NCBI RefSeq assembly: GCF_037113415.1
Contig: NZ_CP146608.1
Coordinates: forward strand, 2,872,501-2,936,500
Length of the DNA: 64,000 bases
Source of the DNA: Devosia sp. XK-2
Lineage (GTDB): Bacteria; Pseudomonadota; Alphaproteobacteria; Rhizobiales; Devosiaceae
Reading direction: 5' to 3'
Part shown: piece after piece, positions 1-64,000 of the stretch
How the letters are laid out: each line of letters opens with the position of its first letter
Numbering within the stretch: position 1 is the stretch's first letter
The notes under the pieces: model-generated
Told to the model about the DNA's origin: nothing
The model's input: only the letters and a program-made list of their open reading frames with translations
Database searches by the model: none
Made by a program: the position numbers and the translations under genes

Positions 1-1
1 C

Positions 2-145
2 GACAGCCACTCCTCCACCATGGCTCTGGACCAGACCAAGGTGATGGATGGCAATTTCGTGTCGGTCCTCTCCTGGTACGACAATGAATGGGGCTTCTCC
101 AACCGCATGGCCGACACCGCCGTGGCGCTGGGCAAGACCCTCTGA
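2..145 (+). CDS. gap: Glyceraldehyde-3-phosphate dehydrogenase, C-terminal end (partial)
   Basis: The first 47 complete codons of the window are the C-terminus of a type I glyceraldehyde-3-phosphate dehydrogenase, which oxidises glyceraldehyde-3-phosphate to 1,3-bisphosphoglycerate with NAD(P) in the cytoplasm. The family hallmark [12 protein letters not shown] lies in the readable part, followed by the usual short C-terminal helix ending in LGKTL. The catalytic cysteine and the Rossmann fold lie upstream of the window. A strong terminator follows 25 bases after the stop, so gap is not co-transcribed with pgk, which lies 2.8 kb downstream behind unrelated genes; in many relatives the two are adjacent. 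Confidence 0.95.
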
Positions 146-170
146 TTGGACTGCAAAACTGACTTGGAAA

Positions 171-196
171 GGGCGCCCTGCGGGGCGCCCTTTTTA
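171..196 (+). terminator. Rho-independent terminator of gap
   Basis: GGGCGCC and GGGCGCCC arms form a GC-only stem around a short loop and run directly into TTTTT at 191-195, 25 bases after the gap stop codon. This is a textbook intrinsic terminator on the plus strand. Confidence 0.9.
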
Positions 197-222
197 TTGC
201 TCCGCCCTATCTTCAACCTCGA

Positions 223-291
223 TGTCACCCCGGCGAAAGTCGGGGCCCATCATGAGATTTCAGGATAATCCCGGCCTGAGCCAGGATGACA
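223..291. repeat. Degenerate cruciform intergenic repeat
   Basis: The ends TGTCACCC and GGATGACA form an imperfect outer inverted repeat. Inside are two smaller hairpins, CCCCG...CGGGG at the left and TCC.GGC...GCC.GGA at the right. The layout resembles a palindromic repeat scattered between genes in many Hyphomicrobiales (consensus roughly GTCATCCCGGCGAAAGCCGGG). This copy has diverged. Membership is recalled from the general pattern and was not checked against a library. Confidence 0.55.
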
Positions 292-343
292 GCCGGAGAA
301 TGTTGATGCAATGTGCCTCACAGTTGCACACCGGCGGTGACCA

Positions 344-877
344 ATGACCCTCAACCGATCCATCCGCTGGCGCGGCCTGCATCTGCAAACCCTCGAACAC
401 TGCCACGTCATTGCCAATGGTCGCGACACGCGCATTCGCGGCACCATTATCGGCCCAGATTTTGGCCTGTTCTATCGGCTCAAGCTCGATGAAAACGGCC
501 ATACCCGAACCGTAAAAATCGAGCGAACCGACGGCAAGACACTTGAGCTATTCGCCGATGGCGCTGGCGGCTGGTCAGATGATCGGGCCGAACCCATTTC
601 GGCCCTGCGCGGCTGCATTGATGTCGACATCTGGCCGACGGCCCTGACCAATTCCCTGCCCATCTGGCGACAGGACTGGCAGGACAACCAGCAGGTGTCC
701 TTCGCCATGGCCTGGATTGACGCAACTGACCTCTCGTTCAAGCGCTCCGAGCAGATTTATGCCCGGCTCGATGCCACCCATTTCCGCTACCAGTCCGACA
801 ATTTCGAAGCCGTGCTGGATGTCGACGCCGATGGGCTGGTCACGAACTATCCCAGCCTATTCCGCTTGGCAGACTGA
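344..877 (+). CDS. Putative glycolipid-binding (PF06475-like) protein
   Basis: This 177-residue cytoplasmic protein has no signal peptide or membrane segment. Its layout matches the putative glycolipid-binding family (Pseudomonas PA1994 type): an N-terminal RWRGLHLQTLEHC segment, a central FGLFYRLKLDENG strand, a CIDVDIWPTALTNSLPI segment near residues 91-107, and a C-terminal VDADGLVTNYPSLFRLA signature. The family has a beta-fold solved by structural genomics, but its physiological role is unproven. The ATG at 344 has only a weak GGCGG-like ribosome site. The gene stands alone between the gap terminator and the convergent DUF1772 gene. Confidence 0.75.
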   Translation: MTLNRSIRWRGLHLQTLEHCHVIANGRDTRIRGTIIGPDFGLFYRLKLDENGHTRTVKIERTDGKTLELFADGAGGWSDDRAEPISALRGCIDVDIWPTALTNSLPIWRQDWQDNQQVSFAMAWIDATDLSFKRSEQIYARLDATHFRYQSDNFEAVLDVDADGLVTNYPSLFRLAD

Positions 878-881
878 GCCG

Positions 882-1379
882 TCAGCGACGCTTGAGCATC
901 ACAAGGCCCCACCCCACCAGCATCAGGCTGAGACCTGAGACCACAGTGCGCAGCGCGTTCCAGAATTGCCAGGGTGCCGAATAGGCCGTCCAGACCTGCC
1001 CGGCCGTTTCGATATCGACGGGAATAACGACCTGCGCCAGCGCCGCGTTCATTGGGACATTGACCACCATCGTCACGGCAAACGCGCCGAATAGATAGAG
1101 AATGCCGGCTGCACCAAATGCAACGGCAGCACGGTGTCGACTGTCCAACCAGGCCAACGCCGCCGCAGCGAGCGCCACAATCGGTGTGCCGAAAAAGGCC
1201 GGAGCGAACACAGCGTTTCGCACACTGGCATTCATGGCTTGCATGGCCTCAATCGCAACGCGTGGGTCGGCGGCATCCAACCCCCACATGGTGGAGCAGA
1301 CCCAGGCGTAGAAGAAGCCAAATATCCCTCCGCTCAACAGCAGGGCCAGAAGCGAGATCGGCAGGATCAGAACGTGCAT
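882..1379 (-). CDS. DUF1772 (anthrone oxygenase family) membrane protein
   Basis: This 165-residue integral membrane protein has four predicted hydrophobic helices, at about residues 5-25, 59-77, 87-106 and 143-161. It carries the DUF1772 signatures ASVRNAVFAPAFFGTP, FAVTMVVNVPMNAAL and YSAPWQFWNALRTV. Fungal members are called anthrone oxygenases, while bacterial members are uncharacterised and often sit beside TetR regulators. It starts 13 bases after the stop of the upstream TetR gene on the same strand, so the two form an operon, and the TetR protein probably controls it through the tandem operators upstream. Its substrate is unknown. Confidence 0.75.
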   Translation of the reverse strand: MHVLILPISLLALLLSGGIFGFFYAWVCSTMWGLDAADPRVAIEAMQAMNASVRNAVFAPAFFGTPIVALAAAALAWLDSRHRAAVAFGAAGILYLFGAFAVTMVVNVPMNAALAQVVIPVDIETAGQVWTAYSAPWQFWNALRTVVSGLSLMLVGWGLVMLKRR

Positions 1380-1392
1380 ATTGTCTCGCTTT

Positions 1393-2007
1393 CTATGCGC
1401 CCGGCTGGGCTGAATACAGTTGAAGAAAACAGGCTAGGGCGTGCACACTGCGCTTCGCGAGCACGTCGTCGCTCGGCACGGGCATGGCGCCCGTCACCCG
1501 GCGCACCTGCAGATCGCCAATAAGCAGGTTGAAATAGGTGTCGCGCGCCTCCGCAACCGTGTCGAATGAGACTTGCCCCGCCTCTTTGGCGCGCAGCAGC
1601 AGCCGGTCCAGTCGCGATGCCACTTCTTCCCGTCCATGGTGTGCCAGAAGCGGGCCAAGTTGCCCGGTTTCGGCGGCATCCACGGCCGCCGCGCGATTAA
1701 GGGCAATGGCCCGGTCGCCGGTGAGCATGCCCAAAAGCGCCGGACCGAGCCGTTCGAGACCGGCCAACGGATCGCCCTGCTGCTCCAGCACATTGTCGAT
1801 CAAGGCGCTAACGCGTGCGGCATTGCCCTCCACCAGGGCCGCAAACAAACCCGGCTTGCTGCCATACCAGCGATAGAGCGTTTCAGTCGAAGCCTTGGCG
1901 CGCTTGGCAATGGCCAGCAGGGAGGCCGATTTGTACCCGACCTCGCTCATCACCGCATAAGCGGCATTCTCGATTTCGGCCCGACGTATGCTCTCAGAGT
2001 CAGTCAT
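1393..2007 (-). CDS. TetR/AcrR family transcriptional regulator
   Basis: This is a 204-residue TetR-type repressor. The N-terminal helix-turn-helix covers about residues 8-55 (AAYAVMSEVGYKSASLLAIAKRAKAS, then TLYRWYGSKPGLFAAL). A C-terminal ligand domain follows. It starts at the ATG at 2007 and is first in an operon with the DUF1772 membrane protein. Two tandem palindromes lie 9 to 47 bases upstream of its start, which implies autorepression. The small plus-strand membrane gene starting near 2141 diverges from it and could share the control. The ligand cannot be inferred. Confidence 0.85.
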   Translation of the reverse strand: MTDSESIRRAEIENAAYAVMSEVGYKSASLLAIAKRAKASTETLYRWYGSKPGLFAALVEGNAARVSALIDNVLEQQGDPLAGLERLGPALLGMLTGDRAIALNRAAAVDAAETGQLGPLLAHHGREEVASRLDRLLLRAKEAGQVSFDTVAEARDTYFNLLIGDLQVRRVTGAMPVPSDDVLAKRSVHALACFLQLYSAQPGA

Positions 2008-2015
2008 AACGTTGT

Positions 2016-2054
2016 CCGTAAATTTCTTTACGGCATAGCGTAAACATTTTTACG
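2016..2054. promoter_or_regulatory. Tandem TetR operators
   Basis: Two copies of the same inverted repeat lie side by side. CCGTAAA-TTTC-TTTACGG spans 2016-2033 and is perfect over 7 bp per arm. CGTAAA-CATT-TTTACG spans 2039-2054 and is perfect over 6 bp per arm. Their centres are 22 bp apart, about two helical turns, so two dimers would bind the same DNA face. They sit directly upstream of the TetR gene. Confidence 0.8.
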
Positions 2055-2140
2055 GATACCGCGTCAACCCCACCCGCGAGTCACGCCGCTGTCACCAAAT
2101 CGGTCTATTGGCTGCATCCGTCTCGGCAATGGAGCAGCAC

Positions 2141-2422
2141 ATGTTCCTCCTCACCAAGCGTATTTCCATGGGCCTGCCCCTGGCATGGCTACTCCTCGGC
2201 CTTTTGCACCTGCCCTGGCTGCTCCCGGTTCCTGCTGCCCTCATGCTGGGCTTTCTCACCTGGCGGCATCGCCACATCCTCGCCCAGGTCGGCACAGCGC
2301 CCCTCGCCAGCGACGGTTTCGCCAAACATGTCATGGTCGACGATCTGCTGCGCCTGGCCGGGCAGGTTCTGCTCTCGCCTCTGCTCTATCTCCTGGGCGC
2401 CAGCTTCGCCGTGACTCCATAA
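2141..2422 (+). CDS. Small two-helix membrane protein, unknown function
   Basis: This 93-residue protein has a hydrophobic hairpin, with helices at about residues 12-27 and 28-41. A charged WRHRH segment and a weaker C-terminal hydrophobic stretch (about 70-90) follow. I chose the ATG at 2141 because GGAG at 2131-2134 lies six bases before it; an in-frame ATG at 2129 overlaps that site. I recognise no family. It diverges from the tetR-DUF1772 operon, whose tandem operators lie about 90 bp upstream, so co-regulation is possible. Whether it is a real gene rests on the ribosome site and the membrane pattern only. Confidence 0.5.
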   Translation: MFLLTKRISMGLPLAWLLLGLLHLPWLLPVPAALMLGFLTWRHRHILAQVGTAPLASDGFAKHVMVDDLLRLAGQVLLSPLLYLLGASFAVTP

Positions 2423-2740
2423 CCGCTTGAGCCTCAGATCATTCCGATCCCCTCAAGAGGTACTGCAACAAACTTATCCCCGCCGCCCAGACCTCCCACA
2501 TACTGCCTCCGTCCCCGCCGACAACACGCGGTACCGACGAAGTGCCGGGCGGGGAGACGGGCTGGTTGGGGTCGCCCAGCCGGATGCGTGTATGCTGACC
2601 ACCGGCCGCCCAGCTGCGGGGCGGTGACAGGCGGCGATGGATGTTTCGGCGTCCGGGCCAAATGCCTTTCACCGGCCCCAAGGGGATGGGCAACCTCAAA
2701 AGGGGGCCGCTCGATGCATGCGTACGAAATCCCGGTCGTG
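2423..2740 (+). other. GC-rich, highly structured intergenic stretch (ncRNA candidate)
   Basis: No convincing gene lies between 2422 and the pgk start at 2926. The stretch 2481-2636 can fold on itself. CGCCGCC (2481-2487) pairs with GGCGGCG (2630-2636). GGCTGG/CCAGCC (2560-2565/2576-2581) and CACCG/CGGTG (2600-2604/2622-2626) make inner hairpins. Two CCUCC-type motifs (in ACCTCCCAC and GCCTCCG near 2490-2510) could pair with ribosome binding sites, as in several alphaproteobacterial small RNAs. I do not recognise an Rfam family: the 6S, SRP, RNase P and tmRNA hallmarks I know are absent. Confidence 0.3.
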
Positions 2741-2790
2741 AGAAGCGGCTTTCGCCTCTTCTTTATTTACCAGAGGCGAAAGCCGCTTTT
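2741..2790 (+). terminator. Long hairpin with T-run upstream of pgk
   Basis: AAGCGGCTTTCGCCTCT (2743-2759) and its exact complement (2772-2788) form a perfect 17-bp stem. A G-U and an A-T pair extend it, and the loop is 12 bases. The 3' arm ends in TTTT. It could end an upstream RNA, such as the structured stretch before it, or act as an attenuator or protector in the pgk leader, since the pgk start is 135 bases downstream. Confidence 0.65.
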
Positions 2791-2925
2791 CACCGTGCCA
2801 ATCCGGAGACGTCAGCGTCGTCCGGCGTCGAACCATGCCTGCGAGAAATTTTCTCTCCCCGCTTCCGCCAAACGTGCCACTCTGCTACCCACGGCAAGAC
2901 TAGAACTGACCGTGGAGGCAGCATA

Positions 2926-4128
2926 ATGAGCACCGGCTTCAAGACCCTGGATGAACTTGATCTGACGGGGAAGCGCGTGCTCCTCAGGGCCGACCTCAAC
3001 GTGCCCGTGGCCGATGGCAAGGTCACCGACGCCACCCGCATCGAGCGTCTGGTGCCCACCATCCGCGAAATCGTCAAAAAGGACGCCAAGGTCATCCTGC
3101 TCAGCCATTTTGGCCGTCCCAAGGGCAAGGTGAACCCGGAATTTTCGCTCGAACAGGTCTGCTCTGCCGTTGCCGACCAGACGGGTCATCCGGTCGGCTT
3201 CGTCGCCACCGATTGGGTCGATGTCAGCGCTGCCAAGGCCGCTATTGACGAAGCGCCCGCCGGCGCAGTGCTGGTGATGGAAAACACCCGCTTCCATCCC
3301 GGCGAAGAAGAAAACGATGTCGAACTGGCCAGGCGCATGGCCAGCCTGGGCGACATCTATATCAACGACGCCTTCTCTGCTGCTCATCGGGCCCATGCCT
3401 CGACCGAGGCGCTGGCGCATTTGCTGCCGGCAGCTGCAGGCCTTGCCATGCAGGCAGAACTCGAGGCCCTTGAAGCAGGCCTGGGCAAGCCCAAAAAGCC
3501 GGTCGTGGCCATTGTCGGCGGCGCCAAGGTCTCCTCCAAGATCGACCTGCTCGAAAATCTCGTCACCAAGGTCGATGGCCTGGTCATCGGTGGCGGCATG
3601 GCCAATACGTTCCTGTTTGCCCAGGGTTATGGCGTGGGCAAGTCGCTCTGCGAAAAGGACCTCGCCGATACGGCTCGCCGCATCATGGACAAGGCCGAAA
3701 AGTCCAATTGCGCCATTATCCTGCCCATCGACGCGGTTGTCTCCTGGCACTTCAAGGCCAACTCGCCCACCCGCCTCTATGGCGTCGACGCCATCGATCC
3801 GGACGGCATGATCCTAGATATCGGCCCCTCCTCCATCGAGCGCATCAACGGTGCCATCGACGATGCCCATACTGTGGTCTGGAACGGCCCCGTCGGCGCC
3901 TTCGAGATGGAGCCATTCGACGCCGGCACCGTTGCCATCGCCAAGCACGTCGCCAAGCGCACCCATGACGATCTTCTGGTTTCTGTCGCCGGCGGCGGCG
4001 ACACTGTCGGCGCCCTGGCCCATGCCGGCGTCAAGGACAAGCTGACCTATGTCTCCACCGCCGGCGGCGCTTTCCTCGAGTGGATGGAAGGCAAGCCCCT
4101 GCCGGGGGTGGAAGCGCTGAAAAAGTAA
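2926..4128 (+). CDS. pgk: Phosphoglycerate kinase
   Basis: This 400-residue protein is the usual length for bacterial phosphoglycerate kinase, which transfers phosphate from 1,3-bisphosphoglycerate to ADP in glycolysis and the reverse in gluconeogenesis. It shows the N-terminal [10 protein letters not shown] signature, the HFGRPKG substrate loop, [25 protein letters not shown] before the hinge, and the nucleotide-binding GGGDTVGAL near the C-terminus. I chose the ATG at 2926 because GGAGG (2914-2918) lies seven bases upstream; an in-frame extension further upstream lacks homology-like sequence. It is monocistronic and ends in a bidirectional terminator shared with the convergent aldo/keto reductase. 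Confidence 0.97.
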
Positions 4129-4133
4129 CAAAA

Positions 4134-4154
4134 AAGGCCGGGCAACCCGGCCTT
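4134..4154. terminator. Bidirectional terminator between pgk and aldo/keto reductase
   Basis: AAGGCCGGG-CAA-CCCGGCCTT is a perfect 9-bp stem. An A-run precedes it and a T-rich tract (CTTGGTCTTT) follows it. It lies 5 bases after the pgk stop and 17 bases from the stop of the convergent gene. Confidence 0.85.
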
Positions 4155-4170
4155 CTTGGTCTTTGCGGCC

Positions 4171-5001
4171 TTAGAACGTCGCCGTCACCGGGTCCGACCC
4201 GATCCGCCCATCGGCGGCATCGAGCCCGGCAATCGCCGCCTTGTCTTCATCGCTCAGCACAAAGTCGAACACGTCGAAATTCTCGACGATCCGGCTCGGC
4301 GTCACCGATTTGGGGATCACCACCAGCCCCAGATCGAGATGCCAGCGGATGATCACCTGCGCCGGGCTCTTGCCGTGGCGACTGGCGATTTCCCCGATCA
4401 CCGGATCGGACAGCACCTGACCCTGTCCCAGCGGGCTCCAGCTCTCGGTCACAACGCCGAGCTTGTCATGCTTGTCGCGCATCACCTTCTGCTGGAAGCG
4501 CGGATGCAGCTGGATCTGATTGATCGCAGGGGTCACACCGGTTTCCCGGATCAGGTCGTCGATATAGCTGCCCTCGAAATTCGAGACGCCAATGGACTTC
4601 GCCTTGCCCTCTTCCCGAAGACGGATCATTGCCTTCCAAGTCTCGACATATTTGCCCCGGAATGCCGAAGGCCAATGGATCAGATAAAGGTCCACATAGT
4701 CCGTACCCAGACGTTTGAGGCTAGCATCCATGGCACGAAGGGTTTCGTCATAGCCCTGATCGTCATTCCACACCTTGGTCGTCAGGAAGATATCCCCGCG
4801 ATCTACGCCTGAGGCTACAATGCCCTTACCGACGCCTTCTTCATTTTGGTAGACAGCGGCGGTGTCGATATGCCGGTAGCCGGTTTTGAGAGCCGTGCTG
4901 ACCGCCTCGACCGCCACGTCGTTCGGGGTCTGCCAGACGCCCAGACCCAGTTGCGGGATCGAACGGCCGTCATTGAAGCTCACGTGGGGTTGCGTGCTCA
5001 T
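4171..5001 (-). CDS. Aldo/keto reductase (2,5-diketo-D-gluconate reductase type)
   Basis: This 276-residue cytoplasmic NADPH-dependent carbonyl reductase belongs to the aldo/keto reductase superfamily. The catalytic tetrad is visible as D46 and Y51 (HIDTAAVY), K76 (TTKVWN) and H109 (LIHWPS). The NADPH-binding IPKSVTPSRIVENFDVFDF segment is near the C-terminus. The sequence is closest in style to the DkgA/DkgB (AKR5) group, which reduces 2,5-diketo-gluconate and small aldehydes such as methylglyoxal. The true substrate cannot be read from the sequence. It is convergent with pgk and divergent from fba, and shares a 214-bp promoter region with fba. Confidence 0.9.
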   Translation of the reverse strand: MSTQPHVSFNDGRSIPQLGLGVWQTPNDVAVEAVSTALKTGYRHIDTAAVYQNEEGVGKGIVASGVDRGDIFLTTKVWNDDQGYDETLRAMDASLKRLGTDYVDLYLIHWPSAFRGKYVETWKAMIRLREEGKAKSIGVSNFEGSYIDDLIRETGVTPAINQIQLHPRFQQKVMRDKHDKLGVVTESWSPLGQGQVLSDPVIGEIASRHGKSPAQVIIRWHLDLGLVVIPKSVTPSRIVENFDVFDFVLSDEDKAAIAGLDAADGRIGSDPVTATF

Positions 5002-5122
5002 CTGTCTGTCCTGACTTTTTTGGATATGGGCGCACGGGGCACCGCGGGAGAGATCGTCAACTTACGATGATGCTCCTCAATCGCCAACCCCCGCCGGGGT
5101 TCCACGTCCGTCTTCCATACAA

Positions 5123-5183
5123 GATTAGCCTTTCGTCGCATATCCGGAGGTCTAATCGAAACCGGCGTAACGAAAGTCTAATC
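5123..5183. promoter_or_regulatory. Spaced inverted repeat in the fba/aldo-keto reductase divergent promoter
   Basis: GATTAGCCTTTCGT (5123-5136) is complemented with one mismatch by ACGAAAGTCTAATC (5170-5183). A third GTCTAATC copy lies between them at 5150-5157. The arms end 32 bp before the fba start and sit between two divergent genes. No regulator with this exact motif is known to me. Confidence 0.55.
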
Positions 5184-5215
5184 TTGGGGCCAGTCAATAT
5201 TCGAGGTTTCTCTCC

Positions 5216-6244
5216 ATGACCAAGTCGCTCAATGCCATTGCCCAGAAGCTGATGACCCCCGGCATGGGCATCCTGGCCGCCGATGAATCCGAAGGCACCA
5301 TTGGCAAGCGCTTTGCCAAGATCAACCTGCCCAACACGCTCGATCTCCGGCGCGATTATCGCGAAATGCTTTTTGGCGCCACCGAGGCGATGAAATCCTA
5401 CATTTCCGGCGTCATCCTCACCGAAGAAACCCTCAAGCAGGAAGCCGCCGACGGCACGCCCTTCCGCGCCACCCTGGCCGATGCCGACGTCATTCCCGGC
5501 ATCAAGGTTGATCGTGGCGCCTTCCCTATGCCCGGCGAAAGCGGCGAGAAGATTACCGAAGGCCTCGACGGCCTCAGGCAGCGCCTGGCCCATTATGCCG
5601 AGCTGGGCGCCGGCTTTGCCAAATGGCGCGCCGTCATCACCATCAACGACATCGCCCCCACCCGCAACAATATCCGCGCCAATGCCCATGTGCTGGCCCG
5701 CTATGCCATGCTCTGCCAGGAGGCTGGCATCGTGCCAATTGTCGAGCCCGAAGTGGTTGGCGATGGTGAACCGGGCAATCACTCCATGGAGCGCTGCGCC
5801 CAGGTCACCGGCGATGTGCTCGAAAATGTCTTCAAGGAACTGCGTCTGGCCGGTGTCGATCTGGCCGGCATGTTGTTGAAGCCCAACATGATCCTGCCCG
5901 GCATCAACTCCCGCGAGCGCCCCGGCATCGAAGAAGTTGCTCGCCGCACGGTCGATGTCCTTAAGGAACATGTCCCTGCCGCCGTGCCCGGGATCGCCTT
6001 CCTTTCGGGCGGTCAGACCGACGAGGAAGCCACGGCCCACCTCTCAGCCATGAACCGGATGCCTGGCAAGCCCTGGCCCATGACCTTCTCTTATGGCCGC
6101 GCCCTGCAAAATGTCGCCCTGCGCACCTGGGCCGGTCGACGGGAGAATTTTACATCGGCGCGCGAGGCTTTTGCGCACCGCGCCCATATGAACTCGCTCG
6201 CCGCTATCGGCGAATGGACCAACGATCTGGATCGGGCCGCCTGA
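5216..6244 (+). CDS. fba: Fructose-bisphosphate aldolase, class I
   Basis: This 342-residue enzyme is a Schiff-base (class I) aldolase that cleaves fructose-1,6-bisphosphate to dihydroxyacetone phosphate and glyceraldehyde-3-phosphate. The GILAADESEGTIGKRF motif is at residues 18-33, KWR at 136-138, the VEPEV acid motif at 177-181, and the Schiff-base lysine is K222 in LLKPNMILPG. The C-terminal SYGRALQNVALRTWAG also fits the family. The class I enzyme is metal-independent, unlike the class II enzyme in many other bacteria. The gene is monocistronic, with a repeat-rich promoter upstream and a GC hairpin downstream. Confidence 0.95.
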   Translation: MTKSLNAIAQKLMTPGMGILAADESEGTIGKRFAKINLPNTLDLRRDYREMLFGATEAMKSYISGVILTEETLKQEAADGTPFRATLADADVIPGIKVDRGAFPMPGESGEKITEGLDGLRQRLAHYAELGAGFAKWRAVITINDIAPTRNNIRANAHVLARYAMLCQEAGIVPIVEPEVVGDGEPGNHSMERCAQVTGDVLENVFKELRLAGVDLAGMLLKPNMILPGINSRERPGIEEVARRTVDVLKEHVPAAVPGIAFLSGGQTDEEATAHLSAMNRMPGKPWPMTFSYGRALQNVALRTWAGRRENFTSAREAFAHRAHMNSLAAIGEWTNDLDRAA

Positions 6245-6281
6245 TCCCTACCGTCTCACCGCGGACCCAACGTCGCGGCTG

Positions 6282-6312
6282 GCGCGCGCTTCCTCCCGGG
6301 GCGCGCGCATCT
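6282..6312 (+). terminator. GC hairpin after fba
   Basis: Two GCGCGCGC arms separated by about 10 bases form a very stable stem 38 bases after the fba stop, followed by a short T-rich ATCTTTAT. It is probably an intrinsic terminator, although the T tract is weak. Confidence 0.55.
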
Positions 6313-6332
6313 TTATCCCCGCCGGCGTGCCA

Positions 6333-6398
6333 TTGCCTAAAATGGGGTCAATCCCCTATTGAGGCATGTCCCTTTCTTGCCAAAATGGCTCAATAGGG
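6333..6398. repeat. Repeats in the leader of the ThiE-like gene
   Basis: TTGCC(T)AAAATGG followed by TCAAT occurs twice, at 6333-6352 and 6377-6394. CCCTATTGAG (6354-6363) is complemented exactly by CTCAATAGGG (6389-6398). GGGG-TCAAT-CCCC makes a small hairpin at 6344-6356. The block ends 27 bases before the start codon, so it may be an operator or a structured leader. Confidence 0.45.
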
Positions 6399-6425
6399 AA
6401 CGACGCGTCACTTTCCGGGAACATC

Positions 6426-7031
6426 ATGGCTCCGCAGCTCTACCTCATCACGCCGGAAAATCCGCCATCCGAGCAGTTCCCGCGCCAGCTTATGAGCGTC
6501 CTGTCCGGCCCCGAAATCGCCGCGCTCCTGATCCGGCGCGGTTCGCTGGACGAACAGGGTTATACTGACCTGTCCGCACGCCTCATTCAGATCGGCCAGG
6601 CCGCCGGCGCCGCCGTCCTGCTTGAGGACGACGTGGATCTGGCGCGGAGACTCGGCGCCGATGGCGTGCATGTGACCGGCGGCGGTATCAAGGCCATTCG
6701 CGCCGCGATCGGCGCACTCAAGCCCGACGGCATTGTCGGCGTGGGCAATATCCGCTCCCGGCATGACGCCATGAGCTTTGGCGAACTGGATGTCGACTAT
6801 GTCATGTTCGGCCCGCTGAGCGGTCCCGCTGATCCTGGCGCCGCCGACTTGGCGAGCTGGTGGGCGGAGACGTTCGAAGTGCCTGCCATCTATGCCGACC
6901 CCGCAATCGAGGCGGCGGCGCTCGATACCACCGGCGCCGAATTCGTCGCCCTATCCGACTGCATCTGGGCGGCAGACGATCCAGCCGCAGCCCTTCTGGC
7001 ATTCGACAAGGCCGCCAGGGCAGCCGCATGA
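6426..7031 (+). CDS. Thiamine-phosphate-synthase-like (ThiE/TenI family) protein
   Basis: This 201-residue TIM-barrel protein has the overall ThiE/TenI layout: LYLITPE at the N-terminus, AAVLLEDDVDLARRLGADGVHV in the middle, and GIVGVGNIRSRHDAM then DVDYVMFGPL. The residues that mark a working thiamine-phosphate synthase are missing. The usual G-x-H-x-G-Q-x-D reads GVHVTGGG, and the phosphate-loop region after FGP is not the PT.TK form. It is therefore more likely a TenI-like or repurposed paralogue than the biosynthetic enzyme. Its stop overlaps the ATG of the Sel1 gene (ATGA), so the two are translationally coupled. Confidence 0.75.
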   Translation: MAPQLYLITPENPPSEQFPRQLMSVLSGPEIAALLIRRGSLDEQGYTDLSARLIQIGQAAGAAVLLEDDVDLARRLGADGVHVTGGGIKAIRAAIGALKPDGIVGVGNIRSRHDAMSFGELDVDYVMFGPLSGPADPGAADLASWWAETFEVPAIYADPAIEAAALDTTGAEFVALSDCIWAADDPAAALLAFDKAARAAA

Positions 7032-8128
7032 AACGCCTGCGCCCCCTTTTGATCCTGTGTCTTGCGGCCCTGGCCGCGCCTGTTTTGGCACAGGGCAATG
7101 CTGCCGAGCAGATCAGCGACAATGTTTTCGGCCCCCGGCATCCCACCGATTATGCCTATGGCGCCTTTCAACGCGGCTATTTCCTGACGGCCCTGGAACT
7201 GGCCCTGCCTCGCGCAGAGCAGGGCGACGCAGCAGCGCAAACGCTGATTGCCGAAATTTACGCGCGCGGTCTTGGCGTGGCGCAAAGCGCCGAACGCGCC
7301 GCGGGCTGGTATCAGCTCGCCGCCAATAATGGCGATCGCCTCGCCGCCTTCGAATTGGGCATGCTCTATCAGGATGGTGTGGGCGTACCGCGCAACCGCC
7401 AGCGCGCCGCGGAACTCTTCAGGACCGCGGCAGAGGCCGGCTATATCCCGGCCAAATACAATCTGGCCCTGCTGCACGTGGAAGGCGTCTATGTCGACCC
7501 CAGCCTCACCACCGCCGCGTCCTTAATGAAAGAAGCAGCCGACGCCGAACTGCCAGAGGCGCTCTATGACTATGGCGCCATGCTGCTCGAAGGCGCTGGC
7601 CTGGCGCCGAACATCGAACTGGGCGCCGACTATATCCGGCGTGCCGCAGAAGCCGGTCTTGCCGATGCTCAGGTCGACTACGCCACCTTGCTCTATCTGG
7701 GTCAGGGGGTGGAGCAGGACATCGCCGCAGCCGCAAAATGGTACGGAATTGCCGCTGAAGCAGGCAATGTCGTCGCTCAAAATCGCTATGCCAAGCTGCT
7801 CGCGGTCGGCGAGGGCGTGACGCTCGATCTCGAGGAAGCCGCCATGTGGAGGGCTTTGGCGCGGCGCCAGGGCCTGACCGATCCCGATCTGGATCGTCTG
7901 CTGGTCTCCATACCACCCGATGCGCTGGCCAGCGCCGAGGAGCGGGCCCGCTTCTGGCCGTCCACCCCGTTGACTATCGAGACGATCGCCACCATTCCCA
8001 CTGTCGACGGCCCGGTCCTGCCCAGCCCGACCGATGCCGACAATGCGCCGAGCCAGGTGGTCGATCCCAATCCCGACGCGCCGCCAGCCGGCACGGGCGA
8101 AAGCGATCCTGACACGCAAGGCCCTTGA
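7028..8128 (+). CDS. Secreted Sel1-repeat protein
   Basis: This 366-residue protein starts with a cleavable signal peptide (MKRLRPLLILCLAALAAPVLA, cut before QGNA). About six Sel1-like (TPR-type) repeats of 35-36 residues follow, over about residues 60-290, recognised by recurring A-x-x-x-L-G-x-x-Y-x-x-G-x-G-V-x-x-x-x-x-x-A-A-x-W patterns. The last 60 residues are proline- and aspartate-rich and probably disordered. Sel1 proteins are periplasmic or extracytoplasmic scaffolds. The start codon overlaps the stop of the ThiE-like gene. The partner is unknown. Confidence 0.85.
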   Translation: MKRLRPLLILCLAALAAPVLAQGNAAEQISDNVFGPRHPTDYAYGAFQRGYFLTALELALPRAEQGDAAAQTLIAEIYARGLGVAQSAERAAGWYQLAANNGDRLAAFELGMLYQDGVGVPRNRQRAAELFRTAAEAGYIPAKYNLALLHVEGVYVDPSLTTAASLMKEAADAELPEALYDYGAMLLEGAGLAPNIELGADYIRRAAEAGLADAQVDYATLLYLGQGVEQDIAAAAKWYGIAAEAGNVVAQNRYAKLLAVGEGVTLDLEEAAMWRALARRQGLTDPDLDRLLVSIPPDALASAEERARFWPSTPLTIETIATIPTVDGPVLPSPTDADNAPSQVVDPNPDAPPAGTGESDPDTQGP

Positions 8129-8179
8129 ACCATATCCTGTTCTGGGGCAATAAGCCCGCCACACTTCAATCCAGCGGCA

Positions 8180-8221
8180 GGACCCTGTGGTCCCCTGGCC
8201 GGCCGGCAGACCAAATCTGCC
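8180..8221. other. Two hairpins in the leader of the suhB-like gene
   Basis: GGACC-CTGT-GGTCC (8180-8193) and GGCAGA-CCAAA-TCTGCC (8205-8221) are perfect small hairpins in the 130-bp gap between the Sel1 stop and the phosphatase start. There is no T-run. They may belong to a structured leader, or to an antisense RNA of the kind described near suhB in related bacteria. I could not match a known motif. Confidence 0.35.
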
Positions 8222-8258
8222 CGCCCCGACCACCGCATGAGCCCGCGAGCAAAACCTC

Positions 8259-9053
8259 ATGGCCCGTTCCGCCCTTCTCAACGTCATGGTCAGCGCCGCC
8301 ATCAAGGCCGGCAAATCGCTGGCGCGCGATTTCAACGAGGTCGAAAATCTCCAGGTTTCCCGCAAGGGCCCGGCCGATTTCGTCTCCAAAGCCGACCTGC
8401 GCGCCGAACAGATTGTCTATGACGAATTGCGCAAAGCTCGCCCCACCTATGCTTTCCTGATGGAAGAAGGCGGCGAGGTGGCCGGCACGGATGGCCAGCA
8501 TACCTGGATCATCGACCCACTCGACGGCACCACCAATTTCCTCCACGGCATTCCACTCTTTGCCGTCGCCATAGCCCTGCAGCGCGGCGGGGATATCGTC
8601 GCCTCGGTCATCTACAATCCCATCATGGATGAGCTCTTTACCGCCGAAAAGGGCGGTGGCGCCTGGCTGGCCGACCATAAGCGCCTGCGCGTTGCCGGTC
8701 GCCGGCACCTGTCCGACGCCGTGGTCTCCACCGGCATCAAGACCCAGGGCACCAGCAACGACACCCTGCAGCTTCGCCAATTGGCCAGCGTCAATCCGGC
8801 TGTGGCCGGCATCCGCCGCGGCGGCTCGATCTCCATCGACATGGCCTGGCTGGCCGCTGGCCGTTTCGACGCCCTCTGGGAAGCGGGCCTCCAACCCTGG
8901 GACGTGGCGCCGGGCCTGCTCATGGTCAGGGAGGCAGGTGGCCTGGTGACCGATCTTGCCGGCCAGCCAGGCTCGGTCTGGAACGGACAGATCGTGGCCG
9001 GTAACGAGACTTTGCAGGGCGTATTGCTCAAGACATTGCGGACCATTCAGTAG
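8259..9053 (+). CDS. suhB: Inositol monophosphatase family protein (SuhB type)
   Basis: This 264-residue Mg-dependent phosphatase shows both family signatures: WIIDPLDGTTNF with metal ligands D86 and D89 after the E69-E70 pair, and WDVAPGLLMVREAGG near the C-terminus. It hydrolyses inositol-1-phosphate or a related sugar phosphate. In enterobacteria SuhB also acts in rRNA transcription, but a motif-level reading cannot separate SuhB from CysQ or HisN relatives; the length and IDPLDGTTNF favour SuhB. The gene starts at the ATG at 8259, 130 bp after the Sel1 gene. Confidence 0.88.
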   Translation: MARSALLNVMVSAAIKAGKSLARDFNEVENLQVSRKGPADFVSKADLRAEQIVYDELRKARPTYAFLMEEGGEVAGTDGQHTWIIDPLDGTTNFLHGIPLFAVAIALQRGGDIVASVIYNPIMDELFTAEKGGGAWLADHKRLRVAGRRHLSDAVVSTGIKTQGTSNDTLQLRQLASVNPAVAGIRRGGSISIDMAWLAAGRFDALWEAGLQPWDVAPGLLMVREAGGLVTDLAGQPGSVWNGQIVAGNETLQGVLLKTLRTIQ

Positions 9054-9111
9054 CGCTGCCGTATTCCCGTCATAGCATCCCGTTAACCTTTTTAATTGTC
9101 ACGCCTTTCTC

Positions 9112-9133
9112 CCGCCTCTAGACTCAGAGGCGG
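9112..9133. promoter_or_regulatory. Inverted repeat upstream of the ExbB/MotA-like gene
   Basis: CCGCCTC-TAGACTCA-GAGGCGG is a perfect 7-bp inverted repeat 37 bases before the start codon. Its loop contains one GANTC site (GACTC). A TTAACC half-site, CtrA-like, lies about 25 bases upstream. Function is not known. Confidence 0.4.
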
Positions 9134-9169
9134 TTGATTTGCGCGCGCGAGGGGCAAGGTTCGGCAAAG

Positions 9170-10165
9170 ATGACGCAGACTTACGATCCCTATCACCTCG
9201 CCAGTCCGACGGTTTACCTCGTCAAAATCGTGATCTTCCTGGTGCTGGTGGGATTGGTCGCCGCCATCCTGATCACCAACATCGTCAGCTTCTTCTGGGC
9301 GAACCCCTTCATCAATTCGATGATTTTCTTCGCCCTCTTCGTCGGCATATTCCTCAGCTTCCGCCAGATTTTCCGGCTGTTTCCGGAAGTCAAATGGGTC
9401 AATTCCCTGCAGGACGGCAATGTCACCACCACCCGCCCGCCCGTGCTTTTGGCGCCGGTAGCCGGTATTTTGCGCGAACGCATTGGCGAGGCGGTCATTA
9501 CCCCCGCTTCGATGCGCTCCATTCTCGATTCAGTGGGCAACCGGCTCGACGAAGCCAAGGACACCTCGCGCTATCTGACCGGCCTGCTGGTCTTTCTGGG
9601 CTTGATGGGCACCTTTTACGGCCTGCTCGAAACCGTGGGTTCGGTGGCCGGGGTCATCAATGCGCTCGATGTCACCTCGGCCGATAGCGGGGCCCTGTTT
9701 GCCAATCTCAAGGAAGGGCTCGCCGCGCCGCTGGGCGGCATGGGCACCGCCTTCTCGTCCTCGCTGTTCGGCCTGGCCGGATCGCTGATCCTGGGCTTTC
9801 TCGATCTGCAGACCAGCCAGGCGCAAAACGCTTTCTATACCGATCTCGAGGACTGGATGACCTCGATGACCGAGCTCGACCATCCGGTCACCGCCATGCA
9901 GGCCAATTCCATGGGTGTCGCCGGCGCCGACATGCAGGCCATGATCGAGCGCATGGGCGCCAGCATGCAGAACCAGAACTCCTCGCAAAATGCCATTCGC
10001 GCCATGGCCGAACTGGCGCGCGGCATCGATGGCTTGGTCAAGCATATCCGTACCGAGCAGGAAGACTTGCGCCGCTATATCACCGAGCAGGGCGAAACCA
10101 ACCAGAAGCTGCGTGACCTGATCCAGGCCATGCTCGACGAAGCCGATAACGAGCGCCGGAACTAG
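9170..10165 (+). CDS. MotA/TolQ/ExbB-like proton-channel protein
   Basis: This 331-residue inner-membrane protein has two N-terminal hydrophobic helices (about residues 14-38 and 43-60). A second pair is in the core (about 135-160 and 190-220) around LTGLLVFLGLMGTFYGLLETVGSVAGV and GMGTAFSSSLFGLAGSLILGFLDL, the family's signature helices. A long hydrophilic C-terminus that probably forms coiled coil ends the protein. I chose the ATG at 9170. The gene is followed after three bases by a MotB/OmpA-like partner, so the pair probably forms a proton-driven stator or energy transducer acting on the envelope. It is not adjacent to flagellar genes. Confidence 0.82.
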   Translation: MTQTYDPYHLASPTVYLVKIVIFLVLVGLVAAILITNIVSFFWANPFINSMIFFALFVGIFLSFRQIFRLFPEVKWVNSLQDGNVTTTRPPVLLAPVAGILRERIGEAVITPASMRSILDSVGNRLDEAKDTSRYLTGLLVFLGLMGTFYGLLETVGSVAGVINALDVTSADSGALFANLKEGLAAPLGGMGTAFSSSLFGLAGSLILGFLDLQTSQAQNAFYTDLEDWMTSMTELDHPVTAMQANSMGVAGADMQAMIERMGASMQNQNSSQNAIRAMAELARGIDGLVKHIRTEQEDLRRYITEQGETNQKLRDLIQAMLDEADNERRN

Positions 10166-10168
10166 AAC

Positions 10169-11194
10169 ATGCCCGCAGCGCGCGCCCGCCGCAGACAGGA
10201 AGCCAATTACTGGCCCGGCTTTGTCGACGCGCTGTCGAGCCTCCTGCTCGTCATCATCTTCATGCTGTCCCTGTTCATGCTGACCCAGTTCTTCCTGGGC
10301 CAGGAAATCCAAGGCCGTGACACGGCATTGGCCCGGCTCAATAGCCAGATCGCCGAACTAACCGAATTGCTGCAGCTCGAACGCACTAATTCCGACGACC
10401 TCAACGCCCAATTGGCTACACTCACCGCCACCCTGGCCGGAGCCCAATCGGAAAACGATGCGCTGACCAGCCAATTGGCCGGTATCGATAGCGGGCTCGA
10501 CGAACGCGACAACACGATTGCTGGGCTCCAATCGGATCTGCTAGCCGCCGAAAAGCTCTCTGATGAGGCCAATGCCCAAGTCGCCTTGCTCAACCAGCAA
10601 TTGGCGGCGCTCAGAACCCAGATCGGTGCGCTCGAGGCCGCCCTCGAGGCCTCCGAGGCCCGCGACGCTGAATCGCGCACCCAGATCGCCGATCTCGGTC
10701 GCCGCCTCAACCTGGCGCTGGCCCAGCGCGTGCAGGACCTGGCCCGGTATCGGTCCGACTTCTTTGGCCGGCTGCGCGAAATCCTCGAAGACCGCGCCGA
10801 TGTCACTGTGGTCGGTGACCGCTTCGTCTTCCAGTCCGAAGTGCTGTTCGATCCCGGACAGGCGGATGTGAACGCCGCAGCCCTGCCCCAGCTCGATTCA
10901 CTTGCCGAGGCGATCCTGCAGCTCGAAACCGAGATTCCGACCGACATCAATTGGGTGTTGCGCATTGATGGCCACACCGATAGCCGCCCCATTTCCAATG
11001 CCCGCTTCCCCTCCAACTGGGAACTCTCGGCCGCCCGCGCCATTTCGGTGGCCCAATATCTGGTCTCGCGCGGCGTCTCGCCCAATCGCTTGGTCGCGGC
11101 GGGCTTTGGCGAATTCACCCCGCTCGACCCTGCCGAAAACGAAGAAGCCTATCGCCGCAACCGCCGCATCGAATTCAAGCTTACCGAAGGTTAG
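10169..11194 (+). CDS. MotB/OmpA-like peptidoglycan-binding protein with coiled coil
   Basis: This 341-residue protein has one N-terminal membrane helix (about residues 20-42, FVDALSSLLLVIIFMLSLFML) and then a long coiled coil (about 50-190, rich in L, A, Q and E heptads). A C-terminal OmpA-like domain carries the peptidoglycan-binding DGHTDSRPI, WELSAARAISVAQYLVSRG and NRRIEFKL motifs. The architecture is that of MotB-type stator partners with an unusually long coiled-coil spacer. It lies three bases after the ExbB/MotA-like gene and is translated with it. A peptidoglycan-anchored ion-driven complex is inferred; its target is unknown. Confidence 0.85.
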   Translation: MPAARARRRQEANYWPGFVDALSSLLLVIIFMLSLFMLTQFFLGQEIQGRDTALARLNSQIAELTELLQLERTNSDDLNAQLATLTATLAGAQSENDALTSQLAGIDSGLDERDNTIAGLQSDLLAAEKLSDEANAQVALLNQQLAALRTQIGALEAALEASEARDAESRTQIADLGRRLNLALAQRVQDLARYRSDFFGRLREILEDRADVTVVGDRFVFQSEVLFDPGQADVNAAALPQLDSLAEAILQLETEIPTDINWVLRIDGHTDSRPISNARFPSNWELSAARAISVAQYLVSRGVSPNRLVAAGFGEFTPLDPAENEEAYRRNRRIEFKLTEG

Positions 11195-11468
11195 CGACAT
11201 TGCGGGCAACACGCCAAGCCGCCCAACCGATCAGCCCCGGGTATGACCCAGGCAGATGAAGACCACCAACAGCGCCACGTCCTCTTTAACCCTAATGCCC
11301 GATCCAGCGTCCCCTGTTGCGCCACGGCAACGTCACAAAAAAGCCAGGATTTCCGCCACATCCGCGCCCCATTAGCTGGTGATTAACCAGTCTGGCACAC
11401 CCGGTTTTAAGATTAAGCGCGGTAAATGCTGCCCTTAAGATTTTAGCTTTCTCTCGTAGGAGCCCGCC

Positions 11469-11963
11469 TTGGCCATCCCCACCCCCATCAATACCGCCCT
11501 GCGCGCTGCAGCCATGATGCTGTTCGTCGTCGTCATCGCCGCCTGTTCGCGCAGCGCCACCGACAATGTCGGCCTGACCGGCGTCGGCAATACCGGCGCC
11601 GGTGCGCCGGGCAGCCAGCAGGAATTCATCGTCACCGTGGGTGATCGTGTGTTCTTTGAAACCGATTCCAGCTCGCTGACCAGCGAAGCCATGGCCACGC
11701 TCGACAAGCAGGCCCAGTGGCTCAACCAATATGCCAATTACCGCATCATGATCGAAGGCCATGCCGACGAACGCGGCACCCGCGAATACAATATCGCCCT
11801 GGGTGCCCGTCGCGCCTCGGTGGTGGTGAACTATCTGGTGAGCCGCGGCGTCAATGCCCAGCGCATTACCAGCCAGTCTTTCGGCAAGGAGCGCCCGGTG
11901 GCGATCTGTAACGACATTTCCTGCTGGAGCCAGAACCGCCGCGCCGTCACGGTCGTGCAGTAA
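11469..11963 (+). CDS. pal: Peptidoglycan-associated lipoprotein Pal
   Basis: This 164-residue outer-membrane lipoprotein has a lipobox at VIAAC with C26 as the lipidated residue. An OmpA-like domain with IEGHADERGTREYNIALGARRA, NYLVSRG and NRRAVTVV follows. I chose a TTG start at 11469 because AGGAG (11458-11462) sits six bases upstream. Pal links the outer membrane to peptidoglycan and works with TolB. The 274-bp gap upstream holds a CTGGT-GATTA-ACCAG hairpin and two TTAAGATT copies, probably promoter elements. Unlike the usual layout, tolQRAB are not directly upstream; cpoB does follow. Confidence 0.93.
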   Translation: MAIPTPINTALRAAAMMLFVVVIAACSRSATDNVGLTGVGNTGAGAPGSQQEFIVTVGDRVFFETDSSSLTSEAMATLDKQAQWLNQYANYRIMIEGHADERGTREYNIALGARRASVVVNYLVSRGVNAQRITSQSFGKERPVAICNDISCWSQNRRAVTVVQ

Positions 11964-12027
11964 GAAAAAGCGGCTTTCCGCCGGATCGGGGAGCCTTCGA
12001 GATCCAGTGAAAACTGGAGGCAAGAGT

Positions 12028-12063
12028 GCCCGGTGCCAAAATTTGGCCCGGGCGCTTTCTTTT
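12028..12063 (+). terminator. Terminator after pal
   Basis: GCCCGG(T)GCCAAA pairs with TTTGGCCCGGGC across one bulged T (12028-12053), followed by the T-rich GCTTTCTTTT. A small TCCAGT-GAAA-ACTGGA hairpin with a GNRA loop lies just upstream at 12003-12018. It separates pal from cpoB, possibly with partial read-through. Confidence 0.75.
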
Positions 12064-12137
12064 GACCAAAATTGCTCTTTATCCGCGGACGCATAAATCC
12101 CATCTTGGCCGGCATTGACAGCATTTCGGAGGCAGGC

Positions 12138-13157
12138 GTGACGCTTAGGAATTTGACGAAACTGGGCCGTGCGGCGCTATGCGCGCTGGGCGTCGGCCTC
12201 TGCGCTCCTGCGGCGCAGGCACAGACCGTACTGCCTCCGGGCGAATTGAGCGGCCTCAGCTTCAACAATGATGGCGGCCGCATTCTTGTTGCGCAGGCGG
12301 ACAATGCCCAGCTTCTGGTGCGGGTGCAGCAGCTTGAAGAGCAGATCCGCGTGCTCAATGGCCAGGTGGACGGCCTGACCTTCCAGCTCACCCAGCTTCA
12401 GGAAATTCTCAACCGCCTGCAGGAAGACAGCGAATTCCGCTTCCAGGCGCTGGAAGGCGGTGGCCCGGGAAACGGTGATGCGGCAACCGGTGCAGGCGGC
12501 GCGACGCAGCCTGAGGCGTTGCCGCAAAACCCAGCCACAAACGAAATGGACGTTCCCCTGACCGACATTCCCGAGCAGGGCGTGCAGCCCCTGCCCGGCG
12601 AAATCGAGTTCGACCCGACCTTTGACGATGGATCGGTGCCCATGGACGATCTGGGCGCCTCCGGCGATCCGCTGGTCGGCACCGGACAGGCCGGCGGGCT
12701 GGACCTGATTACCGGCCAGCCGCTGGATCTCAACTATGATCCCGCTGCCAGCCAGACCGGCAATCCGGATGCCGATGCGCAATTCCGCGCCGGCTACGAG
12801 GCCATGCTTTCGGGCGATTACGAATTTGCCGAACAGCAATTCGGCCAGTTCATCGAGCTCTATCCGGACAACCCGCAGGTGGTCGATGCCGGCAATTGGC
12901 TGGGCGAATCCATGCTGGCCCGCGGCGCTTATGCCGAGGCCGCCGATGCATTGGTCGATGCCTATCAGAAAGACCCCAACCACGAACGGGCGCCCGACAT
13001 TCTGCTCAAGCTAGGCGTTTCGCTGGCCGGAGTGGGTGAGCGGGAAACCGCCTGCCGGACCTTCAACGAGGTCTCGACCCGCTATCCCGACACCATTCCG
13101 GCATTCCAGGCCCGGCTGGCCGAGGAAAAGGCAAAGGCTGAATGTCCACCGGCCTAA
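12138..13157 (+). CDS. cpoB: Cell division coordinator CpoB (YbgF, tol-pal associated)
   Basis: This 339-residue periplasmic protein starts at the GTG at 12138, six bases after GGAGG. This gives a clean signal peptide ending in CAPAAQA; an upstream in-frame TTG would spoil it. An N-terminal coiled coil (about residues 55-95, QLLVRVQQLEEQIRVLNGQVDGL) gives the trimerisation region. A low-complexity linker and C-terminal TPR repeats follow (about 210-330, AQFRAGYEAMLSGDYEFAEQ). CpoB coordinates Tol-Pal with peptidoglycan synthesis during constriction. The end overlaps the start of tilS by 16 bases. Confidence 0.93.
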   Translation: MTLRNLTKLGRAALCALGVGLCAPAAQAQTVLPPGELSGLSFNNDGGRILVAQADNAQLLVRVQQLEEQIRVLNGQVDGLTFQLTQLQEILNRLQEDSEFRFQALEGGGPGNGDAATGAGGATQPEALPQNPATNEMDVPLTDIPEQGVQPLPGEIEFDPTFDDGSVPMDDLGASGDPLVGTGQAGGLDLITGQPLDLNYDPAASQTGNPDADAQFRAGYEAMLSGDYEFAEQQFGQFIELYPDNPQVVDAGNWLGESMLARGAYAEAADALVDAYQKDPNHERAPDILLKLGVSLAGVGERETACRTFNEVSTRYPDTIPAFQARLAEEKAKAECPPA

Positions 13158-14416
13158 CGCCCGATCTGGGCGATCCGGAGGTGCTGGCGCGGCTCTTTGC
13201 GCCAGCGGCAAACCACCCGGCAATCGGCTTGGCCGTGTCCGGCGGACCGGATAGCCTGGCCCTGATGCTGCTGGCCCAGCGCTGGGCCAGCGCCCTGGCC
13301 GGGCCGCCGCGGCTGATCGTCTATGCCATGGACCATCAGCTCCGGCCTGAAGCGGCTGAGGAAGTGGCCATGGTGCTGCGCGAGGCCGAAGCTTTGGGAT
13401 TGTTCGCACATGGCCTGGCCTGGACCGGCGAAAAACCGCAGTCAGGCTTGCAGGAAGCCGCGCGGCAAGCGCGCTACCGGATCATTGGCCAAGCCATGAA
13501 GGCCGACGGCGCCACGCTGCTGCTCACCGCCCATCACCGCGCCGACCAGGCCGAAACCGTGCTGATGCGGCTGGCCCATGGCAGCGGTATCGAGGGCCTC
13601 AAGGGCATGACGCCGATGAGCCGCGTCGAGGGCGTGGCCGTGTTCCGGCCCCTGCTCGATGTCGAGCCGGCCAGCCTGGCGTTGGTGGTGCAGGAAGCCG
13701 GCCTCAACCCGATCCAGGACCCGTCCAATACCGATCTCAGCTATGAGCGCGTACGCTGGCGTAAGCGATTGCCGCTGCTGGCCGAGGATGGCCTCGACAG
13801 CGCCGCGCTCTCCCGTTTTGCCGCCCGGATGGCCGAGGCCGACCTCGCCCTCAACCAGATGGCCGACGCCGCCTTTGCCGAATTGGTGAGCCTTGACGGC
13901 TTTGGTGCCGCCAGCGTGCCGCAAGCCGCCTTTCAGGCGCTGAGCCCGGCCATTGGCCGACGGGTTTTGGCACGTACCCTCAACATTGTGGGCGGCCGGC
14001 AAAAGCCGCGCGCCCTGGGCCAGGTCGAAAAGCTCTACGACCAGATCGCGGCGGGCAACCTGCCCAGGGCCGCGACCTTGCTGGGTGCCGTGGTGCGATT
14101 GAAGGCAGAGGCCCTGACTGTGTCGCGCGAACCGGGCCGGGCCCTGCCCGAGCCTTGCGCGCTCGGTCCGCATGAGAAGCTGGTCTGGGACCAGCGCTTT
14201 CTCATCACCAATGTTTCGGACACCGCGGGCCTCGTCGCCGGCGCCACTGACTTCATGCCCCGCCACCGGCTGGAAAATTTTCTCGGCTTCAAGGTGACGA
14301 CGCCCGCCGAAGCCATCCGCACCGCGCCCCTGGTGCGCGACGGCAACGGAGACATTCTCGCCCTTGGCGGCTGGTCCTTCGACGAACGGATCAAGGTGGA
14401 ATTGCTGATCGACTGA
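13142..14416 (+). CDS. tilS: tRNA(Ile)-lysidine synthase
   Basis: This 424-residue cytoplasmic enzyme puts lysidine on the wobble C of tRNA-Ile(CAU) so that it reads AUA. The PP-loop ATP motif AVSGGPDS is near residue 31. YAMDHQLRPEA, AHHRADQAETVLMRL with the catalytic HHR..QAET, and DPSNTDLSYERVRWR complete the synthase domain. The C-terminal domain is shorter than in E. coli, as in many alphaproteobacteria. It overlaps cpoB by 16 bases and is probably the last gene of that operon. The ftsH gene that often follows tilS is not here. Confidence 0.93.
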   Translation: MSTGLTPDLGDPEVLARLFAPAANHPAIGLAVSGGPDSLALMLLAQRWASALAGPPRLIVYAMDHQLRPEAAEEVAMVLREAEALGLFAHGLAWTGEKPQSGLQEAARQARYRIIGQAMKADGATLLLTAHHRADQAETVLMRLAHGSGIEGLKGMTPMSRVEGVAVFRPLLDVEPASLALVVQEAGLNPIQDPSNTDLSYERVRWRKRLPLLAEDGLDSAALSRFAARMAEADLALNQMADAAFAELVSLDGFGAASVPQAAFQALSPAIGRRVLARTLNIVGGRQKPRALGQVEKLYDQIAAGNLPRAATLLGAVVRLKAEALTVSREPGRALPEPCALGPHEKLVWDQRFLITNVSDTAGLVAGATDFMPRHRLENFLGFKVTTPAEAIRTAPLVRDGNGDILALGGWSFDERIKVELLID

Positions 14417-14444
14417 CCGGACGGATCGATCCGGCGGCATCACC

Positions 14445-14484
14445 CCACCCTTGATCCCCCGCCATGGCGGGGGATCAAGGGTGG
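14445..14484. terminator. Perfect 40-bp palindrome between convergent genes
   Basis: CCACCCTTGATCCCCCGCCA is followed without gap by its exact reverse complement, giving a 20+20 bp perfect palindrome. It lies 28 bases after the tilS stop and four bases before the stop of the convergent anti-sigma gene. It could be a bidirectional terminator, although T-runs are missing, or a copy of an intergenic repeat. Confidence 0.6.
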
Positions 14485-14488
14485 CGGT

Positions 14489-15202
14489 TCAAATCTGGTG
14501 CACTTCGCCCAGGGCCACGACCGGCCCGGTCGCCTTACCTTCTGGCGCCCCGCCCTTGGGTTCGAGCGTAACGGCCAGTACCGAGCCTTCGCCCCAGCCA
14601 GCCTGGACCTCCTCGCTCAGTTCCACCACCGAGCGCCTATTGACCGGGATAACACCCATGGAAATGGGATCCCGGCCACCCTGGATGGCCCAGAGTTCGA
14701 GATCGCGATCTGAGGGGACCTCACCCGAAAGGGCCGTCAGCCGCACCGCGCCGGAGCCGTCATAAAGCGCCAGGAACCGCACATCGCTGCCCTCGGCCGC
14801 GAGCGCGGCGACGAGCTGGGTCGTCAGGCTGGTCACATCTGGTGCTGGCCGCATGAGGTTGAGCCCGATGGCAGCGACGGCAACCGCCAAGGCGCCGGCG
14901 GCGACGCTGCGCCAAAGGACCAGGCTGTTCCAAAAGGATGGCCTATCTGCGGGCCCAAACAAGCGTGCCTCGATCCTGGCAAAGGCATGGGCGGGCGCGG
15001 CCACTGCGGCAAATTCGCCATCCAGCGCCGCAAAGCGGGTCGCCCAGAAATCCCGCTCTGCCTGCAGGCCGGGATCGGCGGCGATCAGCGCCTCGACACG
15101 CGCATGCTCGGCCGGCCCGAGCAGGCCCAGGACATATTCGGCCACCAGCGCGCCCCGCGCCGTGCCGCCAATATCGTCTCCTGCGCTCATGCCGTCAGAC
15201 AC
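14489..15202 (-). CDS. Anti-sigma factor, RskA/anti-sigma-K type
   Basis: This 237-residue single-pass membrane protein has an N-terminal cytoplasmic anti-sigma domain (about residues 15-75, LVAEYVLGLLGPAEHARVEALIAADPGL...FWATRFAALD). One membrane helix lies at about 97-115 (SVAAGALAVAVAAIGLNL). The extracytoplasmic RskA domain follows with FLALYDGSGAVRLTALSGEVPSDRDLELWAIQGG. No HxxxCxxC zinc motif is present. It would hold the co-encoded ECF sigma factor at the membrane until an envelope signal triggers release. It overlaps the end of the sigma gene by 16 bases, so the two are coupled. Confidence 0.88.
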   Translation of the reverse strand: MSDGMSAGDDIGGTARGALVAEYVLGLLGPAEHARVEALIAADPGLQAERDFWATRFAALDGEFAAVAAPAHAFARIEARLFGPADRPSFWNSLVLWRSVAAGALAVAVAAIGLNLMRPAPDVTSLTTQLVAALAAEGSDVRFLALYDGSGAVRLTALSGEVPSDRDLELWAIQGGRDPISMGVIPVNRRSVVELSEEVQAGWGEGSVLAVTLEPKGGAPEGKATGPVVALGEVHQI

Positions 15203-15738
15203 TCTCTGAGTTTGATCAGGCTGCGGCGCAGCCAGGTTCGCATTGTGTTGAGCGGCACCGAGAAACGCTGCGCCAGCTCGTCATAACTATAGCCATCGAG
15301 GTAAGCGCCGCGCACGGCCTCGGCTCTGTCCGGCTCCAGGGTCGCCAGGCAGGTCTCGATCCTTTGTCCATCCTCGCTGGACTGTGCCAGTCGTTCCGGG
15401 CTCGGTCCGGTATCGGCAATCTCCATGGCCGCATCCAGACCGTCGCCGGCTGGCCGGCGCGCCCGGACCATGTCGAGCGCATGATTACGTGCGATGGCCA
15501 CCAGCCAGCTGATGGGCGAATATTGCCCATCTACATAACGGTCGGATCGCTGCCAGATCTTGATATAGACCTCCTGTATCGCCTCTTCGGCCTCGGCCCT
15601 GTTTTTCAAGATACGCAGCACCACGCCGAACAGTTTCGCGCTGGTGCGTTGATAGAGAGCGCGGAATGCCAGCCGGTCGCGCAGCGCACAGCGCGCGATC
15701 AAATCCGCAATCTCGGCGGTTCCGGATTGTTGTGGCAT
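15187..15738 (-). CDS. ECF-family RNA polymerase sigma factor
   Basis: This 183-residue group 4 sigma factor has region 2 in about residues 10-90, with AFRALYQRTSAKLFGVVLRIL and EAIQEVYIKIWQ...SWLVAIARNHALDMVR. Region 4 is in the C-terminus, with YSYDELAQRFSVPLNTMRTWLRRSLIKLREC. It resembles SigK-type factors paired with RskA. I chose the ATG at 15738 because the upstream in-frame stretch has no homology-like sequence. It is co-transcribed with the anti-sigma gene. A TGTCCC element about 55 bases upstream of the start may be its own promoter, but this is weak. Confidence 0.9.
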   Translation of the reverse strand: MPQQSGTAEIADLIARCALRDRLAFRALYQRTSAKLFGVVLRILKNRAEAEEAIQEVYIKIWQRSDRYVDGQYSPISWLVAIARNHALDMVRARRPAGDGLDAAMEIADTGPSPERLAQSSEDGQRIETCLATLEPDRAEAVRGAYLDGYSYDELAQRFSVPLNTMRTWLRRSLIKLRECLTA

Positions 15739-15917
15739 GGGCTCTGGCCCTCCCGTCCATGAGGCCGTGCCGCGGCCTTTCACGATATTACGCAGGCATG
15801 GGACAAATGGATCACCGCTCTTCAAAAAAGCTAGGCAAGGGCGTTTCATAGGAACGCGAAATCGACTAGACCCATTTGCCGAGACGACAAGGCCTTGCCA
15901 GGGAGCCATAGCCCACC

Positions 15918-16820
15918 ATGACCGACCATGCCCCCGACACCGACCGCTTCAGCCATGATGCGGGTATCCTGGCGCAGGCCCTGCCCTATATGCAGCGCTA
16001 TGAGGGCAAGACCGTCGTGGTCAAATATGGCGGCCATGCCATGGGCGACCTCAAGCTCGGCCAGGCCTTTGCCCGCGATATCGCGCTTCTAAAGCAATCC
16101 AAGGTCAATCCGATCGTGGTGCATGGCGGCGGGCCGCAGATCGCCTCAATGCTCAAAAATCTCGGCATCGAATCCAAATTCGAGGGCGGGCTGCGCGTCA
16201 CTGACCAACGCACCATGGAAGTGGTCGAAATGGTTCTGGCCGGCTCGATCAACAAGGAAATCGTCGCCCTGATCAATGCCGAGGGCGAATGGGCCATCGG
16301 CCTCTGCGGCAAGGACGGCAATATGGTTTTCGCCAAAAAGGCGGAAAAGACCATCAAGGATCCCGGCTCCAATATCGAGCGCGTACTCGATCTCGGTTTT
16401 GTCGGTGAACCTGTCGAGGTGGACCGGACGCTGCTCGACCTTCTGGCCCGCTCCGAGCTGATCCCGGTGATCGCACCGGTGGCGCCGGGGCGCGACGGCA
16501 ATACCTACAATATCAATGCCGATACCTTTGCCGGCGCTATTGCCGGCTCGCTCGGCGCCAAGCGTCTCCTGTTCCTCACCGATGTGCCCGGCGTGCTCGA
16601 CAAGGATGGCAAGCTCATTCCCGAATTGACCGTGCGCGACGCCAAGGCGCTGATCGCCGACGGCACCATTTCGGGCGGCATGATCCCCAAGGTCGAAACC
16701 TGCCTCGAAGCGCTCGACAATGGCGTGGAAGGCGTGGTGATCCTCAATGGCAAGCAGCCCCATGTGGTGCTGGTGGAACTGTTCACCGAATTCGGCGCCG
16801 GCACATTGATCGTGCGCTGA
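15918..16820 (+). CDS. argB: Acetylglutamate kinase
   Basis: This 300-residue amino-acid kinase phosphorylates N-acetylglutamate in arginine biosynthesis in the cytoplasm. The N-terminal [12 protein letters not shown] loop, [10 protein letters not shown], the GGLRVTD motif, [31 protein letters not shown] and [16 protein letters not shown] are all present. The extended N-terminal helix before VVVKYGG (about 30 residues) is typical of arginine-sensitive hexameric enzymes, so feedback inhibition by arginine is likely. The gene is monocistronic. The ECF sigma operon diverges upstream and a MarR gene converges eight bases downstream. Confidence 0.97.
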
Positions 16821-16827
16821 CCGTCTT

Positions 16828-17301
16828 TCAGGCGCGCGCGGTGCCGCGCGCCTCCAACTCGGCCGCGGCCTTCTCCTGCACCGCCATGGCAGCGGCCACG
16901 ACCCTTTGCATCACCTTCAATTCGTCCAGTGTAAACTGGTCGAGCATGGCCGCGCCCGCCTCGGCCATCGGGGCATAAACGTCCCGCGCCAACGCCAGGG
17001 CAGCCGCATCGGCGACCACCATGACCTTGCGCCGATCGGCCGGGTCAGCTTGTCGCCGTACAAAACTGCGCCGCTCGAGGCGATCCAATAGGGTCGTCAC
17101 GGCCGCCGGGGTCAACTGGATTTCCCGCGCAATGGCACTGGCGGTCTGCGGACCGTTCATCAGAAAACTCAGGCACAGCCGTTCTGACGCTGACAGCGCG
17201 TAAATGCGCCCGACCAGCTCGTCGAATTTCTGTGTCTGATCCTGCCAACGCATGATCGCCAGACCCAGATCGGCGATCAGGCTTTGCTTCGGGCTTGACA
17301 T
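16828..17301 (-). CDS. MarR family transcriptional regulator
   Basis: This 157-residue winged-helix regulator has its DNA-binding region at about residues 50-100 (MNGPQTASAIAREIQLTPAAVTTLLDRLERRSFVRRQADPADRRKVMVV), which holds the family's recognition helix and the D-x-R-D wing. It is divergent from the FAD monooxygenase gene, with a perfect palindrome in the shared 54-bp gap. It probably represses both genes until an aromatic or drug-like ligand binds. It starts at the ATG at 17301. Confidence 0.9.
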   Translation of the reverse strand: MSSPKQSLIADLGLAIMRWQDQTQKFDELVGRIYALSASERLCLSFLMNGPQTASAIAREIQLTPAAVTTLLDRLERRSFVRRQADPADRRKVMVVADAAALALARDVYAPMAEAGAAMLDQFTLDELKVMQRVVAAAMAVQEKAAAELEARGTARA

Positions 17302-17312
17302 TTTAACTCCAC

Positions 17313-17329
17313 AATCTAATTGTTAGATT
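17313..17329. promoter_or_regulatory. MarR operator
   Basis: AATCTAA-TTG-TTAGATT is a perfect 7-bp inverted repeat with a 3-bp spacer, the usual MarR dimer-site size. It lies in the 54-bp gap between the divergent marR and FAD-monooxygenase starts. A further TCTAATAATA copy lies just beyond it. Confidence 0.8.
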
Positions 17330-17355
17330 ATCTAATAATAAGTTGGACTGCATGA

Positions 17356-18585
17356 ATGTCGCTTATGACCACAGCACCCGCAACCCCCAAATCGCAACCA
17401 TCCATTGCCATTTGCGGCGGCGGCATCGGCGGATTGGCCACCGCCCTGGCCCTCCGGAACAAGGGGTTCCGCGCCACGGTTTTCGAGCGATCGGATGCCG
17501 ATAGGCTTCGCAGTGAAGGCCTGTTCCTGACGCTGGCGCCCAATGGCATCAATGCCTTGCGCGCGCTGGGACTGGCCGAGGCAGTTCTGGCCACCGGACT
17601 CCAGACCAAGGGCCTGGCTGTCTATAATGAACGCGGCCGGCTGCTGACCATTGTCGACTATGCCAGCCACGCCCAGACCTTCGGCGCGGCCTCCGTCACC
17701 ATTCAGCGCGGCGCCCTGGCAGGCATCCTGCTCGATACGGCAATCAAGGCGGGTATCGAAGTCCGCGATGCGACGGCAGTCGAAACGGTCCGCGAAACTG
17801 AGAATGGCGTCGAACTGGTTGCCGGGAGCAAGACCGAGCATTTCGATATCGTCCTGGCCTGCGACGGCATCCGCTCGCGCATCCGCCAGCAGATTTTCCC
17901 CGATCTCCCCCAACCCGCCTATACCGGGCAGATCGGCACCGGCGGGATCACCGACGAACCTCGGATTGCCCCGACCGATGGGCTTATGCGCATGACATTC
18001 GGGCGCAAAGCCTTCTTTGGCTATATCAAGGCGCCGGGGCAACCTGTCCATTGGTTCAACAATTACCCCGCCCCTGAAAACGCCACCGGCCCGGTAGAGG
18101 ACGCGGCGCAGTTCGGCGCCAAGCTCCGCGACATGCATGCCGACGATCCTCTGGACAATCTGGCCATCTTGGATGCCGCCGGCCCCGTCGCCCGCAGCTA
18201 CCCGGTCTATGACATGCCGGCATTGGCACGCTGGCACACCGACCATGTCCTGCTCATGGGCGACGCCGCCCACGCCGTCGCCCCGCATTCGGGGCAAGGC
18301 GCCTCAATGGCCATAGAGGATGCTGTAGTTCTTGCCGCTTGCCTCGCCGCGGAAGCCCGGGTGACCGATGCCTTTGACCGATTTGTGCACCTGCGGCGCG
18401 ACCGGGTGGCCAAGGCGATACAGCTGGGCCGCGCGACGGGCTCGCAAAAGCTCGCACAGGGCTGGCTGCAGCTCAAAATCCGCGATCTGATCCTGCCCAT
18501 CGTCATGCCGATGGCCGCCCGAATGCAAAGCGCCCTGTTTGCCTTTCGCATTGACCAGGACCCGCTCGCCATGCCCCGCCAATAA
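17356..18585 (+). CDS. FAD-dependent monooxygenase (PHBH/UbiH-like)
   Basis: This 409-residue flavoprotein monooxygenase belongs to the para-hydroxybenzoate hydroxylase class. The N-terminal FAD fold SIAICGGGIGGLATALAL is followed by the DG motif VLACDGIRSRIRQ and the second FAD motif VLLMGDAAHAVAPHSGQGASMAIEDAVVLA. It would hydroxylate an aromatic or similar compound using NAD(P)H and oxygen. Its control by a divergent MarR suggests induction by the substrate. ATGs at 17352 (out of frame), 17356 and 17365 are all near; I kept 17356. Confidence 0.88.
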   Translation: MSLMTTAPATPKSQPSIAICGGGIGGLATALALRNKGFRATVFERSDADRLRSEGLFLTLAPNGINALRALGLAEAVLATGLQTKGLAVYNERGRLLTIVDYASHAQTFGAASVTIQRGALAGILLDTAIKAGIEVRDATAVETVRETENGVELVAGSKTEHFDIVLACDGIRSRIRQQIFPDLPQPAYTGQIGTGGITDEPRIAPTDGLMRMTFGRKAFFGYIKAPGQPVHWFNNYPAPENATGPVEDAAQFGAKLRDMHADDPLDNLAILDAAGPVARSYPVYDMPALARWHTDHVLLMGDAAHAVAPHSGQGASMAIEDAVVLAACLAAEARVTDAFDRFVHLRRDRVAKAIQLGRATGSQKLAQGWLQLKIRDLILPIVMPMAARMQSALFAFRIDQDPLAMPRQ

Positions 18586-18588
18586 ACG

Positions 18589-18613
18589 AAAGGCCGCCCA
18601 TTGGGCGGCCTTT
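18589..18613. terminator. Bidirectional terminator
   Basis: AAAGGCCGCCCA and TGGGCGGCCTTT are perfect 12-bp arms around one base, so the real loop takes several inner bases. It is T-rich on both strands and lies between the stops of the convergent monooxygenase and MFS genes. Confidence 0.9.
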
Positions 18614-18616
18614 GCT

Positions 18617-20095
18617 TTATGCTTCCGCTGCAACAACCGGCGCAGGCCGTCCCTGTGGTTGTCCGCTCGACCCCTTGAAGAAGAAGGCCAGCACCAGCAC
18701 CAGGCCGAACGAGACCACCTGATACCAAAGCGCCAAGGCCGCAGCGTCGGCAAAAGCGGCATGCGGGCCCGCGCCAGCGGCAAAGGAATTGCGCAGATGG
18801 GTGAAGAAGATTTCCCCAATCAGGGCGATACCCAAAGCGCCGCCCACCTGCTGGAACGCCTGGAGCGCGCCGGAGCCCGCACCCGCATCACGCGGCGGCA
18901 CGCTACGCAACACCAATTGGAACAGCGAGGAAAAGCCCAGGCCCAGCCCGATGCCGGCGATCAGCAGCGGCGGCAGGAACCACCATTGGACGATCGTATC
19001 GGTCACGCCCGCGACGATGAAGTGCAGCCAGGCAATACCCACGGTCAAAAGGGCACCGGCACCGGCCAGGCGGCTGCGCAGATAGTGCGAGCCAAAGCGC
19101 CCGGCAATGGCCGAGGCGATCAGCACGCCCACCGAAAAGGGCGTATTGGTCAGACCCGACTGCAGCGGGGAGAAGCCGAAGCCAGCCTGCAGCAGCAATG
19201 AAATCACCATGAACATGCCCGGAATGCCCGAGGCAAAGACGGTGACCACAAAGGCACCGAACATGAAGTCCTTGCTGCGCAGCAGATCATAGTTGAGCAA
19301 TTGCGGCTCGCCGGCAGCAGCGCGACGGCCCTGCCAGACATAGAAGATCGCCAGCATGACAAGACCAAAGGCGATCGTGCCGAAGGCCCAGAGCGGCCAG
19401 CCATAGGCGCGACCCTCCACGATGGGGAAGACCACGGCCACGATGCCCACGCCGAAAAAGCCGATGCCCACATAGTCATTCTTGAGATCGGGATGGCCCG
19501 GCAAGCGCGCGATAAGGAACCAGCCAGCAATGATCGCACCGATGCCGATGGGAACATTGACAAGAAAGATCGGCTGCCAGTCCAGCCCGAACAGATGCGC
19601 GTCGATCAACAACCCGCCCAGGATCGGACCGCACACGGCGGCGAGCCCGGCCGACAGACCGAACAGCGAGAAGGCCTGCCCCCGTTCATGCGGCGGGAAG
19701 GTCACGGTGGCAATAGCGAGCACCTGCGGCGTCATCATTGCCCCACCCAGACCCTGCAGCACGCGGGCGGCAATCAGCATCTCGATGGATGGTGCCATCC
19801 CGCAAAGCGCTGAGGCGACGGTAAAGGCAGCCACGCCGATCAGGAACATGTGGGTGCGGCCCACAATATCGCCCAGTCGTCCGAAGGGCAGCAGGCCAAG
19901 AGCAAAGGCCAGCACATAGGCGGCGATCACCCATTCGATCTGGCTATCGGTAGCGCCAAGATTTTCGCGCATGGATGGCAACGCCACGTTGACGATGGTG
20001 ACGTCGATCAGATTCATGAAATTGGCGATCAGCAGGATCGCCAGGGAGAGCCAGCGGCGCGGATCCGGCGGCGCCTCGGCATGAGATGCAGACAT
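18617..20095 (-). CDS. MFS multidrug exporter, DHA2 (EmrB/QacA) type
   Basis: This 492-residue inner-membrane protein has 14 predicted helices. Motif A reads LLPFGRLGDIVGRTHMFLIG between helices 2 and 3, the N-terminal D1-type motif is NLIDVTIVNVALPSM, and motif C is in GLAAVCGPILGGLLID. These place it in the 14-helix DHA2 drug:proton antiporters. It lies two bases after the TetR gene and is translated with it. The palindrome upstream of tetR should control both, so the exporter is probably induced by its own substrate. The drug is not known. Confidence 0.92.
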   Translation of the reverse strand: MSASHAEAPPDPRRWLSLAILLIANFMNLIDVTIVNVALPSMRENLGATDSQIEWVIAAYVLAFALGLLPFGRLGDIVGRTHMFLIGVAAFTVASALCGMAPSIEMLIAARVLQGLGGAMMTPQVLAIATVTFPPHERGQAFSLFGLSAGLAAVCGPILGGLLIDAHLFGLDWQPIFLVNVPIGIGAIIAGWFLIARLPGHPDLKNDYVGIGFFGVGIVAVVFPIVEGRAYGWPLWAFGTIAFGLVMLAIFYVWQGRRAAAGEPQLLNYDLLRSKDFMFGAFVVTVFASGIPGMFMVISLLLQAGFGFSPLQSGLTNTPFSVGVLIASAIAGRFGSHYLRSRLAGAGALLTVGIAWLHFIVAGVTDTIVQWWFLPPLLIAGIGLGLGFSSLFQLVLRSVPPRDAGAGSGALQAFQQVGGALGIALIGEIFFTHLRNSFAAGAGPHAAFADAAALALWYQVVSFGLVLVLAFFFKGSSGQPQGRPAPVVAAEA

Positions 20096-20097
20096 GA

Positions 20098-20703
20098 TTA
20101 GTCCCCTTTACTGACGGGCGCGACAAAGGCCCGCTCAAGCTCTGAAAACACCGCTTCGATTTCCGCGCGGCTTGGTTCTGCGGCACGCCAACTGGCCACT
20201 GTGCCTAAAAAGATCTGGGCAGCAGCCGCAGGATCGAGATCTGAACGCAAGGTTCCGTCCTTCGCCCCGATTGCAAAAACGTCGGCAAGCATGGTCTTCC
20301 AATAGCCGGTCATCGGTCGGATAATGTCAGCAATGGACGGGTCGCGGCGTGACCGCTCGATAAGCTCGGCCATGATGCTGAGCCGATCAGGCGCGTCGAT
20401 CATGGACTCGACGACGTCCTCGATCTCCATGCGCAGCAATTGTTGCCCGGTCTTGCCATCGCGCGGCCTGCGATTGCCTTGATCCTTGAATTCCTGCTTA
20501 AGGCTCTGCGCGACCAGTGCAACCAAAGCTTCTTTGCTCGGCACGTGATAATGCAGAGTCGCAATATTAATGCCGACACGCGCTGCAATATCGCGCGTCC
20601 GCAGGCCTTCGAGCCCTCTTTCAACAATCAGAGCCCGGGCCGCTTTGGCGATCGCCAAACGGCGTTCGTCGCCACTCTCGCGCTTTTGACAATCAACTTT
20701 CAT
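20098..20703 (-). CDS. TetR family regulator of the MFS exporter
   Basis: This 201-residue TetR regulator has its helix-turn-helix at about residues 13-60 (RRLAIAKAARALIVERGLEGLRTRDIAARVGINIATLHYHVPSKEALV). I chose the ATG at 20703 because AGAGGCGG lies just upstream; an in-frame start at 20739 would run through the operator. It is the first gene of a tetR-MFS operon, with a perfect palindrome 33 bases upstream of its start, so it is autoregulated. Confidence 0.9.
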   Translation of the reverse strand: MKVDCQKRESGDERRLAIAKAARALIVERGLEGLRTRDIAARVGINIATLHYHVPSKEALVALVAQSLKQEFKDQGNRRPRDGKTGQQLLRMEIEDVVESMIDAPDRLSIMAELIERSRRDPSIADIIRPMTGYWKTMLADVFAIGAKDGTLRSDLDPAAAAQIFLGTVASWRAAEPSRAEIEAVFSELERAFVAPVSKGD

Positions 20704-20735
20704 GGCCGCCTCTTTACGCCCATAGATAACCACAA

Positions 20736-20751
20736 TCAATCACTTGATTGA
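20736..20751. promoter_or_regulatory. TetR operator for the tetR-MFS operon
   Basis: TCAATCA-CT-TGATTGA is a perfect 7-bp inverted repeat with a 2-bp centre, in an AT-rich promoter patch directly upstream of the TetR gene. Confidence 0.8.
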
Positions 20752-20847
20752 GAAATATCAGATATGCGTTTTCTGCCCATATTTGAGCACAGGGACGCTG
20801 CAGGCCCTGACCATTCGGGAGTGGCCTGGACCGTCGAGACAAATAAT

Positions 20848-20886
20848 TCTTCGCAAAGCGGCGCGCGTCGCGGCGCTCTGCGAAGA
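20848..20886 (-). terminator. Hairpin after the deazaflavin-type reductase
   Basis: TCTTCGCA and TGCGAAGA (8 bp, perfect) enclose a GCG-rich loop that folds further. On the minus strand it follows the stop at 20897 and is followed by the AT-rich ATTATTTG. It is probably an intrinsic terminator. Confidence 0.6.
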
Positions 20887-20896
20887 GTTGCAACGG

Positions 20897-21328
20897 CTAA
20901 CGGCGCGTGAGTTCGATGACCGGAATGACCTCGCGCGAGGTTTTTTGCTCATAGTCGGCAAATTGGGGGAAGCGCCGGGCTTGCTCGGCATAGATTGCCG
21001 CCCGGTCCTCACCTTCAAGCACACGCGCGCGCACCGGAATGCGCGTGATCGTGTCGCCATCGCCCACTTCGATCTCGACATCGGGATTGGCAAGCAGATT
21101 ATGGTACCAGGCCGGATTGTTCGGGCCGCCGGCATAGGAGGCAAAGATATACCAGGGACCGTCGCCATCCTTCTGATACATCAGGGGCTGCAATCGCTCC
21201 TCTCCGCTCTTGGCGCCGATACTATGCAGCAGCAGAACGGGCGCATTGGCAAAATACCCGCCGGGTTTGCCGCCATTGGCCTTGAAATCGGCAATAACAG
21301 TCGCGTTGAAATCGTTCATCTCTATCAT
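20897..21328 (-). CDS. Nitroreductase/deazaflavin-dependent oxidoreductase family protein
   Basis: This 143-residue split-barrel protein belongs to the family that includes mycobacterial Ddn (F420H2-dependent). It shows FNATVIADFKANGGKPGG, APVLLLHSIGAKSGEERLQPLMY and ASYAGGPNNPAWYHNLLANPDVEIEVG, the family's core. I chose the ATG at 21328, which follows AGAGG by three bases; an ATG at 21319 is possible. Whether F420 or another flavin is used is unknown, since most alphaproteobacteria do not make F420 and no biosynthesis gene is in this window. It is a single gene, divergent from ilvA. Confidence 0.8.
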   Translation of the reverse strand: MIEMNDFNATVIADFKANGGKPGGYFANAPVLLLHSIGAKSGEERLQPLMYQKDGDGPWYIFASYAGGPNNPAWYHNLLANPDVEIEVGDGDTITRIPVRARVLEGEDRAAIYAEQARRFPQFADYEQKTSREVIPVIELTRR

Positions 21329-21451
21329 CCGCCTCTCAAATCTTGCCCCGGGCCTATTCCCGGACCAGAAAGACAAGGTGGGACATGATGTTGACAAATG
21401 CCAGAGGCGGGCGTCCATCACCACCAATACCCGCCCGACCGGAACGGACCC

Positions 21452-22972
21452 ATGACCGACTATGTACGCAAAATCCTGACCTCTTCGGTTTATGAGGTGG
21501 CCGAACAGACGCCGCTCGAAAAGATGGAGCTGCTATCGAGCCGGCTTGGCCACACTATTCTGGTCAAGCGCGAGGACTTGCAGCCGGTTTTTTCGTTCAA
21601 GATCCGGGGCGCGCACAATCGTATCGTGCATCTGAGCGCCGAAGAGCGGGCGCGCGGCGTCATTTGCGCCTCGGCAGGCAACCATGCCCAGGGCGTGGCG
21701 CTGTCGGCGACCCGGCTGGGCATCCGTGCCATTGTGGTCATGCCCACGACCACGCCGATCATCAAGGTCAATGCCGTCAAGCGCCTTGGCGGCGAAGTCG
21801 TCTTGTTCGGCGATGGCTTCGACGCGGCGCGGGACCACGCCATGACCCTGGCCCAAAAGCATGGCCATGTCTTCGTGCACCCCTTTGACGACCCCGATGT
21901 CATAGCCGGGCAAGGCACTGTGGGCCTTGAAATCATGCGCCAGCACCCCGAGCCGATCGGAGCGATCTATGTGCCGGTGGGTGGCGGCGGGCTTGCCGCG
22001 GGCATTGCCAGCTTCGTTAAATTCCTCAGGCCCGAAATCCGCGTAATCGGCGTCGAACCCGATGAGGCGGCCAGCATGAAAGCGGCCATAGAGGCGGGCA
22101 AACCGGTGCCGCTCGATCAGGTGGGCCTGTTTGCCGACGGCGTTGCCGTGCGCCAGGTAGGAGACGAGACCTTCCGGCTTTGCCGGGACCTGCTCGACGA
22201 TATTGTCACCGTTTCGGCCGACGAAATCTGTGCCGCCATCAAGGACATATTCGACGACCATCGCGCCATTACCGAGCCGGCCGGCGCCCTGGCGCTTGCC
22301 GGCCTGCGCCGCGATGTCGAAAACGGCAATGCGCCCAGGGACGGCGCGCTGATCGCCATTAATTCGGGCGCCAATGTCAATTTCGACCGCCTGCGCTACG
22401 TCGCCGAACGGGCCGAAATCGGGGAACGCGCCGAAGCGCTGTTGGCCGTGACCATTCCCGAAAAGCCGGGCAGCTATCGCGCTTTTATCCGGCTGATCGG
22501 CAATCGCGCTATTACCGAGTTCAACTACCGCTATCGGGCCGGCGACAGCGCCCGCATCTTTGTCGGCGTCAAGCTGTCGCGCGGCGATGCGGAAAAGCGC
22601 GAAATCATCGACCTTTTGCAGGCCAATGGGCTGGCCGTCACCGATCTCACCGACAATGAAGTGGCAAAGCTGCATGTGCGGCATATGGTGGGCGGCCGGG
22701 CCGCGGGCCTGACCCATGAACAGGTCTTCCGCTTCCAATTCCCCGAGCGGCCCGGAGCGCTGTTGAAATTCCTCGAAGGCCTGAACGATGCTTGGAACAT
22801 TTCGCTGTTTCATTATCGCAACCATGGCTCGGATTATGGGCGCGTGCTTGTCGGCGTGCAGGTGCCGCCCGAGACGCGCGCCGACTTCTTCGCCCATATC
22901 GATGCCATCGGCTTTCCCTACTGGGACGAGACGGAAAACCCGGCCTATCGCCAGTTCCTGCACATGGACTGA
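21452..22972 (+). CDS. ilvA: Threonine ammonia-lyase, biosynthetic
   Basis: This 506-residue PLP enzyme deaminates threonine to 2-oxobutyrate, the first step of isoleucine synthesis. The PLP lysine is in FSFKIRGAHNRI near residue 50, and the glycine loop is VPVGGGGLAAGIA near residue 176. The C-terminal third (about residues 330-500) holds two ACT-like regulatory domains, with LAVTIPEKPGSYRAFIRLIG and FRFQFPERPGALLKFLEGL. This long form is the isoleucine-inhibited biosynthetic enzyme. I chose the ATG at 21452 because the upstream extension lacks homology-like sequence. Confidence 0.95.
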   Translation: MTDYVRKILTSSVYEVAEQTPLEKMELLSSRLGHTILVKREDLQPVFSFKIRGAHNRIVHLSAEERARGVICASAGNHAQGVALSATRLGIRAIVVMPTTTPIIKVNAVKRLGGEVVLFGDGFDAARDHAMTLAQKHGHVFVHPFDDPDVIAGQGTVGLEIMRQHPEPIGAIYVPVGGGGLAAGIASFVKFLRPEIRVIGVEPDEAASMKAAIEAGKPVPLDQVGLFADGVAVRQVGDETFRLCRDLLDDIVTVSADEICAAIKDIFDDHRAITEPAGALALAGLRRDVENGNAPRDGALIAINSGANVNFDRLRYVAERAEIGERAEALLAVTIPEKPGSYRAFIRLIGNRAITEFNYRYRAGDSARIFVGVKLSRGDAEKREIIDLLQANGLAVTDLTDNEVAKLHVRHMVGGRAAGLTHEQVFRFQFPERPGALLKFLEGLNDAWNISLFHYRNHGSDYGRVLVGVQVPPETRADFFAHIDAIGFPYWDETENPAYRQFLHMD

Positions 22973-23081
22973 GCGAAAAAACCGACATTAGGCTGAAATA
23001 AACCGCTTCTATAGCGGACGGACCTATTTCCGCCACGAGGCCATTGCATTTGCGCCGCTAAGGGGCAATTTGTCGACAAAG

Positions 23082-23111
23082 CGCGCGGGACTGAATTTTG
23101 ATGCCCGCGCG
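23082..23111 (+). other. GC hairpin in the leader of the secreted-protein gene
   Basis: CGCGCGGG (23082-23089) and CCCGCGCG (23104-23111) form a perfect 8-bp stem with a 14-base AT-rich loop, ending 27 bases before the start codon. A weaker CCGCT-TCTAT-AGCGG hairpin at 23003-23017 follows ilvA and has no T-run. Confidence 0.45.
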
Positions 23112-23138
23112 TCAGTCATTTCGAGGGACAACAAGACA

Positions 23139-24365
23139 ATGATCACAATGAGCAAGACCACCGGCCTGATGACCGCCACCGGGCTGGCCGCCTTTGCTTT
23201 GGTGCAGCCGGCCATGGCGCTGGACGCCCAGACTTTTATCGACCGCGTCGAAGCGGTCTATAAGGTGATGGGCTATGACATGAACTTCGGCGAGGCCACC
23301 CTGTCAGGCGACACCATCACCGTCGATGGCGTGACCGTCGCCATGCAGGGTATCGAGCCGATGGCCTTCGATACGGAGCTGACGTTCTCCGGCGTGGTGG
23401 AAAATGATGATGGCAGCTATTTCGCCGACAGCCTGACTATTCCGGACCTCGACATCGAATTTGGCGATGAGCACAAGGGCCATCTCACCCTGGCCGATAT
23501 CGTGGCCGAAGACCTCTGGCTGCCGCCCGAAGGCGAGACCGGCGCCGAAGTGCTGGTGCAGGTCATGGGCCGCATGGCCACCGGCCCGCTTTCCGTGTCG
23601 CGCGACGGCGTCGAGGTCATCCGCATCGACAGCATGGAGACCACCTCCGAATTTGCTTTCGACGAAAATGATGCACTCGAATCGATCTATTCGACCGCAG
23701 CCGTCACCAATATCTGGGCGGACCTGTCCACGGTCGGTGAAGAAGAGCCGGAAGCCGGCGCGGTGATCGAGGCGCTGGGCCTGACGATCCTTTCGGGCAA
23801 TATCAACCAGACGGTCAACTGGACCATGGCCGATGGCCGCCTGGTCTTTGAGGAAAGCCAGATCGACTTTACCGATATCGGCGCCATCAATTTCGCCGCC
23901 GACATTTCCGGCTTCACCCTCGACATGCTCGACAAGATCTACGCCATGCAGGCATCCGATCTCGACCCGACCAGCGAAGAGGCGCAGGCCAAGCAGATGA
24001 TGGCCGGCATGGAAATCGCCCAGGCCCTGTCCATTGGCGCGATGTCGCTGCGCTATGACGATGCCGGGATCGCCCCCAAGCTGCTCGACTTTTTCGCCGC
24101 CCAGTCCGGCGCCGATCGCGCCAGCTTTGTCGAAGGGCTCAAGGCCATGCTGCCCGCCATGATTGCCGAAAGCGACATTCCGGCGCTGAACGAGGTGGTC
24201 GTCCCGCCGGTTTCGGCCTTCCTTGATGACCCGCAGAACCTGGAAGTCGCCGTCAAGCCGGCCTCGCCCACCTCGGTTCTGGTGCTGGCCGCCGCGGCCG
24301 CCAATCCGGCTGGGCTTATTCAGGCGCTCGGCCTGACCGTGACCGCCAATACCAAAACCAAGTAA
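23139..24365 (+). CDS. Secreted protein of unknown function
   Basis: This 408-residue protein starts with a signal peptide (MSKTTGLMTATGLAAFALVQPAMA, cut before LDAQT). I chose the ATG at 23139, which follows GAGGG by about 11 bases; an ATG at 23148 is also possible. The mature part is acidic, with repeated beta-strand-like blocks such as ITVDGVTVAM...MAFDTELTFSGVV and LSVSRDGVEVIRIDSMETTSEFAFDEN. This resembles DUF2125-like or AsmA-like periplasmic beta-rich proteins, but I cannot assign a family. It is monocistronic, after ilvA. Its role in the envelope is unknown. Confidence 0.7.
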   Translation: MITMSKTTGLMTATGLAAFALVQPAMALDAQTFIDRVEAVYKVMGYDMNFGEATLSGDTITVDGVTVAMQGIEPMAFDTELTFSGVVENDDGSYFADSLTIPDLDIEFGDEHKGHLTLADIVAEDLWLPPEGETGAEVLVQVMGRMATGPLSVSRDGVEVIRIDSMETTSEFAFDENDALESIYSTAAVTNIWADLSTVGEEEPEAGAVIEALGLTILSGNINQTVNWTMADGRLVFEESQIDFTDIGAINFAADISGFTLDMLDKIYAMQASDLDPTSEEAQAKQMMAGMEIAQALSIGAMSLRYDDAGIAPKLLDFFAAQSGADRASFVEGLKAMLPAMIAESDIPALNEVVVPPVSAFLDDPQNLEVAVKPASPTSVLVLAAAAANPAGLIQALGLTVTANTKTK

Positions 24366-24442
24366 GTCGCGTGCGGGGCCTTCGGGCCCTGCATCCCTCC
24401 CCGACTGGTGAAACCTTCACCCTTTTGTGCCACTCTGGCTCC

Positions 24443-25144
24443 ATGACCGCATTACGCCTCCCCAATGCCAGTCTCGACCACGTCACCGACTGGGTCTTCG
24501 ATCTCGACAACACGCTCTATCCGCGTGAATGCAATCTGTTTGCCCAGATCGACACGCTGATCACCCATTATGTGATGGAGGTGACGCGGCTGGATTTCGA
24601 CAGGGCGCGCAGTCTGCAAAAGGATTATTACCGGGATTTCGGCACGACGCTGAACGGGCTGATGCACAAGCACGATATTGATCCGGACCATTTCCTGTCG
24701 ACCGTGCATGCCATCGATTATTCGCCCGTCGATCCGCATCCCGATCTGGTTGAAGCCATTGCCGCCCTGCCCGGCCGCAAATTCATCCTCACCAATGGTG
24801 ATACCGGCCACGCCCGCGCCGTATTGAGGCGCCTGGGTGGTGACCATCTGTTCGAGCATGTGCACGACATTCGCGCCATGACCTTCGTGCCCAAGCCGCA
24901 CCGGGAAGCCTATGACGGCTTCTTTGCCCGGCACGATATCGATCCGACCCGCGCCATCATGTTCGATGATCTCGAGAAAAATCTGGTGGTGCCGCACGAA
25001 CAGGGCATGGCCACCGTACAGGTGGTGGCGGGCGCAGATTTTGCCCATGAGCAGGTGGAGGCCTGGGAACTGGGGCGAACGACCGGGCCGCATGTGCATC
25101 ATGTGACCGGTGACCTGGCCGGGTTCCTGCGCAACCTGCCCTGA
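24443..25144 (+). CDS. HAD-superfamily pyrimidine 5'-nucleotidase
   Basis: This 233-residue cytoplasmic phosphatase is of the SDT1/Phm8-like HAD type common in alphaproteobacteria. Motif I is WVFDLDNTLYP with the nucleophile aspartate near residue 19, motif II is FILTNGD, motif III includes FVPKPHREAY, and motif IV is IMFDDLEKNL. An inserted cap helix bundle follows motif I. It dephosphorylates nucleoside monophosphates; the exact substrate is not certain. I chose the ATG at 24443. It stands alone between the secreted-protein gene and the ABC exporter. Confidence 0.88.
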   Translation: MTALRLPNASLDHVTDWVFDLDNTLYPRECNLFAQIDTLITHYVMEVTRLDFDRARSLQKDYYRDFGTTLNGLMHKHDIDPDHFLSTVHAIDYSPVDPHPDLVEAIAALPGRKFILTNGDTGHARAVLRRLGGDHLFEHVHDIRAMTFVPKPHREAYDGFFARHDIDPTRAIMFDDLEKNLVVPHEQGMATVQVVAGADFAHEQVEAWELGRTTGPHVHHVTGDLAGFLRNLP

Positions 25145-25220
25145 GACGCCGCGCAAAAGACAAGGCGGGCAGTCACTTGTCCCTATTCCCGTGCCTGCGG
25201 GAACTGGCTAGATTGGCCCC

Positions 25221-27098
25221 ATGACCGATCTGCCCGGGCGCCGTCCGCCGCCCATTCCCGAACAAAGCCCGACCATTCGCGACCAGCTCGACAATCTCGT
25301 GCATCTGGGGCGGCTCATCGCGCAGATCTGGCGCACCAGCAAAAGCCTGACCACCGCCGGCCTGGCGCTGCGGCTGCTCGCCGCCCTGCAGCCGGTGGCC
25401 GTGCTCTATGCCGCCAAGCTGATCGTGGATGAAGTGGTGCGCCTGTCCGCGATCACCCCGCCGGGACCGGGCATTCTCGACTGGTTCAATGCCGGTACGC
25501 TCAACGCTATGATCGGCTTTTTGCTGCTCGAACTGGCCCTGGTTCTGGCCAATGACATTATTGCCCGCGCCACCGGCCTAGTGGATTCAGTGCTGTCGGA
25601 ACTCCATTCCAATCAGGTCAGCGTCGAGCTGATGGAACACGCCGCGCGGCTTGATCTGGCTCATTTCGAGAGCGCCGAATATCAGGACCGGCTGGAGCGG
25701 GCCCGGCGCCAGGCGGCCGGGCGCAACGCCCTTTTGAGCCAGATTTTCGGCCAGGCCCAGGACATCATAACGGTCCTTACCCTGGCCGCAGGCCTGTTCT
25801 TTTATGCCCCCTGGCTGATCCTGCTGCTGCCGCTGAGCTTCATCCCCTCGGTCTGGGGCGAGGCCCGGTTCAATTCGCTGGCCTATATGCTCAGCCGCTG
25901 GCGCACGCCGGAACGGCGCGAGCTCGAATATCTGCGCCATATCGGAGCCAGCGCCGAAACCGCCAAGGAAGTGAAGCTCTTCGGTCTTGGCGATTATCTG
26001 GTCACGCGCTTCAAAAAGCTGGCACATCAGATCTTTGTCGAGAACCGTCGCGTCGCCACCTTGCGGGCCGGCTGGGGTGCGCTCTTTGCCGCCATTGCGA
26101 GCCTGGCCTATTACGCCGCCTATGGCTTTATCGTCTGGCGCACCATTACCGGCGCTTTCACCCTGGGCGATCTGGCCTTTCTCTCCGGTTCATTCCTCAG
26201 GCTCAATGGCCTGTTCCAGCGCATATTGCTCGGCTTCACCCAGATTGCCGGGCAATCCATGTATCTGGACGATCTCTTCTCCTTCTTCGAGATCGAACCG
26301 ACCGTCTTGCCGCCGGCACACCCCAAGACATTCCCCGCGCCGATCCGTTCCGACATCGTCTTTGACAATGTCGGCTTCAAATATCCCGAGACCGAAAACT
26401 GGGTGGTGCGTAATCTCTCCTTCACCCTGCCCGCGGGGGAGACGCTGGCGCTGGTGGGCGAGAACGGGGCGGGCAAGACCACTATCGTAAAGCTCCTGAC
26501 TCGCCTCTACGACCCCAGCGAAGGCCGCATTACCATAGACGGCGTCGATCTCAAGGATATGGCGCCCATCGACATCCACACCCATGTCGGCGTGATCTTC
26601 CAGGATTTCATCCGCTATTCCTTCAGCGCCCGCGACAATATCGGCGTCGGCCGCATCGAGGCGCGCGAGGATCAGGACCGGATCGACAGCGCTGCCGAGC
26701 AGAGCCTGGCCGATGGCGTCATTGCCAAATTGCCCAAGGGCTATGACCAGCAATTGGGCCGGCTGTTCCGCCAGGGCCGCGACCTTTCGGGCGGCGAATG
26801 GCAGAAAGTGGCCATTGCCCGCGCCTATATGCGCGATGCCGAGCTGATCATTCTCGATGAACCCACCGCGGCCCTCGACGCCAAAGCGGAGGCGGAAGTT
26901 TTTGCCCGCTTCAAGGGACTTGCGGCCGGCAAGACGGCGGTGATCATCTCACACCGCTTCTCGACTGTGCGCATGGCCGACCGCATTCTGGTGCTCGACA
27001 ATGGCGCCATTCTCGAAGCCGGCACGCATGAACAACTGGTGGCGCTCAAGGGCCGCTATGCCGAACTGTTTGAGCTGCAGGCGGCGGGGTATCGGTAG
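25221..27098 (+). CDS. ABC exporter, fused permease and ATPase
   Basis: This 625-residue half-transporter has an N-terminal six-helix exporter domain (about residues 35-340) and a C-terminal ATPase (about 375-620). The ATPase shows Walker A GENGAGKTT, the Q-loop region GVIFQDFIRYSFS, the signature LSGGEWQKVAIARAY, Walker B LIILDEPTAALD and the switch H in ISHRFS. It would act as a homodimer. The substrate is unknown: the permease resembles lipid- or drug-exporter types, and no peptidase domain or peptide gene is nearby. It is monocistronic, with the divergent-looking ars operon starting 72 bp later on the same strand. Confidence 0.92.
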   Translation: MTDLPGRRPPPIPEQSPTIRDQLDNLVHLGRLIAQIWRTSKSLTTAGLALRLLAALQPVAVLYAAKLIVDEVVRLSAITPPGPGILDWFNAGTLNAMIGFLLLELALVLANDIIARATGLVDSVLSELHSNQVSVELMEHAARLDLAHFESAEYQDRLERARRQAAGRNALLSQIFGQAQDIITVLTLAAGLFFYAPWLILLLPLSFIPSVWGEARFNSLAYMLSRWRTPERRELEYLRHIGASAETAKEVKLFGLGDYLVTRFKKLAHQIFVENRRVATLRAGWGALFAAIASLAYYAAYGFIVWRTITGAFTLGDLAFLSGSFLRLNGLFQRILLGFTQIAGQSMYLDDLFSFFEIEPTVLPPAHPKTFPAPIRSDIVFDNVGFKYPETENWVVRNLSFTLPAGETLALVGENGAGKTTIVKLLTRLYDPSEGRITIDGVDLKDMAPIDIHTHVGVIFQDFIRYSFSARDNIGVGRIEAREDQDRIDSAAEQSLADGVIAKLPKGYDQQLGRLFRQGRDLSGGEWQKVAIARAYMRDAELIILDEPTAALDAKAEAEVFARFKGLAAGKTAVIISHRFSTVRMADRILVLDNGAILEAGTHEQLVALKGRYAELFELQAAGYR

Positions 27099-27148
27099 GG
27101 CCTACTGTCGTTCCCAGCCAGTCACCCCACCGTCTTGCAACCGTCACA

Positions 27149-27172
27149 ATATATCGATAAATCTCGATATAT
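27149..27172. promoter_or_regulatory. ArsR operator overlapping the arsR start codon
   Basis: ATATATCGA-TAAATC-TCGATATAT is a perfect 9-bp inverted repeat with a 6-bp spacer. Its right arm runs into the ATG of arsR, so bound ArsR would block the promoter and the start region. Confidence 0.85.
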
Positions 27173-27524
27173 GGATGACACTGCAATCATAGAAGCCCTC
27201 TCCGCCCTGGCGCAGCCGACCCGCCTCGCGGCCTTCCGCCTGGCGGTTGAACACGAGCCCGACGGCTTGCCGGCCGGCGAGATCGCGCGCCGGCTCGAGG
27301 TGCCGCAAAACACCATGTCCACCCATCTGGCCCAATTGGCCCGCGCCGGCCTGCTTGTGGCCGAAAAGCACGGGCGCACCATCGCCTACCGCGCCCAGAT
27401 CGACCATATGCGGGCGGTGATGGGCTATCTCGTCAATGACTGTTGCGGCGGCCGGCCCGAGCTCTGTGCGCCGCTAATCGAGGACATCACCCCCTGCTGC
27501 GTTCCCGAGGAGGCTCGCCAATGA
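27171..27524 (+). CDS. arsR: ArsR family arsenite-responsive repressor
   Basis: This 117-residue winged-helix repressor (IIEALSALAQPTRLAAFRLAVEHEPDGLPAGEIARRLEVPQNTMSTHLAQLARAGLLVAEKHGRTIAYR) ends with two cysteine pairs, NDCCGGRPELC and TPCCVP. These could bind As(III), rather than the ELCVC motif of the classical type. It heads the operon arsR-arsC-aqp-arsC, and its palindromic operator overlaps its start codon. The stop overlaps the next start (ATGA), so the operon is translationally coupled. Confidence 0.92.
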   Translation: MDDTAIIEALSALAQPTRLAAFRLAVEHEPDGLPAGEIARRLEVPQNTMSTHLAQLARAGLLVAEKHGRTIAYRAQIDHMRAVMGYLVNDCCGGRPELCAPLIEDITPCCVPEEARQ

Positions 27525-28057
27525 CCGACGACCAGACCGACCGCGTCTACAACGTATTGTTCCTGTGCACCGGCAATTCTGCCCGCTCCGTCCTAGGCGA
27601 GGCGATCATGAATGCCGCGCCGGGCGGCAAGTTCAAGGCTTTCTCGGCCGGCAGCCAGCCAAAGGGCGAGGTTAATCCGCTGACCCTGCATACGCTCAAG
27701 GAAATGGGCCTGCCCACTGAGGGCTATCGCTCCAAATCCTGGGACGAATTCGCCATGCCCGACGCACCCAAGCTCGATTTCGTCTTCACTGTCTGCGATG
27801 ATGCGGCCGGCGAAACCTGTCCCTTTTGGCCCGGCCAACCCATGACCGCCCATTGGGGTGTTGCCGACCCGGCCGCCGTCGAGGGCAGCGAATTGGACAA
27901 GGTCAATGCCTTCCGCAACGCTGCCAATTTCCTGCGCCGCCGCATCGAGGTCTTCACCGCCCTGCCGCTGGCCACCATCGACAAGATGTCGCTCAAGGCC
28001 AAGCTCAAGGATATCGGCAAGCTCGATGGCGCCACCGAAAAGGCCACCAATGGCTGA
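27521..28057 (+). CDS. arsC: Arsenate reductase, low-molecular-weight phosphatase (thioredoxin-coupled) type
   Basis: This 178-residue cytoplasmic enzyme reduces arsenate to arsenite. The P-loop is C16-TGNSA-R22, and the relay cysteines are C92 and C100 in VFTVCDDAAGETCPFWPG, the three-cysteine scheme of thioredoxin-linked ArsC. A GAGGAGG ribosome site precedes the ATG at 27521, which overlaps the arsR stop. The C-terminal 40 residues form a longer helix than in the Gram-positive enzyme. The product arsenite would leave through the aquaporin encoded next. Confidence 0.93.
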   Translation: MTDDQTDRVYNVLFLCTGNSARSVLGEAIMNAAPGGKFKAFSAGSQPKGEVNPLTLHTLKEMGLPTEGYRSKSWDEFAMPDAPKLDFVFTVCDDAAGETCPFWPGQPMTAHWGVADPAAVEGSELDKVNAFRNAANFLRRRIEVFTALPLATIDKMSLKAKLKDIGKLDGATEKATNG

Positions 28058-28721
28058 CCGGTTCCGCAATCTTGCCGCCGAGGCTTTGGGCACCGGCCTC
28101 CTGGTCGCCACCGTGGTCGGCTCGGGCATCATGGCACAACGCCTGACCGGCGACATCGCTTTGGCGCTCTGGGCCAATACGGCGGCCACCGGCGCAATTC
28201 TCGTGGTGCTGATCGGCCTGTTCGGGCCCATTTCCGGCGCCCATTTCAACCCGGCCGTGACCCTGGTCATGGCCCTCAAGCGCCAATTGAGCGCTGCCGA
28301 TGCCGGGTTCTATATTGTCGCCCAGATCTGCGGCGCCATGCTGGGCACGCTATTGGCACACCTGATGTTCGACCTGCCGCTGGTTTCGGCCTATGCTGAT
28401 CCGCGCAACGGGGCGAGCCAATGGCTCAGTGAAGTGGCGGCGACCTTTGGCCTGGTGCTGGTCATTCTGGTGTCGCTCCGGCATTCGTCCGAGCAGATTG
28501 CCCTGCGTGTCGGGCTCTATATCGCCGCCGCCTATTGGTTCACCGCTTCGACATCCTATGCCAATCCCGCTGTCACCATCGGCCGCGCATTGACGTCGAG
28601 CTTTGCCGGCATCGGCCCCGCCGATGTGCCCGGCTTTATCCTCGCCCAGATCGCCGGTGCTCTGCTCGCCCTGGCCCTTGCCACCTGGCTTCTGCGCGAC
28701 CCTTCGGAGCGATCAGCATGA
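28050..28721 (+). CDS. aqpS: Aquaporin/glycerol-facilitator family channel in the ars operon (AqpS-like)
   Basis: This 223-residue channel has six predicted helices and both NPA loops, HFNPAVT at residues 66-71 and YANPAVT at 170-175. Its place between two arsenate reductases, overlapping each by a few bases, matches the Sinorhizobium meliloti arsR-aqpS-arsC arrangement. There the channel lets arsenite made inside run out down its gradient. No ArsB or Acr3 pump is present in the operon. It starts at the ATG at 28050, inside the end of arsC. Confidence 0.9.
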   Translation: MADRFRNLAAEALGTGLLVATVVGSGIMAQRLTGDIALALWANTAATGAILVVLIGLFGPISGAHFNPAVTLVMALKRQLSAADAGFYIVAQICGAMLGTLLAHLMFDLPLVSAYADPRNGASQWLSEVAATFGLVLVILVSLRHSSEQIALRVGLYIAAAYWFTASTSYANPAVTIGRALTSSFAGIGPADVPGFILAQIAGALLALALATWLLRDPSERSA

Positions 28722-29137
28722 CGGTCACCATTTACCATAACCCCGATTGCGGTACGTCGCGCAACACGCTGGCCATGATCCGCGGCGCAGGTATCGAGCC
28801 CGACGTGATCCTTTACCGCGATACGCCGCCCAGCCGCCAGCGGCTCGTTCAATTGATCGAAGGCGCAGGTCTGTCTGTGCGCGACGCCATAAGGATCAAG
28901 GACACGCCCTATTTCGATCTGGGTCTGGATGACGTCTCGCTTTCAGAAGACGCCCTGCTCGATGCCATGCTGGACCATCCCATCCTCATCAATCGGCCCT
29001 TCGTTGAAACCGATCATGGCATTCGTCTATGCCGGCCCTCCGAAGTGGTGCTCGACATCCTGCCCGAGGCGCTTCGCATTCCCTTCACCAAGGAAGACGG
29101 AGAGATGGTCATCGACCAGGACGGCAAACGAGTCTGA
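28718..29137 (+). CDS. arsC: Arsenate reductase, glutaredoxin-coupled type
   Basis: This 139-residue ArsC has the thioredoxin-fold active site NPDCGTSRNTL with the catalytic C11 and the C-terminal family segment LLDAMLDHPILINRPFVETDHGIRLCRP. It uses glutathione and glutaredoxin, a different and unrelated mechanism from the first arsenate reductase of the same operon. It overlaps the aquaporin stop by four bases (ATGA). The operon ends here; no strong terminator is seen. Confidence 0.93.
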   Translation: MTVTIYHNPDCGTSRNTLAMIRGAGIEPDVILYRDTPPSRQRLVQLIEGAGLSVRDAIRIKDTPYFDLGLDDVSLSEDALLDAMLDHPILINRPFVETDHGIRLCRPSEVVLDILPEALRIPFTKEDGEMVIDQDGKRV

Positions 29138-29200
29138 CTGGTCAGAGGCGGCAAAGCGCCCTACCTATGGGTCAGCAAGCCCCAAACGGACCCGAGCCCC

Positions 29201-29527
29201 GTGCCCCTGCCCGAAGACAATCACCTCACCGTTATCGCCGAGACCTATCGCCTGCTCGGCGACCCCACCCGCCTCAAGGTGGTGCTGACTTGCCTGGAAG
29301 GCCCAATCGCGGTGGGCGATATCGCCGGCAGGATCGGCGCCAGCCAGTCGCTGGTCAGCCACCATCTGCGCCTTTTGCGCGCCGCCCGGCTGGTGCGGGG
29401 CACCCGGCGCAACAAGCAGGTCCTGTACGAGGCCGCCGACGATCACATTGCCCGCATGCTTTCGGACATGATTGCCCATGCCATGGAAGAGCACGACCCG
29501 GCCGAGGAAGACGAGGACCGCGACTGA
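29201..29527 (+). CDS. ArsR/SmtB-family metal sensor
   Basis: This 108-residue winged-helix repressor (TYRLLGDPTRLKVVLTCLEGPIAVGDIAGRIGASQSLVSHHLRLLRAARLVRGTRRNKQVLYEAAD) has a metal-site-like last helix, DDHIARMLSDMIAHAMEEH. The D-x-H-x10-H part of the CzrA/SmtB alpha-5 zinc site is kept; the final ligand is shifted. The GTG at 29201 is the only reasonable start, with a weak ribosome site. It precedes the cation diffusion facilitator and probably controls it through the palindromes at 29606-29633. It resembles the DmeR/CzrA type. Confidence 0.88.
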   Translation: MPLPEDNHLTVIAETYRLLGDPTRLKVVLTCLEGPIAVGDIAGRIGASQSLVSHHLRLLRAARLVRGTRRNKQVLYEAADDHIARMLSDMIAHAMEEHDPAEEDEDRD

Positions 29528-29605
29528 CAGCAGGCACTAGGCCGGCGGAACCGTCCCAGCCAGGGCCCGTTGCCAAGCAGAGAGTGGCATATTGACTTCG
29601 TGATA

Positions 29606-29633
29606 TATGAATGTATGTTCATATGTACATTCA
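29606..29633. promoter_or_regulatory. ArsR/SmtB-type operator before the cation exporter
   Basis: TATGAA-TGTATG-TTCATA (29606-29623) is a perfect SmtB/CzrA-like 6-6-6 site. An overlapping, wider repeat TGAATGTA...TACATTCA spans 29608-29633. The block sits just before the exporter start and is strongly AT-rich. Confidence 0.85.
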
Positions 29634-29635
29634 AT

Positions 29636-30625
29636 ATGGAGCAACCAGTGGCGGAAGACGAACACAAGCATGACCACGGCGCCCACAGTCATGTTCATCC
29701 CTCCCATGATCACGACCATGCCGGCCATAGCCACGCGCCCAAAGTCAGCGCGGGCAATGAACGGGCCGTATTGATCGGCCTCTGCCTGACGGCCGGCTTC
29801 ATGGTGGCCGAAATCATTGGCGGCGTGCTATCCGGATCATTGGCGCTGATTGCCGATGCCGGGCATATGCTGACCGATACCATAGCGCTGTTTCTGGCCT
29901 GGCTGGGCTTCAGACTGGGGCGCCGGCCCGCCGATGCCCGCCGCAGCTTCGGCTATTCGCGGCTCGAGGTTCTGGCCGGTCTCATCAATGCCCTGTCGCT
30001 TTTTGCCCTGGTCGGTTGGATCGCCTATGAGGCGGTGCAGCGCTTTTTCAGCCCCGAAGAGGTCCTCGCCGGCCCCATGCTGATCGTCGCGGTGCTGGGC
30101 CTGGTGGTCAATCTGGTAGTCTTCCGCATTCTGTCGAGCGCCGATGCCGACCACGTCAATATCAAGGGCGCTTTACTCCATGTTCTGGGCGACCTGCTCG
30201 GCTCGGTCGGCGCCATCGCCGCGGCTGTCACCATCTGGCTGACCGGCTGGATGCCAATTGACCCGATCCTGTCGGTCCTCGTCGCCATACTCATTCTGCG
30301 AAGTGCCTGGGCGCTGTTGATGCGGACCTTCAACATTCTCATGGAAGGCGCACCCGACGGCGTGGACATTGCAGAAGTGCGCGCAGACCTGCGCCGGGCC
30401 ATACCGGGCCTCATCGATGCCGGCCATCTCCATGTCTGGGCCCTGTCTTCAGGCAAGACCATGGCGACGCTGGACATTGCCCTTGCCCCCAATGCCGACC
30501 CCGCAACGGTCACTGCCGCCGTCAAAGAGCGGCTGGAGCATGAGCACGACATCGGCCATGCGACCGTGGAAATCGACTGGGGCGGCGATGCGGCCAGCTG
30601 TCCCGCGGCGGCCGCTCGGCATTAA
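29636..30625 (+). CDS. Cation diffusion facilitator metal exporter
   Basis: This protein of about 329 residues is an inner-membrane metal:proton antiporter with six helices. It has a histidine-rich N-terminus (HKHDHGAHSHVHPSHDHDHAGHSH), the metal-site helices SLALIADAGHMLTDTIAL and LLHVLGDLLGSVGAIAA, and a cytoplasmic C-terminal domain. Substrates would be Zn, Co or Ni. The ATG at 29636 lies against the operator without a clear ribosome site; the GTG at 29648 follows GGAG by six bases and may be the true start. Its stop overlaps the stop of the convergent SDR gene. Confidence 0.9.
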   Translation: MEQPVAEDEHKHDHGAHSHVHPSHDHDHAGHSHAPKVSAGNERAVLIGLCLTAGFMVAEIIGGVLSGSLALIADAGHMLTDTIALFLAWLGFRLGRRPADARRSFGYSRLEVLAGLINALSLFALVGWIAYEAVQRFFSPEEVLAGPMLIVAVLGLVVNLVVFRILSSADADHVNIKGALLHVLGDLLGSVGAIAAAVTIWLTGWMPIDPILSVLVAILILRSAWALLMRTFNILMEGAPDGVDIAEVRADLRRAIPGLIDAGHLHVWALSSGKTMATLDIALAPNADPATVTAAVKERLEHEHDIGHATVEIDWGGDAASCPAAAARH

Positions 30626-31368
30626 TAGGTCGCGCGGCCGCCGGAGAGATCAAAGACGCTGGCCGTGGTGAAACTGTTTTCGGCACTGACCAGCCAGGCC
30701 ACCATGGACGCGGCCTCCTCGACCTCGAGAAAGCGACCGCGTGGTATGCGCGAGAGCATATAGGCGATGAAATCCTCGGTGAGCGTATCGAGAATGCGGG
30801 TCTTGGCCGTGGCGGGGGTGATCGCATTGACCGCAATGTCATGGGTCGCCAGCTCCTTGCCGAGCGACTTGGTCATGCCGATGACCCCGGCCTTGGCCGC
30901 CGCATAGGCCGAAGCGGTCGGATTGCCCTCCTTGCCGGCAATCGAGGCGATATTGACGATACGGCCGTAATTGCGCGCCTTCATGCCCGGCACCACGACC
31001 CGATTGACGTAGAAAGTGCCGTTGAGATTGATATCGATGACGCGGCGCCATTCCTCCGGATCATATTCATCCAGCGTGGCATTGGTCCCGGCAATGCCGG
31101 CGGAATGAACCAGGATGGAGACCGAGCCGACCTTCTGTTCGGTCGCCGCATGGGCGCGTTCGAGACCGGCGAGATCGGTGACGTCGACGATTTGCCGGGA
31201 CGCTCCCGCGCCGAGCGCCGCTACCGCCCTGGCCAGCACTTCCGCATCGCGATCCCAAAGGCTGACCTTGGCGCCTGAGGCCAGAAGGCGGTGGGCAATG
31301 GCAAAACCTAAGCCCTGCGCACCGCCGGTGACCACGGCCACCTGGCCCTCAAGGTCGATCCTGTTCAT
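30622..31368 (-). CDS. Short-chain dehydrogenase/reductase
   Basis: This 248-residue classical SDR has the NAD(P) motif TGGAQGLGFAIA, HSAGIAG in place of NNAG, catalytic S in IASIAGKEG, and the YAAAK active site. The C-terminus (DLSGGRATY) resembles SDRs acting on sugar acids such as 2-keto-3-deoxy-L-fuconate, or 3-oxoacyl-ACP reductases; the substrate is open. An acidic residue after the glycine motif (SLWDRD) suggests NAD rather than NADP. I chose the ATG at 31368 because GGAGGG precedes it. It overlaps the end of the upstream flavoprotein gene. Confidence 0.88.
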   Translation of the reverse strand: MNRIDLEGQVAVVTGGAQGLGFAIAHRLLASGAKVSLWDRDAEVLARAVAALGAGASRQIVDVTDLAGLERAHAATEQKVGSVSILVHSAGIAGTNATLDEYDPEEWRRVIDINLNGTFYVNRVVVPGMKARNYGRIVNIASIAGKEGNPTASAYAAAKAGVIGMTKSLGKELATHDIAVNAITPATAKTRILDTLTEDFIAYMLSRIPRGRFLEVEEAASMVAWLVSAENSFTTASVFDLSGGRATY

Positions 31369-32590
31369 TCTTGCCCTCCAGGACATATTGCGCTGCCGCC
31401 AGTCCGGCTGCCCGGCCGGTCGCAAAACAGGTCGTCAGCAGATAGCCGCCCGTCGGCGCCTCCCAATCCAGCATTTCGCCGGCAACGAAGACGCCAGGCA
31501 AGGCCTTGAGCATGAAATTATCGTCCACGCCCGCCCAATCAATGCCACCGGCCACCGAAATGGCCTCGGCGATGGGCCGCGGGCGCAGGACCGGCAAAGG
31601 CAATGACTTGATCGCCGCCGCCAGCGCCTCCGCAGGCAGGGTGGCACAATCGGGCCGGCATTCGCGCAGAAGCCCGAGCTTGACCCCGTCAAGCCCCGCC
31701 GCCTTGCGCAGCCGGTTGGAAAAACTGGCCTTGGCCGGCTGCCGGGCCAGACCACGCACCAATCCCTCAACGGAGCGCCCCGGTGCCAGGTCAAGCTCCA
31801 GGGCCGCAACGTCATAGTGTTCGAGTTGATCGCGCAGCGCCGAGGCATGGGCGTAAACAAGGCTGCCCTCTATGCCCCACCGCGTCACCACAAACTCGCC
31901 CGGCAAAGCGCCGGCAGGGCTCCGCGCGACCACCGCCTTGACCGGTTGGCCCGCATGGCGCTCGGTCATGACCGGGGACCACGCCACTTCAAAACCGCAA
32001 TTGGCTGGCCGGAACGGTGTGATCGCCACGCCTTTCTCCGCCAGCCGGGGTAGCCAGGCCGCATTGGACCCCAGCCGCGGCCAGCTCGCACCGCCCAGCG
32101 CCAATATCACCGCATCAAACCGCTCGCTGACCTCGCCGGTCGGCGTATCGAATAAAAGCCGCTGCCCGCCAAAGCCGGCCCAGCGATGGCGCATACGCAG
32201 TTCGACGCCCTGCCCTGACAACCTGCTGAGCCAGGCGCGCAAAAGCGGCGAGGCCTTCATGGCTGTGGGAAAGACCCGGCCCGAGGAACCCACAAACGTC
32301 TCTATGCCCAGTCCGGTACACCAGGCGCGCAACATATCCGGCGAAAAACCATCGAGCGCGGCGCGCAAACGCGTCCGGGCTTCGCCATAGCGGCGATCAA
32401 ACGCCGGTCGCGGCTCGGCATGGGTGATATTGAGGCCCGACTTGCCCGCCATGAGCAGCTTGCGCCCGACACTTGGCATGGCCTCGAACAGGACCACCGA
32501 CAGCCCCTGACCGGCCGCCGCTTCGGCCGCCATCAACCCCGCCGGCCCTCCACCTATAACTGCCACCCGGCCCAAAGCCACACCACACAC
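31349..32590 (-). CDS. HI0933-family NAD(P)/FAD-dependent flavoprotein (TIGR03862 type)
   Basis: This protein of about 413 residues is a flavoprotein with the N-terminal FAD motif VAVIGGGPAGLMAAEAAAGQGLSVVLFEAMPSVGRKLLMAGKSGLN, the mid segment ILALGGASWPRLGS and the C-terminal GVFVAGEMLDWEAPTGGYLLTTCFATGRAAG. The family is widespread and uncharacterised; members bind FAD and some resemble BaiN dehydrogenases. I placed the start at the GTG at 32590 because the FAD motif follows closely and no good ATG exists; a GTG at 32581 is possible. It is first in an operon with the SDR gene. Confidence 0.82.
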   Translation of the reverse strand: MCGVALGRVAVIGGGPAGLMAAEAAAGQGLSVVLFEAMPSVGRKLLMAGKSGLNITHAEPRPAFDRRYGEARTRLRAALDGFSPDMLRAWCTGLGIETFVGSSGRVFPTAMKASPLLRAWLSRLSGQGVELRMRHRWAGFGGQRLLFDTPTGEVSERFDAVILALGGASWPRLGSNAAWLPRLAEKGVAITPFRPANCGFEVAWSPVMTERHAGQPVKAVVARSPAGALPGEFVVTRWGIEGSLVYAHASALRDQLEHYDVAALELDLAPGRSVEGLVRGLARQPAKASFSNRLRKAAGLDGVKLGLLRECRPDCATLPAEALAAAIKSLPLPVLRPRPIAEAISVAGGIDWAGVDDNFMLKALPGVFVAGEMLDWEAPTGGYLLTTCFATGRAAGLAAAQYVLEGKNEQDRP

Positions 32591-32718
32591 TTGATCGCCA
32601 CCCCGCAGGACATTGCTAACCAATCTTCCAGGCCATTGCCACGGCCCGATTCCTGTTAAGGTTCATCTAATGATGCCCCTCCTATGCTCGACCCGATTGA
32701 GGCGGGGGCCACAAGCAC

Positions 32719-33768
32719 ATGCGACTGCTGATCGTCGATGACAGCCGATCCAGCCTTGCGCTGATCGGAAGCATCATCAAGGACACAGTGATGGGTGAGA
32801 TCGAGCTCTGCCTCAATCCGCTCGAGGCACTGAAACTGTGCCAGGATCAGCAGTTCGACCTGATCATTGTCGACCACATCATGCCCGAAATGGACGGCGT
32901 CGCCTTTACTGCGGCCCTGCGGTCCCGCCCCAGCTACCGCATCGTCCCCATTATCATGGTCACCTCCGACCTCGACAAGGCCGTCCGGATCGAGGCGATC
33001 AAGGCCGGCGCCACCGACTTCCTCCACAAACCCTTCGACGCTACCGAGCTGCAGGCGCGCGTTACCAATCTGCTGGCGCTGCGCCTTGCACAGGTGGAAC
33101 TGGCCGACCGCGCCCAATGGCTGACGCGCGAAGTCGAACGTGCCACTGAACACCTCCTGGCGCGCGAGGAGGAAATCATCCACCGCCTCGCCCGCGCCAT
33201 CGAATATCGCGACGGCGACACGGGCGAACACGTCTCCCGCGTGGCCATGATCAGCCAATTGATCGGGGAAGGCATCGGCCTGCCGCCCGAGCGTTGCCGC
33301 ATGATCTATCTCACCGCCCCGCTGCACGATGTCGGCAAGATCGGCATTGCGGACGCCATCCTGTCCAAGCCGGGCAAGCTGACCGACGAGGAAATGGCGA
33401 TCATGCGCGAGCATGTGACCATCGGAGCCCGCATTCTGGAACGGGGTAGCTCGGACCTGATCCGCACCGCCGAACTGATCGCCCAGAGCCATCACGAAAA
33501 ATGGGACGGCACCGGCTATCCCGACCGCCTGGCAGGCGCTGACATTCCGGTCGAAGCGCGGATCGTGGCTATTGCCGATGTCTTTGATGCTCTTTGTTCG
33601 GAGCGTCCCTACAAACCGGCCTGGCCGATCGACAAGGCCTATGCCGAGATCGTCCGCTGCAGCGGCACCCATTTCGACCCGACCTGCGTGGCGGCCTTCC
33701 GCGCCAAATGGCCCGAGATCTCCGCCATCATGCAGCCAGAGGCTTCGCTTCAGGCCGTCGGCTTCTAG
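32719..33768 (+). CDS. Response regulator with HD-GYP domain (c-di-GMP phosphodiesterase)
   Basis: This 349-residue cytoplasmic regulator has an N-terminal receiver domain (D52 in LIIVDHIMPEMDG, lysine in LHKPF near 104) joined by a coiled linker to an HD-GYP domain. The catalytic HD is H203-D204 in LHDVGKIG, and the GYP motif is HHEKWDGTGYP (258-268). Such proteins break c-di-GMP to GMP when phosphorylated. The sensor kinase is not adjacent. It sits upstream of the che cluster, on the same strand but separated by a 485-bp regulatory gap. Confidence 0.93.
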   Translation: MRLLIVDDSRSSLALIGSIIKDTVMGEIELCLNPLEALKLCQDQQFDLIIVDHIMPEMDGVAFTAALRSRPSYRIVPIIMVTSDLDKAVRIEAIKAGATDFLHKPFDATELQARVTNLLALRLAQVELADRAQWLTREVERATEHLLAREEEIIHRLARAIEYRDGDTGEHVSRVAMISQLIGEGIGLPPERCRMIYLTAPLHDVGKIGIADAILSKPGKLTDEEMAIMREHVTIGARILERGSSDLIRTAELIAQSHHEKWDGTGYPDRLAGADIPVEARIVAIADVFDALCSERPYKPAWPIDKAYAEIVRCSGTHFDPTCVAAFRAKWPEISAIMQPEASLQAVGF

Positions 33769-33878
33769 CCCGCCTTTTCCGCCCCAGCTCCATTTCAGAA
33801 AAGGCCGCCCATTGCGGCTTGCCTGAATTGCCATGGGCTCGATAGCATTTCGGCCGGGGCGATAACGCGACCACAAGT

Positions 33879-33982
33879 GAATCAAATAATATAACCCTTC
33901 GAATTCTTGCGAATCGACTCTGAGTCGAAAGCGCTCGATTCAACAGCAAAAACGTTAGATTCAAAGAACCGCGAAAAGACTC
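33879..33982. promoter_or_regulatory. Cluster of seven GANTC (CcrM) sites
   Basis: GANTC occurs at 33879, 33911, 33916, 33922, 33937, 33958 and 33978. Three are nearly contiguous at 33911-33926, and GACTC-T-GAGTC there is itself a palindrome. CcrM methylates GANTC in alphaproteobacteria and tunes cell-cycle promoters. Chance expectation is about one site per 250-300 bp. Confidence 0.8.
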
Positions 33983-34069
33983 GCAAAAATCGAATTGATT
34001 AAGACAAATACCATTTGAAGTAATATTTAAAATCGGTTCCAAAAATTGGCAGAAATGTGGTGAGTGTAA

Positions 34070-34087
34070 CCATCGGTTAAACGATGG
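34070..34087. promoter_or_regulatory. Small inverted repeat before the che operon
   Basis: CCATCG-GTTAAA-CGATGG is a perfect 6-bp hairpin or binding site, 167 bases before the STAS gene start. No regulator is recognised. Confidence 0.4.
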
Positions 34088-34253
34088 GTGTGAGTATAGT
34101 ATCAAGCCGGATGGGAATACGGCGAAAAGATTATCGTAGAAACGTAGTAGCGAGCGCCACCCGCACCAGTCCTTTTCGCCTACCGATTTCCCAGCGCCCT
34201 TTGCGGTAGAGAGACAGAATGTCACCTATAGTAACTTGCGTACGGTCATACGC

Positions 34254-34580
34254 ATGACCGAACAGACACACATGCTCGTTTTGACGGGAGATGCAGGCAT
34301 CAAACAAGCAACCGAAGTTGCTGACAGCCTGCGCCAAGCCATCGACAATCACGCGGCAATTGCCATCGATACGCAGACCATTTCTGCGGCCGACATCACC
34401 ACCGTCCAGACCCTGCTTGCTGCCCGCGTCCATGCCCGTGCCAAGGGCAAGGCGCTGACGATGCTCGCGCCCCTGGGAGCACCGCTGCAAGCGGTGCTGG
34501 ATGCAGCCGGCTTTCTCACCCCTGGACAAGACCAGACGGCCTTCTGGTCCGCCACCACCGACAAGCCAGCAGGACACTGA
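34254..34580 (+). CDS. STAS-domain protein of the chemotaxis operon
   Basis: This 108-residue cytoplasmic protein has a STAS fold. The pattern is LTGDAGIKQATEVADSLRQAI, then AIAIDTQTISAADITTVQTLLAARVHARAKGKALTMLAPLGAPLQAVLDAAG. The usual anti-anti-sigma phosphoserine after the IDxxx strand aligns with the SAAD region, so phosphorylation is possible but unproven. I chose the ATG at 34254. STAS proteins occur at the head of several alphaproteobacterial che clusters; their function is not established. It is the first gene of a tightly packed operon that runs to 43899. Confidence 0.8.
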   Translation: MTEQTHMLVLTGDAGIKQATEVADSLRQAIDNHAAIAIDTQTISAADITTVQTLLAARVHARAKGKALTMLAPLGAPLQAVLDAAGFLTPGQDQTAFWSATTDKPAGH

Positions 34581-34583
34581 GCC

Positions 34584-34952
34584 ATGAGCAAGACCATTCT
34601 GACGATCGACGACAGCGCCTCCATCCGCCAGATGGTGGCCATGACGCTGAGCGGCGCCGGGCTTGATGTGCTCGAGGCCGGCAATGGCCAGGAGGGCTAT
34701 GAGGTGGCCACCACCAATACGGTCCATGCCATTCTGACCGACCTCAACATGCCTGTCCTCAACGGCATCGAATTTATCCGCAAATATCGGCAGCACCCCT
34801 CTTCCAAGGGCATTCCGATCATCCTGCTGACCACTGAATCCGATGACGAGCTCAAGCGTCAGGCCAAGGAAGCAGGCGCGACCGGCTGGATCGTCAAACC
34901 ATTCAAGCAGGACCAGTTGCTGGCCATCATCAAGAAGGTCACCGGTGCATGA
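34584..34952 (+). CDS. cheY: Chemotaxis response regulator CheY
   Basis: This 122-residue single-domain receiver has the acid pair D9-D10 (ILTIDDSAS), the phosphorylation site D53 (AILTDLNMPVLNG), T84 in LLTTES and K105 in WIVKPFKQ. CheY-P, made by CheA, binds the flagellar switch protein FliM/FliN or acts as a phosphate sink. It overlaps the start of cheA by four bases (ATGA). Confidence 0.95.
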   Translation: MSKTILTIDDSASIRQMVAMTLSGAGLDVLEAGNGQEGYEVATTNTVHAILTDLNMPVLNGIEFIRKYRQHPSSKGIPIILLTTESDDELKRQAKEAGATGWIVKPFKQDQLLAIIKKVTGA

Positions 34953-37003
34953 ACATTTCCGATCCCACCGAAACCTTCCGCCAGGAAGCGCGCGAACTGC
35001 TCGAAGAGCTGGAGGCGGGGCTGCTCGACCTCGAGCAGGATCCCTCCAATGCCGATCTCGTCAATTCCACCTTCCGGGCGCTGCACACCATCAAAGGCTC
35101 CGGAGCGATGTTCGGTTTCACTGCCGTGGCCGAATTCGTCCATGAATTCGAAACCGCCTTTGACCAGGTACGCAAAGGCCAGACCCAGGCCAACACAGCG
35201 CTGATCGAAGTGGCGCTCGAAGCCAAGGACCACATCCATCTGCTGATCGAGACGCCCGACGCCCGGATCGAGGGCGGCGAGGACATCCTGGCCCATCTGC
35301 GCGCCGTGGTGGCCGGGGAGACCGCGGCACCCAAGGCCGCGACCGCCAAACCGGCCAAGCCCGCCGCCGTCGCTGCGGCCGAGCCCCCGCCCAACCCCGT
35401 CCAATCGACCTGGCGGCTGGAATTTTACCTGCCCTCCGATGCTCTGATCTATGGCACCAATCCGCTGCTGCTGCTCGATGAACTGGCTCAGATCGGTCCG
35501 GCAACCATCACCGCATTGACCGACCGCATACCGGACCTGGCCGTGCTTGATCCGGAAACACCCCATATCGGCTGGCGGGTCGATATCGAGGCCGACGACC
35601 CGACATCGGCCATCGATGACGTGTTCCTGTTCCTCAAGGACAATATGGAACTGAGCCTGACCCGGCTTGCAGAGAGCACCGCCGAACCGGCCGCGCCGGA
35701 CATCGTTGCGACGGTGGAACCGGCCGAGCCCGAACTGGCCCCGGCTGCTCCCGTGCCCTCGCCTCCGTCCTCGTCTCCGCGGGCCAGGCCGGGCGCCGCA
35801 GCCGAAACCGCTGACCGCACCGCAGCCTCCTCCCTGCGTGTGCCGGCCGAGCGGTTGGACGAATTGATGGACCGTGTCGGCGAACTGGTGATTGCCCAGG
35901 CCCGGTTGAGCCAGATTGCCGGCCTGAGTTCCGACACTGCGCTCAAGACCATTGCCGAAGAACTGGAGCGTCTGTCCTCAGGCCTGCGCGACACGACAAT
36001 GGGCATTCGCATGGTGCCCATCGGCTCGCTGTTCAGCCGCTTCCGGCGTCTGGTCCACGACCTGTCGAGCGAATTGGGCAAGCCCATCGAGTTCATCACC
36101 TCGGGCGAAGAGACCGAGCTCGACAAGACTATGATCGAGCGCCTGGCCGATCCCCTGGTCCACCTTATCCGCAATTCGGTCGACCATGGTCTGGAAAACG
36201 CCGAGAAGCGCGCTGCTGCCGGCAAACCAGGCAAGGGCGTCGTGCGCCTGTCGGCGGTCTATTCTGGCGCCGAGGTAGCCATTTCCGTCGCCGATGATGG
36301 CGCTGGCCTCAATGCCGAGCGCATCCGCGCCAAGGCCGAGGAAAATGGGCTCATCACGCCCGAGACCAAGCTGACCGACCAGGAACTTTATCAGCTCATT
36401 TTTGCGCCGGGCTTTTCGACCGCCAAGGAAGTGACGTCCCTGTCCGGCCGTGGTGTCGGCATGGACGTGGTCAAGCGCACCATTGACGGTCTGCGCGGCA
36501 CGATCGATGTGTCCTCACGGCCCGGCCAGGGCGCGACCATGACCCTGCGCCTGCCCCTGACCCTGGCCATTATCGATGGCATGCTCGTGCGGGTCGGCAA
36601 TGGGCGATACACCATTCCCCTGGCTGCGGTCGAAGAATGCGTGGAACTGCCTGAAGGCATAGAGGCTCACGCCAAGGGCCGCAATTTCCTCGATATTCGC
36701 GGTGCACTGGTCCCCTATCTGCGGCTACGCGAAGTCTTCGGGATCAAGGGTGAGAGCGAGCCGCACCAGAAGGTGGTGATCGTCTCGTCCGGCGAGGGGC
36801 GCGTCGGCCTGGTGGTCGACCAGATCATCGGCAACAACCAGACGGTCATCAAGCAGCTTTCAAAGCTCCATTCAGGCATCAAGTCCTTTTCGGGGGCGAC
36901 TATCCTGGGCGACGGCACCGTGGCTCTGATCCTGGACACGACCCATCTCGTCGCGGCCGGCCAGGGCTATGTGGACCGCAACCAGATGGGGAGGGCGGCA
37001 TGA
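34949..37003 (+). CDS. cheA: Chemotaxis histidine kinase CheA
   Basis: This 684-residue kinase has an N-terminal Hpt domain with the phosphorylation site H46 (FRALHTIKGSGAMFGF). A P2-like domain (about residues 150-235) follows, then an Ala/Pro-rich linker. The P3 dimerisation helix pair comes next (PAERLDELMDRVGELVIAQARLSQ), then the P4 ATPase with the N box (LIRNSVDHGLENAEKR), G1 (SVADDGAGL) and G2 (SLSGRGVGMDVVKRTI) boxes. A CheW-like P5 domain closes the protein (VRVGNGRYTIPLAAVEECVEL). It receives receptor input through CheW and phosphorylates CheY and CheB. It overlaps cheW by four bases. Confidence 0.97.
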   Translation: MNISDPTETFRQEARELLEELEAGLLDLEQDPSNADLVNSTFRALHTIKGSGAMFGFTAVAEFVHEFETAFDQVRKGQTQANTALIEVALEAKDHIHLLIETPDARIEGGEDILAHLRAVVAGETAAPKAATAKPAKPAAVAAAEPPPNPVQSTWRLEFYLPSDALIYGTNPLLLLDELAQIGPATITALTDRIPDLAVLDPETPHIGWRVDIEADDPTSAIDDVFLFLKDNMELSLTRLAESTAEPAAPDIVATVEPAEPELAPAAPVPSPPSSSPRARPGAAAETADRTAASSLRVPAERLDELMDRVGELVIAQARLSQIAGLSSDTALKTIAEELERLSSGLRDTTMGIRMVPIGSLFSRFRRLVHDLSSELGKPIEFITSGEETELDKTMIERLADPLVHLIRNSVDHGLENAEKRAAAGKPGKGVVRLSAVYSGAEVAISVADDGAGLNAERIRAKAEENGLITPETKLTDQELYQLIFAPGFSTAKEVTSLSGRGVGMDVVKRTIDGLRGTIDVSSRPGQGATMTLRLPLTLAIIDGMLVRVGNGRYTIPLAAVEECVELPEGIEAHAKGRNFLDIRGALVPYLRLREVFGIKGESEPHQKVVIVSSGEGRVGLVVDQIIGNNQTVIKQLSKLHSGIKSFSGATILGDGTVALILDTTHLVAAGQGYVDRNQMGRAA

Positions 37004-37533
37004 GCATGGCCAGTACCATGGACACAAAACCGGACCAGGCCGGATCGGCCAATGCCATGACGGCGCTGACCATCAGGCTCGATGACGAACTCTTCGCCGT
37101 CGAGGCCAGCCGCGTGCGAGAAATTCTCGATCTCGTGCCGATCACCGAGGTGCCCAACGCGCCCGACTTCGTCGGTGGGCTCATCAATGTGCGGGGGCGC
37201 GTGGTGCCCTTGGCTGACCTGCGCGTCATGTTCGGCATGAACCGGCCCGAACCGGACCAGGATACGCGCATCGTCGTGATGGAAGTGGATATGGAAGGCG
37301 AACCCACCATTGCCGGCATCCTCGCCGACAAGGTCCATGACGTTACCGATATCGAGGCGGCCTCTATCGAGGAAGCCCCAAAGGTCGGCATGCGCTGGCG
37401 CCCCGAATTCATCAAGGGCATCGGCAAGCGCAATGGCGGCTTCATCATCATCCCCAATATGGAACGCATTTTCGAAACACCAGGCACAAGAAACGCGCCT
37501 GTCGCAGCATCAGAAGAAAGGTCTGCATCGTGA
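37000..37533 (+). CDS. cheW: Chemotaxis coupling protein CheW (first copy)
   Basis: This 177-residue coupling protein links receptors to CheA in the polar array. The CheW core runs from [57 protein letters not shown] through to [21 protein letters not shown]. It begins with about 20 extra residues before the core. It overlaps cheA upstream and the MCP gene downstream by four bases each, so the three proteins are made together. A second, shorter CheW follows the MCP. Confidence 0.95.
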
Positions 37534-39626
37534 GACTGACTATCAAGACAAAACTGGCAGCCGTCTTCGGCGTTGTCGTCGCCCTGTCTGCCGGCAGCAT
37601 GTTCATCGCCCTGCAAAATCTGGGCACGCTTAACAATGAGCTGGAAACCATTGTCGAGGTGCGTTCGGCAAACCTGATCCGCTCGGCGCAGATGCAGACG
37701 AGCCTGGAAAGCCTTGGCTCGCGCGTGCGCGCTCAGATCATCACCAAGGACCAGGCCGAAAAAGAAGGCTATATCGCCTCGCTCGAGGAAGATTATCGCG
37801 AACTTATCGACGGTCATGCCTTCCTTGAAGCCAACACCATGGACACGGTCATCAAGCAGGAATTGCCGGCCTTCCTCGCCAAGGTCGAAGATCTCCATTC
37901 GGCCGTGGGACGGGGCCAGGAACTGACCCTGAAAAATTCCGATGCAACGGCCCTGGCCATCAGCCGCAGCGAAGGCAGCGGTTCGCTCGGTGTGTTTGAG
38001 GAAACCATGGCCGCCCTGCGCACTTCGCTGCAGCGCAAGGTGGATGCCGGCGATCTCTCGGCCTTCTCCGCCTACCAGGCAGCGACCGAAATGTTCCTGA
38101 CCGGCACCGACATGTTCCGCCAGCAGCGCAATGTCCTGCTCGCCGCCTCACAGGATCGCGAATTGCAGGAAAAGTGGCATGCGGACTACCTGACCGGCGT
38201 AGAGGCCAATGCCGAGCGCCTGCCCGAACTGCAGCGCACCATGCCGGCCTCCGATATGGGGCTCTTCAATGCGGCCCGCGCGGCCTATGACGACATGGTT
38301 GCGGCCATGGACAAGGCCGTCGCCGTATCGATGGAGAACGGCGACTATTTCGCGCTCCAGGAAATGCAGACCATCAACACGCTGCGCCGTGAAGCCAATG
38401 AAGTCCTCCAGGCCATGATCGACCGCAATACCGTGGTCATGGAGGAAGCCCAGGCCGAGGCCGCCGCGCTCTACCAGACCTCGACCATGCTGCTCATCGG
38501 CCTGCTTGTCGGTTCCGCACTGATCGCCGCCATCGCCGCAACCTGGATCGTGGTTTCGATCTCCCGCGCCCTTAACAGCGCCGTGCGCCTGGCCGACGAA
38601 GTGGCCGACGGCAATCTCTCGGCCAGCGCCGAGGCCAAGAGCGACGACGAAGTGGGCGACCTGATCAAGACCCTCAACGCCATGACCAAAAAGCTGCGCG
38701 AAGTGGTAACCGAGGTTACCTCGGCCACCCGCAATGTCGCGGCTGGATCGCAGGAAATGTCGGCGACTGCCGAGCAGCTGAGCCAGGGCGCCACCGAACA
38801 GGCCTCCTCCACCGAAGAGGCGTCCGCGTCGATGGAAGAAATGGCTGCCACCATCAAGCAATCGGCCGACAATGCCTCCCAGACTGAAAAGATCGCGCGT
38901 CAGTCCGCTGCCGACGCGATTGCCTCGGGCGACGCCGTCAACAATGCCGTGGCTGCCATGCAGACCATTGCCGACAAGATCATGGTGGTGCAGGAAATCG
39001 CCCGCCAGACCGACCTGCTGGCCCTCAACGCGGCGGTGGAAGCCGCCCGCGCCGGCGAGCATGGTCGCGGATTTGCCGTGGTGGCCTCCGAGGTCCGCAA
39101 ACTGGCCGAACGCAGCCAGTCCGCCGCCGCCGAAATCTCGACGCTCTCGGGCACGACGGTGAAGGCTGCCCAATCGGCCGGCGAAATGCTCTCCAAGCTC
39201 GTGCCCGACATTCAGCGCACGGCCGAACTGGTGGAGGAAATCTCCGCCGGCTCCCGCGAGCAGAATGCTGGTGCCGCCCAGATCAACACCGCCATCCAGC
39301 AGCTCGACAAGGTGACCCAGCAGAACACTTCGGCCGCCGAGGAAATGTCGGCGACCTCCGAAGAGCTGGCCAGCCAGGCCGAACAGCTCCAGTCCGCCAT
39401 CAGCTACTTCCGCATCGATCCCGCCTCGATCGCGGCCGTGGCATCCGATGCCCCGGCGGCCAAGGTCGACCTCAAGGCAGCCATTCTCGCCAAGGCGCCG
39501 CATATGGCGCCAAAGGCCGGCAAACCAGCCAAGGCCAAGGCCATGAGCAATGGCGGGTTCGACCTCGATATGGGCGATGCGGGCGACGATCTCGACGGTG
39601 AATTCAGCCGTCGCGGCGCGGCCTGA
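37530..39626 (+). CDS. Methyl-accepting chemotaxis protein
   Basis: This 698-residue receptor has an N-terminal membrane helix (about residues 8-28) and a periplasmic helical sensor domain (about 30-310, of the four-helix type). A second membrane helix (about 315-340) is followed by a HAMP domain ([40 protein letters not shown]) and the signalling coiled coil. The tip reads [35 protein letters not shown], with all core tip residues intact. No C-terminal NWETF-type CheR tether is present; the tail is disordered and acidic. The ligand is unknown. Confidence 0.95.
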
Positions 39627-39640
39627 GCGGGTATAAAGCC

Positions 39641-40105
39641 ATGGCTGAACAAGCCCAATATGTGACCCTGGGCGTCGCGGAGGAAATCTTCGCGGCGCCG
39701 GTCACCAAAGTGCTCGAAATCCTCGACATGCGGCCCGTCGCCCGCCTGCCGCGGGCCCCGGCCAACCTGCTCGGCATGATCGATGTGCGCGGCGAGGGTG
39801 TCCCTGTGCTCGACCTGCGCCTGACCCTGGGCATGGAGACGGCACCCGATACCGAAAACACCCGGATTGTGGTGCTCGCCATCAACGGTCAGGACGGTAT
39901 CCTGACCCTAGGCCTCAGGGCCGATCGGGTGTTCGAGGTTACCGTGCTCGACCATGAAACGCTCGATCCGCCACCGCCCATTTCGGCCGGCTGGGGTGAC
40001 CAGGTGATCGAGGGCATCGGCCGGCGCAATGGCGAATTCGTCACCGTGCTCGATCTGGATCGCCTGCTGGGCAGCACGCCCCTGCCCGCCACCCGCGCGG
40101 CCTGA
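39641..40105 (+). CDS. cheW: Chemotaxis coupling protein CheW (second copy)
   Basis: This 154-residue protein is a second CheW (VTLGVAEEIFAAPVTKVLEILDMRPVARLPRAPANLLGMIDVRGEGVPVLDLRLTLGM...VIEGIGRRNGEFVTVLDLDRLL). It is shorter and diverged from the first copy. Two CheW proteins in one operon suggest either different coupling strengths or a dedicated partner, for example the non-canonical receptor-like protein at the operon end. Only 14 bases separate it from the MCP stop. Confidence 0.93.
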   Translation: MAEQAQYVTLGVAEEIFAAPVTKVLEILDMRPVARLPRAPANLLGMIDVRGEGVPVLDLRLTLGMETAPDTENTRIVVLAINGQDGILTLGLRADRVFEVTVLDHETLDPPPPISAGWGDQVIEGIGRRNGEFVTVLDLDRLLGSTPLPATRAA

Positions 40106-40160
40106 CCCAATCGGCGGCCGGCCCCAGGCTGGCCCCGCTCCCGCCTATCGGAGTATTCAA

Positions 40161-41024
40161 TTGGCTGCCCTTGCACACCGACTTGATGAAGACGACCACC
40201 TCACCGACGCCGATTTCCGCAGGATTTCGGCCTTGATCAGCAGGCAGGTCGGCATCAAATTGCCCCCCACGAAACGGTTGATGGTCGAAGGACGGTTGCG
40301 CCGGCGCCTGCGCGCGCTCGATCTGCCTGGTTTTTCCGACTATGCCGACTATCTGTTTCGCCAGGATGGCCTGGAGAGCGAGATCACCTTCCTGATCAAC
40401 GCGGTCACCACCAACAAAACCGATTTTTTCCGCGAGCCCGAACATTTCGAGCTGATGCACAAGCAATTGGTGGCCGACCTCATCGAGCGGCGCCAGGAAC
40501 GCATGCCATTGCTCAAGGTCTGGAGCGCAGCCAGTTCTACAGGAGCCGAGGCCTATACCATTGCCATGGTATTGGCCGACATGGCTGCGCAACGACGCGA
40601 CTTCCGCTTTGCCGTGCTGGGCACCGACATTTCAACCGATGTGCTCGAAACCGGCCGCCGCGCCATCTATCCCGCCGAGTTGGTGATGCCCGTGCCGCCG
40701 GGCATGCAATCGCGCTATCTCATGCATGCCCGCCGTCCCGGCGCCCGGCCCGATATTCGCATCGTGCCCGAATTGCGTCGCCTGGTGCGTTTCGACCAGC
40801 TCAACCTGATGGATACCAATTATCCCTATGACCGCGACGTCGACATTATCTTTCTGCGCAATGTGCTGATCTATTTCGAGAAGGCCGATCAGGCCGCCGT
40901 CATTTCCCGGCTCGTGGGACACTTGCGGCCCGGCGGTTATCTCCTTCTTGGCCATTCCGAATCTATGGTCGGCACTTCGATCACCATGCGGCAGGTCGCA
41001 CCGGCCGTGTTCCAGAAGACGTGA
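40161..41024 (+). CDS. cheR: Chemotaxis methyltransferase CheR
   Basis: This 287-residue SAM-dependent enzyme methylates glutamates on the MCP signalling domain. An N-terminal all-helix domain (about residues 10-80) is followed by the methyltransferase core: [29 protein letters not shown] (SAM loop), [16 protein letters not shown], and [43 protein letters not shown] chose a TTG start at 40161 because GGAG (40150-40153) lies seven bases upstream and the family domain begins there. It meets cheB tail to head. Confidence 0.95.
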
Positions 41025-41038
41025 GGCGGACCGAAGCG

Positions 41039-42169
41039 ATGAAAGACAAGATCCGCGTCCTGATTGTCGACGACAGCGCTTCGGTGCGCACCACACTCTC
41101 CGACATCATCTCGGCCGATCCCGACCTTGAGGTCATGGCGACGGCGGCCGACCCCTATGTGGCCGTCGAGCGCATCCGCCAGGAAGTGCCCGACGTGATA
41201 TTTCTCGATATCGAATTGCCGCGCATGGACGGCATCACCTTCCTCAAGAAGATCATGTCCCAGCGCCCCATTCCGGTGGTGATCTGTTCCAGCCTTGCCC
41301 AGGATGGCTCGGACGCCTTCATGCAGGCGCTTGAGGCCGGAGCCGTGGATGTCGTTGCCAAGCCGCGCGTCGATACCGCCCAGTTCCTGCAGGAGTCGCG
41401 GATGCGCATATGCGATGCCGCCAAGGCCGCCGCGCACGCCAAAATGCGCGGTCTGGCCAAACCCTCGCCGGTGCTGCGTCAGCCCGCGGCCGACCTGAAG
41501 GTGGAGGCTAAGCTGAGCGCCGACGCCATCATCCCGCCCATTTCCGACGCAAGGCGGGAAAGCCTGATCGCCCGCATGCCGGTAACCGAACCCCTTGTCG
41601 CCATTGGCGCCTCGACCGGTGGCACCGAAGCCCTGCGCGAAGTGCTGGAGGCCCTGCCGGCCAATTGCCCGCCTATTCTGATCGTGCAGCATATGCCAGA
41701 GCGGTTCACGACCGCCTTCGCCCGCCGGCTGGACATGAGTTGCGCCGTAAGGGTCAAGGAGGCCCAGGACGGCGACCTGGTGCAGCCCGGCCTGGTGCTG
41801 GTCGCCCCGGGCAATCTGCATATGCTACTGGTCCGGAACGGAGCGCGTTATACCGTTTCGATCAAGGAAGGACCCCATATTTCCCGCCACCGTCCTTCGG
41901 TCGATGTGCTCTTCCGCTCCACCGCCCAGTCTGCGGGCCGCAATGCCATGGGCATATTGCTCACCGGCATGGGCGATGACGGTGCGCGGGGACTGCTCGA
42001 AATGCGCCAGATGGGTAGTCCCACCATTGCCCAGGACGAAGCCAGCTGCGTGGTGTTCGGCATGCCCAAGGAAGCCATTCAACGCGGCGGCGCCGCCCGC
42101 ATTCTCCCCCTTTCCAGGATGGCCGGCGAAATCGCCGCGCATAGCGCCTCGGCCGGAGCAAGCAAGTGA
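41039..42169 (+). CDS. cheB: Chemotaxis methylesterase CheB
   Basis: This 376-residue protein has an N-terminal receiver (D11, D12, phosphorylation site D57 in [13 protein letters not shown]) and a C-terminal methylesterase. The catalytic serine is in [15 protein letters not shown], the histidine in [17 protein letters not shown], and the aspartate in MGDDGARG. It removes methyl groups from receptors when phosphorylated by CheA. I chose the ATG at 41039; a GTG at 41021 overlapping the cheR stop is possible. The last gene of the operon overlaps its end. Confidence 0.95.
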
Positions 42170-43899
42170 CCCAATCTGCCGACCCAAAAACCATTCGACG
42201 CCTTGTTCAAGACCTGGAGCGCCCGCGCCAGGATATTGAAGCCGCCTTCGTCGCCGTCGGTGGCCGTCTGACCGAGGGCGCGGCGCTGCTCAACAAGCTC
42301 TCCAAGCTATTCGAAGCGCTGCCCCAAGCATTGGGCGGCGCACAGGTGGAAGAAGCCAGCGCCCATTTGCGCACCGTGGCCACCCGTGCCGAGCAATTGG
42401 CCGCAACCTTCGCCCAGGAGAAGGGTGATCTGATGAGGCTTGGTGAGGTCGTTGCCGCAGCCAATGCGCCTATCGCCGATCTCAGGCGGACGGTCAAAAT
42501 GATGGGTATCGTCTCGGTCAATGCGCGCGTTACAGCGGCCGGCATTGTGGGCGACAGTGACGATTTCGACGTCTTCACCAATGATATCGCCACCCTGTCC
42601 GACTCGGCCAGCCGAACGATCCAGGATTTCGCCCAGGTCTATCGCCAGCTCACCACCGAGGTCGACCGCGCCGCCGACCAGAGAGCGCGCTTTGAGGCGG
42701 CCCATGCCGATACCCTGACCCATCTGGGCAGGAGCCTGGCTGAAACGCTATCTGCTCTCGACCGGCAGCGCGCGACCGCGCTGGAGAGCAGCACGGAAAC
42801 CGGCCGCGTCTCCAAACAGATCGTCGGACGGATCGGCAGCGCCGTCATGTCCTTGCAAGTGGGCGATGCGACGCGCCAGCGCATTGAACATGCCGAACTG
42901 GCCCTGACATCACTGGCCGATCTGGTCGAGGGCGGCGCGGCCTTTGGACAGACGCTAGCGGACGAAACCAAGGCGCCGGCCATAGCGGGCATTGCCGCCC
43001 TGCAGCAGCAGCAAATCGCCAATATCGCGCAAAGCTTTGCCCAAGAGGTGCAACAGGCCGAGGCCGACCTGGCGGCCCTTGCCGCCGATGCCGGCATCAT
43101 AATGGCCCGCAGCCGCGACTTTCATGGCGACGAAACCGGCAAGGGCTCGTCCGTGGCCAGCCTCAATGCCCAATTGCGCAAGGCCGTGACCATATTGGCA
43201 GATTTCGAAACCGAACGCGAAAAGCTCGAAACGGTCGCCCATGCCGTACAGGATACGGTGCGAACGCTGCTTGAGCATGTCGAGGCGGTGCAGGAAATCG
43301 AGTCCAATATGCGCCTGGTCAGCCTCAACGCCGCGGTGCGTTGCGCCCAGCTCGGACCGCGCGGCGCCTCGCTGACCGTCATCGCCACCCAATTGCGCGA
43401 ATTGACCAGCGAAACCGTCGTCGCGGCCGAAGCGGCCATGGCGCGGCTCGATGAATCCTCGGCCCTGGCCGGGTCGTTCGGCGCCGCCTCGGACCAGGGG
43501 AGCGGCCAGATCAGCGAGCTTGAAGGTCAGGCCACCCTGGCGCTCGACATCCTCTCCAGGCTCGACGAAAATCTCGCCGCCGCACTCGGCCGGCTCAATA
43601 GCGACGGCCCCAAGGTCATCGACTTGCTCGAAAAAGCAGCCCAGGGCCTTTCGGGCCAGTCAGCCATGGCCGAAGCCCTAGACGACATCGCCATCGCCAC
43701 GGCATCGCTCAGCCCCGAAGCGCCCCCCGAGAAGATATCGCCGGCACTAGGCAATGTGCTGGCCGGTTTGCGCAAAAGCTACACGATGGAAGCCGAGCGC
43801 CATATCCACGACCGGCTCTTCCCCGAAGATGCAGCCACCGCAGACACCACTGACGAGCGGGCGACCGACATGGATGATTTGGCTGCGTTCATGTTGTAG
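42166..43899 (+). CDS. Receptor-like coiled-coil protein with two degenerate MCP tips and a CheZ-like motif
   Basis: This 577-residue soluble protein starts at the GTG at 42166, inside the cheB end, and has no signal peptide or membrane helix. It is helical throughout. Two stretches resemble the MCP hairpin tip: residues 113-141 ([13 protein letters not shown]...FTNDIATLS) and 382-412 ([16 protein letters not shown]...VIATQLREL). In the second, Tsr N381 is kept but the equivalents of E385, R388 and E391 are R, Q and P. Between them, residues 229-242 ([14 protein letters not shown]) carry D234-x-T-x-Q238, like the CheZ active-site helix. The operon lacks cheZ, cheC and cheX. Its role is unproven. 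Confidence 0.75.
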
Positions 43900-43999
43900 G
43901 GCATCTCACCATCAGCTTGATTACGGGCCCTTCGCCTCCTTTCTCTCAAAGGGCGATGGCACCGCGCCGGCCGGAAGCCTGTCGGCCTCAACGGCGATA

Positions 44000-44019
44000 A
44001 TTCTGTCGACAAACAGAAT
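44000..44019. promoter_or_regulatory. Operator for the GntR regulator of the hydroxyproline operon
   Basis: ATTCTGT-CGACAA-ACAGAAT is a perfect 7-bp inverted repeat with a 6-bp spacer, and TGTCGACA is a palindrome inside it. It sits 70 bp upstream of the first gene, where the co-encoded GntR/FCD regulator would bind. Confidence 0.75.
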
Positions 44020-44089
44020 ACAAGACGATAGGCCTTGGGCAGCATTGTAGCAGTTGCACCCGACCAGTAGTGTCCAAGGAGGAAGAACG

Positions 44090-45052
44090 ATGAGCGGCAG
44101 CATCTTCACCGGCGTGATTCCGGCGCTCATGACCCCTTGCACGCCTGATCGCATGCCGGACTTCGACGAATTGGTCCGCAAAGCCCGCGAGCTTGTCGAT
44201 ATCGGGATGTCAGCGGTGGTCTATTGCGGCTCGATGGGCGACTGGCCGCTCTTGGCCGATGCGCAGCGCCGGGAGGGCGTGACCCGTCTGGTGGAGGCCG
44301 GGCTCAAGGTCATTGTCGGGACCGGCGCAGTCAATACCGCGTCCGCCGTCTCCCATGCCGCCCATGCCCAAAAGGTCGGTGCAGCCGGTCTCATGGTCAT
44401 TCCGCGCGTGCTCTCGCGCGGCAGCTCACCCGCTGCGCAGAAGCTGCATTTCGAGGCCATTCTCGCAGCCGCGCCGGACCTGCCGGCCGTGATCTATAAT
44501 AGCCCACATTACGGTTTCGAGACCAAGGCTGATCTGTTCTTTGCGATTCGCGCAAAGCATCCCAATCTGGTTGGCTTCAAGGAGTTCGGCGGCAACAGGG
44601 CCATGACCTATGCCGCAGAGCATATTACCAGTGCCGATGACAGCGTAGTGCTGATGGCCGGCGTCGATACCGGCGTCTATCATGGCTATGTCAAAGCCGG
44701 CGCTACCGGCACGATTACCGGCATCGGCAATGCCCTGCCCAGGGAGGTGCTGCATATGGTGGCCCTCTGCAGGGCCGCCGCCGCGGGCGACCTTGAAGCG
44801 CGCCAGCGCGCCCGGGAACTGGGCGAGGCGCTCGAGGTACTTTCATCCTGGGATGAGGGCCCCGATCTGGTTCTGTATTACAAGTACATGCTCGAGCTGC
44901 AGGGTGAAGCGGCGTACAAACTGCATTTCAATGCCACTGACGAGCTCTCGCCCAGCCAGCGCGCCTGGGCGAAGGCGCAGTATGAGCAATTCAAGGCCTG
45001 GTATGCCCAATGGAACACGCTTCCCGGCGCGATACAGGCCTATCGGCGCTGA
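44090..45052 (+). CDS. DapA-family aldolase/deaminase, probably pyrroline-4-hydroxy-2-carboxylate deaminase
   Basis: This 320-residue class I (Schiff-base) enzyme of the dihydrodipicolinate synthase family has the catalytic K164 in LVGFKEFGG and Y136 in AVIYNSP. GSMGDW (47-52) stands where DapA has GTTGE. Next to a proline-racemase-family enzyme and a FAD amino-acid oxidase, it is best read as the deaminase that turns pyrroline-4-hydroxy-2-carboxylate into 2-oxoglutarate semialdehyde. The ATG at 44090 follows AAGGAGG. It is first in the operon, with the regulator gene ten bases downstream. Confidence 0.8.
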   Translation: MSGSIFTGVIPALMTPCTPDRMPDFDELVRKARELVDIGMSAVVYCGSMGDWPLLADAQRREGVTRLVEAGLKVIVGTGAVNTASAVSHAAHAQKVGAAGLMVIPRVLSRGSSPAAQKLHFEAILAAAPDLPAVIYNSPHYGFETKADLFFAIRAKHPNLVGFKEFGGNRAMTYAAEHITSADDSVVLMAGVDTGVYHGYVKAGATGTITGIGNALPREVLHMVALCRAAAAGDLEARQRARELGEALEVLSSWDEGPDLVLYYKYMLELQGEAAYKLHFNATDELSPSQRAWAKAQYEQFKAWYAQWNTLPGAIQAYRR

Positions 45053-45062
45053 CGAGGTGGGC

Positions 45063-45803
45063 ATGGACGAGGCGGGCATCCAGGCACCCGGAAAGACAGG
45101 CAGTGGTTCGAGAGCGCGCGTGCGCGGACAGGGCTCGCGCACCGTCTATGAAACGCTCAAGCAAGCCATTCTCGAATTGCGGCTCGAGCCCGGCAGCCCG
45201 CTCGACGAGATGACGCTGTCCGAACAGTTCGACATGTCCCGCACCCCGATCCGCGAGGCTCTGGTGCGCCTGGTGGCCGAGGGCCTGGCCCAGACACTGC
45301 CCAATCGCAATACCGTGGTCGCAACGATCGATTTCGAACAGTTGCCGGTCTATTTTGAGGCACTGACACTGATGTATCGCGTGACCACGCGGTCGGCCGC
45401 GGTGCATCGGACCCCGGATCACCTGGTGCAGATCAAAAAGCTGGCCGCCCTCTATGCCGGGACGGTGGCCAACCGCGATGCGCTGGGCATGATCCAGACC
45501 AATCGCGATTTTCACATGGCCATCGCCGAAGCAGGCGGCAACAGCTATTTTACCGGCCTGTTCGGCCGGCTGCTCGATGAAGGCCGCCGGATCCTGCGCG
45601 TCTACTATCGCTCCTTCGACGACAAGCTGCCGCGGCGCTATGTTGACGAGCATGAACAGATGATTGTGGCTATCGAGGCCGGTGACGCGGACCGCGCCGA
45701 CGCAATTGCCGCGGCCCATGCCGCCCAGATTGTCGCCCAGATCCAGGAGTACCTCGCCCGCTCGACCGTGACCGGCATGTCCCTGACGGCGGCTGCCCGC
45801 TAA
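45063..45803 (+). CDS. GntR-family regulator, FCD type
   Basis: This 246-residue regulator has an N-terminal winged helix (about residues 20-85, SRTVYETLKQAILELRLEPGSPLDEMTLSEQFDMSRTPIREALVRLVAEGLAQTLPNRNTVVA) and an FCD ligand domain (about 95-235, with HMAIAEAGGN and DEHEQMIVAIEAGDADRADAIAAAH). FCD domains often bind a metal and a small acid. It lies inside the operon it should control. The GAGGTGGG site precedes the ATG at 45063. Its stop overlaps the next start by one base. Confidence 0.88.
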   Translation: MDEAGIQAPGKTGSGSRARVRGQGSRTVYETLKQAILELRLEPGSPLDEMTLSEQFDMSRTPIREALVRLVAEGLAQTLPNRNTVVATIDFEQLPVYFEALTLMYRVTTRSAAVHRTPDHLVQIKKLAALYAGTVANRDALGMIQTNRDFHMAIAEAGGNSYFTGLFGRLLDEGRRILRVYYRSFDDKLPRRYVDEHEQMIVAIEAGDADRADAIAAAHAAQIVAQIQEYLARSTVTGMSLTAAAR

Positions 45804-47086
45804 TGGCAAAAGTCGCGGTAGTCGGTGCCGGCATAATCGGGGCGACGATCGCCGCGCGGCTGATTATCGATGGCCACCATGTCATCAGCTTTGAGCCCGA
45901 ACCACATGGCCTGCCCACATCCTCGGGCAATGCCGCCCTGATCGCCCTGCCCGAAATTGCGCCGATTGCCAGCCCGGGCATGTTCAGCCAGGTTCCGAAA
46001 TGGCTGCTCGATCCGCTCGGTCCCTTGACATTGCATTGGCTGGACATTCCGGCGCTGTTGCCATGGCTCATCGCCTTCCTGGCGCGCGCCACGCCATCGC
46101 ATGTCAGCCAGGCGCGGACGGCCCTGAGCAATCTGATGCGAACCGCGCTCGCCGACCATCGGACCTTGGGCGAGGCCATTGGCTTGACCGATCATCTGCG
46201 CCAGACTGGGTATATGTCGCTGCATGACAGCATGGCCAGCCTGGTGGCGGCCAAGCAAGAGGCCGAGCAGGTCCGGGAGCTGCTCGATTTCGACTATGCC
46301 GTACTGACGCCGCAGGAGGCGCGACACCTCGAACCGCGGCTGGAGGGGCAATTTGCCGGCGCGATACATCAACCCAGCTATTGGACAGCGACGAACCCGC
46401 TGACCGTGCTGCGGGCCTATCAGTCCTTTGTGGCTGGCCGGGCAGAAATGGTGGCCGAACGCGTCTTGCGCCTGTCGCAGGGCCAAGACGGGATCACCGT
46501 GCATACACCCACCAGCGCTGCGCTGTTCGACAAGGTCGTGGTCGCGGCCGGCATCTGGTCGCGCGATCTGGTGCGGCCGCTCGGCACCAAGGTGCTGCTC
46601 GAAACCGAGCGCGGCTACAACACCACCTATAGCGATCTCGGCTGGAACCTTAATTTGCCCATCGGTTTTGCCGATCACGGCTTTGTCGCCACGCCCCTGG
46701 TCGATGGCCTGCGGGTTGGCGGCGCCGTCGAACTGGCGAGGCCGGAAACCAGCCCCAACTACGCCCGGGCCCGCGCCATGCGGATCAAGATGCGGCGCTA
46801 TGTGCCGAGCCTGCCCGAGGGCGGCACCGAATGGATGGGCCGGCGCCCCTCGACGCCCGATTCCATTCCCGTCATCGGCCCGCATCCTGGCGATGAACGG
46901 ATCGTACATGCTTTCGGTCACGGCCATCTTGGCCTGACGCTGAGTGCGGTGACGGCCCGCCTGGTCTCCGCGCTCATCTCCGACGCGGCCATCGACATAG
47001 ACCCCTCGCCCTATGAGCTGCACCGCTTTGGGCAAAAAAATGGCCGGTTGGCGGGGTCCCGCAACGCCCCGCGGCAGCCCGGATGA
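45803..47086 (+). CDS. FAD-dependent D-amino-acid dehydrogenase (D-hydroxyproline type)
   Basis: This 427-residue DadA-like flavoprotein has the N-terminal FAD motif VAVVGAGIIGATIAARL, a SSGNAALIALPEIAP segment, and the C-terminal GRRPSTPDSIPVIGPHPGDERIVHAFGHGHLGLTLSAVTA. It lacks a signal peptide. In hydroxyproline pathways such an enzyme oxidises cis-4-hydroxy-D-proline, made by the epimerase, to pyrroline-4-hydroxy-2-carboxylate, the substrate of the DapA-like deaminase. It overlaps the regulator gene by one base. Confidence 0.85.
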   Translation: MAKVAVVGAGIIGATIAARLIIDGHHVISFEPEPHGLPTSSGNAALIALPEIAPIASPGMFSQVPKWLLDPLGPLTLHWLDIPALLPWLIAFLARATPSHVSQARTALSNLMRTALADHRTLGEAIGLTDHLRQTGYMSLHDSMASLVAAKQEAEQVRELLDFDYAVLTPQEARHLEPRLEGQFAGAIHQPSYWTATNPLTVLRAYQSFVAGRAEMVAERVLRLSQGQDGITVHTPTSAALFDKVVVAAGIWSRDLVRPLGTKVLLETERGYNTTYSDLGWNLNLPIGFADHGFVATPLVDGLRVGGAVELARPETSPNYARARAMRIKMRRYVPSLPEGGTEWMGRRPSTPDSIPVIGPHPGDERIVHAFGHGHLGLTLSAVTARLVSALISDAAIDIDPSPYELHRFGQKNGRLAGSRNAPRQPG

Positions 47087-47121
47087 AGCGCCGCAATGAC
47101 AGCATTGTTTGAGGAACCGCC

Positions 47122-48156
47122 ATGCGCTGGTCGAAAACTGTAACCCTGGTGGAGGCCCATGCCGAAGGGGAAGTCGGACGGATCGTCACCGGCGGCGTGA
47201 TCGATATTCCCGGCGCTACCATGGCCGACAAGCTCAGGCACCTCAATGAGGTGGACGACAGCCTGCGCCGCTTCCTCGTTTTCGAACCACGCGCCTCGGC
47301 ACAGATGAGCACCTGCCTGGTCTTTCCGCCAACCCGTCCCGATGCCGATATCGGCTTCATTATCCTGCAGGGCGACAAGGCCCATGCCATGTCCGGCTCC
47401 AATGCGATCTGCCTGACCACCGTCCTGCTCGAAACCGGCATGTTGCCTATGGCGGAACCGGAAACATTGGTGCGGATCGATACCGCTTCTGGCCTGGTGA
47501 CCGCCCGCGCGAGCTGCCGCGACGGCAAGGTGGAGCGGGTCACGCTGACCATGAACCCCTCCTATGCCCATCAACTCGACGCGGTGGTGGAGGTGGAAGG
47601 CTACGGCCAGGTCAGGCTCGACATTGCCTATGGCGGCATTTTCTACGCGCTGATCAACCCCGCTCAATTGGGGCTGGAAATCAGGCCGGACACGGCCAGG
47701 AAGCTGGTCGAAGCGGGCAGCGCCATCCATCGCGCCGTCAATGCGCAGCTCGACATTGCTCATCCCGAACTGCCCGATATGAAGGGCATTTCCTATACAA
47801 TGTTTGTCGGGCACAACCAGGAGGGCGAACTCAAGGGCGCCACCATCATGCCGCCCGGCCGCATCGACCGCTCGCCCTGCGGGACCGGCAATTCGGCTCG
47901 TCTGGCCGTGGCTGCGGCGCGGGGCCTGGCCAGGCCGGGCGACCGCTTCACCGCCCGCTCGATCATCGATTCCAGTTTTGAGGTGCATTATGCCGGCGAT
48001 ACAAGCGTTGCCGGCCGCCCGGCAGTGCAGCCGGTAATTTCCGGCCGGGCGTGGATCCACGGTATCCACCAGATCGGGGTGGATCCAACCGATCCCTATC
48101 CGCTGGGCTATTCGGTATCCGACACCTGGGGCGATGCATTCGACCTGATGCAGTAG
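47122..48156 (+). CDS. Proline-racemase-family enzyme with Ser/Cys catalytic pair (4-hydroxyproline epimerase or 3-hydroxyproline dehydratase)
   Basis: This 344-residue proline racemase fold enzyme has the second catalytic cysteine at C253 in DRSPCGTGNSARLA. The first catalytic position, normally C in MCGHN, is S91 in AMSGSNAIC. Ser/Cys members of this family are reported to epimerise trans-4-hydroxy-L-proline and/or dehydrate trans-3-hydroxy-L-proline, so the pathway entry point is open. GPG and DPTDPYPLGYSVSDTWG motifs near the C-terminus fit the family. It is the last gene of the operon. Confidence 0.85.
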   Translation: MRWSKTVTLVEAHAEGEVGRIVTGGVIDIPGATMADKLRHLNEVDDSLRRFLVFEPRASAQMSTCLVFPPTRPDADIGFIILQGDKAHAMSGSNAICLTTVLLETGMLPMAEPETLVRIDTASGLVTARASCRDGKVERVTLTMNPSYAHQLDAVVEVEGYGQVRLDIAYGGIFYALINPAQLGLEIRPDTARKLVEAGSAIHRAVNAQLDIAHPELPDMKGISYTMFVGHNQEGELKGATIMPPGRIDRSPCGTGNSARLAVAAARGLARPGDRFTARSIIDSSFEVHYAGDTSVAGRPAVQPVISGRAWIHGIHQIGVDPTDPYPLGYSVSDTWGDAFDLMQ

Positions 48157-48248
48157 CAGTGGAGAGCCGAGGGGACTGGAAGGCAGGCGCTCCAATCGGT
48201 GATCAGCACGCCGCCATTCCAGCGCGCTTCAGTGCGCGCAGCGGGCGA

Positions 48249-49097
48249 TCAGAGCCGCTCTTCATTCTCGCTCGCCAGCCGGTCGAAGGCGTCCGAATCC
48301 GGCAGATATCTCCGCGTGGCGCCATCCCAGCGATAGGTGACCGTGATCATGCGCGATTGGGGCGCCGGAAAGGTCGCTTCACCGCATTCGAAATAGGACG
48401 CTTCCACCACCGCGTCGGCTACGGTCGCAATGATATCGGCGAAGGGCTCGCCGGGTCCCTGTCGAACGCTGAGCGATTGTGTCCGCTCATAGGCGCAGCT
48501 TCTTTCGCCAAGCATGAAAATCGTGTCGACCGCTTCGAAGCGGTCGTCGAGCACAAGTATCGGCGTGGCGATGGCGTATGACTGGCCGGCATTGTGATGG
48601 GTACTGAGGACCACCAACAGATCGTTCGCTTCCCCCACTGATATCCGCGCCGGATCGGCAAAGGATGTATGCCGGTCGAACGCGACGTCGACCGCGTCAA
48701 GAAGCGCAGGTGCGCCCGACACGTCGAATAGCGCCAATACGGCCGATCCGATCGCATATTCCGGCTCACCCAAATCCAGCAACAATGCAACGCGGTCCAG
48801 CTCGCCGGAGCGCACGGACACTGCCGCAAACCCGCGAAAATCATCTGATCCGAGCGTGATATCGTACCCATCTTCAATATGCCTCACCCGACGCGGCGCC
48901 TGATCGTCAAGGGGGAGCGCACCGCCGACTGCGGATGGCACCACAAGCCGAACGAGGTCCGCATAGGTTATGGCCGTTTTCCCCGGAACAGGGTCGGACA
49001 ATTCGGGAAACGAAACCGCCGCGGCAAACGCATCGCCAGCCGATATCGCGACAAGCACCAGCGCCACCGCTATCGAGCGCAACAGAACCCTCAACAT
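48249..49097 (-). CDS. Secreted protein of unknown function
   Basis: This 282-residue protein starts at the ATG at 49097 with a signal peptide (MLRVLLRSIAVALVLVAISAGDAFA, cut before AAVSF). The mature part is rich in beta-strand-like and acidic segments (YDITLGSDDFRGFAAVSVRSGELDRVALLLDLGEPEYAIGSAVLALFDVSGAPALLD) and has two cysteines, in ERSCAYERT and FECGEAT, that could form a disulphide. I recognise no family. It is convergent with the hydroxyproline operon, and the tRNA gene lies upstream. Confidence 0.65.
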   Translation of the reverse strand: MLRVLLRSIAVALVLVAISAGDAFAAAVSFPELSDPVPGKTAITYADLVRLVVPSAVGGALPLDDQAPRRVRHIEDGYDITLGSDDFRGFAAVSVRSGELDRVALLLDLGEPEYAIGSAVLALFDVSGAPALLDAVDVAFDRHTSFADPARISVGEANDLLVVLSTHHNAGQSYAIATPILVLDDRFEAVDTIFMLGERSCAYERTQSLSVRQGPGEPFADIIATVADAVVEASYFECGEATFPAPQSRMITVTYRWDGATRRYLPDSDAFDRLASENEERL

Positions 49098-49324
49098 GCC
49101 GTCTCCACTCACCGCCTGCAGACGCGGGAAGACTATAGGCCGTGGCCAGGTGTGAACAGGCATTGCCTATCCAACCACGCCAGAAGCGCCCGGCTAACAC
49201 CTGGGGAACCCGGCCCCATCGGCAGTCCCGGCCTCGTTGCATGCACGTGAAAGTCGAGGCTTGCGCACAGTGCCTGCGAGTCGGGATATCTACCCCGCTG
49301 CAATCCAGCATTGTGCGGGGCCGA

Positions 49325-49401
49325 TGGTAGCGGAGGAGGGATTTGAACCCCCGACACAAGGATTATGATTCCTCTGCTCTAACCAACTGAGCTACTCCGC
49401 C
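49325..49401 (-). tRNA. tRNA-Met (CAU)
   Basis: This 77-base cloverleaf has the acceptor pairs GGCGGAG/CTCCGCT (one G-U), a D-arm GCTCAGTTGGTTAGAGC, and an anticodon arm GAGGA-ATCATAA-TCCTT with CAU at 34-36. The T-arm is GGGGGTTCAAATCCCTC, and CCA is encoded. The body resembles elongator tRNA-Met; a tRNA-Ile2(CAU) that TilS would modify is less likely but not excluded. A CGTCGG...CCGACG hairpin lies just upstream. Confidence 0.95.
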
Positions 49402-49636
49402 CCAAAAGAGGCCGTCGGTGGTTGGCCGACGCGCGCCTTACTAAGGTTTGGCGGCTCACTCTGTCAAGCGGCGCATTCTGTGCCTGTGCGAAAACTGTGC
49501 GACAGGCGTGTCCCGGGCTCAATTGTTCAAAGATCAGCACCAGTGCGTCGCGATTGGCTCGCTGGATAACCAAATCCGTCGGTTCTACATTCTGTTCAAC
49601 AGCGGCGCATTTGGCGCCTCAAGAGGAGTATTGAAC

Positions 49637-50587
49637 ATGACCCTTGAACTTGGCGGCATCCATCATCTGACGGCCGTAACCGCAGACGCGCCGCGGAACC
49701 TGAAATTCTACACCCAGACCCTGGGCATGCGCCTGATCAAGAAGACGGTGAACCAGGACGACACCTCGGCCTATCACCTCTTCTATGGCGATGGCGTGGC
49801 CTCGCCCGGGGCGGACCTGACCTTTTTCGATTTCAACACGCTGCGCGAAAGCCGTGGCAACCATACAGTGGGCCGCACCGGCCTGCGCGTGGATAGCGCT
49901 GAAACCCTGCAATGGTGGAAGGACCACTTGCAGTCCAATAATGTCGGCGCCAGCGCCATCAAGGAACGCTTCGGTCATCTCTCGCTCGATTTCGAGGATT
50001 TTGAAGGACAGCGCTTCCGCCTGGTCGTCGATGACAAGAACAAGACCGTGCCCTGGGCCAAATCGCCCGTGCCCGCAGACAAGCAGATCATCGGCCTCGG
50101 GCCGATCACGCTCTCGGTGCCGAACCTGGAACCGACCGACGCCATGCTGACGCGCGTCATGAACATGCGCCAGGTGCGCCACTATCCGGCCCGCGAGCGC
50201 AATGGCGAGGTCTTCGTCTACGAAATGGGACCCGGCGGTCCGGCGGCAGAGTTGCATGTCGCGGTCGATCCCAGCCTGCCTCGTGCCCGGCCCGGCGCCG
50301 GCGGCGTCCACCACGTCGCTTTCCGCACGCCTGACCAAGACAGTCTGCGCGAATGGATCGACAGGGTGAACGGCTTCGGCATTCGCTCCTCGGGCGAGGT
50401 CGAGCGGTTCTACTTCACCTCGCTCTACTTCCGCGAACCCAATGGCATTCTGTTCGAAATCGCCACAGACGTTCCCGGCTTTGCCGCCGACGAACCGATG
50501 GAGAGCCTGGGTGAAACCCTGGCCTTGCCGCCCTTCCTTGAAGGCAAACGGGCCCAGATCGAAGCGGGTTTGAAGCCGCTGGAATAG
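49637..50587 (+). CDS. VOC-family ring-cleaving dioxygenase-like protein (two VOC domains)
   Basis: This 316-residue protein has two vicinal-oxygen-chelate domains. The first begins GGIHHLTAVTADAPRNLKFYTQTLGMRLIKKTVNQDD, the second GGVHHVAFRTPDQDSLREWIDRVNGFG. The metal ligands are the His of GGIHH and of GGVHH and the Glu of NGILFEIATD. This arrangement matches the PcpA/LinE-like hydroquinone dioxygenases and the MhqO/YkcA group. The substrate is unknown. I chose the ATG at 49637 after AAGAGGAG. It is monocistronic and convergent with the vWA operon. Confidence 0.88.
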   Translation: MTLELGGIHHLTAVTADAPRNLKFYTQTLGMRLIKKTVNQDDTSAYHLFYGDGVASPGADLTFFDFNTLRESRGNHTVGRTGLRVDSAETLQWWKDHLQSNNVGASAIKERFGHLSLDFEDFEGQRFRLVVDDKNKTVPWAKSPVPADKQIIGLGPITLSVPNLEPTDAMLTRVMNMRQVRHYPARERNGEVFVYEMGPGGPAAELHVAVDPSLPRARPGAGGVHHVAFRTPDQDSLREWIDRVNGFGIRSSGEVERFYFTSLYFREPNGILFEIATDVPGFAADEPMESLGETLALPPFLEGKRAQIEAGLKPLE

Positions 50588-50628
50588 GACGACGCCGCAG
50601 CGCCGGTTGAGGCATCCCCCTCATCCGG

Positions 50629-50699
50629 CGCCACCGACCTCTTGCTCCTCTCCCCATCGGGGAGAGGCGGCCCGGCGAAGCCGGGTCAGTGAGGAGGTG
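50629..50699. repeat. Rhizobiales-type intergenic palindromic repeat
   Basis: CCTCTCCCC-ATC-GGGGAGAGG (50647-50667) and CCCGGC-GAA-GCCGGG (50671-50685) are perfect hairpins flanked by GACCTC... and GAGGAGG arms. Blocks of this look occur between genes across Hyphomicrobiales genomes. This one lies between convergent stops and may double as a terminator. Confidence 0.7.
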
Positions 50700-50705
50700 T
50701 TGCCG

Positions 50706-52787
50706 TCAGTCACATTCCTCGCTGCTCACACTGACGTGACACACATCGGTATGCGTGTCGGGTTTGAGCAGGCTCGCCATGTCCACTAGCCGGATGAACT
50801 CGGCGCGATAGCCACCCTCATCCGTTCCACGGCCCGCCTGGGCCAAGGCTTCGACCTCGTCCCAGTTCATCGCCGTGCCATAGACGCTGGATTTGAGCTT
50901 CTGCCCGAAGGCAGCGACGGCGGCGGCGAACTGGGCATCGACGCCGGCTTCGGCAATGTCGCCATAGACGACGCTGGCGGTGACCGGCTGTTCGATCAAC
51001 TGGCTGACTTCGCTATCCGGCAGCTTATAGCGCATCTTGAGAAAGGCGATTTCCTCCGAAGCCGGGCCTACATCCGTTCCGCCATAGCGCAGCGGATCGA
51101 CCAGTTCACCACCGGACCCGACAGGCGTAATCTCATAGAGCGCGGTGACTGTAGTCCCGGCGCCGACATCGCCGGCATCGACCGCATCATTATTGAAATC
51201 CTCGCGGTTGAGGGCACGGGTCTCGTAGCCGATCAGCCGGTACTCGCTGACCACGGCCGGGTTGAACTCGACCTGCACCTTCACATCCTTGGCAATGGTG
51301 TGGAGCGTGCCGCCGATTTCCTCGACCAGCACTTTCTTGGCCTCAGCAAAGCTCGAAATATTGCTGGCATTGCCATTCCCGTTCTGGGCCAAAGCCTGCA
51401 TGGTCGCATCATCGAGATTACCGCGGCCGAAGCCGAGCACGGAAAGGCTGACGCCGCTCGCCCGCTTGTTGGCAATGAGGTCCTTGAGCTTTTCCGGATC
51501 GTCGATGCCGACATTGAAATCGCCATCGGTGGCCAGGATCACTCGATTGGTGCCATCGGCAATGTGTGCCTCCTCGGCGAGGCGATAGGCCAGTTCGATC
51601 CCCTCGGCGCCGGCCGTACTGCCGCCAGCATAGAGCTGGTCGAGAGCGGCCATGATCTCGGCCTTGTTGTCGGCCGAAGTGGGTTTGAGCGCCACACCGG
51701 CCGAGCCGGCATAAGTGACGATCGAGACCGTATCGTTGGTGCCAAGCTGGTCGAGCAAAAGCCCAAAAGCGCGTTTCAAAAGCGGCAGCTTGTCGGGCTC
51801 GTCCATCGAACCGGATGTGTCGATGAGAAACACCAGGTTGCTGCGCGTGTCCGCAACCGGGGGCTCGAAGCCCTTGATGCCGATCTGGAGGATTTGCGTT
51901 CGCTCGTTCCAGGGCGTGGGATAAACCATCACCGTCGGCTTGAACGGCACGTCCGCACTGTCCGCCGCCGGATAGGCATAGGGAAAATAGTTGATCAGTT
52001 CCTCGATGCGGACTGCGTCGCGCTCTGGCACGTATCCATCCTCGAGCTGGCGGCGGGCATAGGCATAGCTGGCCGTATCGACATCGAGCGAAAAGGTCGA
52101 GACCGGCTCTTCGGCGGCGACCTTGAGGCGCTGTTCGTCAAACGCGGCAAATTCATCGCCGCTCGGCACGACCGCCTGCGAGGGCGGCATATAATCCGCC
52201 ACGCTCTCAGCCATCATACCGCCGGCGGGAGCCGCGGAAGTGACCGGCGCCGGCATGCCAACGGCCATCTTGTTCGCCGCAGTAGCCCGGCCTACCTCGC
52301 TTTCCTCGCTCATCACCGGTGCGGGGGCGATGGGCGCGACCGCCTCGGCCTGATCGGCGAGAGCCACCTCGGTATCGACCGCCGTTTCTTCGCGCGCCTC
52401 GGTCACCGGTGCTGGCTCGGGCGCGGCGTCGGCATCGGTCGCGGCCAGTTCCACCGGCTGGTTGACCTGGGGCACGACCTGGCTGGTCGGAGTTAGCGAC
52501 GTCGTATTGTAGAGCTGCCAGCCGAGCGGCAGCACGAGGAGGGCAATGGCGGCGGTGCCGACAGGAATACGCATGTCCATGATCGAAATCCCCTTCAAGG
52601 AATTGATGATGGACATGAGACGGCCGCCCGCCGGTTTTCCTTTGGGCGCCTGCGCGGTTTTTTTCTGTTCGGCGTCGAAGGCCTCCCGGGCAGCGTTGAG
52701 CGCGCGCTCGCGGGCGGCGGCACGCGGGGGTGGCACAGCACCGGACTTCAGGGCTTCGAACGGGTCTTTGTCTTCGGGAAAGCTCAT
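50706..52787 (-). CDS. Membrane-anchored von Willebrand A (YfbK-like) protein
   Basis: This 693-residue protein has an N-terminal cytoplasmic region (1-74), one membrane helix (about 75-93, VGTAAIALLVLPLGWQLY) and a disordered Ala/Pro/Glu linker (95-215). A YfbK-type N-terminal region (STFSLDVDTASYAYARRQLEDGYVPERDAVRIEELINYFPY) precedes the vWA domain, with MIDAS residues 323-328 (DTSGSM), T in GGSTAGAEGIELAY and D in ATDGDFNVG. It overlaps the upstream ECF sigma gene by four bases. Its cytoplasmic N-terminus could act as the anti-sigma part, but no known anti-sigma motif is present. Confidence 0.85.
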   Translation of the reverse strand: MSFPEDKDPFEALKSGAVPPPRAAARERALNAAREAFDAEQKKTAQAPKGKPAGGRLMSIINSLKGISIMDMRIPVGTAAIALLVLPLGWQLYNTTSLTPTSQVVPQVNQPVELAATDADAAPEPAPVTEAREETAVDTEVALADQAEAVAPIAPAPVMSEESEVGRATAANKMAVGMPAPVTSAAPAGGMMAESVADYMPPSQAVVPSGDEFAAFDEQRLKVAAEEPVSTFSLDVDTASYAYARRQLEDGYVPERDAVRIEELINYFPYAYPAADSADVPFKPTVMVYPTPWNERTQILQIGIKGFEPPVADTRSNLVFLIDTSGSMDEPDKLPLLKRAFGLLLDQLGTNDTVSIVTYAGSAGVALKPTSADNKAEIMAALDQLYAGGSTAGAEGIELAYRLAEEAHIADGTNRVILATDGDFNVGIDDPEKLKDLIANKRASGVSLSVLGFGRGNLDDATMQALAQNGNGNASNISSFAEAKKVLVEEIGGTLHTIAKDVKVQVEFNPAVVSEYRLIGYETRALNREDFNNDAVDAGDVGAGTTVTALYEITPVGSGGELVDPLRYGGTDVGPASEEIAFLKMRYKLPDSEVSQLIEQPVTASVVYGDIAEAGVDAQFAAAVAAFGQKLKSSVYGTAMNWDEVEALAQAGRGTDEGGYRAEFIRLVDMASLLKPDTHTDVCHVSVSSEECD

Positions 52788-53353
52788 AGCAGCCCCCTCA
52801 ATGTCTTGCGGGCTTCAAATACATGGAAGGACACGGTGGCCTCCTTGATGCCCATGATAGTGGCGGCCTCGGCATGGCTCAGCTGTTCGGCATAGACCAG
52901 GAGCACGGCGTCGCGCTGTTTTTCCGGCAAGGAGCGGACGGCCTCCCAAAGCTGGCTGCTGGTCGCCGCCGCTTCCTGTTCAGCCTCGGCCTCTTTGGGC
53001 CAAACCTCGGCATAGGCATCGGCATGGCGACCGCGCCGGGCGCGGGCCCTTTGCCAGTCGCGCACGGCATTGAGCGTGATGCGATAGACCCAGCTCGAAA
53101 AGGCGCTACGCCCGTCAAAGCGCGCAATGGCCTGGCCGATCTTGACGCAGACGTCTTGGGCGATGTCCTCGGCATCGTCGCGGTGGCCACACCAGCGCCA
53201 GGCCGTGCCATAGATGCGGTCATATTGGCCGGCGATCAGCGTGGAAAAGGCCTCTCCATCGCCATTGCGTGCGCGCCTCACCAGCGCTTGCGTCAGCGCG
53301 TCGGCCTTGTCCGGCTTGGGTGCGGCGGTCAGTCCCATCATCTGTGCATGCAC
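52784..53353 (-). CDS. ECF-family sigma factor
   Basis: This sigma factor of about 189 residues has region 2 with AFSTLIAGQYDRIYGTAWRWCGHRDDAEDIAQDVCVKIGQAIARFDGRSAFSSWVYRITLNAVRDWQR, and region 4 with SLPEKQRDAVLLVYAEQLSHAEAATIMGIKEATVSFHVFEARKTL. I used the GTG at 53353, which follows AGAG; ATGs at 53341 and 53338 are alternatives. It overlaps the vWA gene by four bases, so sigma factor and vWA protein are made together. No typical anti-sigma gene is adjacent. Confidence 0.9.
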   Translation of the reverse strand: MHAQMMGLTAAPKPDKADALTQALVRRARNGDGEAFSTLIAGQYDRIYGTAWRWCGHRDDAEDIAQDVCVKIGQAIARFDGRSAFSSWVYRITLNAVRDWQRARARRGRHADAYAEVWPKEAEAEQEAAATSSQLWEAVRSLPEKQRDAVLLVYAEQLSHAEAATIMGIKEATVSFHVFEARKTLRGLL

Positions 53354-53448
53354 ATCTTGTCTCTTCGGGTCTATTGTAGAGACTAAGACGACAGCACTGC
53401 GCCAGTCCTTTGGCTGGTGCTCAACATTTTTTCGCGGGAGGCCGGGAC

Positions 53449-53637
53449 ATGGCTGATGAACGGAACAACGGGCCCTTCGGGCTCAACCGCACCCGCATCA
53501 TGATCCTCCTCATGGGGGCGCTGGTGCTGCTGATCTCCATCGGCATGTTTTTAGGCGGCCCGAACTCGTATCAAGCGCTGCGCGAGGCCTCGGATGCGGC
53601 CAAGGAGCCGACGGCGGAGCAGGTGAGCGGGGACTAG
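53449..53637 (+). CDS. Small single-helix membrane protein
   Basis: This 62-residue protein has one membrane helix (about residues 17-36, RIMILLMGALVLLISIGMFLGG) with a charged N-terminus and an acidic C-terminal tail. GGGAGGCC precedes the ATG at 53449 at good distance. I recognise no family. It diverges from the ECF sigma operon and might share its promoter region. Confidence 0.65.
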   Translation: MADERNNGPFGLNRTRIMILLMGALVLLISIGMFLGGPNSYQALREASDAAKEPTAEQVSGD

Positions 53638-53651
53638 CAGGTATAGTGCGG

Positions 53652-53954
53652 CTAGTTCCCGGTGCCGTCTTTGCTCAATGCTTCTTTGGCAAGGCTTTGC
53701 AGTTCACCGGGCCGAAGCTTCCAGCCCAACTGGCCCGATGTTCCCGTCAAGCTGATTTCATAGTGGCCGTGCTTGTCCCCGGACGTCAGTGCGGAGACAT
53801 GGAGGATGGTGATGACTTGGTCGGGGGTAAATCCGCTAAACGTCTGCGGTAAGTAAGCAAGAATCCCTGGATGAAGTTGTGGCCTGTCCATGGCTTCACC
53901 AACCGCCACAAAAAGTGGATGCAGTATGCTCGGGTAGTCGACTAGGGACTTCAT
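53652..53954 (-). CDS. Small hypothetical protein
   Basis: This 100-residue protein (MKSLVDYPSILHPLFVAVGEAMDRPQLHPGILAYLPQTFSGFTPDQVITILHVSALTSGDKHGHYEISLTG...) has no signal peptide and no recognised family. It lies just upstream of mnmA's 3' end in the opposite reading direction of the small membrane gene. A GAG element precedes its ATG. Codon use is mixed, and it may be a recently acquired or unused gene. Confidence 0.45.
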   Translation of the reverse strand: MKSLVDYPSILHPLFVAVGEAMDRPQLHPGILAYLPQTFSGFTPDQVITILHVSALTSGDKHGHYEISLTGTSGQLGWKLRPGELQSLAKEALSKDGTGN

Positions 53955-53977
53955 CTGCTCAGTACCAAACTATCCCG

Positions 53978-55129
53978 TCACGCAACCAGTGCCTGCGGCA
54001 CCGCCTCAGCGATAAACCCGCCGCCCAGCACTTCGCTGGTTTCGCTGTCATCGGCATAAAAGACGCAGGCTTGGCCCGGCGAAATGCCGTATTCGCCGGT
54101 GACCAGTGTGACATAGACTTCGCCGTTTTGCATCTGGATGACGGCAGGCTGGGGGCCGCGGGTCGAGCGCACCTTGACCTCGACCGGTGCACCATTGCCG
54201 GCACTCGCTTCGGCCAGTGGCAGCCCGCCTAGCCAATTGACGTCGCGCAGGCGCACTGTGTGGGTCTTCAAAGCCTCGCGCGGGCCGACGATGACGCGGC
54301 CTGTGCGGTGATCGAGTTTCACGACATAGAGCGGTTCGCCCGCGGCAATGCCGAGGCCCTTGCGCTGGCCGATCGTGTAGTGGACGATACCCTCGTGCTC
54401 GCCGAGCACCCGGCCATCCATGTGCACGATCTCTCCCTTGGCGAGCGCTTCGGGATGCATCTTGGCAATGATGTCGGCATATTTGCCCTGTGGCACGAAG
54501 CAGATGTCCTGGCTGTCGTGCTTTTCGGCGATTTCGAGACCCATGTCGCGCGCGTGCTGGCGCACTTCGGCCTTGCCCATGCCGCCAAGCGGGAAGCGCA
54601 GGAAATCGAGCTGGCTCTGGGTGGTGGCGAATAGGAAATAGGACTGGTCGCGATCATTGTCGACCGGACGGAACAGATGCCGGCGGCCATCTTCGCCCAA
54701 CCGCGTCTGCACATAATGCCCGGTGGCCAGCACATCGGCGCCGAGGTCCTGCGCCACAGCCATCAGGTCGACGAACTTGACCGACTGGTTGCAGGCAATG
54801 CACGGCACCGGTGTTTCGCCCTGCTGATAGGCATTGGCGAAAGGCTCGATGACAGCGTTCTTGAAGCGCTCTTCATAGTCGAGCACATAATGGGGAATGC
54901 CCAGCTTTGCCGCCACGCGGCGCGCGTCGTGGATATCCTGCCCGGCACAGCACGCGCCCTTGCGGTGAATGGCTTCACCATGATCGTAAAGCTGAAGGGT
55001 GACGCCCACCACTTCATAGCCCTCGCGGGCGAGCAGTCCGGCGACAACGGAGGAATCCACACCCCCGGACATGGCGACGACGACGCGCGTATCCTCCGGG
55101 CGCTTGGCAATATCAAGCGTGTTCAACAT
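53978..55129 (-). CDS. mnmA: tRNA 2-thiouridylase MnmA
   Basis: This 383-residue cytoplasmic enzyme makes the 2-thio group of U34 in tRNA-Glu, -Gln and -Lys. The ATP PP-loop is [18 protein letters not shown] at residues 16-33. The first catalytic cysteine is in [13 protein letters not shown] and the second in [10 protein letters not shown], the two positions that form the persulfide relay. DQSYFL and GQRKGLGI complete the family motifs. It is monocistronic; the fliK promoter region diverges upstream. Confidence 0.97.
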
Positions 55130-55330
55130 CTCTTCTCGTATCCGGTTGGGGTCAAGGGCCAGCGGCTACTGTGTGGCGCTTCCATACGCGCTGGCGGCCA
55201 GTCTGTCCATTGCCGCACCCGGCAGCTTTTGCCGCCCGCCCGGCAGGACTGGACAGGTCACACCATCCAACCGGGCCGAGACGGCACGCTAAACATTTGC
55301 CAGAAAAGAACTTTAACGCCGACCACAGTC

Positions 55331-55346
55331 TGGCAAGCGTCTTGCA
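55331..55346 (+). promoter_or_regulatory. Sigma-54 (-24/-12) promoter of fliK-flgD
   Basis: TGGCAAG-CGTC-TTGCA fits the sigma-54 consensus TGGCACG-N4-TTGCW at all key positions, with GG and GC at the right distance. It lies 41 bases before the fliK start. A sigma-54 activator of FlbD type is encoded at the end of the window. Confidence 0.8.
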
Positions 55347-55386
55347 TCGCAGGGTCCGGATGAGTGTTTTGTTTTAGGGGCCACCA

Positions 55387-57030
55387 GTGGCATCACATCT
55401 GTCGATAATCAGCGGAGCCAGCGCCACGACTGCGATCGGCAAGGCTTTTGGCGGCCAATCCGCTGCCGCGCAGGATGCCACCAGCGAACCCACGGGGCTT
55501 CTGGGCCTGTTCGCTGCGCTATTGGACAATGCCAATGCCAACCAGGCCGCAACAGCGCCCGCCACCGCCAATATCGCCGGCGATGCCAAGACCACACTCG
55601 ACCTGGCCGGCCTCTTCCGGCTTGGACTGGAAGCAGGCACCGGTCAGCCCAACGAGGATGGCGACGCTGACCCCGAGGCCCTGGCAGCGGCAATCGACCT
55701 GCCGACAAAGGTGACCGTTCCGGCCGATCCCCAACCCATGGTTGACTTCGTCGAGGCGCTCGGCGCCCTCAAGGCCAGTCTGGACCGCGGTGAACCGCTC
55801 GACCCCGAGTTGCTGAGCCAGGTGGAATCTGCGCTGACCAGGTTGGCCGATGCACTGGGGCTCGACATCGACGTGCTGGCCGTGCCTGAGGATTTCGCTG
55901 CACTGCTCGAAACCACGCCCGAGGATGAAACGGGTCTCGCCGGCGCGCTGACCCAATTGCTCGCCCCGCTCGCACAATCGCTTTCGACCGCCCAGCCGAC
56001 CGCCGATGCGGACACAGCCGGCGATGCGCTCTCGGCCAATGTCCAGCTCAAGGCACTGAGCGACAAACTTGGCGCGGTTCTGGCGGCCCTGGCCGATGGC
56101 GAGGTGCCAACCGAGAAACTGGCCGCCCTGGGCATGACACCGGGTCAGCCGCTGGATGCGGAAATCGAGGCGGCCCTGGCCCGCTTCGCGACCGGTGCGA
56201 ACGCGCAGACCGCCACGGTGCCCGAGGAACCTGTGCTGGCCGCGCCCACGCTCAAATTGAGCGAACCCGTGCTGACCGGCCAGGCCAGCGACGCCGCGAC
56301 ACCCGACGCGGTGGCCAAGGCGGCAACGGTCGCGGCCGATAGCAAGGCTCCACCCGACCAGCGTGACGCCAACGACCAGCCCGCCGGTGAACGCGGCCGC
56401 GAGCGGACCGAAGCGGCCAATCGCGAGCCCCGGGCCAATGCCGCATCGACCGCCCCGGCGCCGACCGATGCCTCCAACACGCCCAGCCCTTCGGCCGATG
56501 CCAATGCCCAGCAGGCGCCGGGGGCCCGTGTCGATGCCTCGGCCAATCCACGCATCATCCAGGCCGGCTACCAGACCAGCCAGCAACAACTCAACCTGCC
56601 CCAGATTGCCTTTGAACTGGCCCGCCAGGCGCAGGACGGCAATACCCGCTTCCAGATCCGCCTCGATCCGCCCGAACTGGGTCGCATCGACGTGCGGCTG
56701 GACATCAACGAGACGGGCCAGGTGCATGCACGGCTGATGGTCGAAAAATCCGAGACGCTGGACCTGATGCAGCGCGACCAGCGCGGGCTGGAACGCGCCC
56801 TGCAGCAGGCCGGGCTCGACAGCGCCAAGACCAATCTCGAATTCTCCCTCAAGCAGAACCCCTTTTCCGGCCAGCAGGGCCAGATGGGCGACGGCAAGGG
56901 ACAGAACGGCGCCGACAATGGTCTCTTGGCCAATGACAATGGCTTGGGAGGCGAGGTCGAGGAGGCCCCACCCATGGTCAATCTCTACCGCGGCACATTG
57001 CAGGCCAGCGGCGTCAACATTATCGCGTAA
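55387..57030 (+). CDS. fliK: Flagellar hook-length control protein FliK
   Basis: This 547-residue protein has a long Ala/Asp/Thr-rich, probably disordered N-terminal part (1-400). A compact C-terminal flagellar hook domain follows (about 410-500, QDGNTRFQIRLDPPELGRIDVRLDINETGQVHARLMVEKSETLDLMQRDQRGLERALQQAGLD). It ends the growth of the hook and switches export to filament proteins. It starts at the GTG at 55387, with AGGGG upstream and a sigma-54 promoter 41 bases before. It is followed by flgD after 12 bases, so the two form an operon. Confidence 0.9.
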   Translation: MASHLSIISGASATTAIGKAFGGQSAAAQDATSEPTGLLGLFAALLDNANANQAATAPATANIAGDAKTTLDLAGLFRLGLEAGTGQPNEDGDADPEALAAAIDLPTKVTVPADPQPMVDFVEALGALKASLDRGEPLDPELLSQVESALTRLADALGLDIDVLAVPEDFAALLETTPEDETGLAGALTQLLAPLAQSLSTAQPTADADTAGDALSANVQLKALSDKLGAVLAALADGEVPTEKLAALGMTPGQPLDAEIEAALARFATGANAQTATVPEEPVLAAPTLKLSEPVLTGQASDAATPDAVAKAATVAADSKAPPDQRDANDQPAGERGRERTEAANREPRANAASTAPAPTDASNTPSPSADANAQQAPGARVDASANPRIIQAGYQTSQQQLNLPQIAFELARQAQDGNTRFQIRLDPPELGRIDVRLDINETGQVHARLMVEKSETLDLMQRDQRGLERALQQAGLDSAKTNLEFSLKQNPFSGQQGQMGDGKGQNGADNGLLANDNGLGGEVEEAPPMVNLYRGTLQASGVNIIA

Positions 57031-57042
57031 GGAGTTGCAGCC

Positions 57043-57735
57043 ATGGCCGTCAATGGCGTTTCAGGATCGTCCAATACCAGTGCCCTGTCGGGCTCGCGAA
57101 CCACTATTGCCGAAAATTTCGACACTTTCCTGTCGATCCTGACCACGCAATTGAAGAACCAGAACCCGCTCGACCCGCTCGATACCAACCAGTTCACCCA
57201 ACAATTGGTGCAATTCACCGGCGTTGAACAGCAACTCAAGACCAACGAATTTCTCGAAGCCTTGCTGCTCAACACCCAGACCAGCTATCGCGCCGATGCG
57301 GTCTCCTATATCGGCAAGGAAGTGACGGCCTCGGGCGAAACAGCCGAACTCAAGGATGGCGGTGCTTATTGGGCCTATAATGCCGAGGCCAATGTGGCCA
57401 ATGCCACAGTGACCATCAAGAATGCGGCGGGCCAGGTGGTCTATACCGAGACTGGTTCGCTCAATAAGGGCGCGGGCAACTTCCTCTGGGACGGCGTTGG
57501 TTCCGATGGCAGCACCAAGCCCGATGGCGTCTATACCATTGAGATCAAGGGTACCAATCTGGCTGGCAATGAGGTCAAGGTCTCCACCTCTTCGGTGGGT
57601 ATCGTCACGGCGGTGGATTTCTCTGGCGATGAACCGATGCTGACCGTCGGCAAGAACAAGGTCGCCCTATCCGATGTGACCAGCATCCGGCAGGTGACCG
57701 AGTCCGACGAGCCTGAACCCGAGACCGAAAGCTAG
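57043..57735 (+). CDS. flgD: Flagellar hook-capping protein FlgD
   Basis: This 230-residue hook-assembly scaffold protein has an N-terminal export and assembly region (ENFDTFLSILTTQLKNQNPLDPLDTNQFTQQLVQFTGVEQQLKTNEFL). A central FlgD Ig-like/tudor pair follows (GKEVTASGETAELKDGGAYWAYNAEANVANATVTIKNAAGQVVYTETGS...KPDGVYTIEIKGTN). It lies in the fliK-flgD operon, as in many alphaproteobacteria. A strong terminator follows. Confidence 0.95.
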   Translation: MAVNGVSGSSNTSALSGSRTTIAENFDTFLSILTTQLKNQNPLDPLDTNQFTQQLVQFTGVEQQLKTNEFLEALLLNTQTSYRADAVSYIGKEVTASGETAELKDGGAYWAYNAEANVANATVTIKNAAGQVVYTETGSLNKGAGNFLWDGVGSDGSTKPDGVYTIEIKGTNLAGNEVKVSTSSVGIVTAVDFSGDEPMLTVGKNKVALSDVTSIRQVTESDEPEPETES

Positions 57736-57760
57736 CTTTTCCGGTCACTGAACCGATCCG

Positions 57761-57791
57761 GCGGCGCAGGTCTGACCTTGCGCCGCTTTTT
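57761..57791 (+). terminator. Terminator of the fliK-flgD operon
   Basis: GCGGCGCA and TGCGCCGC form an 8-bp stem (57761-57768, 57779-57786), with an inner GGTC...GACC pair, followed at once by TTTTT. It is a strong intrinsic terminator 26 bases after the flgD stop. Confidence 0.92.
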
Positions 57792-57855
57792 GTCGTGCGC
57801 TGGCGCCTATTTGATTGCAACCGCACGCGCTTCTTAACCTGTTGTAAGTTTCCCC

Positions 57856-57870
57856 TTAGGGGTATCTTAA
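57856..57870. promoter_or_regulatory. CtrA-like box in the sciP promoter
   Basis: TTAG-N7-TTAA (57856-57870) differs by one base from the CtrA consensus TTAA-N7-TTAA. A TTAACC half-site lies about 20 bases upstream. It sits 53 bases before the sciP start, a fitting place for CtrA control. Confidence 0.6.
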
Positions 57871-57922
57871 GCCCACTGCCCTACTCTCAAGCTCATATGG
57901 TCAGGTTTGAGTAGAGAGTAAA

Positions 57923-58201
57923 ATGACCGTACAGATGCGTCCTCGCGTGAAGTACGTTATTGGTCCCGATGGCAGCCCGCTCACAATTGCGGATCTGCCT
58001 CCGGCCAATACGAGACGGTGGGTTATCCGCCGCAAGGCAGAAGTTGTCGCCGCCGTTCGCGGCGGCCTGCTCAGCCTCGAAGAGGCGTGTGAGCGTTATA
58101 CGCTCAGCGTCGATGAATTCCTCAACTGGCAGGCCGCCATCGACAAACATGGCCTTGCCGGTTTGCGCACCACCTGGATCCAGCATTACCGGGAGGGGTG
58201 A
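57923..58201 (+). CDS. sciP: SciP (DUF1153), antagonist of CtrA
   Basis: This 92-residue helix-turn-helix protein is close to the Caulobacter SciP length and matches the DUF1153 family: KYVIGPDGSPLTIADLPPANTRRWVIRRKAEVVAAVRGGLLSLEEACERYTLSVDEFLNWQAAIDKHGLAGLRTT. SciP binds DNA next to CtrA sites and blocks CtrA-activated transcription late in the cell cycle. In Caulobacter it lies with flagellar genes, as here. The ATG at 57923 follows a GAG-rich element. A CtrA-like box upstream suggests the same feedback as in Caulobacter. Confidence 0.93.
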   Translation: MTVQMRPRVKYVIGPDGSPLTIADLPPANTRRWVIRRKAEVVAAVRGGLLSLEEACERYTLSVDEFLNWQAAIDKHGLAGLRTTWIQHYREG

Positions 58202-58208
58202 GAAGCGA

Positions 58209-58246
58209 CGGGCGCAAGCCCGGCGATTTGGTCCGGTGGACCAAAT
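58209..58246. other. Two hairpins after sciP
   Basis: CGGGC-GCAA-GCCCG (58209-58222, GNRA loop) and ATTTGGTCC-GGT-GGACCAAAT (58226-58246) are perfect hairpins just after the sciP stop. They may stabilise the sciP RNA end. GCCGGATCAC is repeated twice further downstream. Confidence 0.4.
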
Positions 58247-58351
58247 TGAGCTTCGAACGCTCCGAGCCATGCGAGGAGCCGGGCCCTTAGCCGGATCACG
58301 CTTCGAGCTTCGCGAGAAGCCGGGCCGGATCACAGGCAAGCACGATACCAG

Positions 58352-58378
58352 ACCCGCAGGAGCAATCCGGCGGGTTTT
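58352..58378 (+). terminator. Terminator-like hairpin between sciP and GST
   Basis: ACCCGC and GCGGGT form a 6-bp stem with a 12-base loop and run into TTTT. It may serve sciP on the plus strand and the convergent GST gene on the minus strand. Confidence 0.6.
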
Positions 58379-58388
58379 GCCGTTCCGG

Positions 58389-59018
58389 TCACGGTGTTTC
58401 TGCGCTCATCCACCTTGCCCCGGCTTCACGGCCCAACAACCGCTCATAGTATTCCTGCGTAGCCGGCATGGCTTTCTTCTCCGCCGGCAGGCGGAACCAG
58501 CGATGGATCGAAAGACCCATGGCAATGTCGGCGATGGAGAAGCTGTTCCCGGCCAGGAAGGTTCGCCCCTTGGCCAGTTCGCCTTCAAGAATGTCCATCC
58601 GCGCCGTCCAGCGGGCCAGCGACTCCGCGATGCGCTCGGGATCGTCATAGCCGGGCGCTTTCCGCTGCAGCGCCAGCACCGCATACATCCAGGCGGGATT
58701 GAGGTCCGAAACCTGCCAACCCAGCCATTGCAGGGTGGTGGCGCGCGTCCGGACGTCATCCGAAAACAGGACGCCCATACCGTAGCGCTCGGCCAGATAG
58801 ACCAGGATGGCATTGCTTTCCCACATGGAAAAATCGCCATCGACCAGCACTGGCACCTGGCCATTGGGATTGAGCGCCAGAAATTCAGGCACTTTGGGAT
58901 CGCGGTTCGGCAGGCCCCAATCCTCCCGGCTATAGTTCAGGCCCAATTCGTCCAGCGCCCAAAGCACCTTGCGGACATTGATGGAGGTGACCCGTCCCAA
59001 TACGCGCAGCATTCCCAT
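58389..59018 (-). CDS. Glutathione S-transferase family protein
   Basis: This 209-residue cytoplasmic protein has the thioredoxin-like N-terminal domain with VTSINVRKVLWALDELGLNYSRED, the cis-proline loop NGQVPVLVDGDFSMWESNAILVYLAERYG, and the all-helix C-terminal domain ending in the FSIADIAMGLSIHRWF motif. The catalytic residue is a Ser (VTSINVRK), so it is of the theta/beta-like type. It lies between sciP and the fliF operon, on the opposite strand, and probably has no flagellar role. Confidence 0.9.
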   Translation of the reverse strand: MGMLRVLGRVTSINVRKVLWALDELGLNYSREDWGLPNRDPKVPEFLALNPNGQVPVLVDGDFSMWESNAILVYLAERYGMGVLFSDDVRTRATTLQWLGWQVSDLNPAWMYAVLALQRKAPGYDDPERIAESLARWTARMDILEGELAKGRTFLAGNSFSIADIAMGLSIHRWFRLPAEKKAMPATQEYYERLLGREAGARWMSAETP

Positions 59019-59078
59019 TTACCCTTCCTTAACTGAACCCGGCAGTTCTTGCCCAAAATCGCAAGCTGCAACAGCCGG

Positions 59079-59093
59079 TTAATACATTGTTTA
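59079..59093. promoter_or_regulatory. CtrA-like box in the fliF promoter
   Basis: TTAA-N7-TTTA (59079-59093), set in the inverted repeat GGTTAA...TTTACC, is a near-consensus CtrA site 57 bases before the fliF start. GGCA-N5-TGCC at 59041-59053, just upstream, might be an ftr-like FlbD site, but this is weak. Confidence 0.6.
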
Positions 59094-59149
59094 CCATCCG
59101 CTAGGTAATTTTTGCCCATCGGTCCTGGGGGCGCCTCGACCGTTTGCAA

Positions 59150-60799
59150 ATGGACCAGAGCAGCGGCGTGGATAGTCTAACCAATCTCATCAACCGGATA
59201 GGCCTGCCGCGCATCGCCGCCATGGCCCTGGTAGCCGTGTTGATGCTCGGCTTTTTCGCCTTCCTTATCATGCGGACGCAGACGCCAAACATGGCGCAGC
59301 TCTATTCGGGCCTCAGCCTCGAAGACTCCTCGGCCATCGTCGCCGAGCTGCAAACGCTCAATATTCCCTATGAATTGCGCGGTGACGGCGACACTATCCT
59401 GATTCCGCGCGACCAGATCACCACCATTCGCATGACCCTGGCCGGCGACGGCCTGCCCACACGCGGCCAGGTGGGCTACGAGATTTTCGACCAGCAATCG
59501 ACCCTGGGCGCCACCAGCTTTGTCCAGAACATCAACAATGTTCGCGCACTCGAGGGTGAGCTTGCCCGCACCATCGGTTCGCTCAACCGAATCACCGGCG
59601 CCCGGGTGCATCTGGTCCTGCCTGAACGCGAACTGTTCCGCCGCGAGCGCAAGGATCCCTCCGCCTCCATCGTGCTGACCACGCGCGGCGAATTGTCCAC
59701 AGGAGAAATCCGCGCCATCCAGCACCTGGTCTCCTCCGCCATTGAAGGGCTAACGCCCAGCCGGGTCGCTATCGTCGATGATCAAGGCAACCTTTTGGCC
59801 TCGGGCACCGGAGAGGACGTGGCGGGCGTCATGACCGCCCAGAGCGATGAGCGCACTCTTGGTTTCGAAAACCGCCTGCGCACCCGCGTCGAGGACATGC
59901 TGGCCAATGTCGTCGGTGCCGGCCGGGCGCGCGTCGAGGTGACCGCCGAACTCGACTTCAACCGCTCCACCACGACCCAAGAACTGTTCGACCCCGAAAG
60001 CCAGGTCGTTCGGTCCACCCAGACGCGCGAAAGCCAGAACCTGTCCGGCGGCAATAATGGCCAGGTGACCGTGGCCAATGAATTGCCCGGCGCCAGCCAG
60101 AACAACGGCGCCGACACCGTGACCGAGCAGGGCACGTCGAGCGAAGAAGTCATCAATTACGAGATTTCCAAGACCACCCAGACCGACGTGACCGAGGCCG
60201 GGGCCGTCAAACGCCTTTCCGTCGCAGTGGTCGTGGACGGGACCTATGCCGACGATGGCGCGGGCAATATGACCTATACGCCGCGCTCGGCCGATGAAGT
60301 GGCGCAGATCCTGACCCTGGTCCGCTCCGCCGTCGGCTATTCGGCCGAACGCGGCGACAGCGTCGAAGTGGTCAATATGCAATTTGCCGAGCGCCCCGAT
60401 CTGGCGCCTATTGGTACCGATGCCGAAGCCGGCCTGCTCAACTTTACCCGCGACGACCTGATGAACGGTGCCGAGATGATCGTGACCTTGCTCATCGCAC
60501 TGGCTCTGGTCTTCTTCGTCATGCGCCCGCTGCTCAAAAAAGCCCTGACGCCCGAAACCCAGCCCCTGGCCCTGCCCGAGGCCGCCGAGGTCAGCCACCA
60601 CGGTGTGCTGGGCGCAGATGGGCAGGTGATCCCGGAAATCGAAGAGGTACCGCGCGACAAGACCCCCGCCTGGGTGACCAATGCCAAATCGATGGGCGAA
60701 ACCCAGCTCCAGACCCTCAAGACCGTCGGCACACTGGTCGAGGAAAACCCCAAGCAGGCCGCGCTCATCGTGCGCGACTGGCTCGGTAACGCGGCGTAA
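59150..60799 (+). CDS. fliF: Flagellar MS-ring protein FliF
   Basis: This 549-residue protein forms the MS ring in the inner membrane. Membrane helices lie at about residues 24-42 ([20 protein letters not shown]) and 440-460 ([20 protein letters not shown]). The periplasmic ring-building motifs [45 protein letters not shown] and the C-terminal FliG-binding segment [33 protein letters not shown] are present. I chose the ATG at 59150. It is the first gene of fliF-fliG-fliH-fliN-flbD, the same order as in Caulobacter. Confidence 0.97.
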
Positions 60800-60804
60800 T
60801 AGCG

Positions 60805-61890
60805 ATGGCCCTGGTTTCACAATCCGCCGACGACAAGTCCAGCGCAAATACCCCGGTGGCGATGGGCGCCCAGCTTCAGGTTGGCGGCGAACATCGCGTC
60901 CTGACCGGCGACGAGAAGGCTGCTGCCCTGCTGCTGGCGCTCGGGCCGGACTATGGCAAGCCCATTTTCGACGAGCTTGACGAGCTCGAGGTCAAGCAAT
61001 TGTCGCGCGCCATGGTGCGGCTGGGCCCGATCACCCAGGAAATGCTCGACGACCTCATGATCGAGTTTGTCACCACCATTTCCTCCAATGGCTCGCTGTC
61101 GGGCAATACCGACTCGACCGAACGCCTGCTCCTGAGCTTCCTGCCGCAGGACAAGGTCGACGCGATCATGGAAGAGATCCGCGGTCCGGCCGGCCGCAAC
61201 ATGTGGGAAAAGCTTTCCAATGTGCAGGCCGACGTGCTGGCGGCCTATCTCAAGAACGAATATCCCCAGACCATTGCCGTTGTCCTCTCCAAGATCGCCA
61301 CTGAGCACGCCTCCAAAGTGCTCGCCGTGCTGCCTGAGGAACTGGCCATGGACGTGGTGCAGCGCATGCTGGGGCTCGATCCGGTGCAGAAGGAAATTCT
61401 CGAAAAGATCGAGATGACCCTGAGAACCGAATTCATGTCGACGCTCAATCACACCAAGCGTCGCGACAGCCATGAACAGATGGCCGAAATCTTCAACGCC
61501 TTCGATCGCCAGACCGAAGCACGCTTCATCACCAATCTCGAAGAGGTCAATCGCGACGACGCCGAACGCATCAAGCAATTGATGTTCACCTTCGAGGACC
61601 TGGCCAGGCTCGACATGACGGCCATCCAGACCCTGCTCTCCAAGCTTGACAAGCGCGAACTGGCCTTGGCGCTCAAGGGTGCCAATGATCAGGTCAAGGA
61701 AAGCTTCTTCAACAATATGTCGAGCCGCGCGGCCAAGATGCTGCAGGATGACATGCAGACCATGGGGCCGGTGCGATTGAAGGATGTGGACGAGGCCCAG
61801 ACCCGCATGGTCGCCACGGCCAAGGATCTCGCCGCCAAGGGCGAAATCCTGATCATGAAGTCCAAAGCCGACGACCAGATGATTGCGTGA
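60805..61890 (+). CDS. fliG: Flagellar motor switch protein FliG
   Basis: This 361-residue rotor protein has the N-terminal FliF-binding domain ([44 protein letters not shown]), the middle EHPQ-like segment reading [14 protein letters not shown], and the C-terminal torque domain with [74 protein letters not shown]. The charged torque residues R, E and D are kept. It begins five bases after fliF. Confidence 0.97.
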
Positions 61891-61894
61891 CGCC

Positions 61895-62551
61895 ATGGCC
61901 AGCCCCGCCCGTTTCACCTTCGATCTGAACCTGGAGCCTCGCGCTTCTTCACGCGCCGCCCCTGCACCCATCCCCTCCATTCCGGAGGACGTGGTGGCGC
62001 AATTGCTGGCCAATGCGCGCGAAGAGGCCTATGCCGAAGGCATAAAGGCCGGCGAGCAGAACGCAGCCTCCATGGCCGCCCAGACCATAGCCGCCGCGGC
62101 CGGCACCCTGGCGACCCAGACCACCAACGCAGCCAAAGCGCTCGACACGGCGCGCGCCGAACACCACCAGCAAGCCGTGGAACTGGCGCTCAGCATTGGC
62201 CGTAAGTTGGCGCTGCACCTGGTGGCCCGCTTCCCGCTGACGGAACTGGAAGCGCTGATCGCCGAGTGCCTGCCCAGCCTCAATGGCGTGCCGCATCTGG
62301 TGGTGCGCTGCCACCCCGATCTGGCCGATGCCATCCGCGATATGGCGACCGCCCAAATGACCCATTCCGGCTTTGCCGGACGTCTCGTGGTCATGGGCGA
62401 CCCCGATATTCGCATTGGCGATGGCCGGCTCGAATGGGTCGATGGCGGCCTTGTGCGCGACATCGCCGACACTGCCGCCCAGATCGACCGGCAGATCGCC
62501 ACCTATCTCGCGGCCCGCACGCGCGGCCAAAGCAAGGAGAACGGTTCATGA
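61895..62551 (+). CDS. fliH: Flagellar export ATPase regulator FliH (FlbE-like)
   Basis: This 218-residue protein has the FliH layout: a short N-terminus, a central helical region rich in Ala/Glu/Gln (about residues 30-95, AREEAYAEGIKAGEQNAASMAAQTIAAAAGTLATQTTNAAKALDTARAEHHQQ), and a C-terminal domain with VELALSIGRKLALHLVARFP...LVVRCHPDLADAIRDMA and WVDGGLVRDIADTAAQIDRQIATYL. It takes the flbE place of the Caulobacter operon. I chose the ATG at 61895; the stop overlaps fliN (ATGA). Confidence 0.88.
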   Translation: MASPARFTFDLNLEPRASSRAAPAPIPSIPEDVVAQLLANAREEAYAEGIKAGEQNAASMAAQTIAAAAGTLATQTTNAAKALDTARAEHHQQAVELALSIGRKLALHLVARFPLTELEALIAECLPSLNGVPHLVVRCHPDLADAIRDMATAQMTHSGFAGRLVVMGDPDIRIGDGRLEWVDGGLVRDIADTAAQIDRQIATYLAARTRGQSKENGS

Positions 62552-62886
62552 CCGATCCCGAAGACGATATCACCGCTTCCGAAGGCCTGAATTTGAGCGA
62601 AATGGACGCGCCCGAGCGGACGCGCGACATACATATGGAACGTACCGCCGCCGACCTGGAGGCGGTATTCGATGTTCCGGTCCGCGTCTCGGTCGTTCTT
62701 GGGCGCACCAAAATGCCGGTTTCCAGTCTCCTCAAACTCGATACCGGCACCGTTATCGAACTGGACCGTCAGGTCGGCGAGGCAGTGGAGATATTCATCA
62801 ATGAACGCCTGGTGGCGCGCGGCGAAATTGTGCTGGTCGAAGACCGGCTCGGCGTCACCATGACCGAAATCATCAAGCCGCAATAG
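62548..62886 (+). CDS. fliN: Flagellar motor switch protein FliN
   Basis: This 112-residue SpoA-domain protein (LEAVFDVPVRVSVVLGRTKMPVSSLLKLDTGTVIELDRQVGEAVEIFINERLVARGEIVLVEDRLGVTMTEII) builds the C-ring with FliM and FliG and receives CheY-P input. An acidic N-terminal extension of about 35 residues precedes the domain. It overlaps fliH and is followed after 12 bases by flbD. Confidence 0.95.
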   Translation: MTDPEDDITASEGLNLSEMDAPERTRDIHMERTAADLEAVFDVPVRVSVVLGRTKMPVSSLLKLDTGTVIELDRQVGEAVEIFINERLVARGEIVLVEDRLGVTMTEIIKPQ

Positions 62887-62898
62887 GAGACCACGATC

Positions 62899-64000
62899 AT
62901 GCGCCTGCTCATTATCGGGGCCCTGGAAGGCCAGCTTTCGACAGCAACTAAGATGGCCATGGATGGCGGCGCCAAGGTCGCCCATGCCCCCTCCATCGAA
63001 ATTGCCCTGGCCTCGCTCCGGGCCGGCAAGGGCGCGGACCTGCTGTTGGTCGATGTGATGATGGACATTGCCGGGCTGATTGCGGGGCTCGAAGCCGAGC
63101 GCATCGCCATTCCGGTGGTCGCCTGTGGCGTCGAGACCAATGCGGCGGCCGCGGTCAACGCCATCCGCGCCGGCGCCAAGGAATATATCCCCCTACCCCC
63201 CGATGCCGAACTGATTGCCGCCGTTATTGCCGCGGTGGCGCGGGAAAGCTCGGACTTTCTCTATCGCGACCCGGCCATGGAACGCGTGGTCAGGATGGCC
63301 GAGCAGATCGCCGCGTCCGAGGCCTCGATCCTGATCACCGGCGAAAGCGGCACCGGCAAGGAAGTTATTGCCAAATATGTGCATGGCCGCTCCAAGCGCG
63401 CCCACAAGCCCTTCATTTCGGTCAATTGCGCCGCCATTCCAGAAGCTCTGCTCGAAAGCGAGCTGTTCGGGCATGAAAAGGGCGCCTTTACCGGCGCCAT
63501 TGCGCGCCGCATCGGCAAGTTCGAGGAAGCCTCGGGCGGTACCCTCCTGCTCGACGAAATTTCCGAAATGGATGTGCGCCTGCAGGCCAAGCTGTTACGC
63601 GCCATTCAGGAACGCATCATCGACCGCGTCGGCGGCACCAAGCCGGTGCCGGTGGATATCCGCATCCTGGCGACTTCGAACCGCAATCTCAGCGAGGCCG
63701 TGCGCGATGGTTCCTTCCGCGAGGACCTGCTGTTCCGCCTCAACGTGGTCAATCTCAAGCTCCCCCCGCTCCGCGAGCGTCCCGGCGATATCCTGGCGCT
63801 GTCCGAACATTTCGTGGCCAAATACGCCAAGGCCAATGGCCTGCCGCCGCGGGCCCTTTCCGCCGAAGCCCGCGACGCCTTGGTCAAGGCGCCCTGGCCG
63901 GGCAATGTGCGCGAATTGGAAAACACTCTGCACCGCGCCGTATTGCTGTCCTCGGGCGATATCATCGGCCCCGAGGCCATCGTCCTGCCCGATGGAATGG
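62899..64000 (+). CDS. flbD: Sigma-54-dependent flagellar regulator FlbD (C-terminus beyond window)
   Basis: This open-ended gene of at least 367 residues has an N-terminal receiver-like domain (1-115) and a sigma-54 AAA+ domain: Walker A ITGESGTGKEVIAKYVHG, L1 loop GHEKGAFTGA, Walker B GTLLLDEISEMD and arginine-finger region FREDLLFRLNVV. The receiver keeps D52 but lacks the N-terminal acid pair (IIGALEG) and the lysine (IPLPPD), as in Caulobacter FlbD, which is switched by FliX rather than phosphorylation. The helix-turn-helix is beyond the edge. It should activate the fliK-flgD promoter. Confidence 0.93.
   Translation, partial: MRLLIIGALEGQLSTATKMAMDGGAKVAHAPSIEIALASLRAGKGADLLLVDVMMDIAGLIAGLEAERIAIPVVACGVETNAAAAVNAIRAGAKEYIPLPPDAELIAAVIAAVARESSDFLYRDPAMERVVRMAEQIAASEASILITGESGTGKEVIAKYVHGRSKRAHKPFISVNCAAIPEALLESELFGHEKGAFTGAIARRIGKFEEASGGTLLLDEISEMDVRLQAKLLRAIQERIIDRVGGTKPVPVDIRILATSNRNLSEAVRDGSFREDLLFRLNVVNLKLPPLRERPGDILALSEHFVAKYAKANGLPPRALSAEARDALVKAPWPGNVRELENTLHRAVLLSSGDIIGPEAIVLPDGM

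Follow-up and report, generated by a model that had tools for sequence, protein, structure and literature searches.

A conserved receptor-like protein encoded at the end of accessory che operons is a candidate CheY-P phosphatase with a CheZ/CheT-like helix

INTRODUCTION

CheZ uses a Gln, which orients the attacking water at the active site of CheY, and an Asp, which anchors CheY and pairs with K92 in E. coli CheY; the C-terminal tail of CheZ captures CheY.

Chemotaxis clusters of rhizobia are described in papers whose accessible portions are drawn on here. A rhizobial F7 cluster carries cheS, cheD and cheT (PMC8429497), and CheT of Sinorhizobium is a DXXXQ phosphatase (PMC12654446). F8 clusters contain two cheW genes and MCPs (PMC8429497, PMC7617929), and the accessible descriptions of F8-class accessory clusters include no CheY phosphatase. 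The Che2 cluster of Rhizobium leguminosarum comprises nine genes, of which cheB2 is the last, and is reported to influence nodule maturation (PMC7617929), and che3 of Bradyrhizobium diazoefficiens is reported to lack cheY and not to promote chemotaxis (PMC13390405, 2026).

Here, we analysed a 64,000-nt stretch of the Devosia sp. XK-2 genome (hereafter, the window) with a che operon that fits the description of F8 clusters, a likeness by description and not a profile classification. An earlier note on this DNA had proposed the 577-aa product of the last gene of the operon, a receptor-like protein, as a candidate CheY phosphatase. This protein belongs to a family that is conserved as part of accessory che operons and has been overlooked, and no such protein is named in open-access titles and abstracts among the matches listed.

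RESULTS

The gene and its operon

The operon reads STAS-cheY-cheA-cheW-mcp-cheW-cheR-cheB, with the gene of the 577-aa protein as its last member. On the + strand, the first gene encodes a STAS-domain protein (34236..34580), followed by cheY (34584..34952, Pfam Response_reg), which is the proposed substrate, and cheA (34949..37003). Immediately upstream of the 577-aa gene lies cheB (41021..42169, +), given here as the longest ORF with an uncertain true start. The CDS of the 577-aa protein (42166..43899, +) begins with GTG and shares four bases with the cheB stop, as GTGA at 42166. Length, frame, coordinates and the D234-x-T-x-Q238 motif were all as the earlier note had given them, and its reading of a protein without membrane segment agrees with a maximum Kyte–Doolittle 19-mer of only 1.32, compared with 2.38 in the MCP of the operon. 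The protein has no HAMP match, and no Pfam or NCBIfam family matched it over its cut-off.

Other parts of the window were read by eye. An arsenic-resistance-like cluster at 27443-30625 holds genes for an arsenate-reductase-like phosphatase, a MIP channel, a glutaredoxin-type arsenate reductase and an ArsR-like regulator, followed by one for a CDF cation exporter. The region 44054-48156, which lies downstream of the operon, contains DapA-like, GntR-type regulator, DadA-like oxidase and proline-racemase-like genes that may serve hydroxyproline use.

Distribution and synteny of the family

Whole-protein searches found the gene in 27 of 41 genomes of the genus and gave matches in 11 of 150 genomes of the order (8 near full length, 3 partial). 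In the phylum, a profile search at E 1e-20 matched 17 of 398 genomes; two of the 17 lie outside the class, and one of these two matches is partial. The family is found mostly in Alphaproteobacteria, at the ends of che operons, and remains full-length while identity among members goes down to 20%. Homologues were found in Bradyrhizobium, three plasmid-borne relatives lie in or beside che clusters, and two scans of viral contigs gave no relatives. A scan of named genomes yielded 394 relatives, and 79 loci were retained; it is unusable as proof of the motif, because it was run with GD[AS]TRQR[IL]E and YTMx[ARK]ERx[IV]H as peptide patterns. Members are annotated as hypothetical protein, chemotaxis protein or type VII secretion target; the last label, carried by a Shinella homologue (L194, NZ_CP093339.1, locus 9947-11671), is apparently a misannotation. 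One genome (G163; L117, a Devosia ginsengisoli MAG) has a second copy, broken by internal stops, beside the intact one.

The nearest recognised upstream gene on the same strand is CheB in 100 of 109 loci, a number that takes in the window's own locus and genes present twice via two collections. Three of the other nine have another che gene upstream, two have che genes in the opposite direction and four have no other che gene, the available sequence being partly short. At least two CheA-type loci (PF02895) are present in 26 of the 27 carriers of the genus, the exception (G186, an assembly 78% complete) having one, and among the 14 non-carriers 12 have one such locus, G177 has two and G165 (62% complete) has none. 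Therefore, the gene travels with the window-type operon, and nearly all 41 genomes keep another CheA.

The 4-base overlap with the cheB stop recurs in 30 of 37 relatives with a readable junction (of 50 non-redundant ones), and a gene for an RR-HD protein lies near the operon here (32719-33768) and in several relatives. Both observations would suit a phosphatase or antagonist of another receiver, i.e. of the neighbouring CheB-P or of the RR-HD protein instead of CheY. However, one member (L027) adjoins STAS-cheY rather than cheB, and the CheZ-like tail described below points to CheY, so that we regard another receiver as improbable.

Conservation is strongest at the D-x-T-x-Q motif

Conservation was determined for 51 non-redundant members (<85% identity). 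The top 12-residue window is 231-242 (42856..42891, +), reading QxGDxTRQRxEH, with a value of 0.744 against a mean of 0.38 per residue, and we refer to it as the putative active-site helix; the two receptor-like tips average 0.52 (residues 113-141) and 0.59 (382-412). Invariant in 51/51 are F28, G32, L35, Q231, G233, D234, Q238, R239, H242, N388, G397, Y539, M541, R545 and H548, of which the first three belong to a conserved patch of helix 1 (residues 25-35; 42238..42270, +) and the last four to a second family signature (residues 539-548; 43780..43809, +). Residues 24-35 would face 219-230 across an antiparallel hairpin with a turn near residue 127, so that the helix 1 patch would lie opposite the motif and the invariant patches might cluster at the end remote from the tips.

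D and Q are kept in all 28 members from the whole-protein search, and in 23/23 rows of profile or tblastn matches among those listed (E 1e-30 or stronger), distant members included, the motif being used in neither search. These 23 rows represent 20 places, 16 of them not in the set of 28, and one member has Ala for T236 with D and Q kept. Of 111 family ORFs, among which some genes are counted twice because two collections supplied them, 108 contain D.T.QR[IVL], versus 3 of 4,699 other ORFs at these loci, most of which are not genes; one of the three is a broken copy of the family.

Other candidate phosphatases in carrier genomes

No CheZ domain was found in the 41 genomes of the genus, and neither CheX nor CheC in 16 carrier genomes, the window's genome included; CheC and CheX are also not among the Pfam matches of the 577-aa protein. 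Across the order, CheZ is present in 96 of 150 genomes, and three of the eight with the full-length gene (G035, G058 and G112) have it, elsewhere in the genome among the matches listed. The premise that a CheY phosphatase is missing, from which the candidacy had been drawn, thus holds for the operon but not for the genome, because a second che cluster (L182) has a CheT-like DxxxQ protein. This cluster contains genes for STAS, CheY, CheA, CheW, CheD, MCP, CheR, CheB, a second CheY and the CheT-like protein, all but CheD identified by BLASTP or by eye, and resembles the rhizobial F7 cluster with cheS, cheD and cheT.

The CheT-like gene (L182:5980-6333 = G000:C1:3326979-3327332, +), which lies beside cheD, encodes 117 aa with ALQGQDRIEQR and the terminal sequence GDAELF. 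Its product had no NCBIfam match, no Pfam family over cut-off and no match in plasmids. Of the 150 genomes of the order, 8 matched with the single sequence and 7 with a five-sequence profile, strong matches being confined to the five genomes of the window organism's own taxonomic family.

Comparison with CheZ and CheT-like helices

A CheZ helix profile of 38 columns, made from 19 CheZ of the same order and E. coli CheZ, was slid ungapped over the family profile. The best of 540 registers places the catalytic Asp on D234, and with the D, T and Q columns masked this register is still first (z 3.8; runner-up 3.1). CheZ from the same order reads CNFQDLTGQRITKV or close. Likewise, a CheT-like helix profile from five sequences of the organism's own taxonomic family has the best of its 544 registers at D234/Q238 (z 5.7). 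The score of either helix profile was reached by 0 of 1000 column permutations, a lenient null, which ignores helix periodicity and which the CheT N-helix also beats at the unrelated residues 401-436. In a single BLASTP comparison with the CheT-like protein of the same genome, D57 pairs with D234 (31% over 112 aa, E 2e-5), and hhalign of the 51-member profile against this protein aligned another region, 452-545 (7.8%). The C-terminal segment of CheT has its best register with the YTM motif at 528-547; this match is not claimed, because 233 of 1000 permutations reach its score. The exact-register fits and the invariance of D and Q weaken the concern, expressed when the motif was first seen, that it could be a convergent helix pattern.

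The family is not a member of CheZ: Pfam CheZ (PF04344) matched none of the 51 members at E 0.01, and hhalign of the 51-member profile against E. coli CheZ gave nothing (0.1%), so that profile membership was rejected. Moreover, when 4,810 ORFs were scanned for the CheZ helix by raw score, the outcome argued against the helix by itself being specific. The family median was 15.4 and the 577-aa protein scored 13.8, against a 99th percentile of 26.7 for non-family ORFs, and other ORFs, mostly MCP helices, reached 32.7, the leading MCP matches having the Asp without the Gln. Since MCP helices score above the family, the scan was rejected as a detector; 101 of 110 family ORFs have their best position at the motif and nine elsewhere.

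Measured from D, the hydrophobic stripe that follows the motif sits at 194 degrees, compared with 196 in E. coli CheZ, 211 in CheZ of the order and 195 in the CheT-like protein. Helix phase lends weak support, because the same phase criteria are found at 14 of 526 positions of the 577-aa protein and the stripe before the motif, which E. coli CheZ does not have, agrees only in part. Against a CheZ-type reading counts the CheY of carrier operons, which by eye has an acidic residue at the position of K92 in E. coli CheY: cheY at 34827-34856 encodes LTTESD[DE]xLK, acidic at E. coli K91/K92, in 34 of 41 carrier-locus copies (duplicates included). R237 and R239 of the family could supply the complementary charge.

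An acidic-hydrophobic C-terminal tail

The last residues of the protein, 566-577 (43861..43896, +), form a candidate CheY-docking peptide that had previously gone unnoticed; it is conserved and resembles the tail of CheZ from the same order. Of 20 CheZ, 13 have such a tail, and the tail profile made from these 13 was best at residues 569-577 (10.2), narrowly ahead of register 21-29 (9.3). C-terminal ends of CheZ in the order read [DS]DID[AS]LF plus one residue in 13 of 19. A looser tail pattern is present in 44 of 51 members versus 3 of 4,699 other ORFs and a strict one in 21 of 51 versus none, a weak control because most of these ORFs are not genes; the last residue is F, L or M in 49/51.

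Other proteins of this genome have similar ends. CheD of the second che cluster (L182:5221-5874, -) terminates in VDDIELF, beside the GDAELF of the CheT-like protein. As a lead only, this suggests a CheY-docking tag shared by CheZ, the CheT-like protein, CheD and the 577-aa family within one order.

Receptor-like tips

Two MCP-like tips had been described in the protein, and they fared differently. Tip 2 (residues 382-412; 43309..43401, +) stood, its region (355-422) matching the MCP tip with an hhalign probability of 95%, with canonical hairpin-tip residues replaced (VEAARAGE to VRCAQLGP); the residues lost are presumably those that contact CheA and neighbouring receptors. Tip 1 (residues 113-141; 42502..42588, +) is only weakly alike, its region (106-148) matching the same MCP region at 5.7% (13.7% when the N-half was aligned by itself). 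Aligned with each other, the N-half and C-half match over 53-164, and their tips fall roughly into register (hhalign 76%, E 2e-5). Taken together, an MCP-like tip 2 and aligning halves are consistent with a tandem hairpin in one chain.

The main rival explanation starts from these tips: a soluble atypical receptor or array scaffold that binds CheW/CheA or receptors, similar to BB0569 of Borrelia, with DxTRQ as a structural polar patch. Tip 2 is clearly MCP-derived and conserved, and the BB0569 family profile NF052273 weakly matches residues 106-246 (E 7e-4; 18.2 bits versus a cut-off of 1000). BB0569 is encoded between cheB2 and cheY2 and, according to the title of a cited paper, is essential for chemotaxis. 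However, the canonical tip residues are replaced, the strongest 12-residue conservation is at 231-242 and not at the tips, and a scaffold leaves the CheZ-like tail unexplained. We consider this rival possible but unlikely.

A normal MCP signalling domain was not assigned, Pfam MCPsignal (PF00015) reaching 18.4 bits, below its cut-off of 34.6. Weak matches of this kind, obtained in 29 of 51 members at E 0.01 (best 1.2e-8), would also be expected of a functionless degenerate MCP, but full-length members down to the lowest identities, invariant motifs and strong synteny make such a remnant very improbable. A plain MCP or decayed receptor was rejected, as conservation peaks outside the tips and the gene neighbourhood is strongly kept.

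DISCUSSION

We propose, with a probability of roughly 0.6, that the 577-aa protein dephosphorylates CheY-P by means of an active site of CheZ/CheT type carried on a receptor-derived rod. The earlier candidacy gains from the invariance of D and Q, from the exact-register fits to CheZ and CheT-like helices and from the CheZ-like tail, and loses from the whole-profile comparison without CheZ assignment and from the CheT-like candidate in the same genome. The family probably works like CheZ and CheT. It would act on its own as a response-regulator phosphatase, its most likely target being the CheY-P of this operon. D234 and Q238, separated by one turn of helix 2, would serve as the Asp/Gln pair, the Gln orienting the attacking water at the active site of CheY and the Asp anchoring CheY. 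The acidic tail may capture CheY first, as the tail of CheZ does. The remainder would fold as two receptor hairpins in a soluble protein, probably reproducing the four-helix rod within one chain, and this architecture may bring the enzyme to the receptor array or close to it. The family, its conservation and synteny, the register fits and the lack of CheZ, CheC and CheX matches are observed; fold, CheY binding, catalysis and localisation are inferred.

The family is thus a candidate for the off-switch missing from this class of che systems, and offers a directly testable signal-termination step. A more specific version, which we put forward tentatively and hold to be rather doubtful, is a phosphatase built from a receptor: two receptor hairpins would form a pseudo-dimer rod whose base carries the active site of CheZ/CheT type, and the tail, perhaps a common docking tag, would catch CheY. 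If this is true, the receptor array could, through its state, act as a direct gate on the removal of CheY-P.

Compared with known systems, the family combines features of several. With CheZ (PF04344) it shares D-x-T-x-Q on a helix, followed by R-[IL]-x-K-V in CheZ of the order and by R-I-E-H-A/V in the 577-aa family, and an acidic-hydrophobic C-terminal tail, ...DDIDALF in CheZ and ...DLDDLFF in relatives of the 577-aa protein. It differs in length (577 aa versus 214 in E. coli CheZ), in its two MCP-like hairpins, in the +3 residue, which is Arg in the family and Gly in CheZ, and in the absence of any Pfam or profile match to CheZ. The likeness to CheT, drawn from the CheT-like protein of this genome and not from S. 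meliloti CheT, consists of an LQxxDxxxQR helix and an acidic-x-F tail end, whereas the CheT-like protein has 117 aa and belongs to the other, F7-like cluster. The BB0569 family (NF052273), known here by its profile and not by the BB0569 sequence, is likewise an atypical MCP-like protein of a che gene neighbourhood, although the 577-aa protein stays far below its cut-off. Finally, the protein has in common with the MCP signalling domain (PF00015) its tip 2 and a helical hairpin, but it is built without membrane segment or HAMP, with replaced tip residues, with two tips per chain, and with an added motif and tail.
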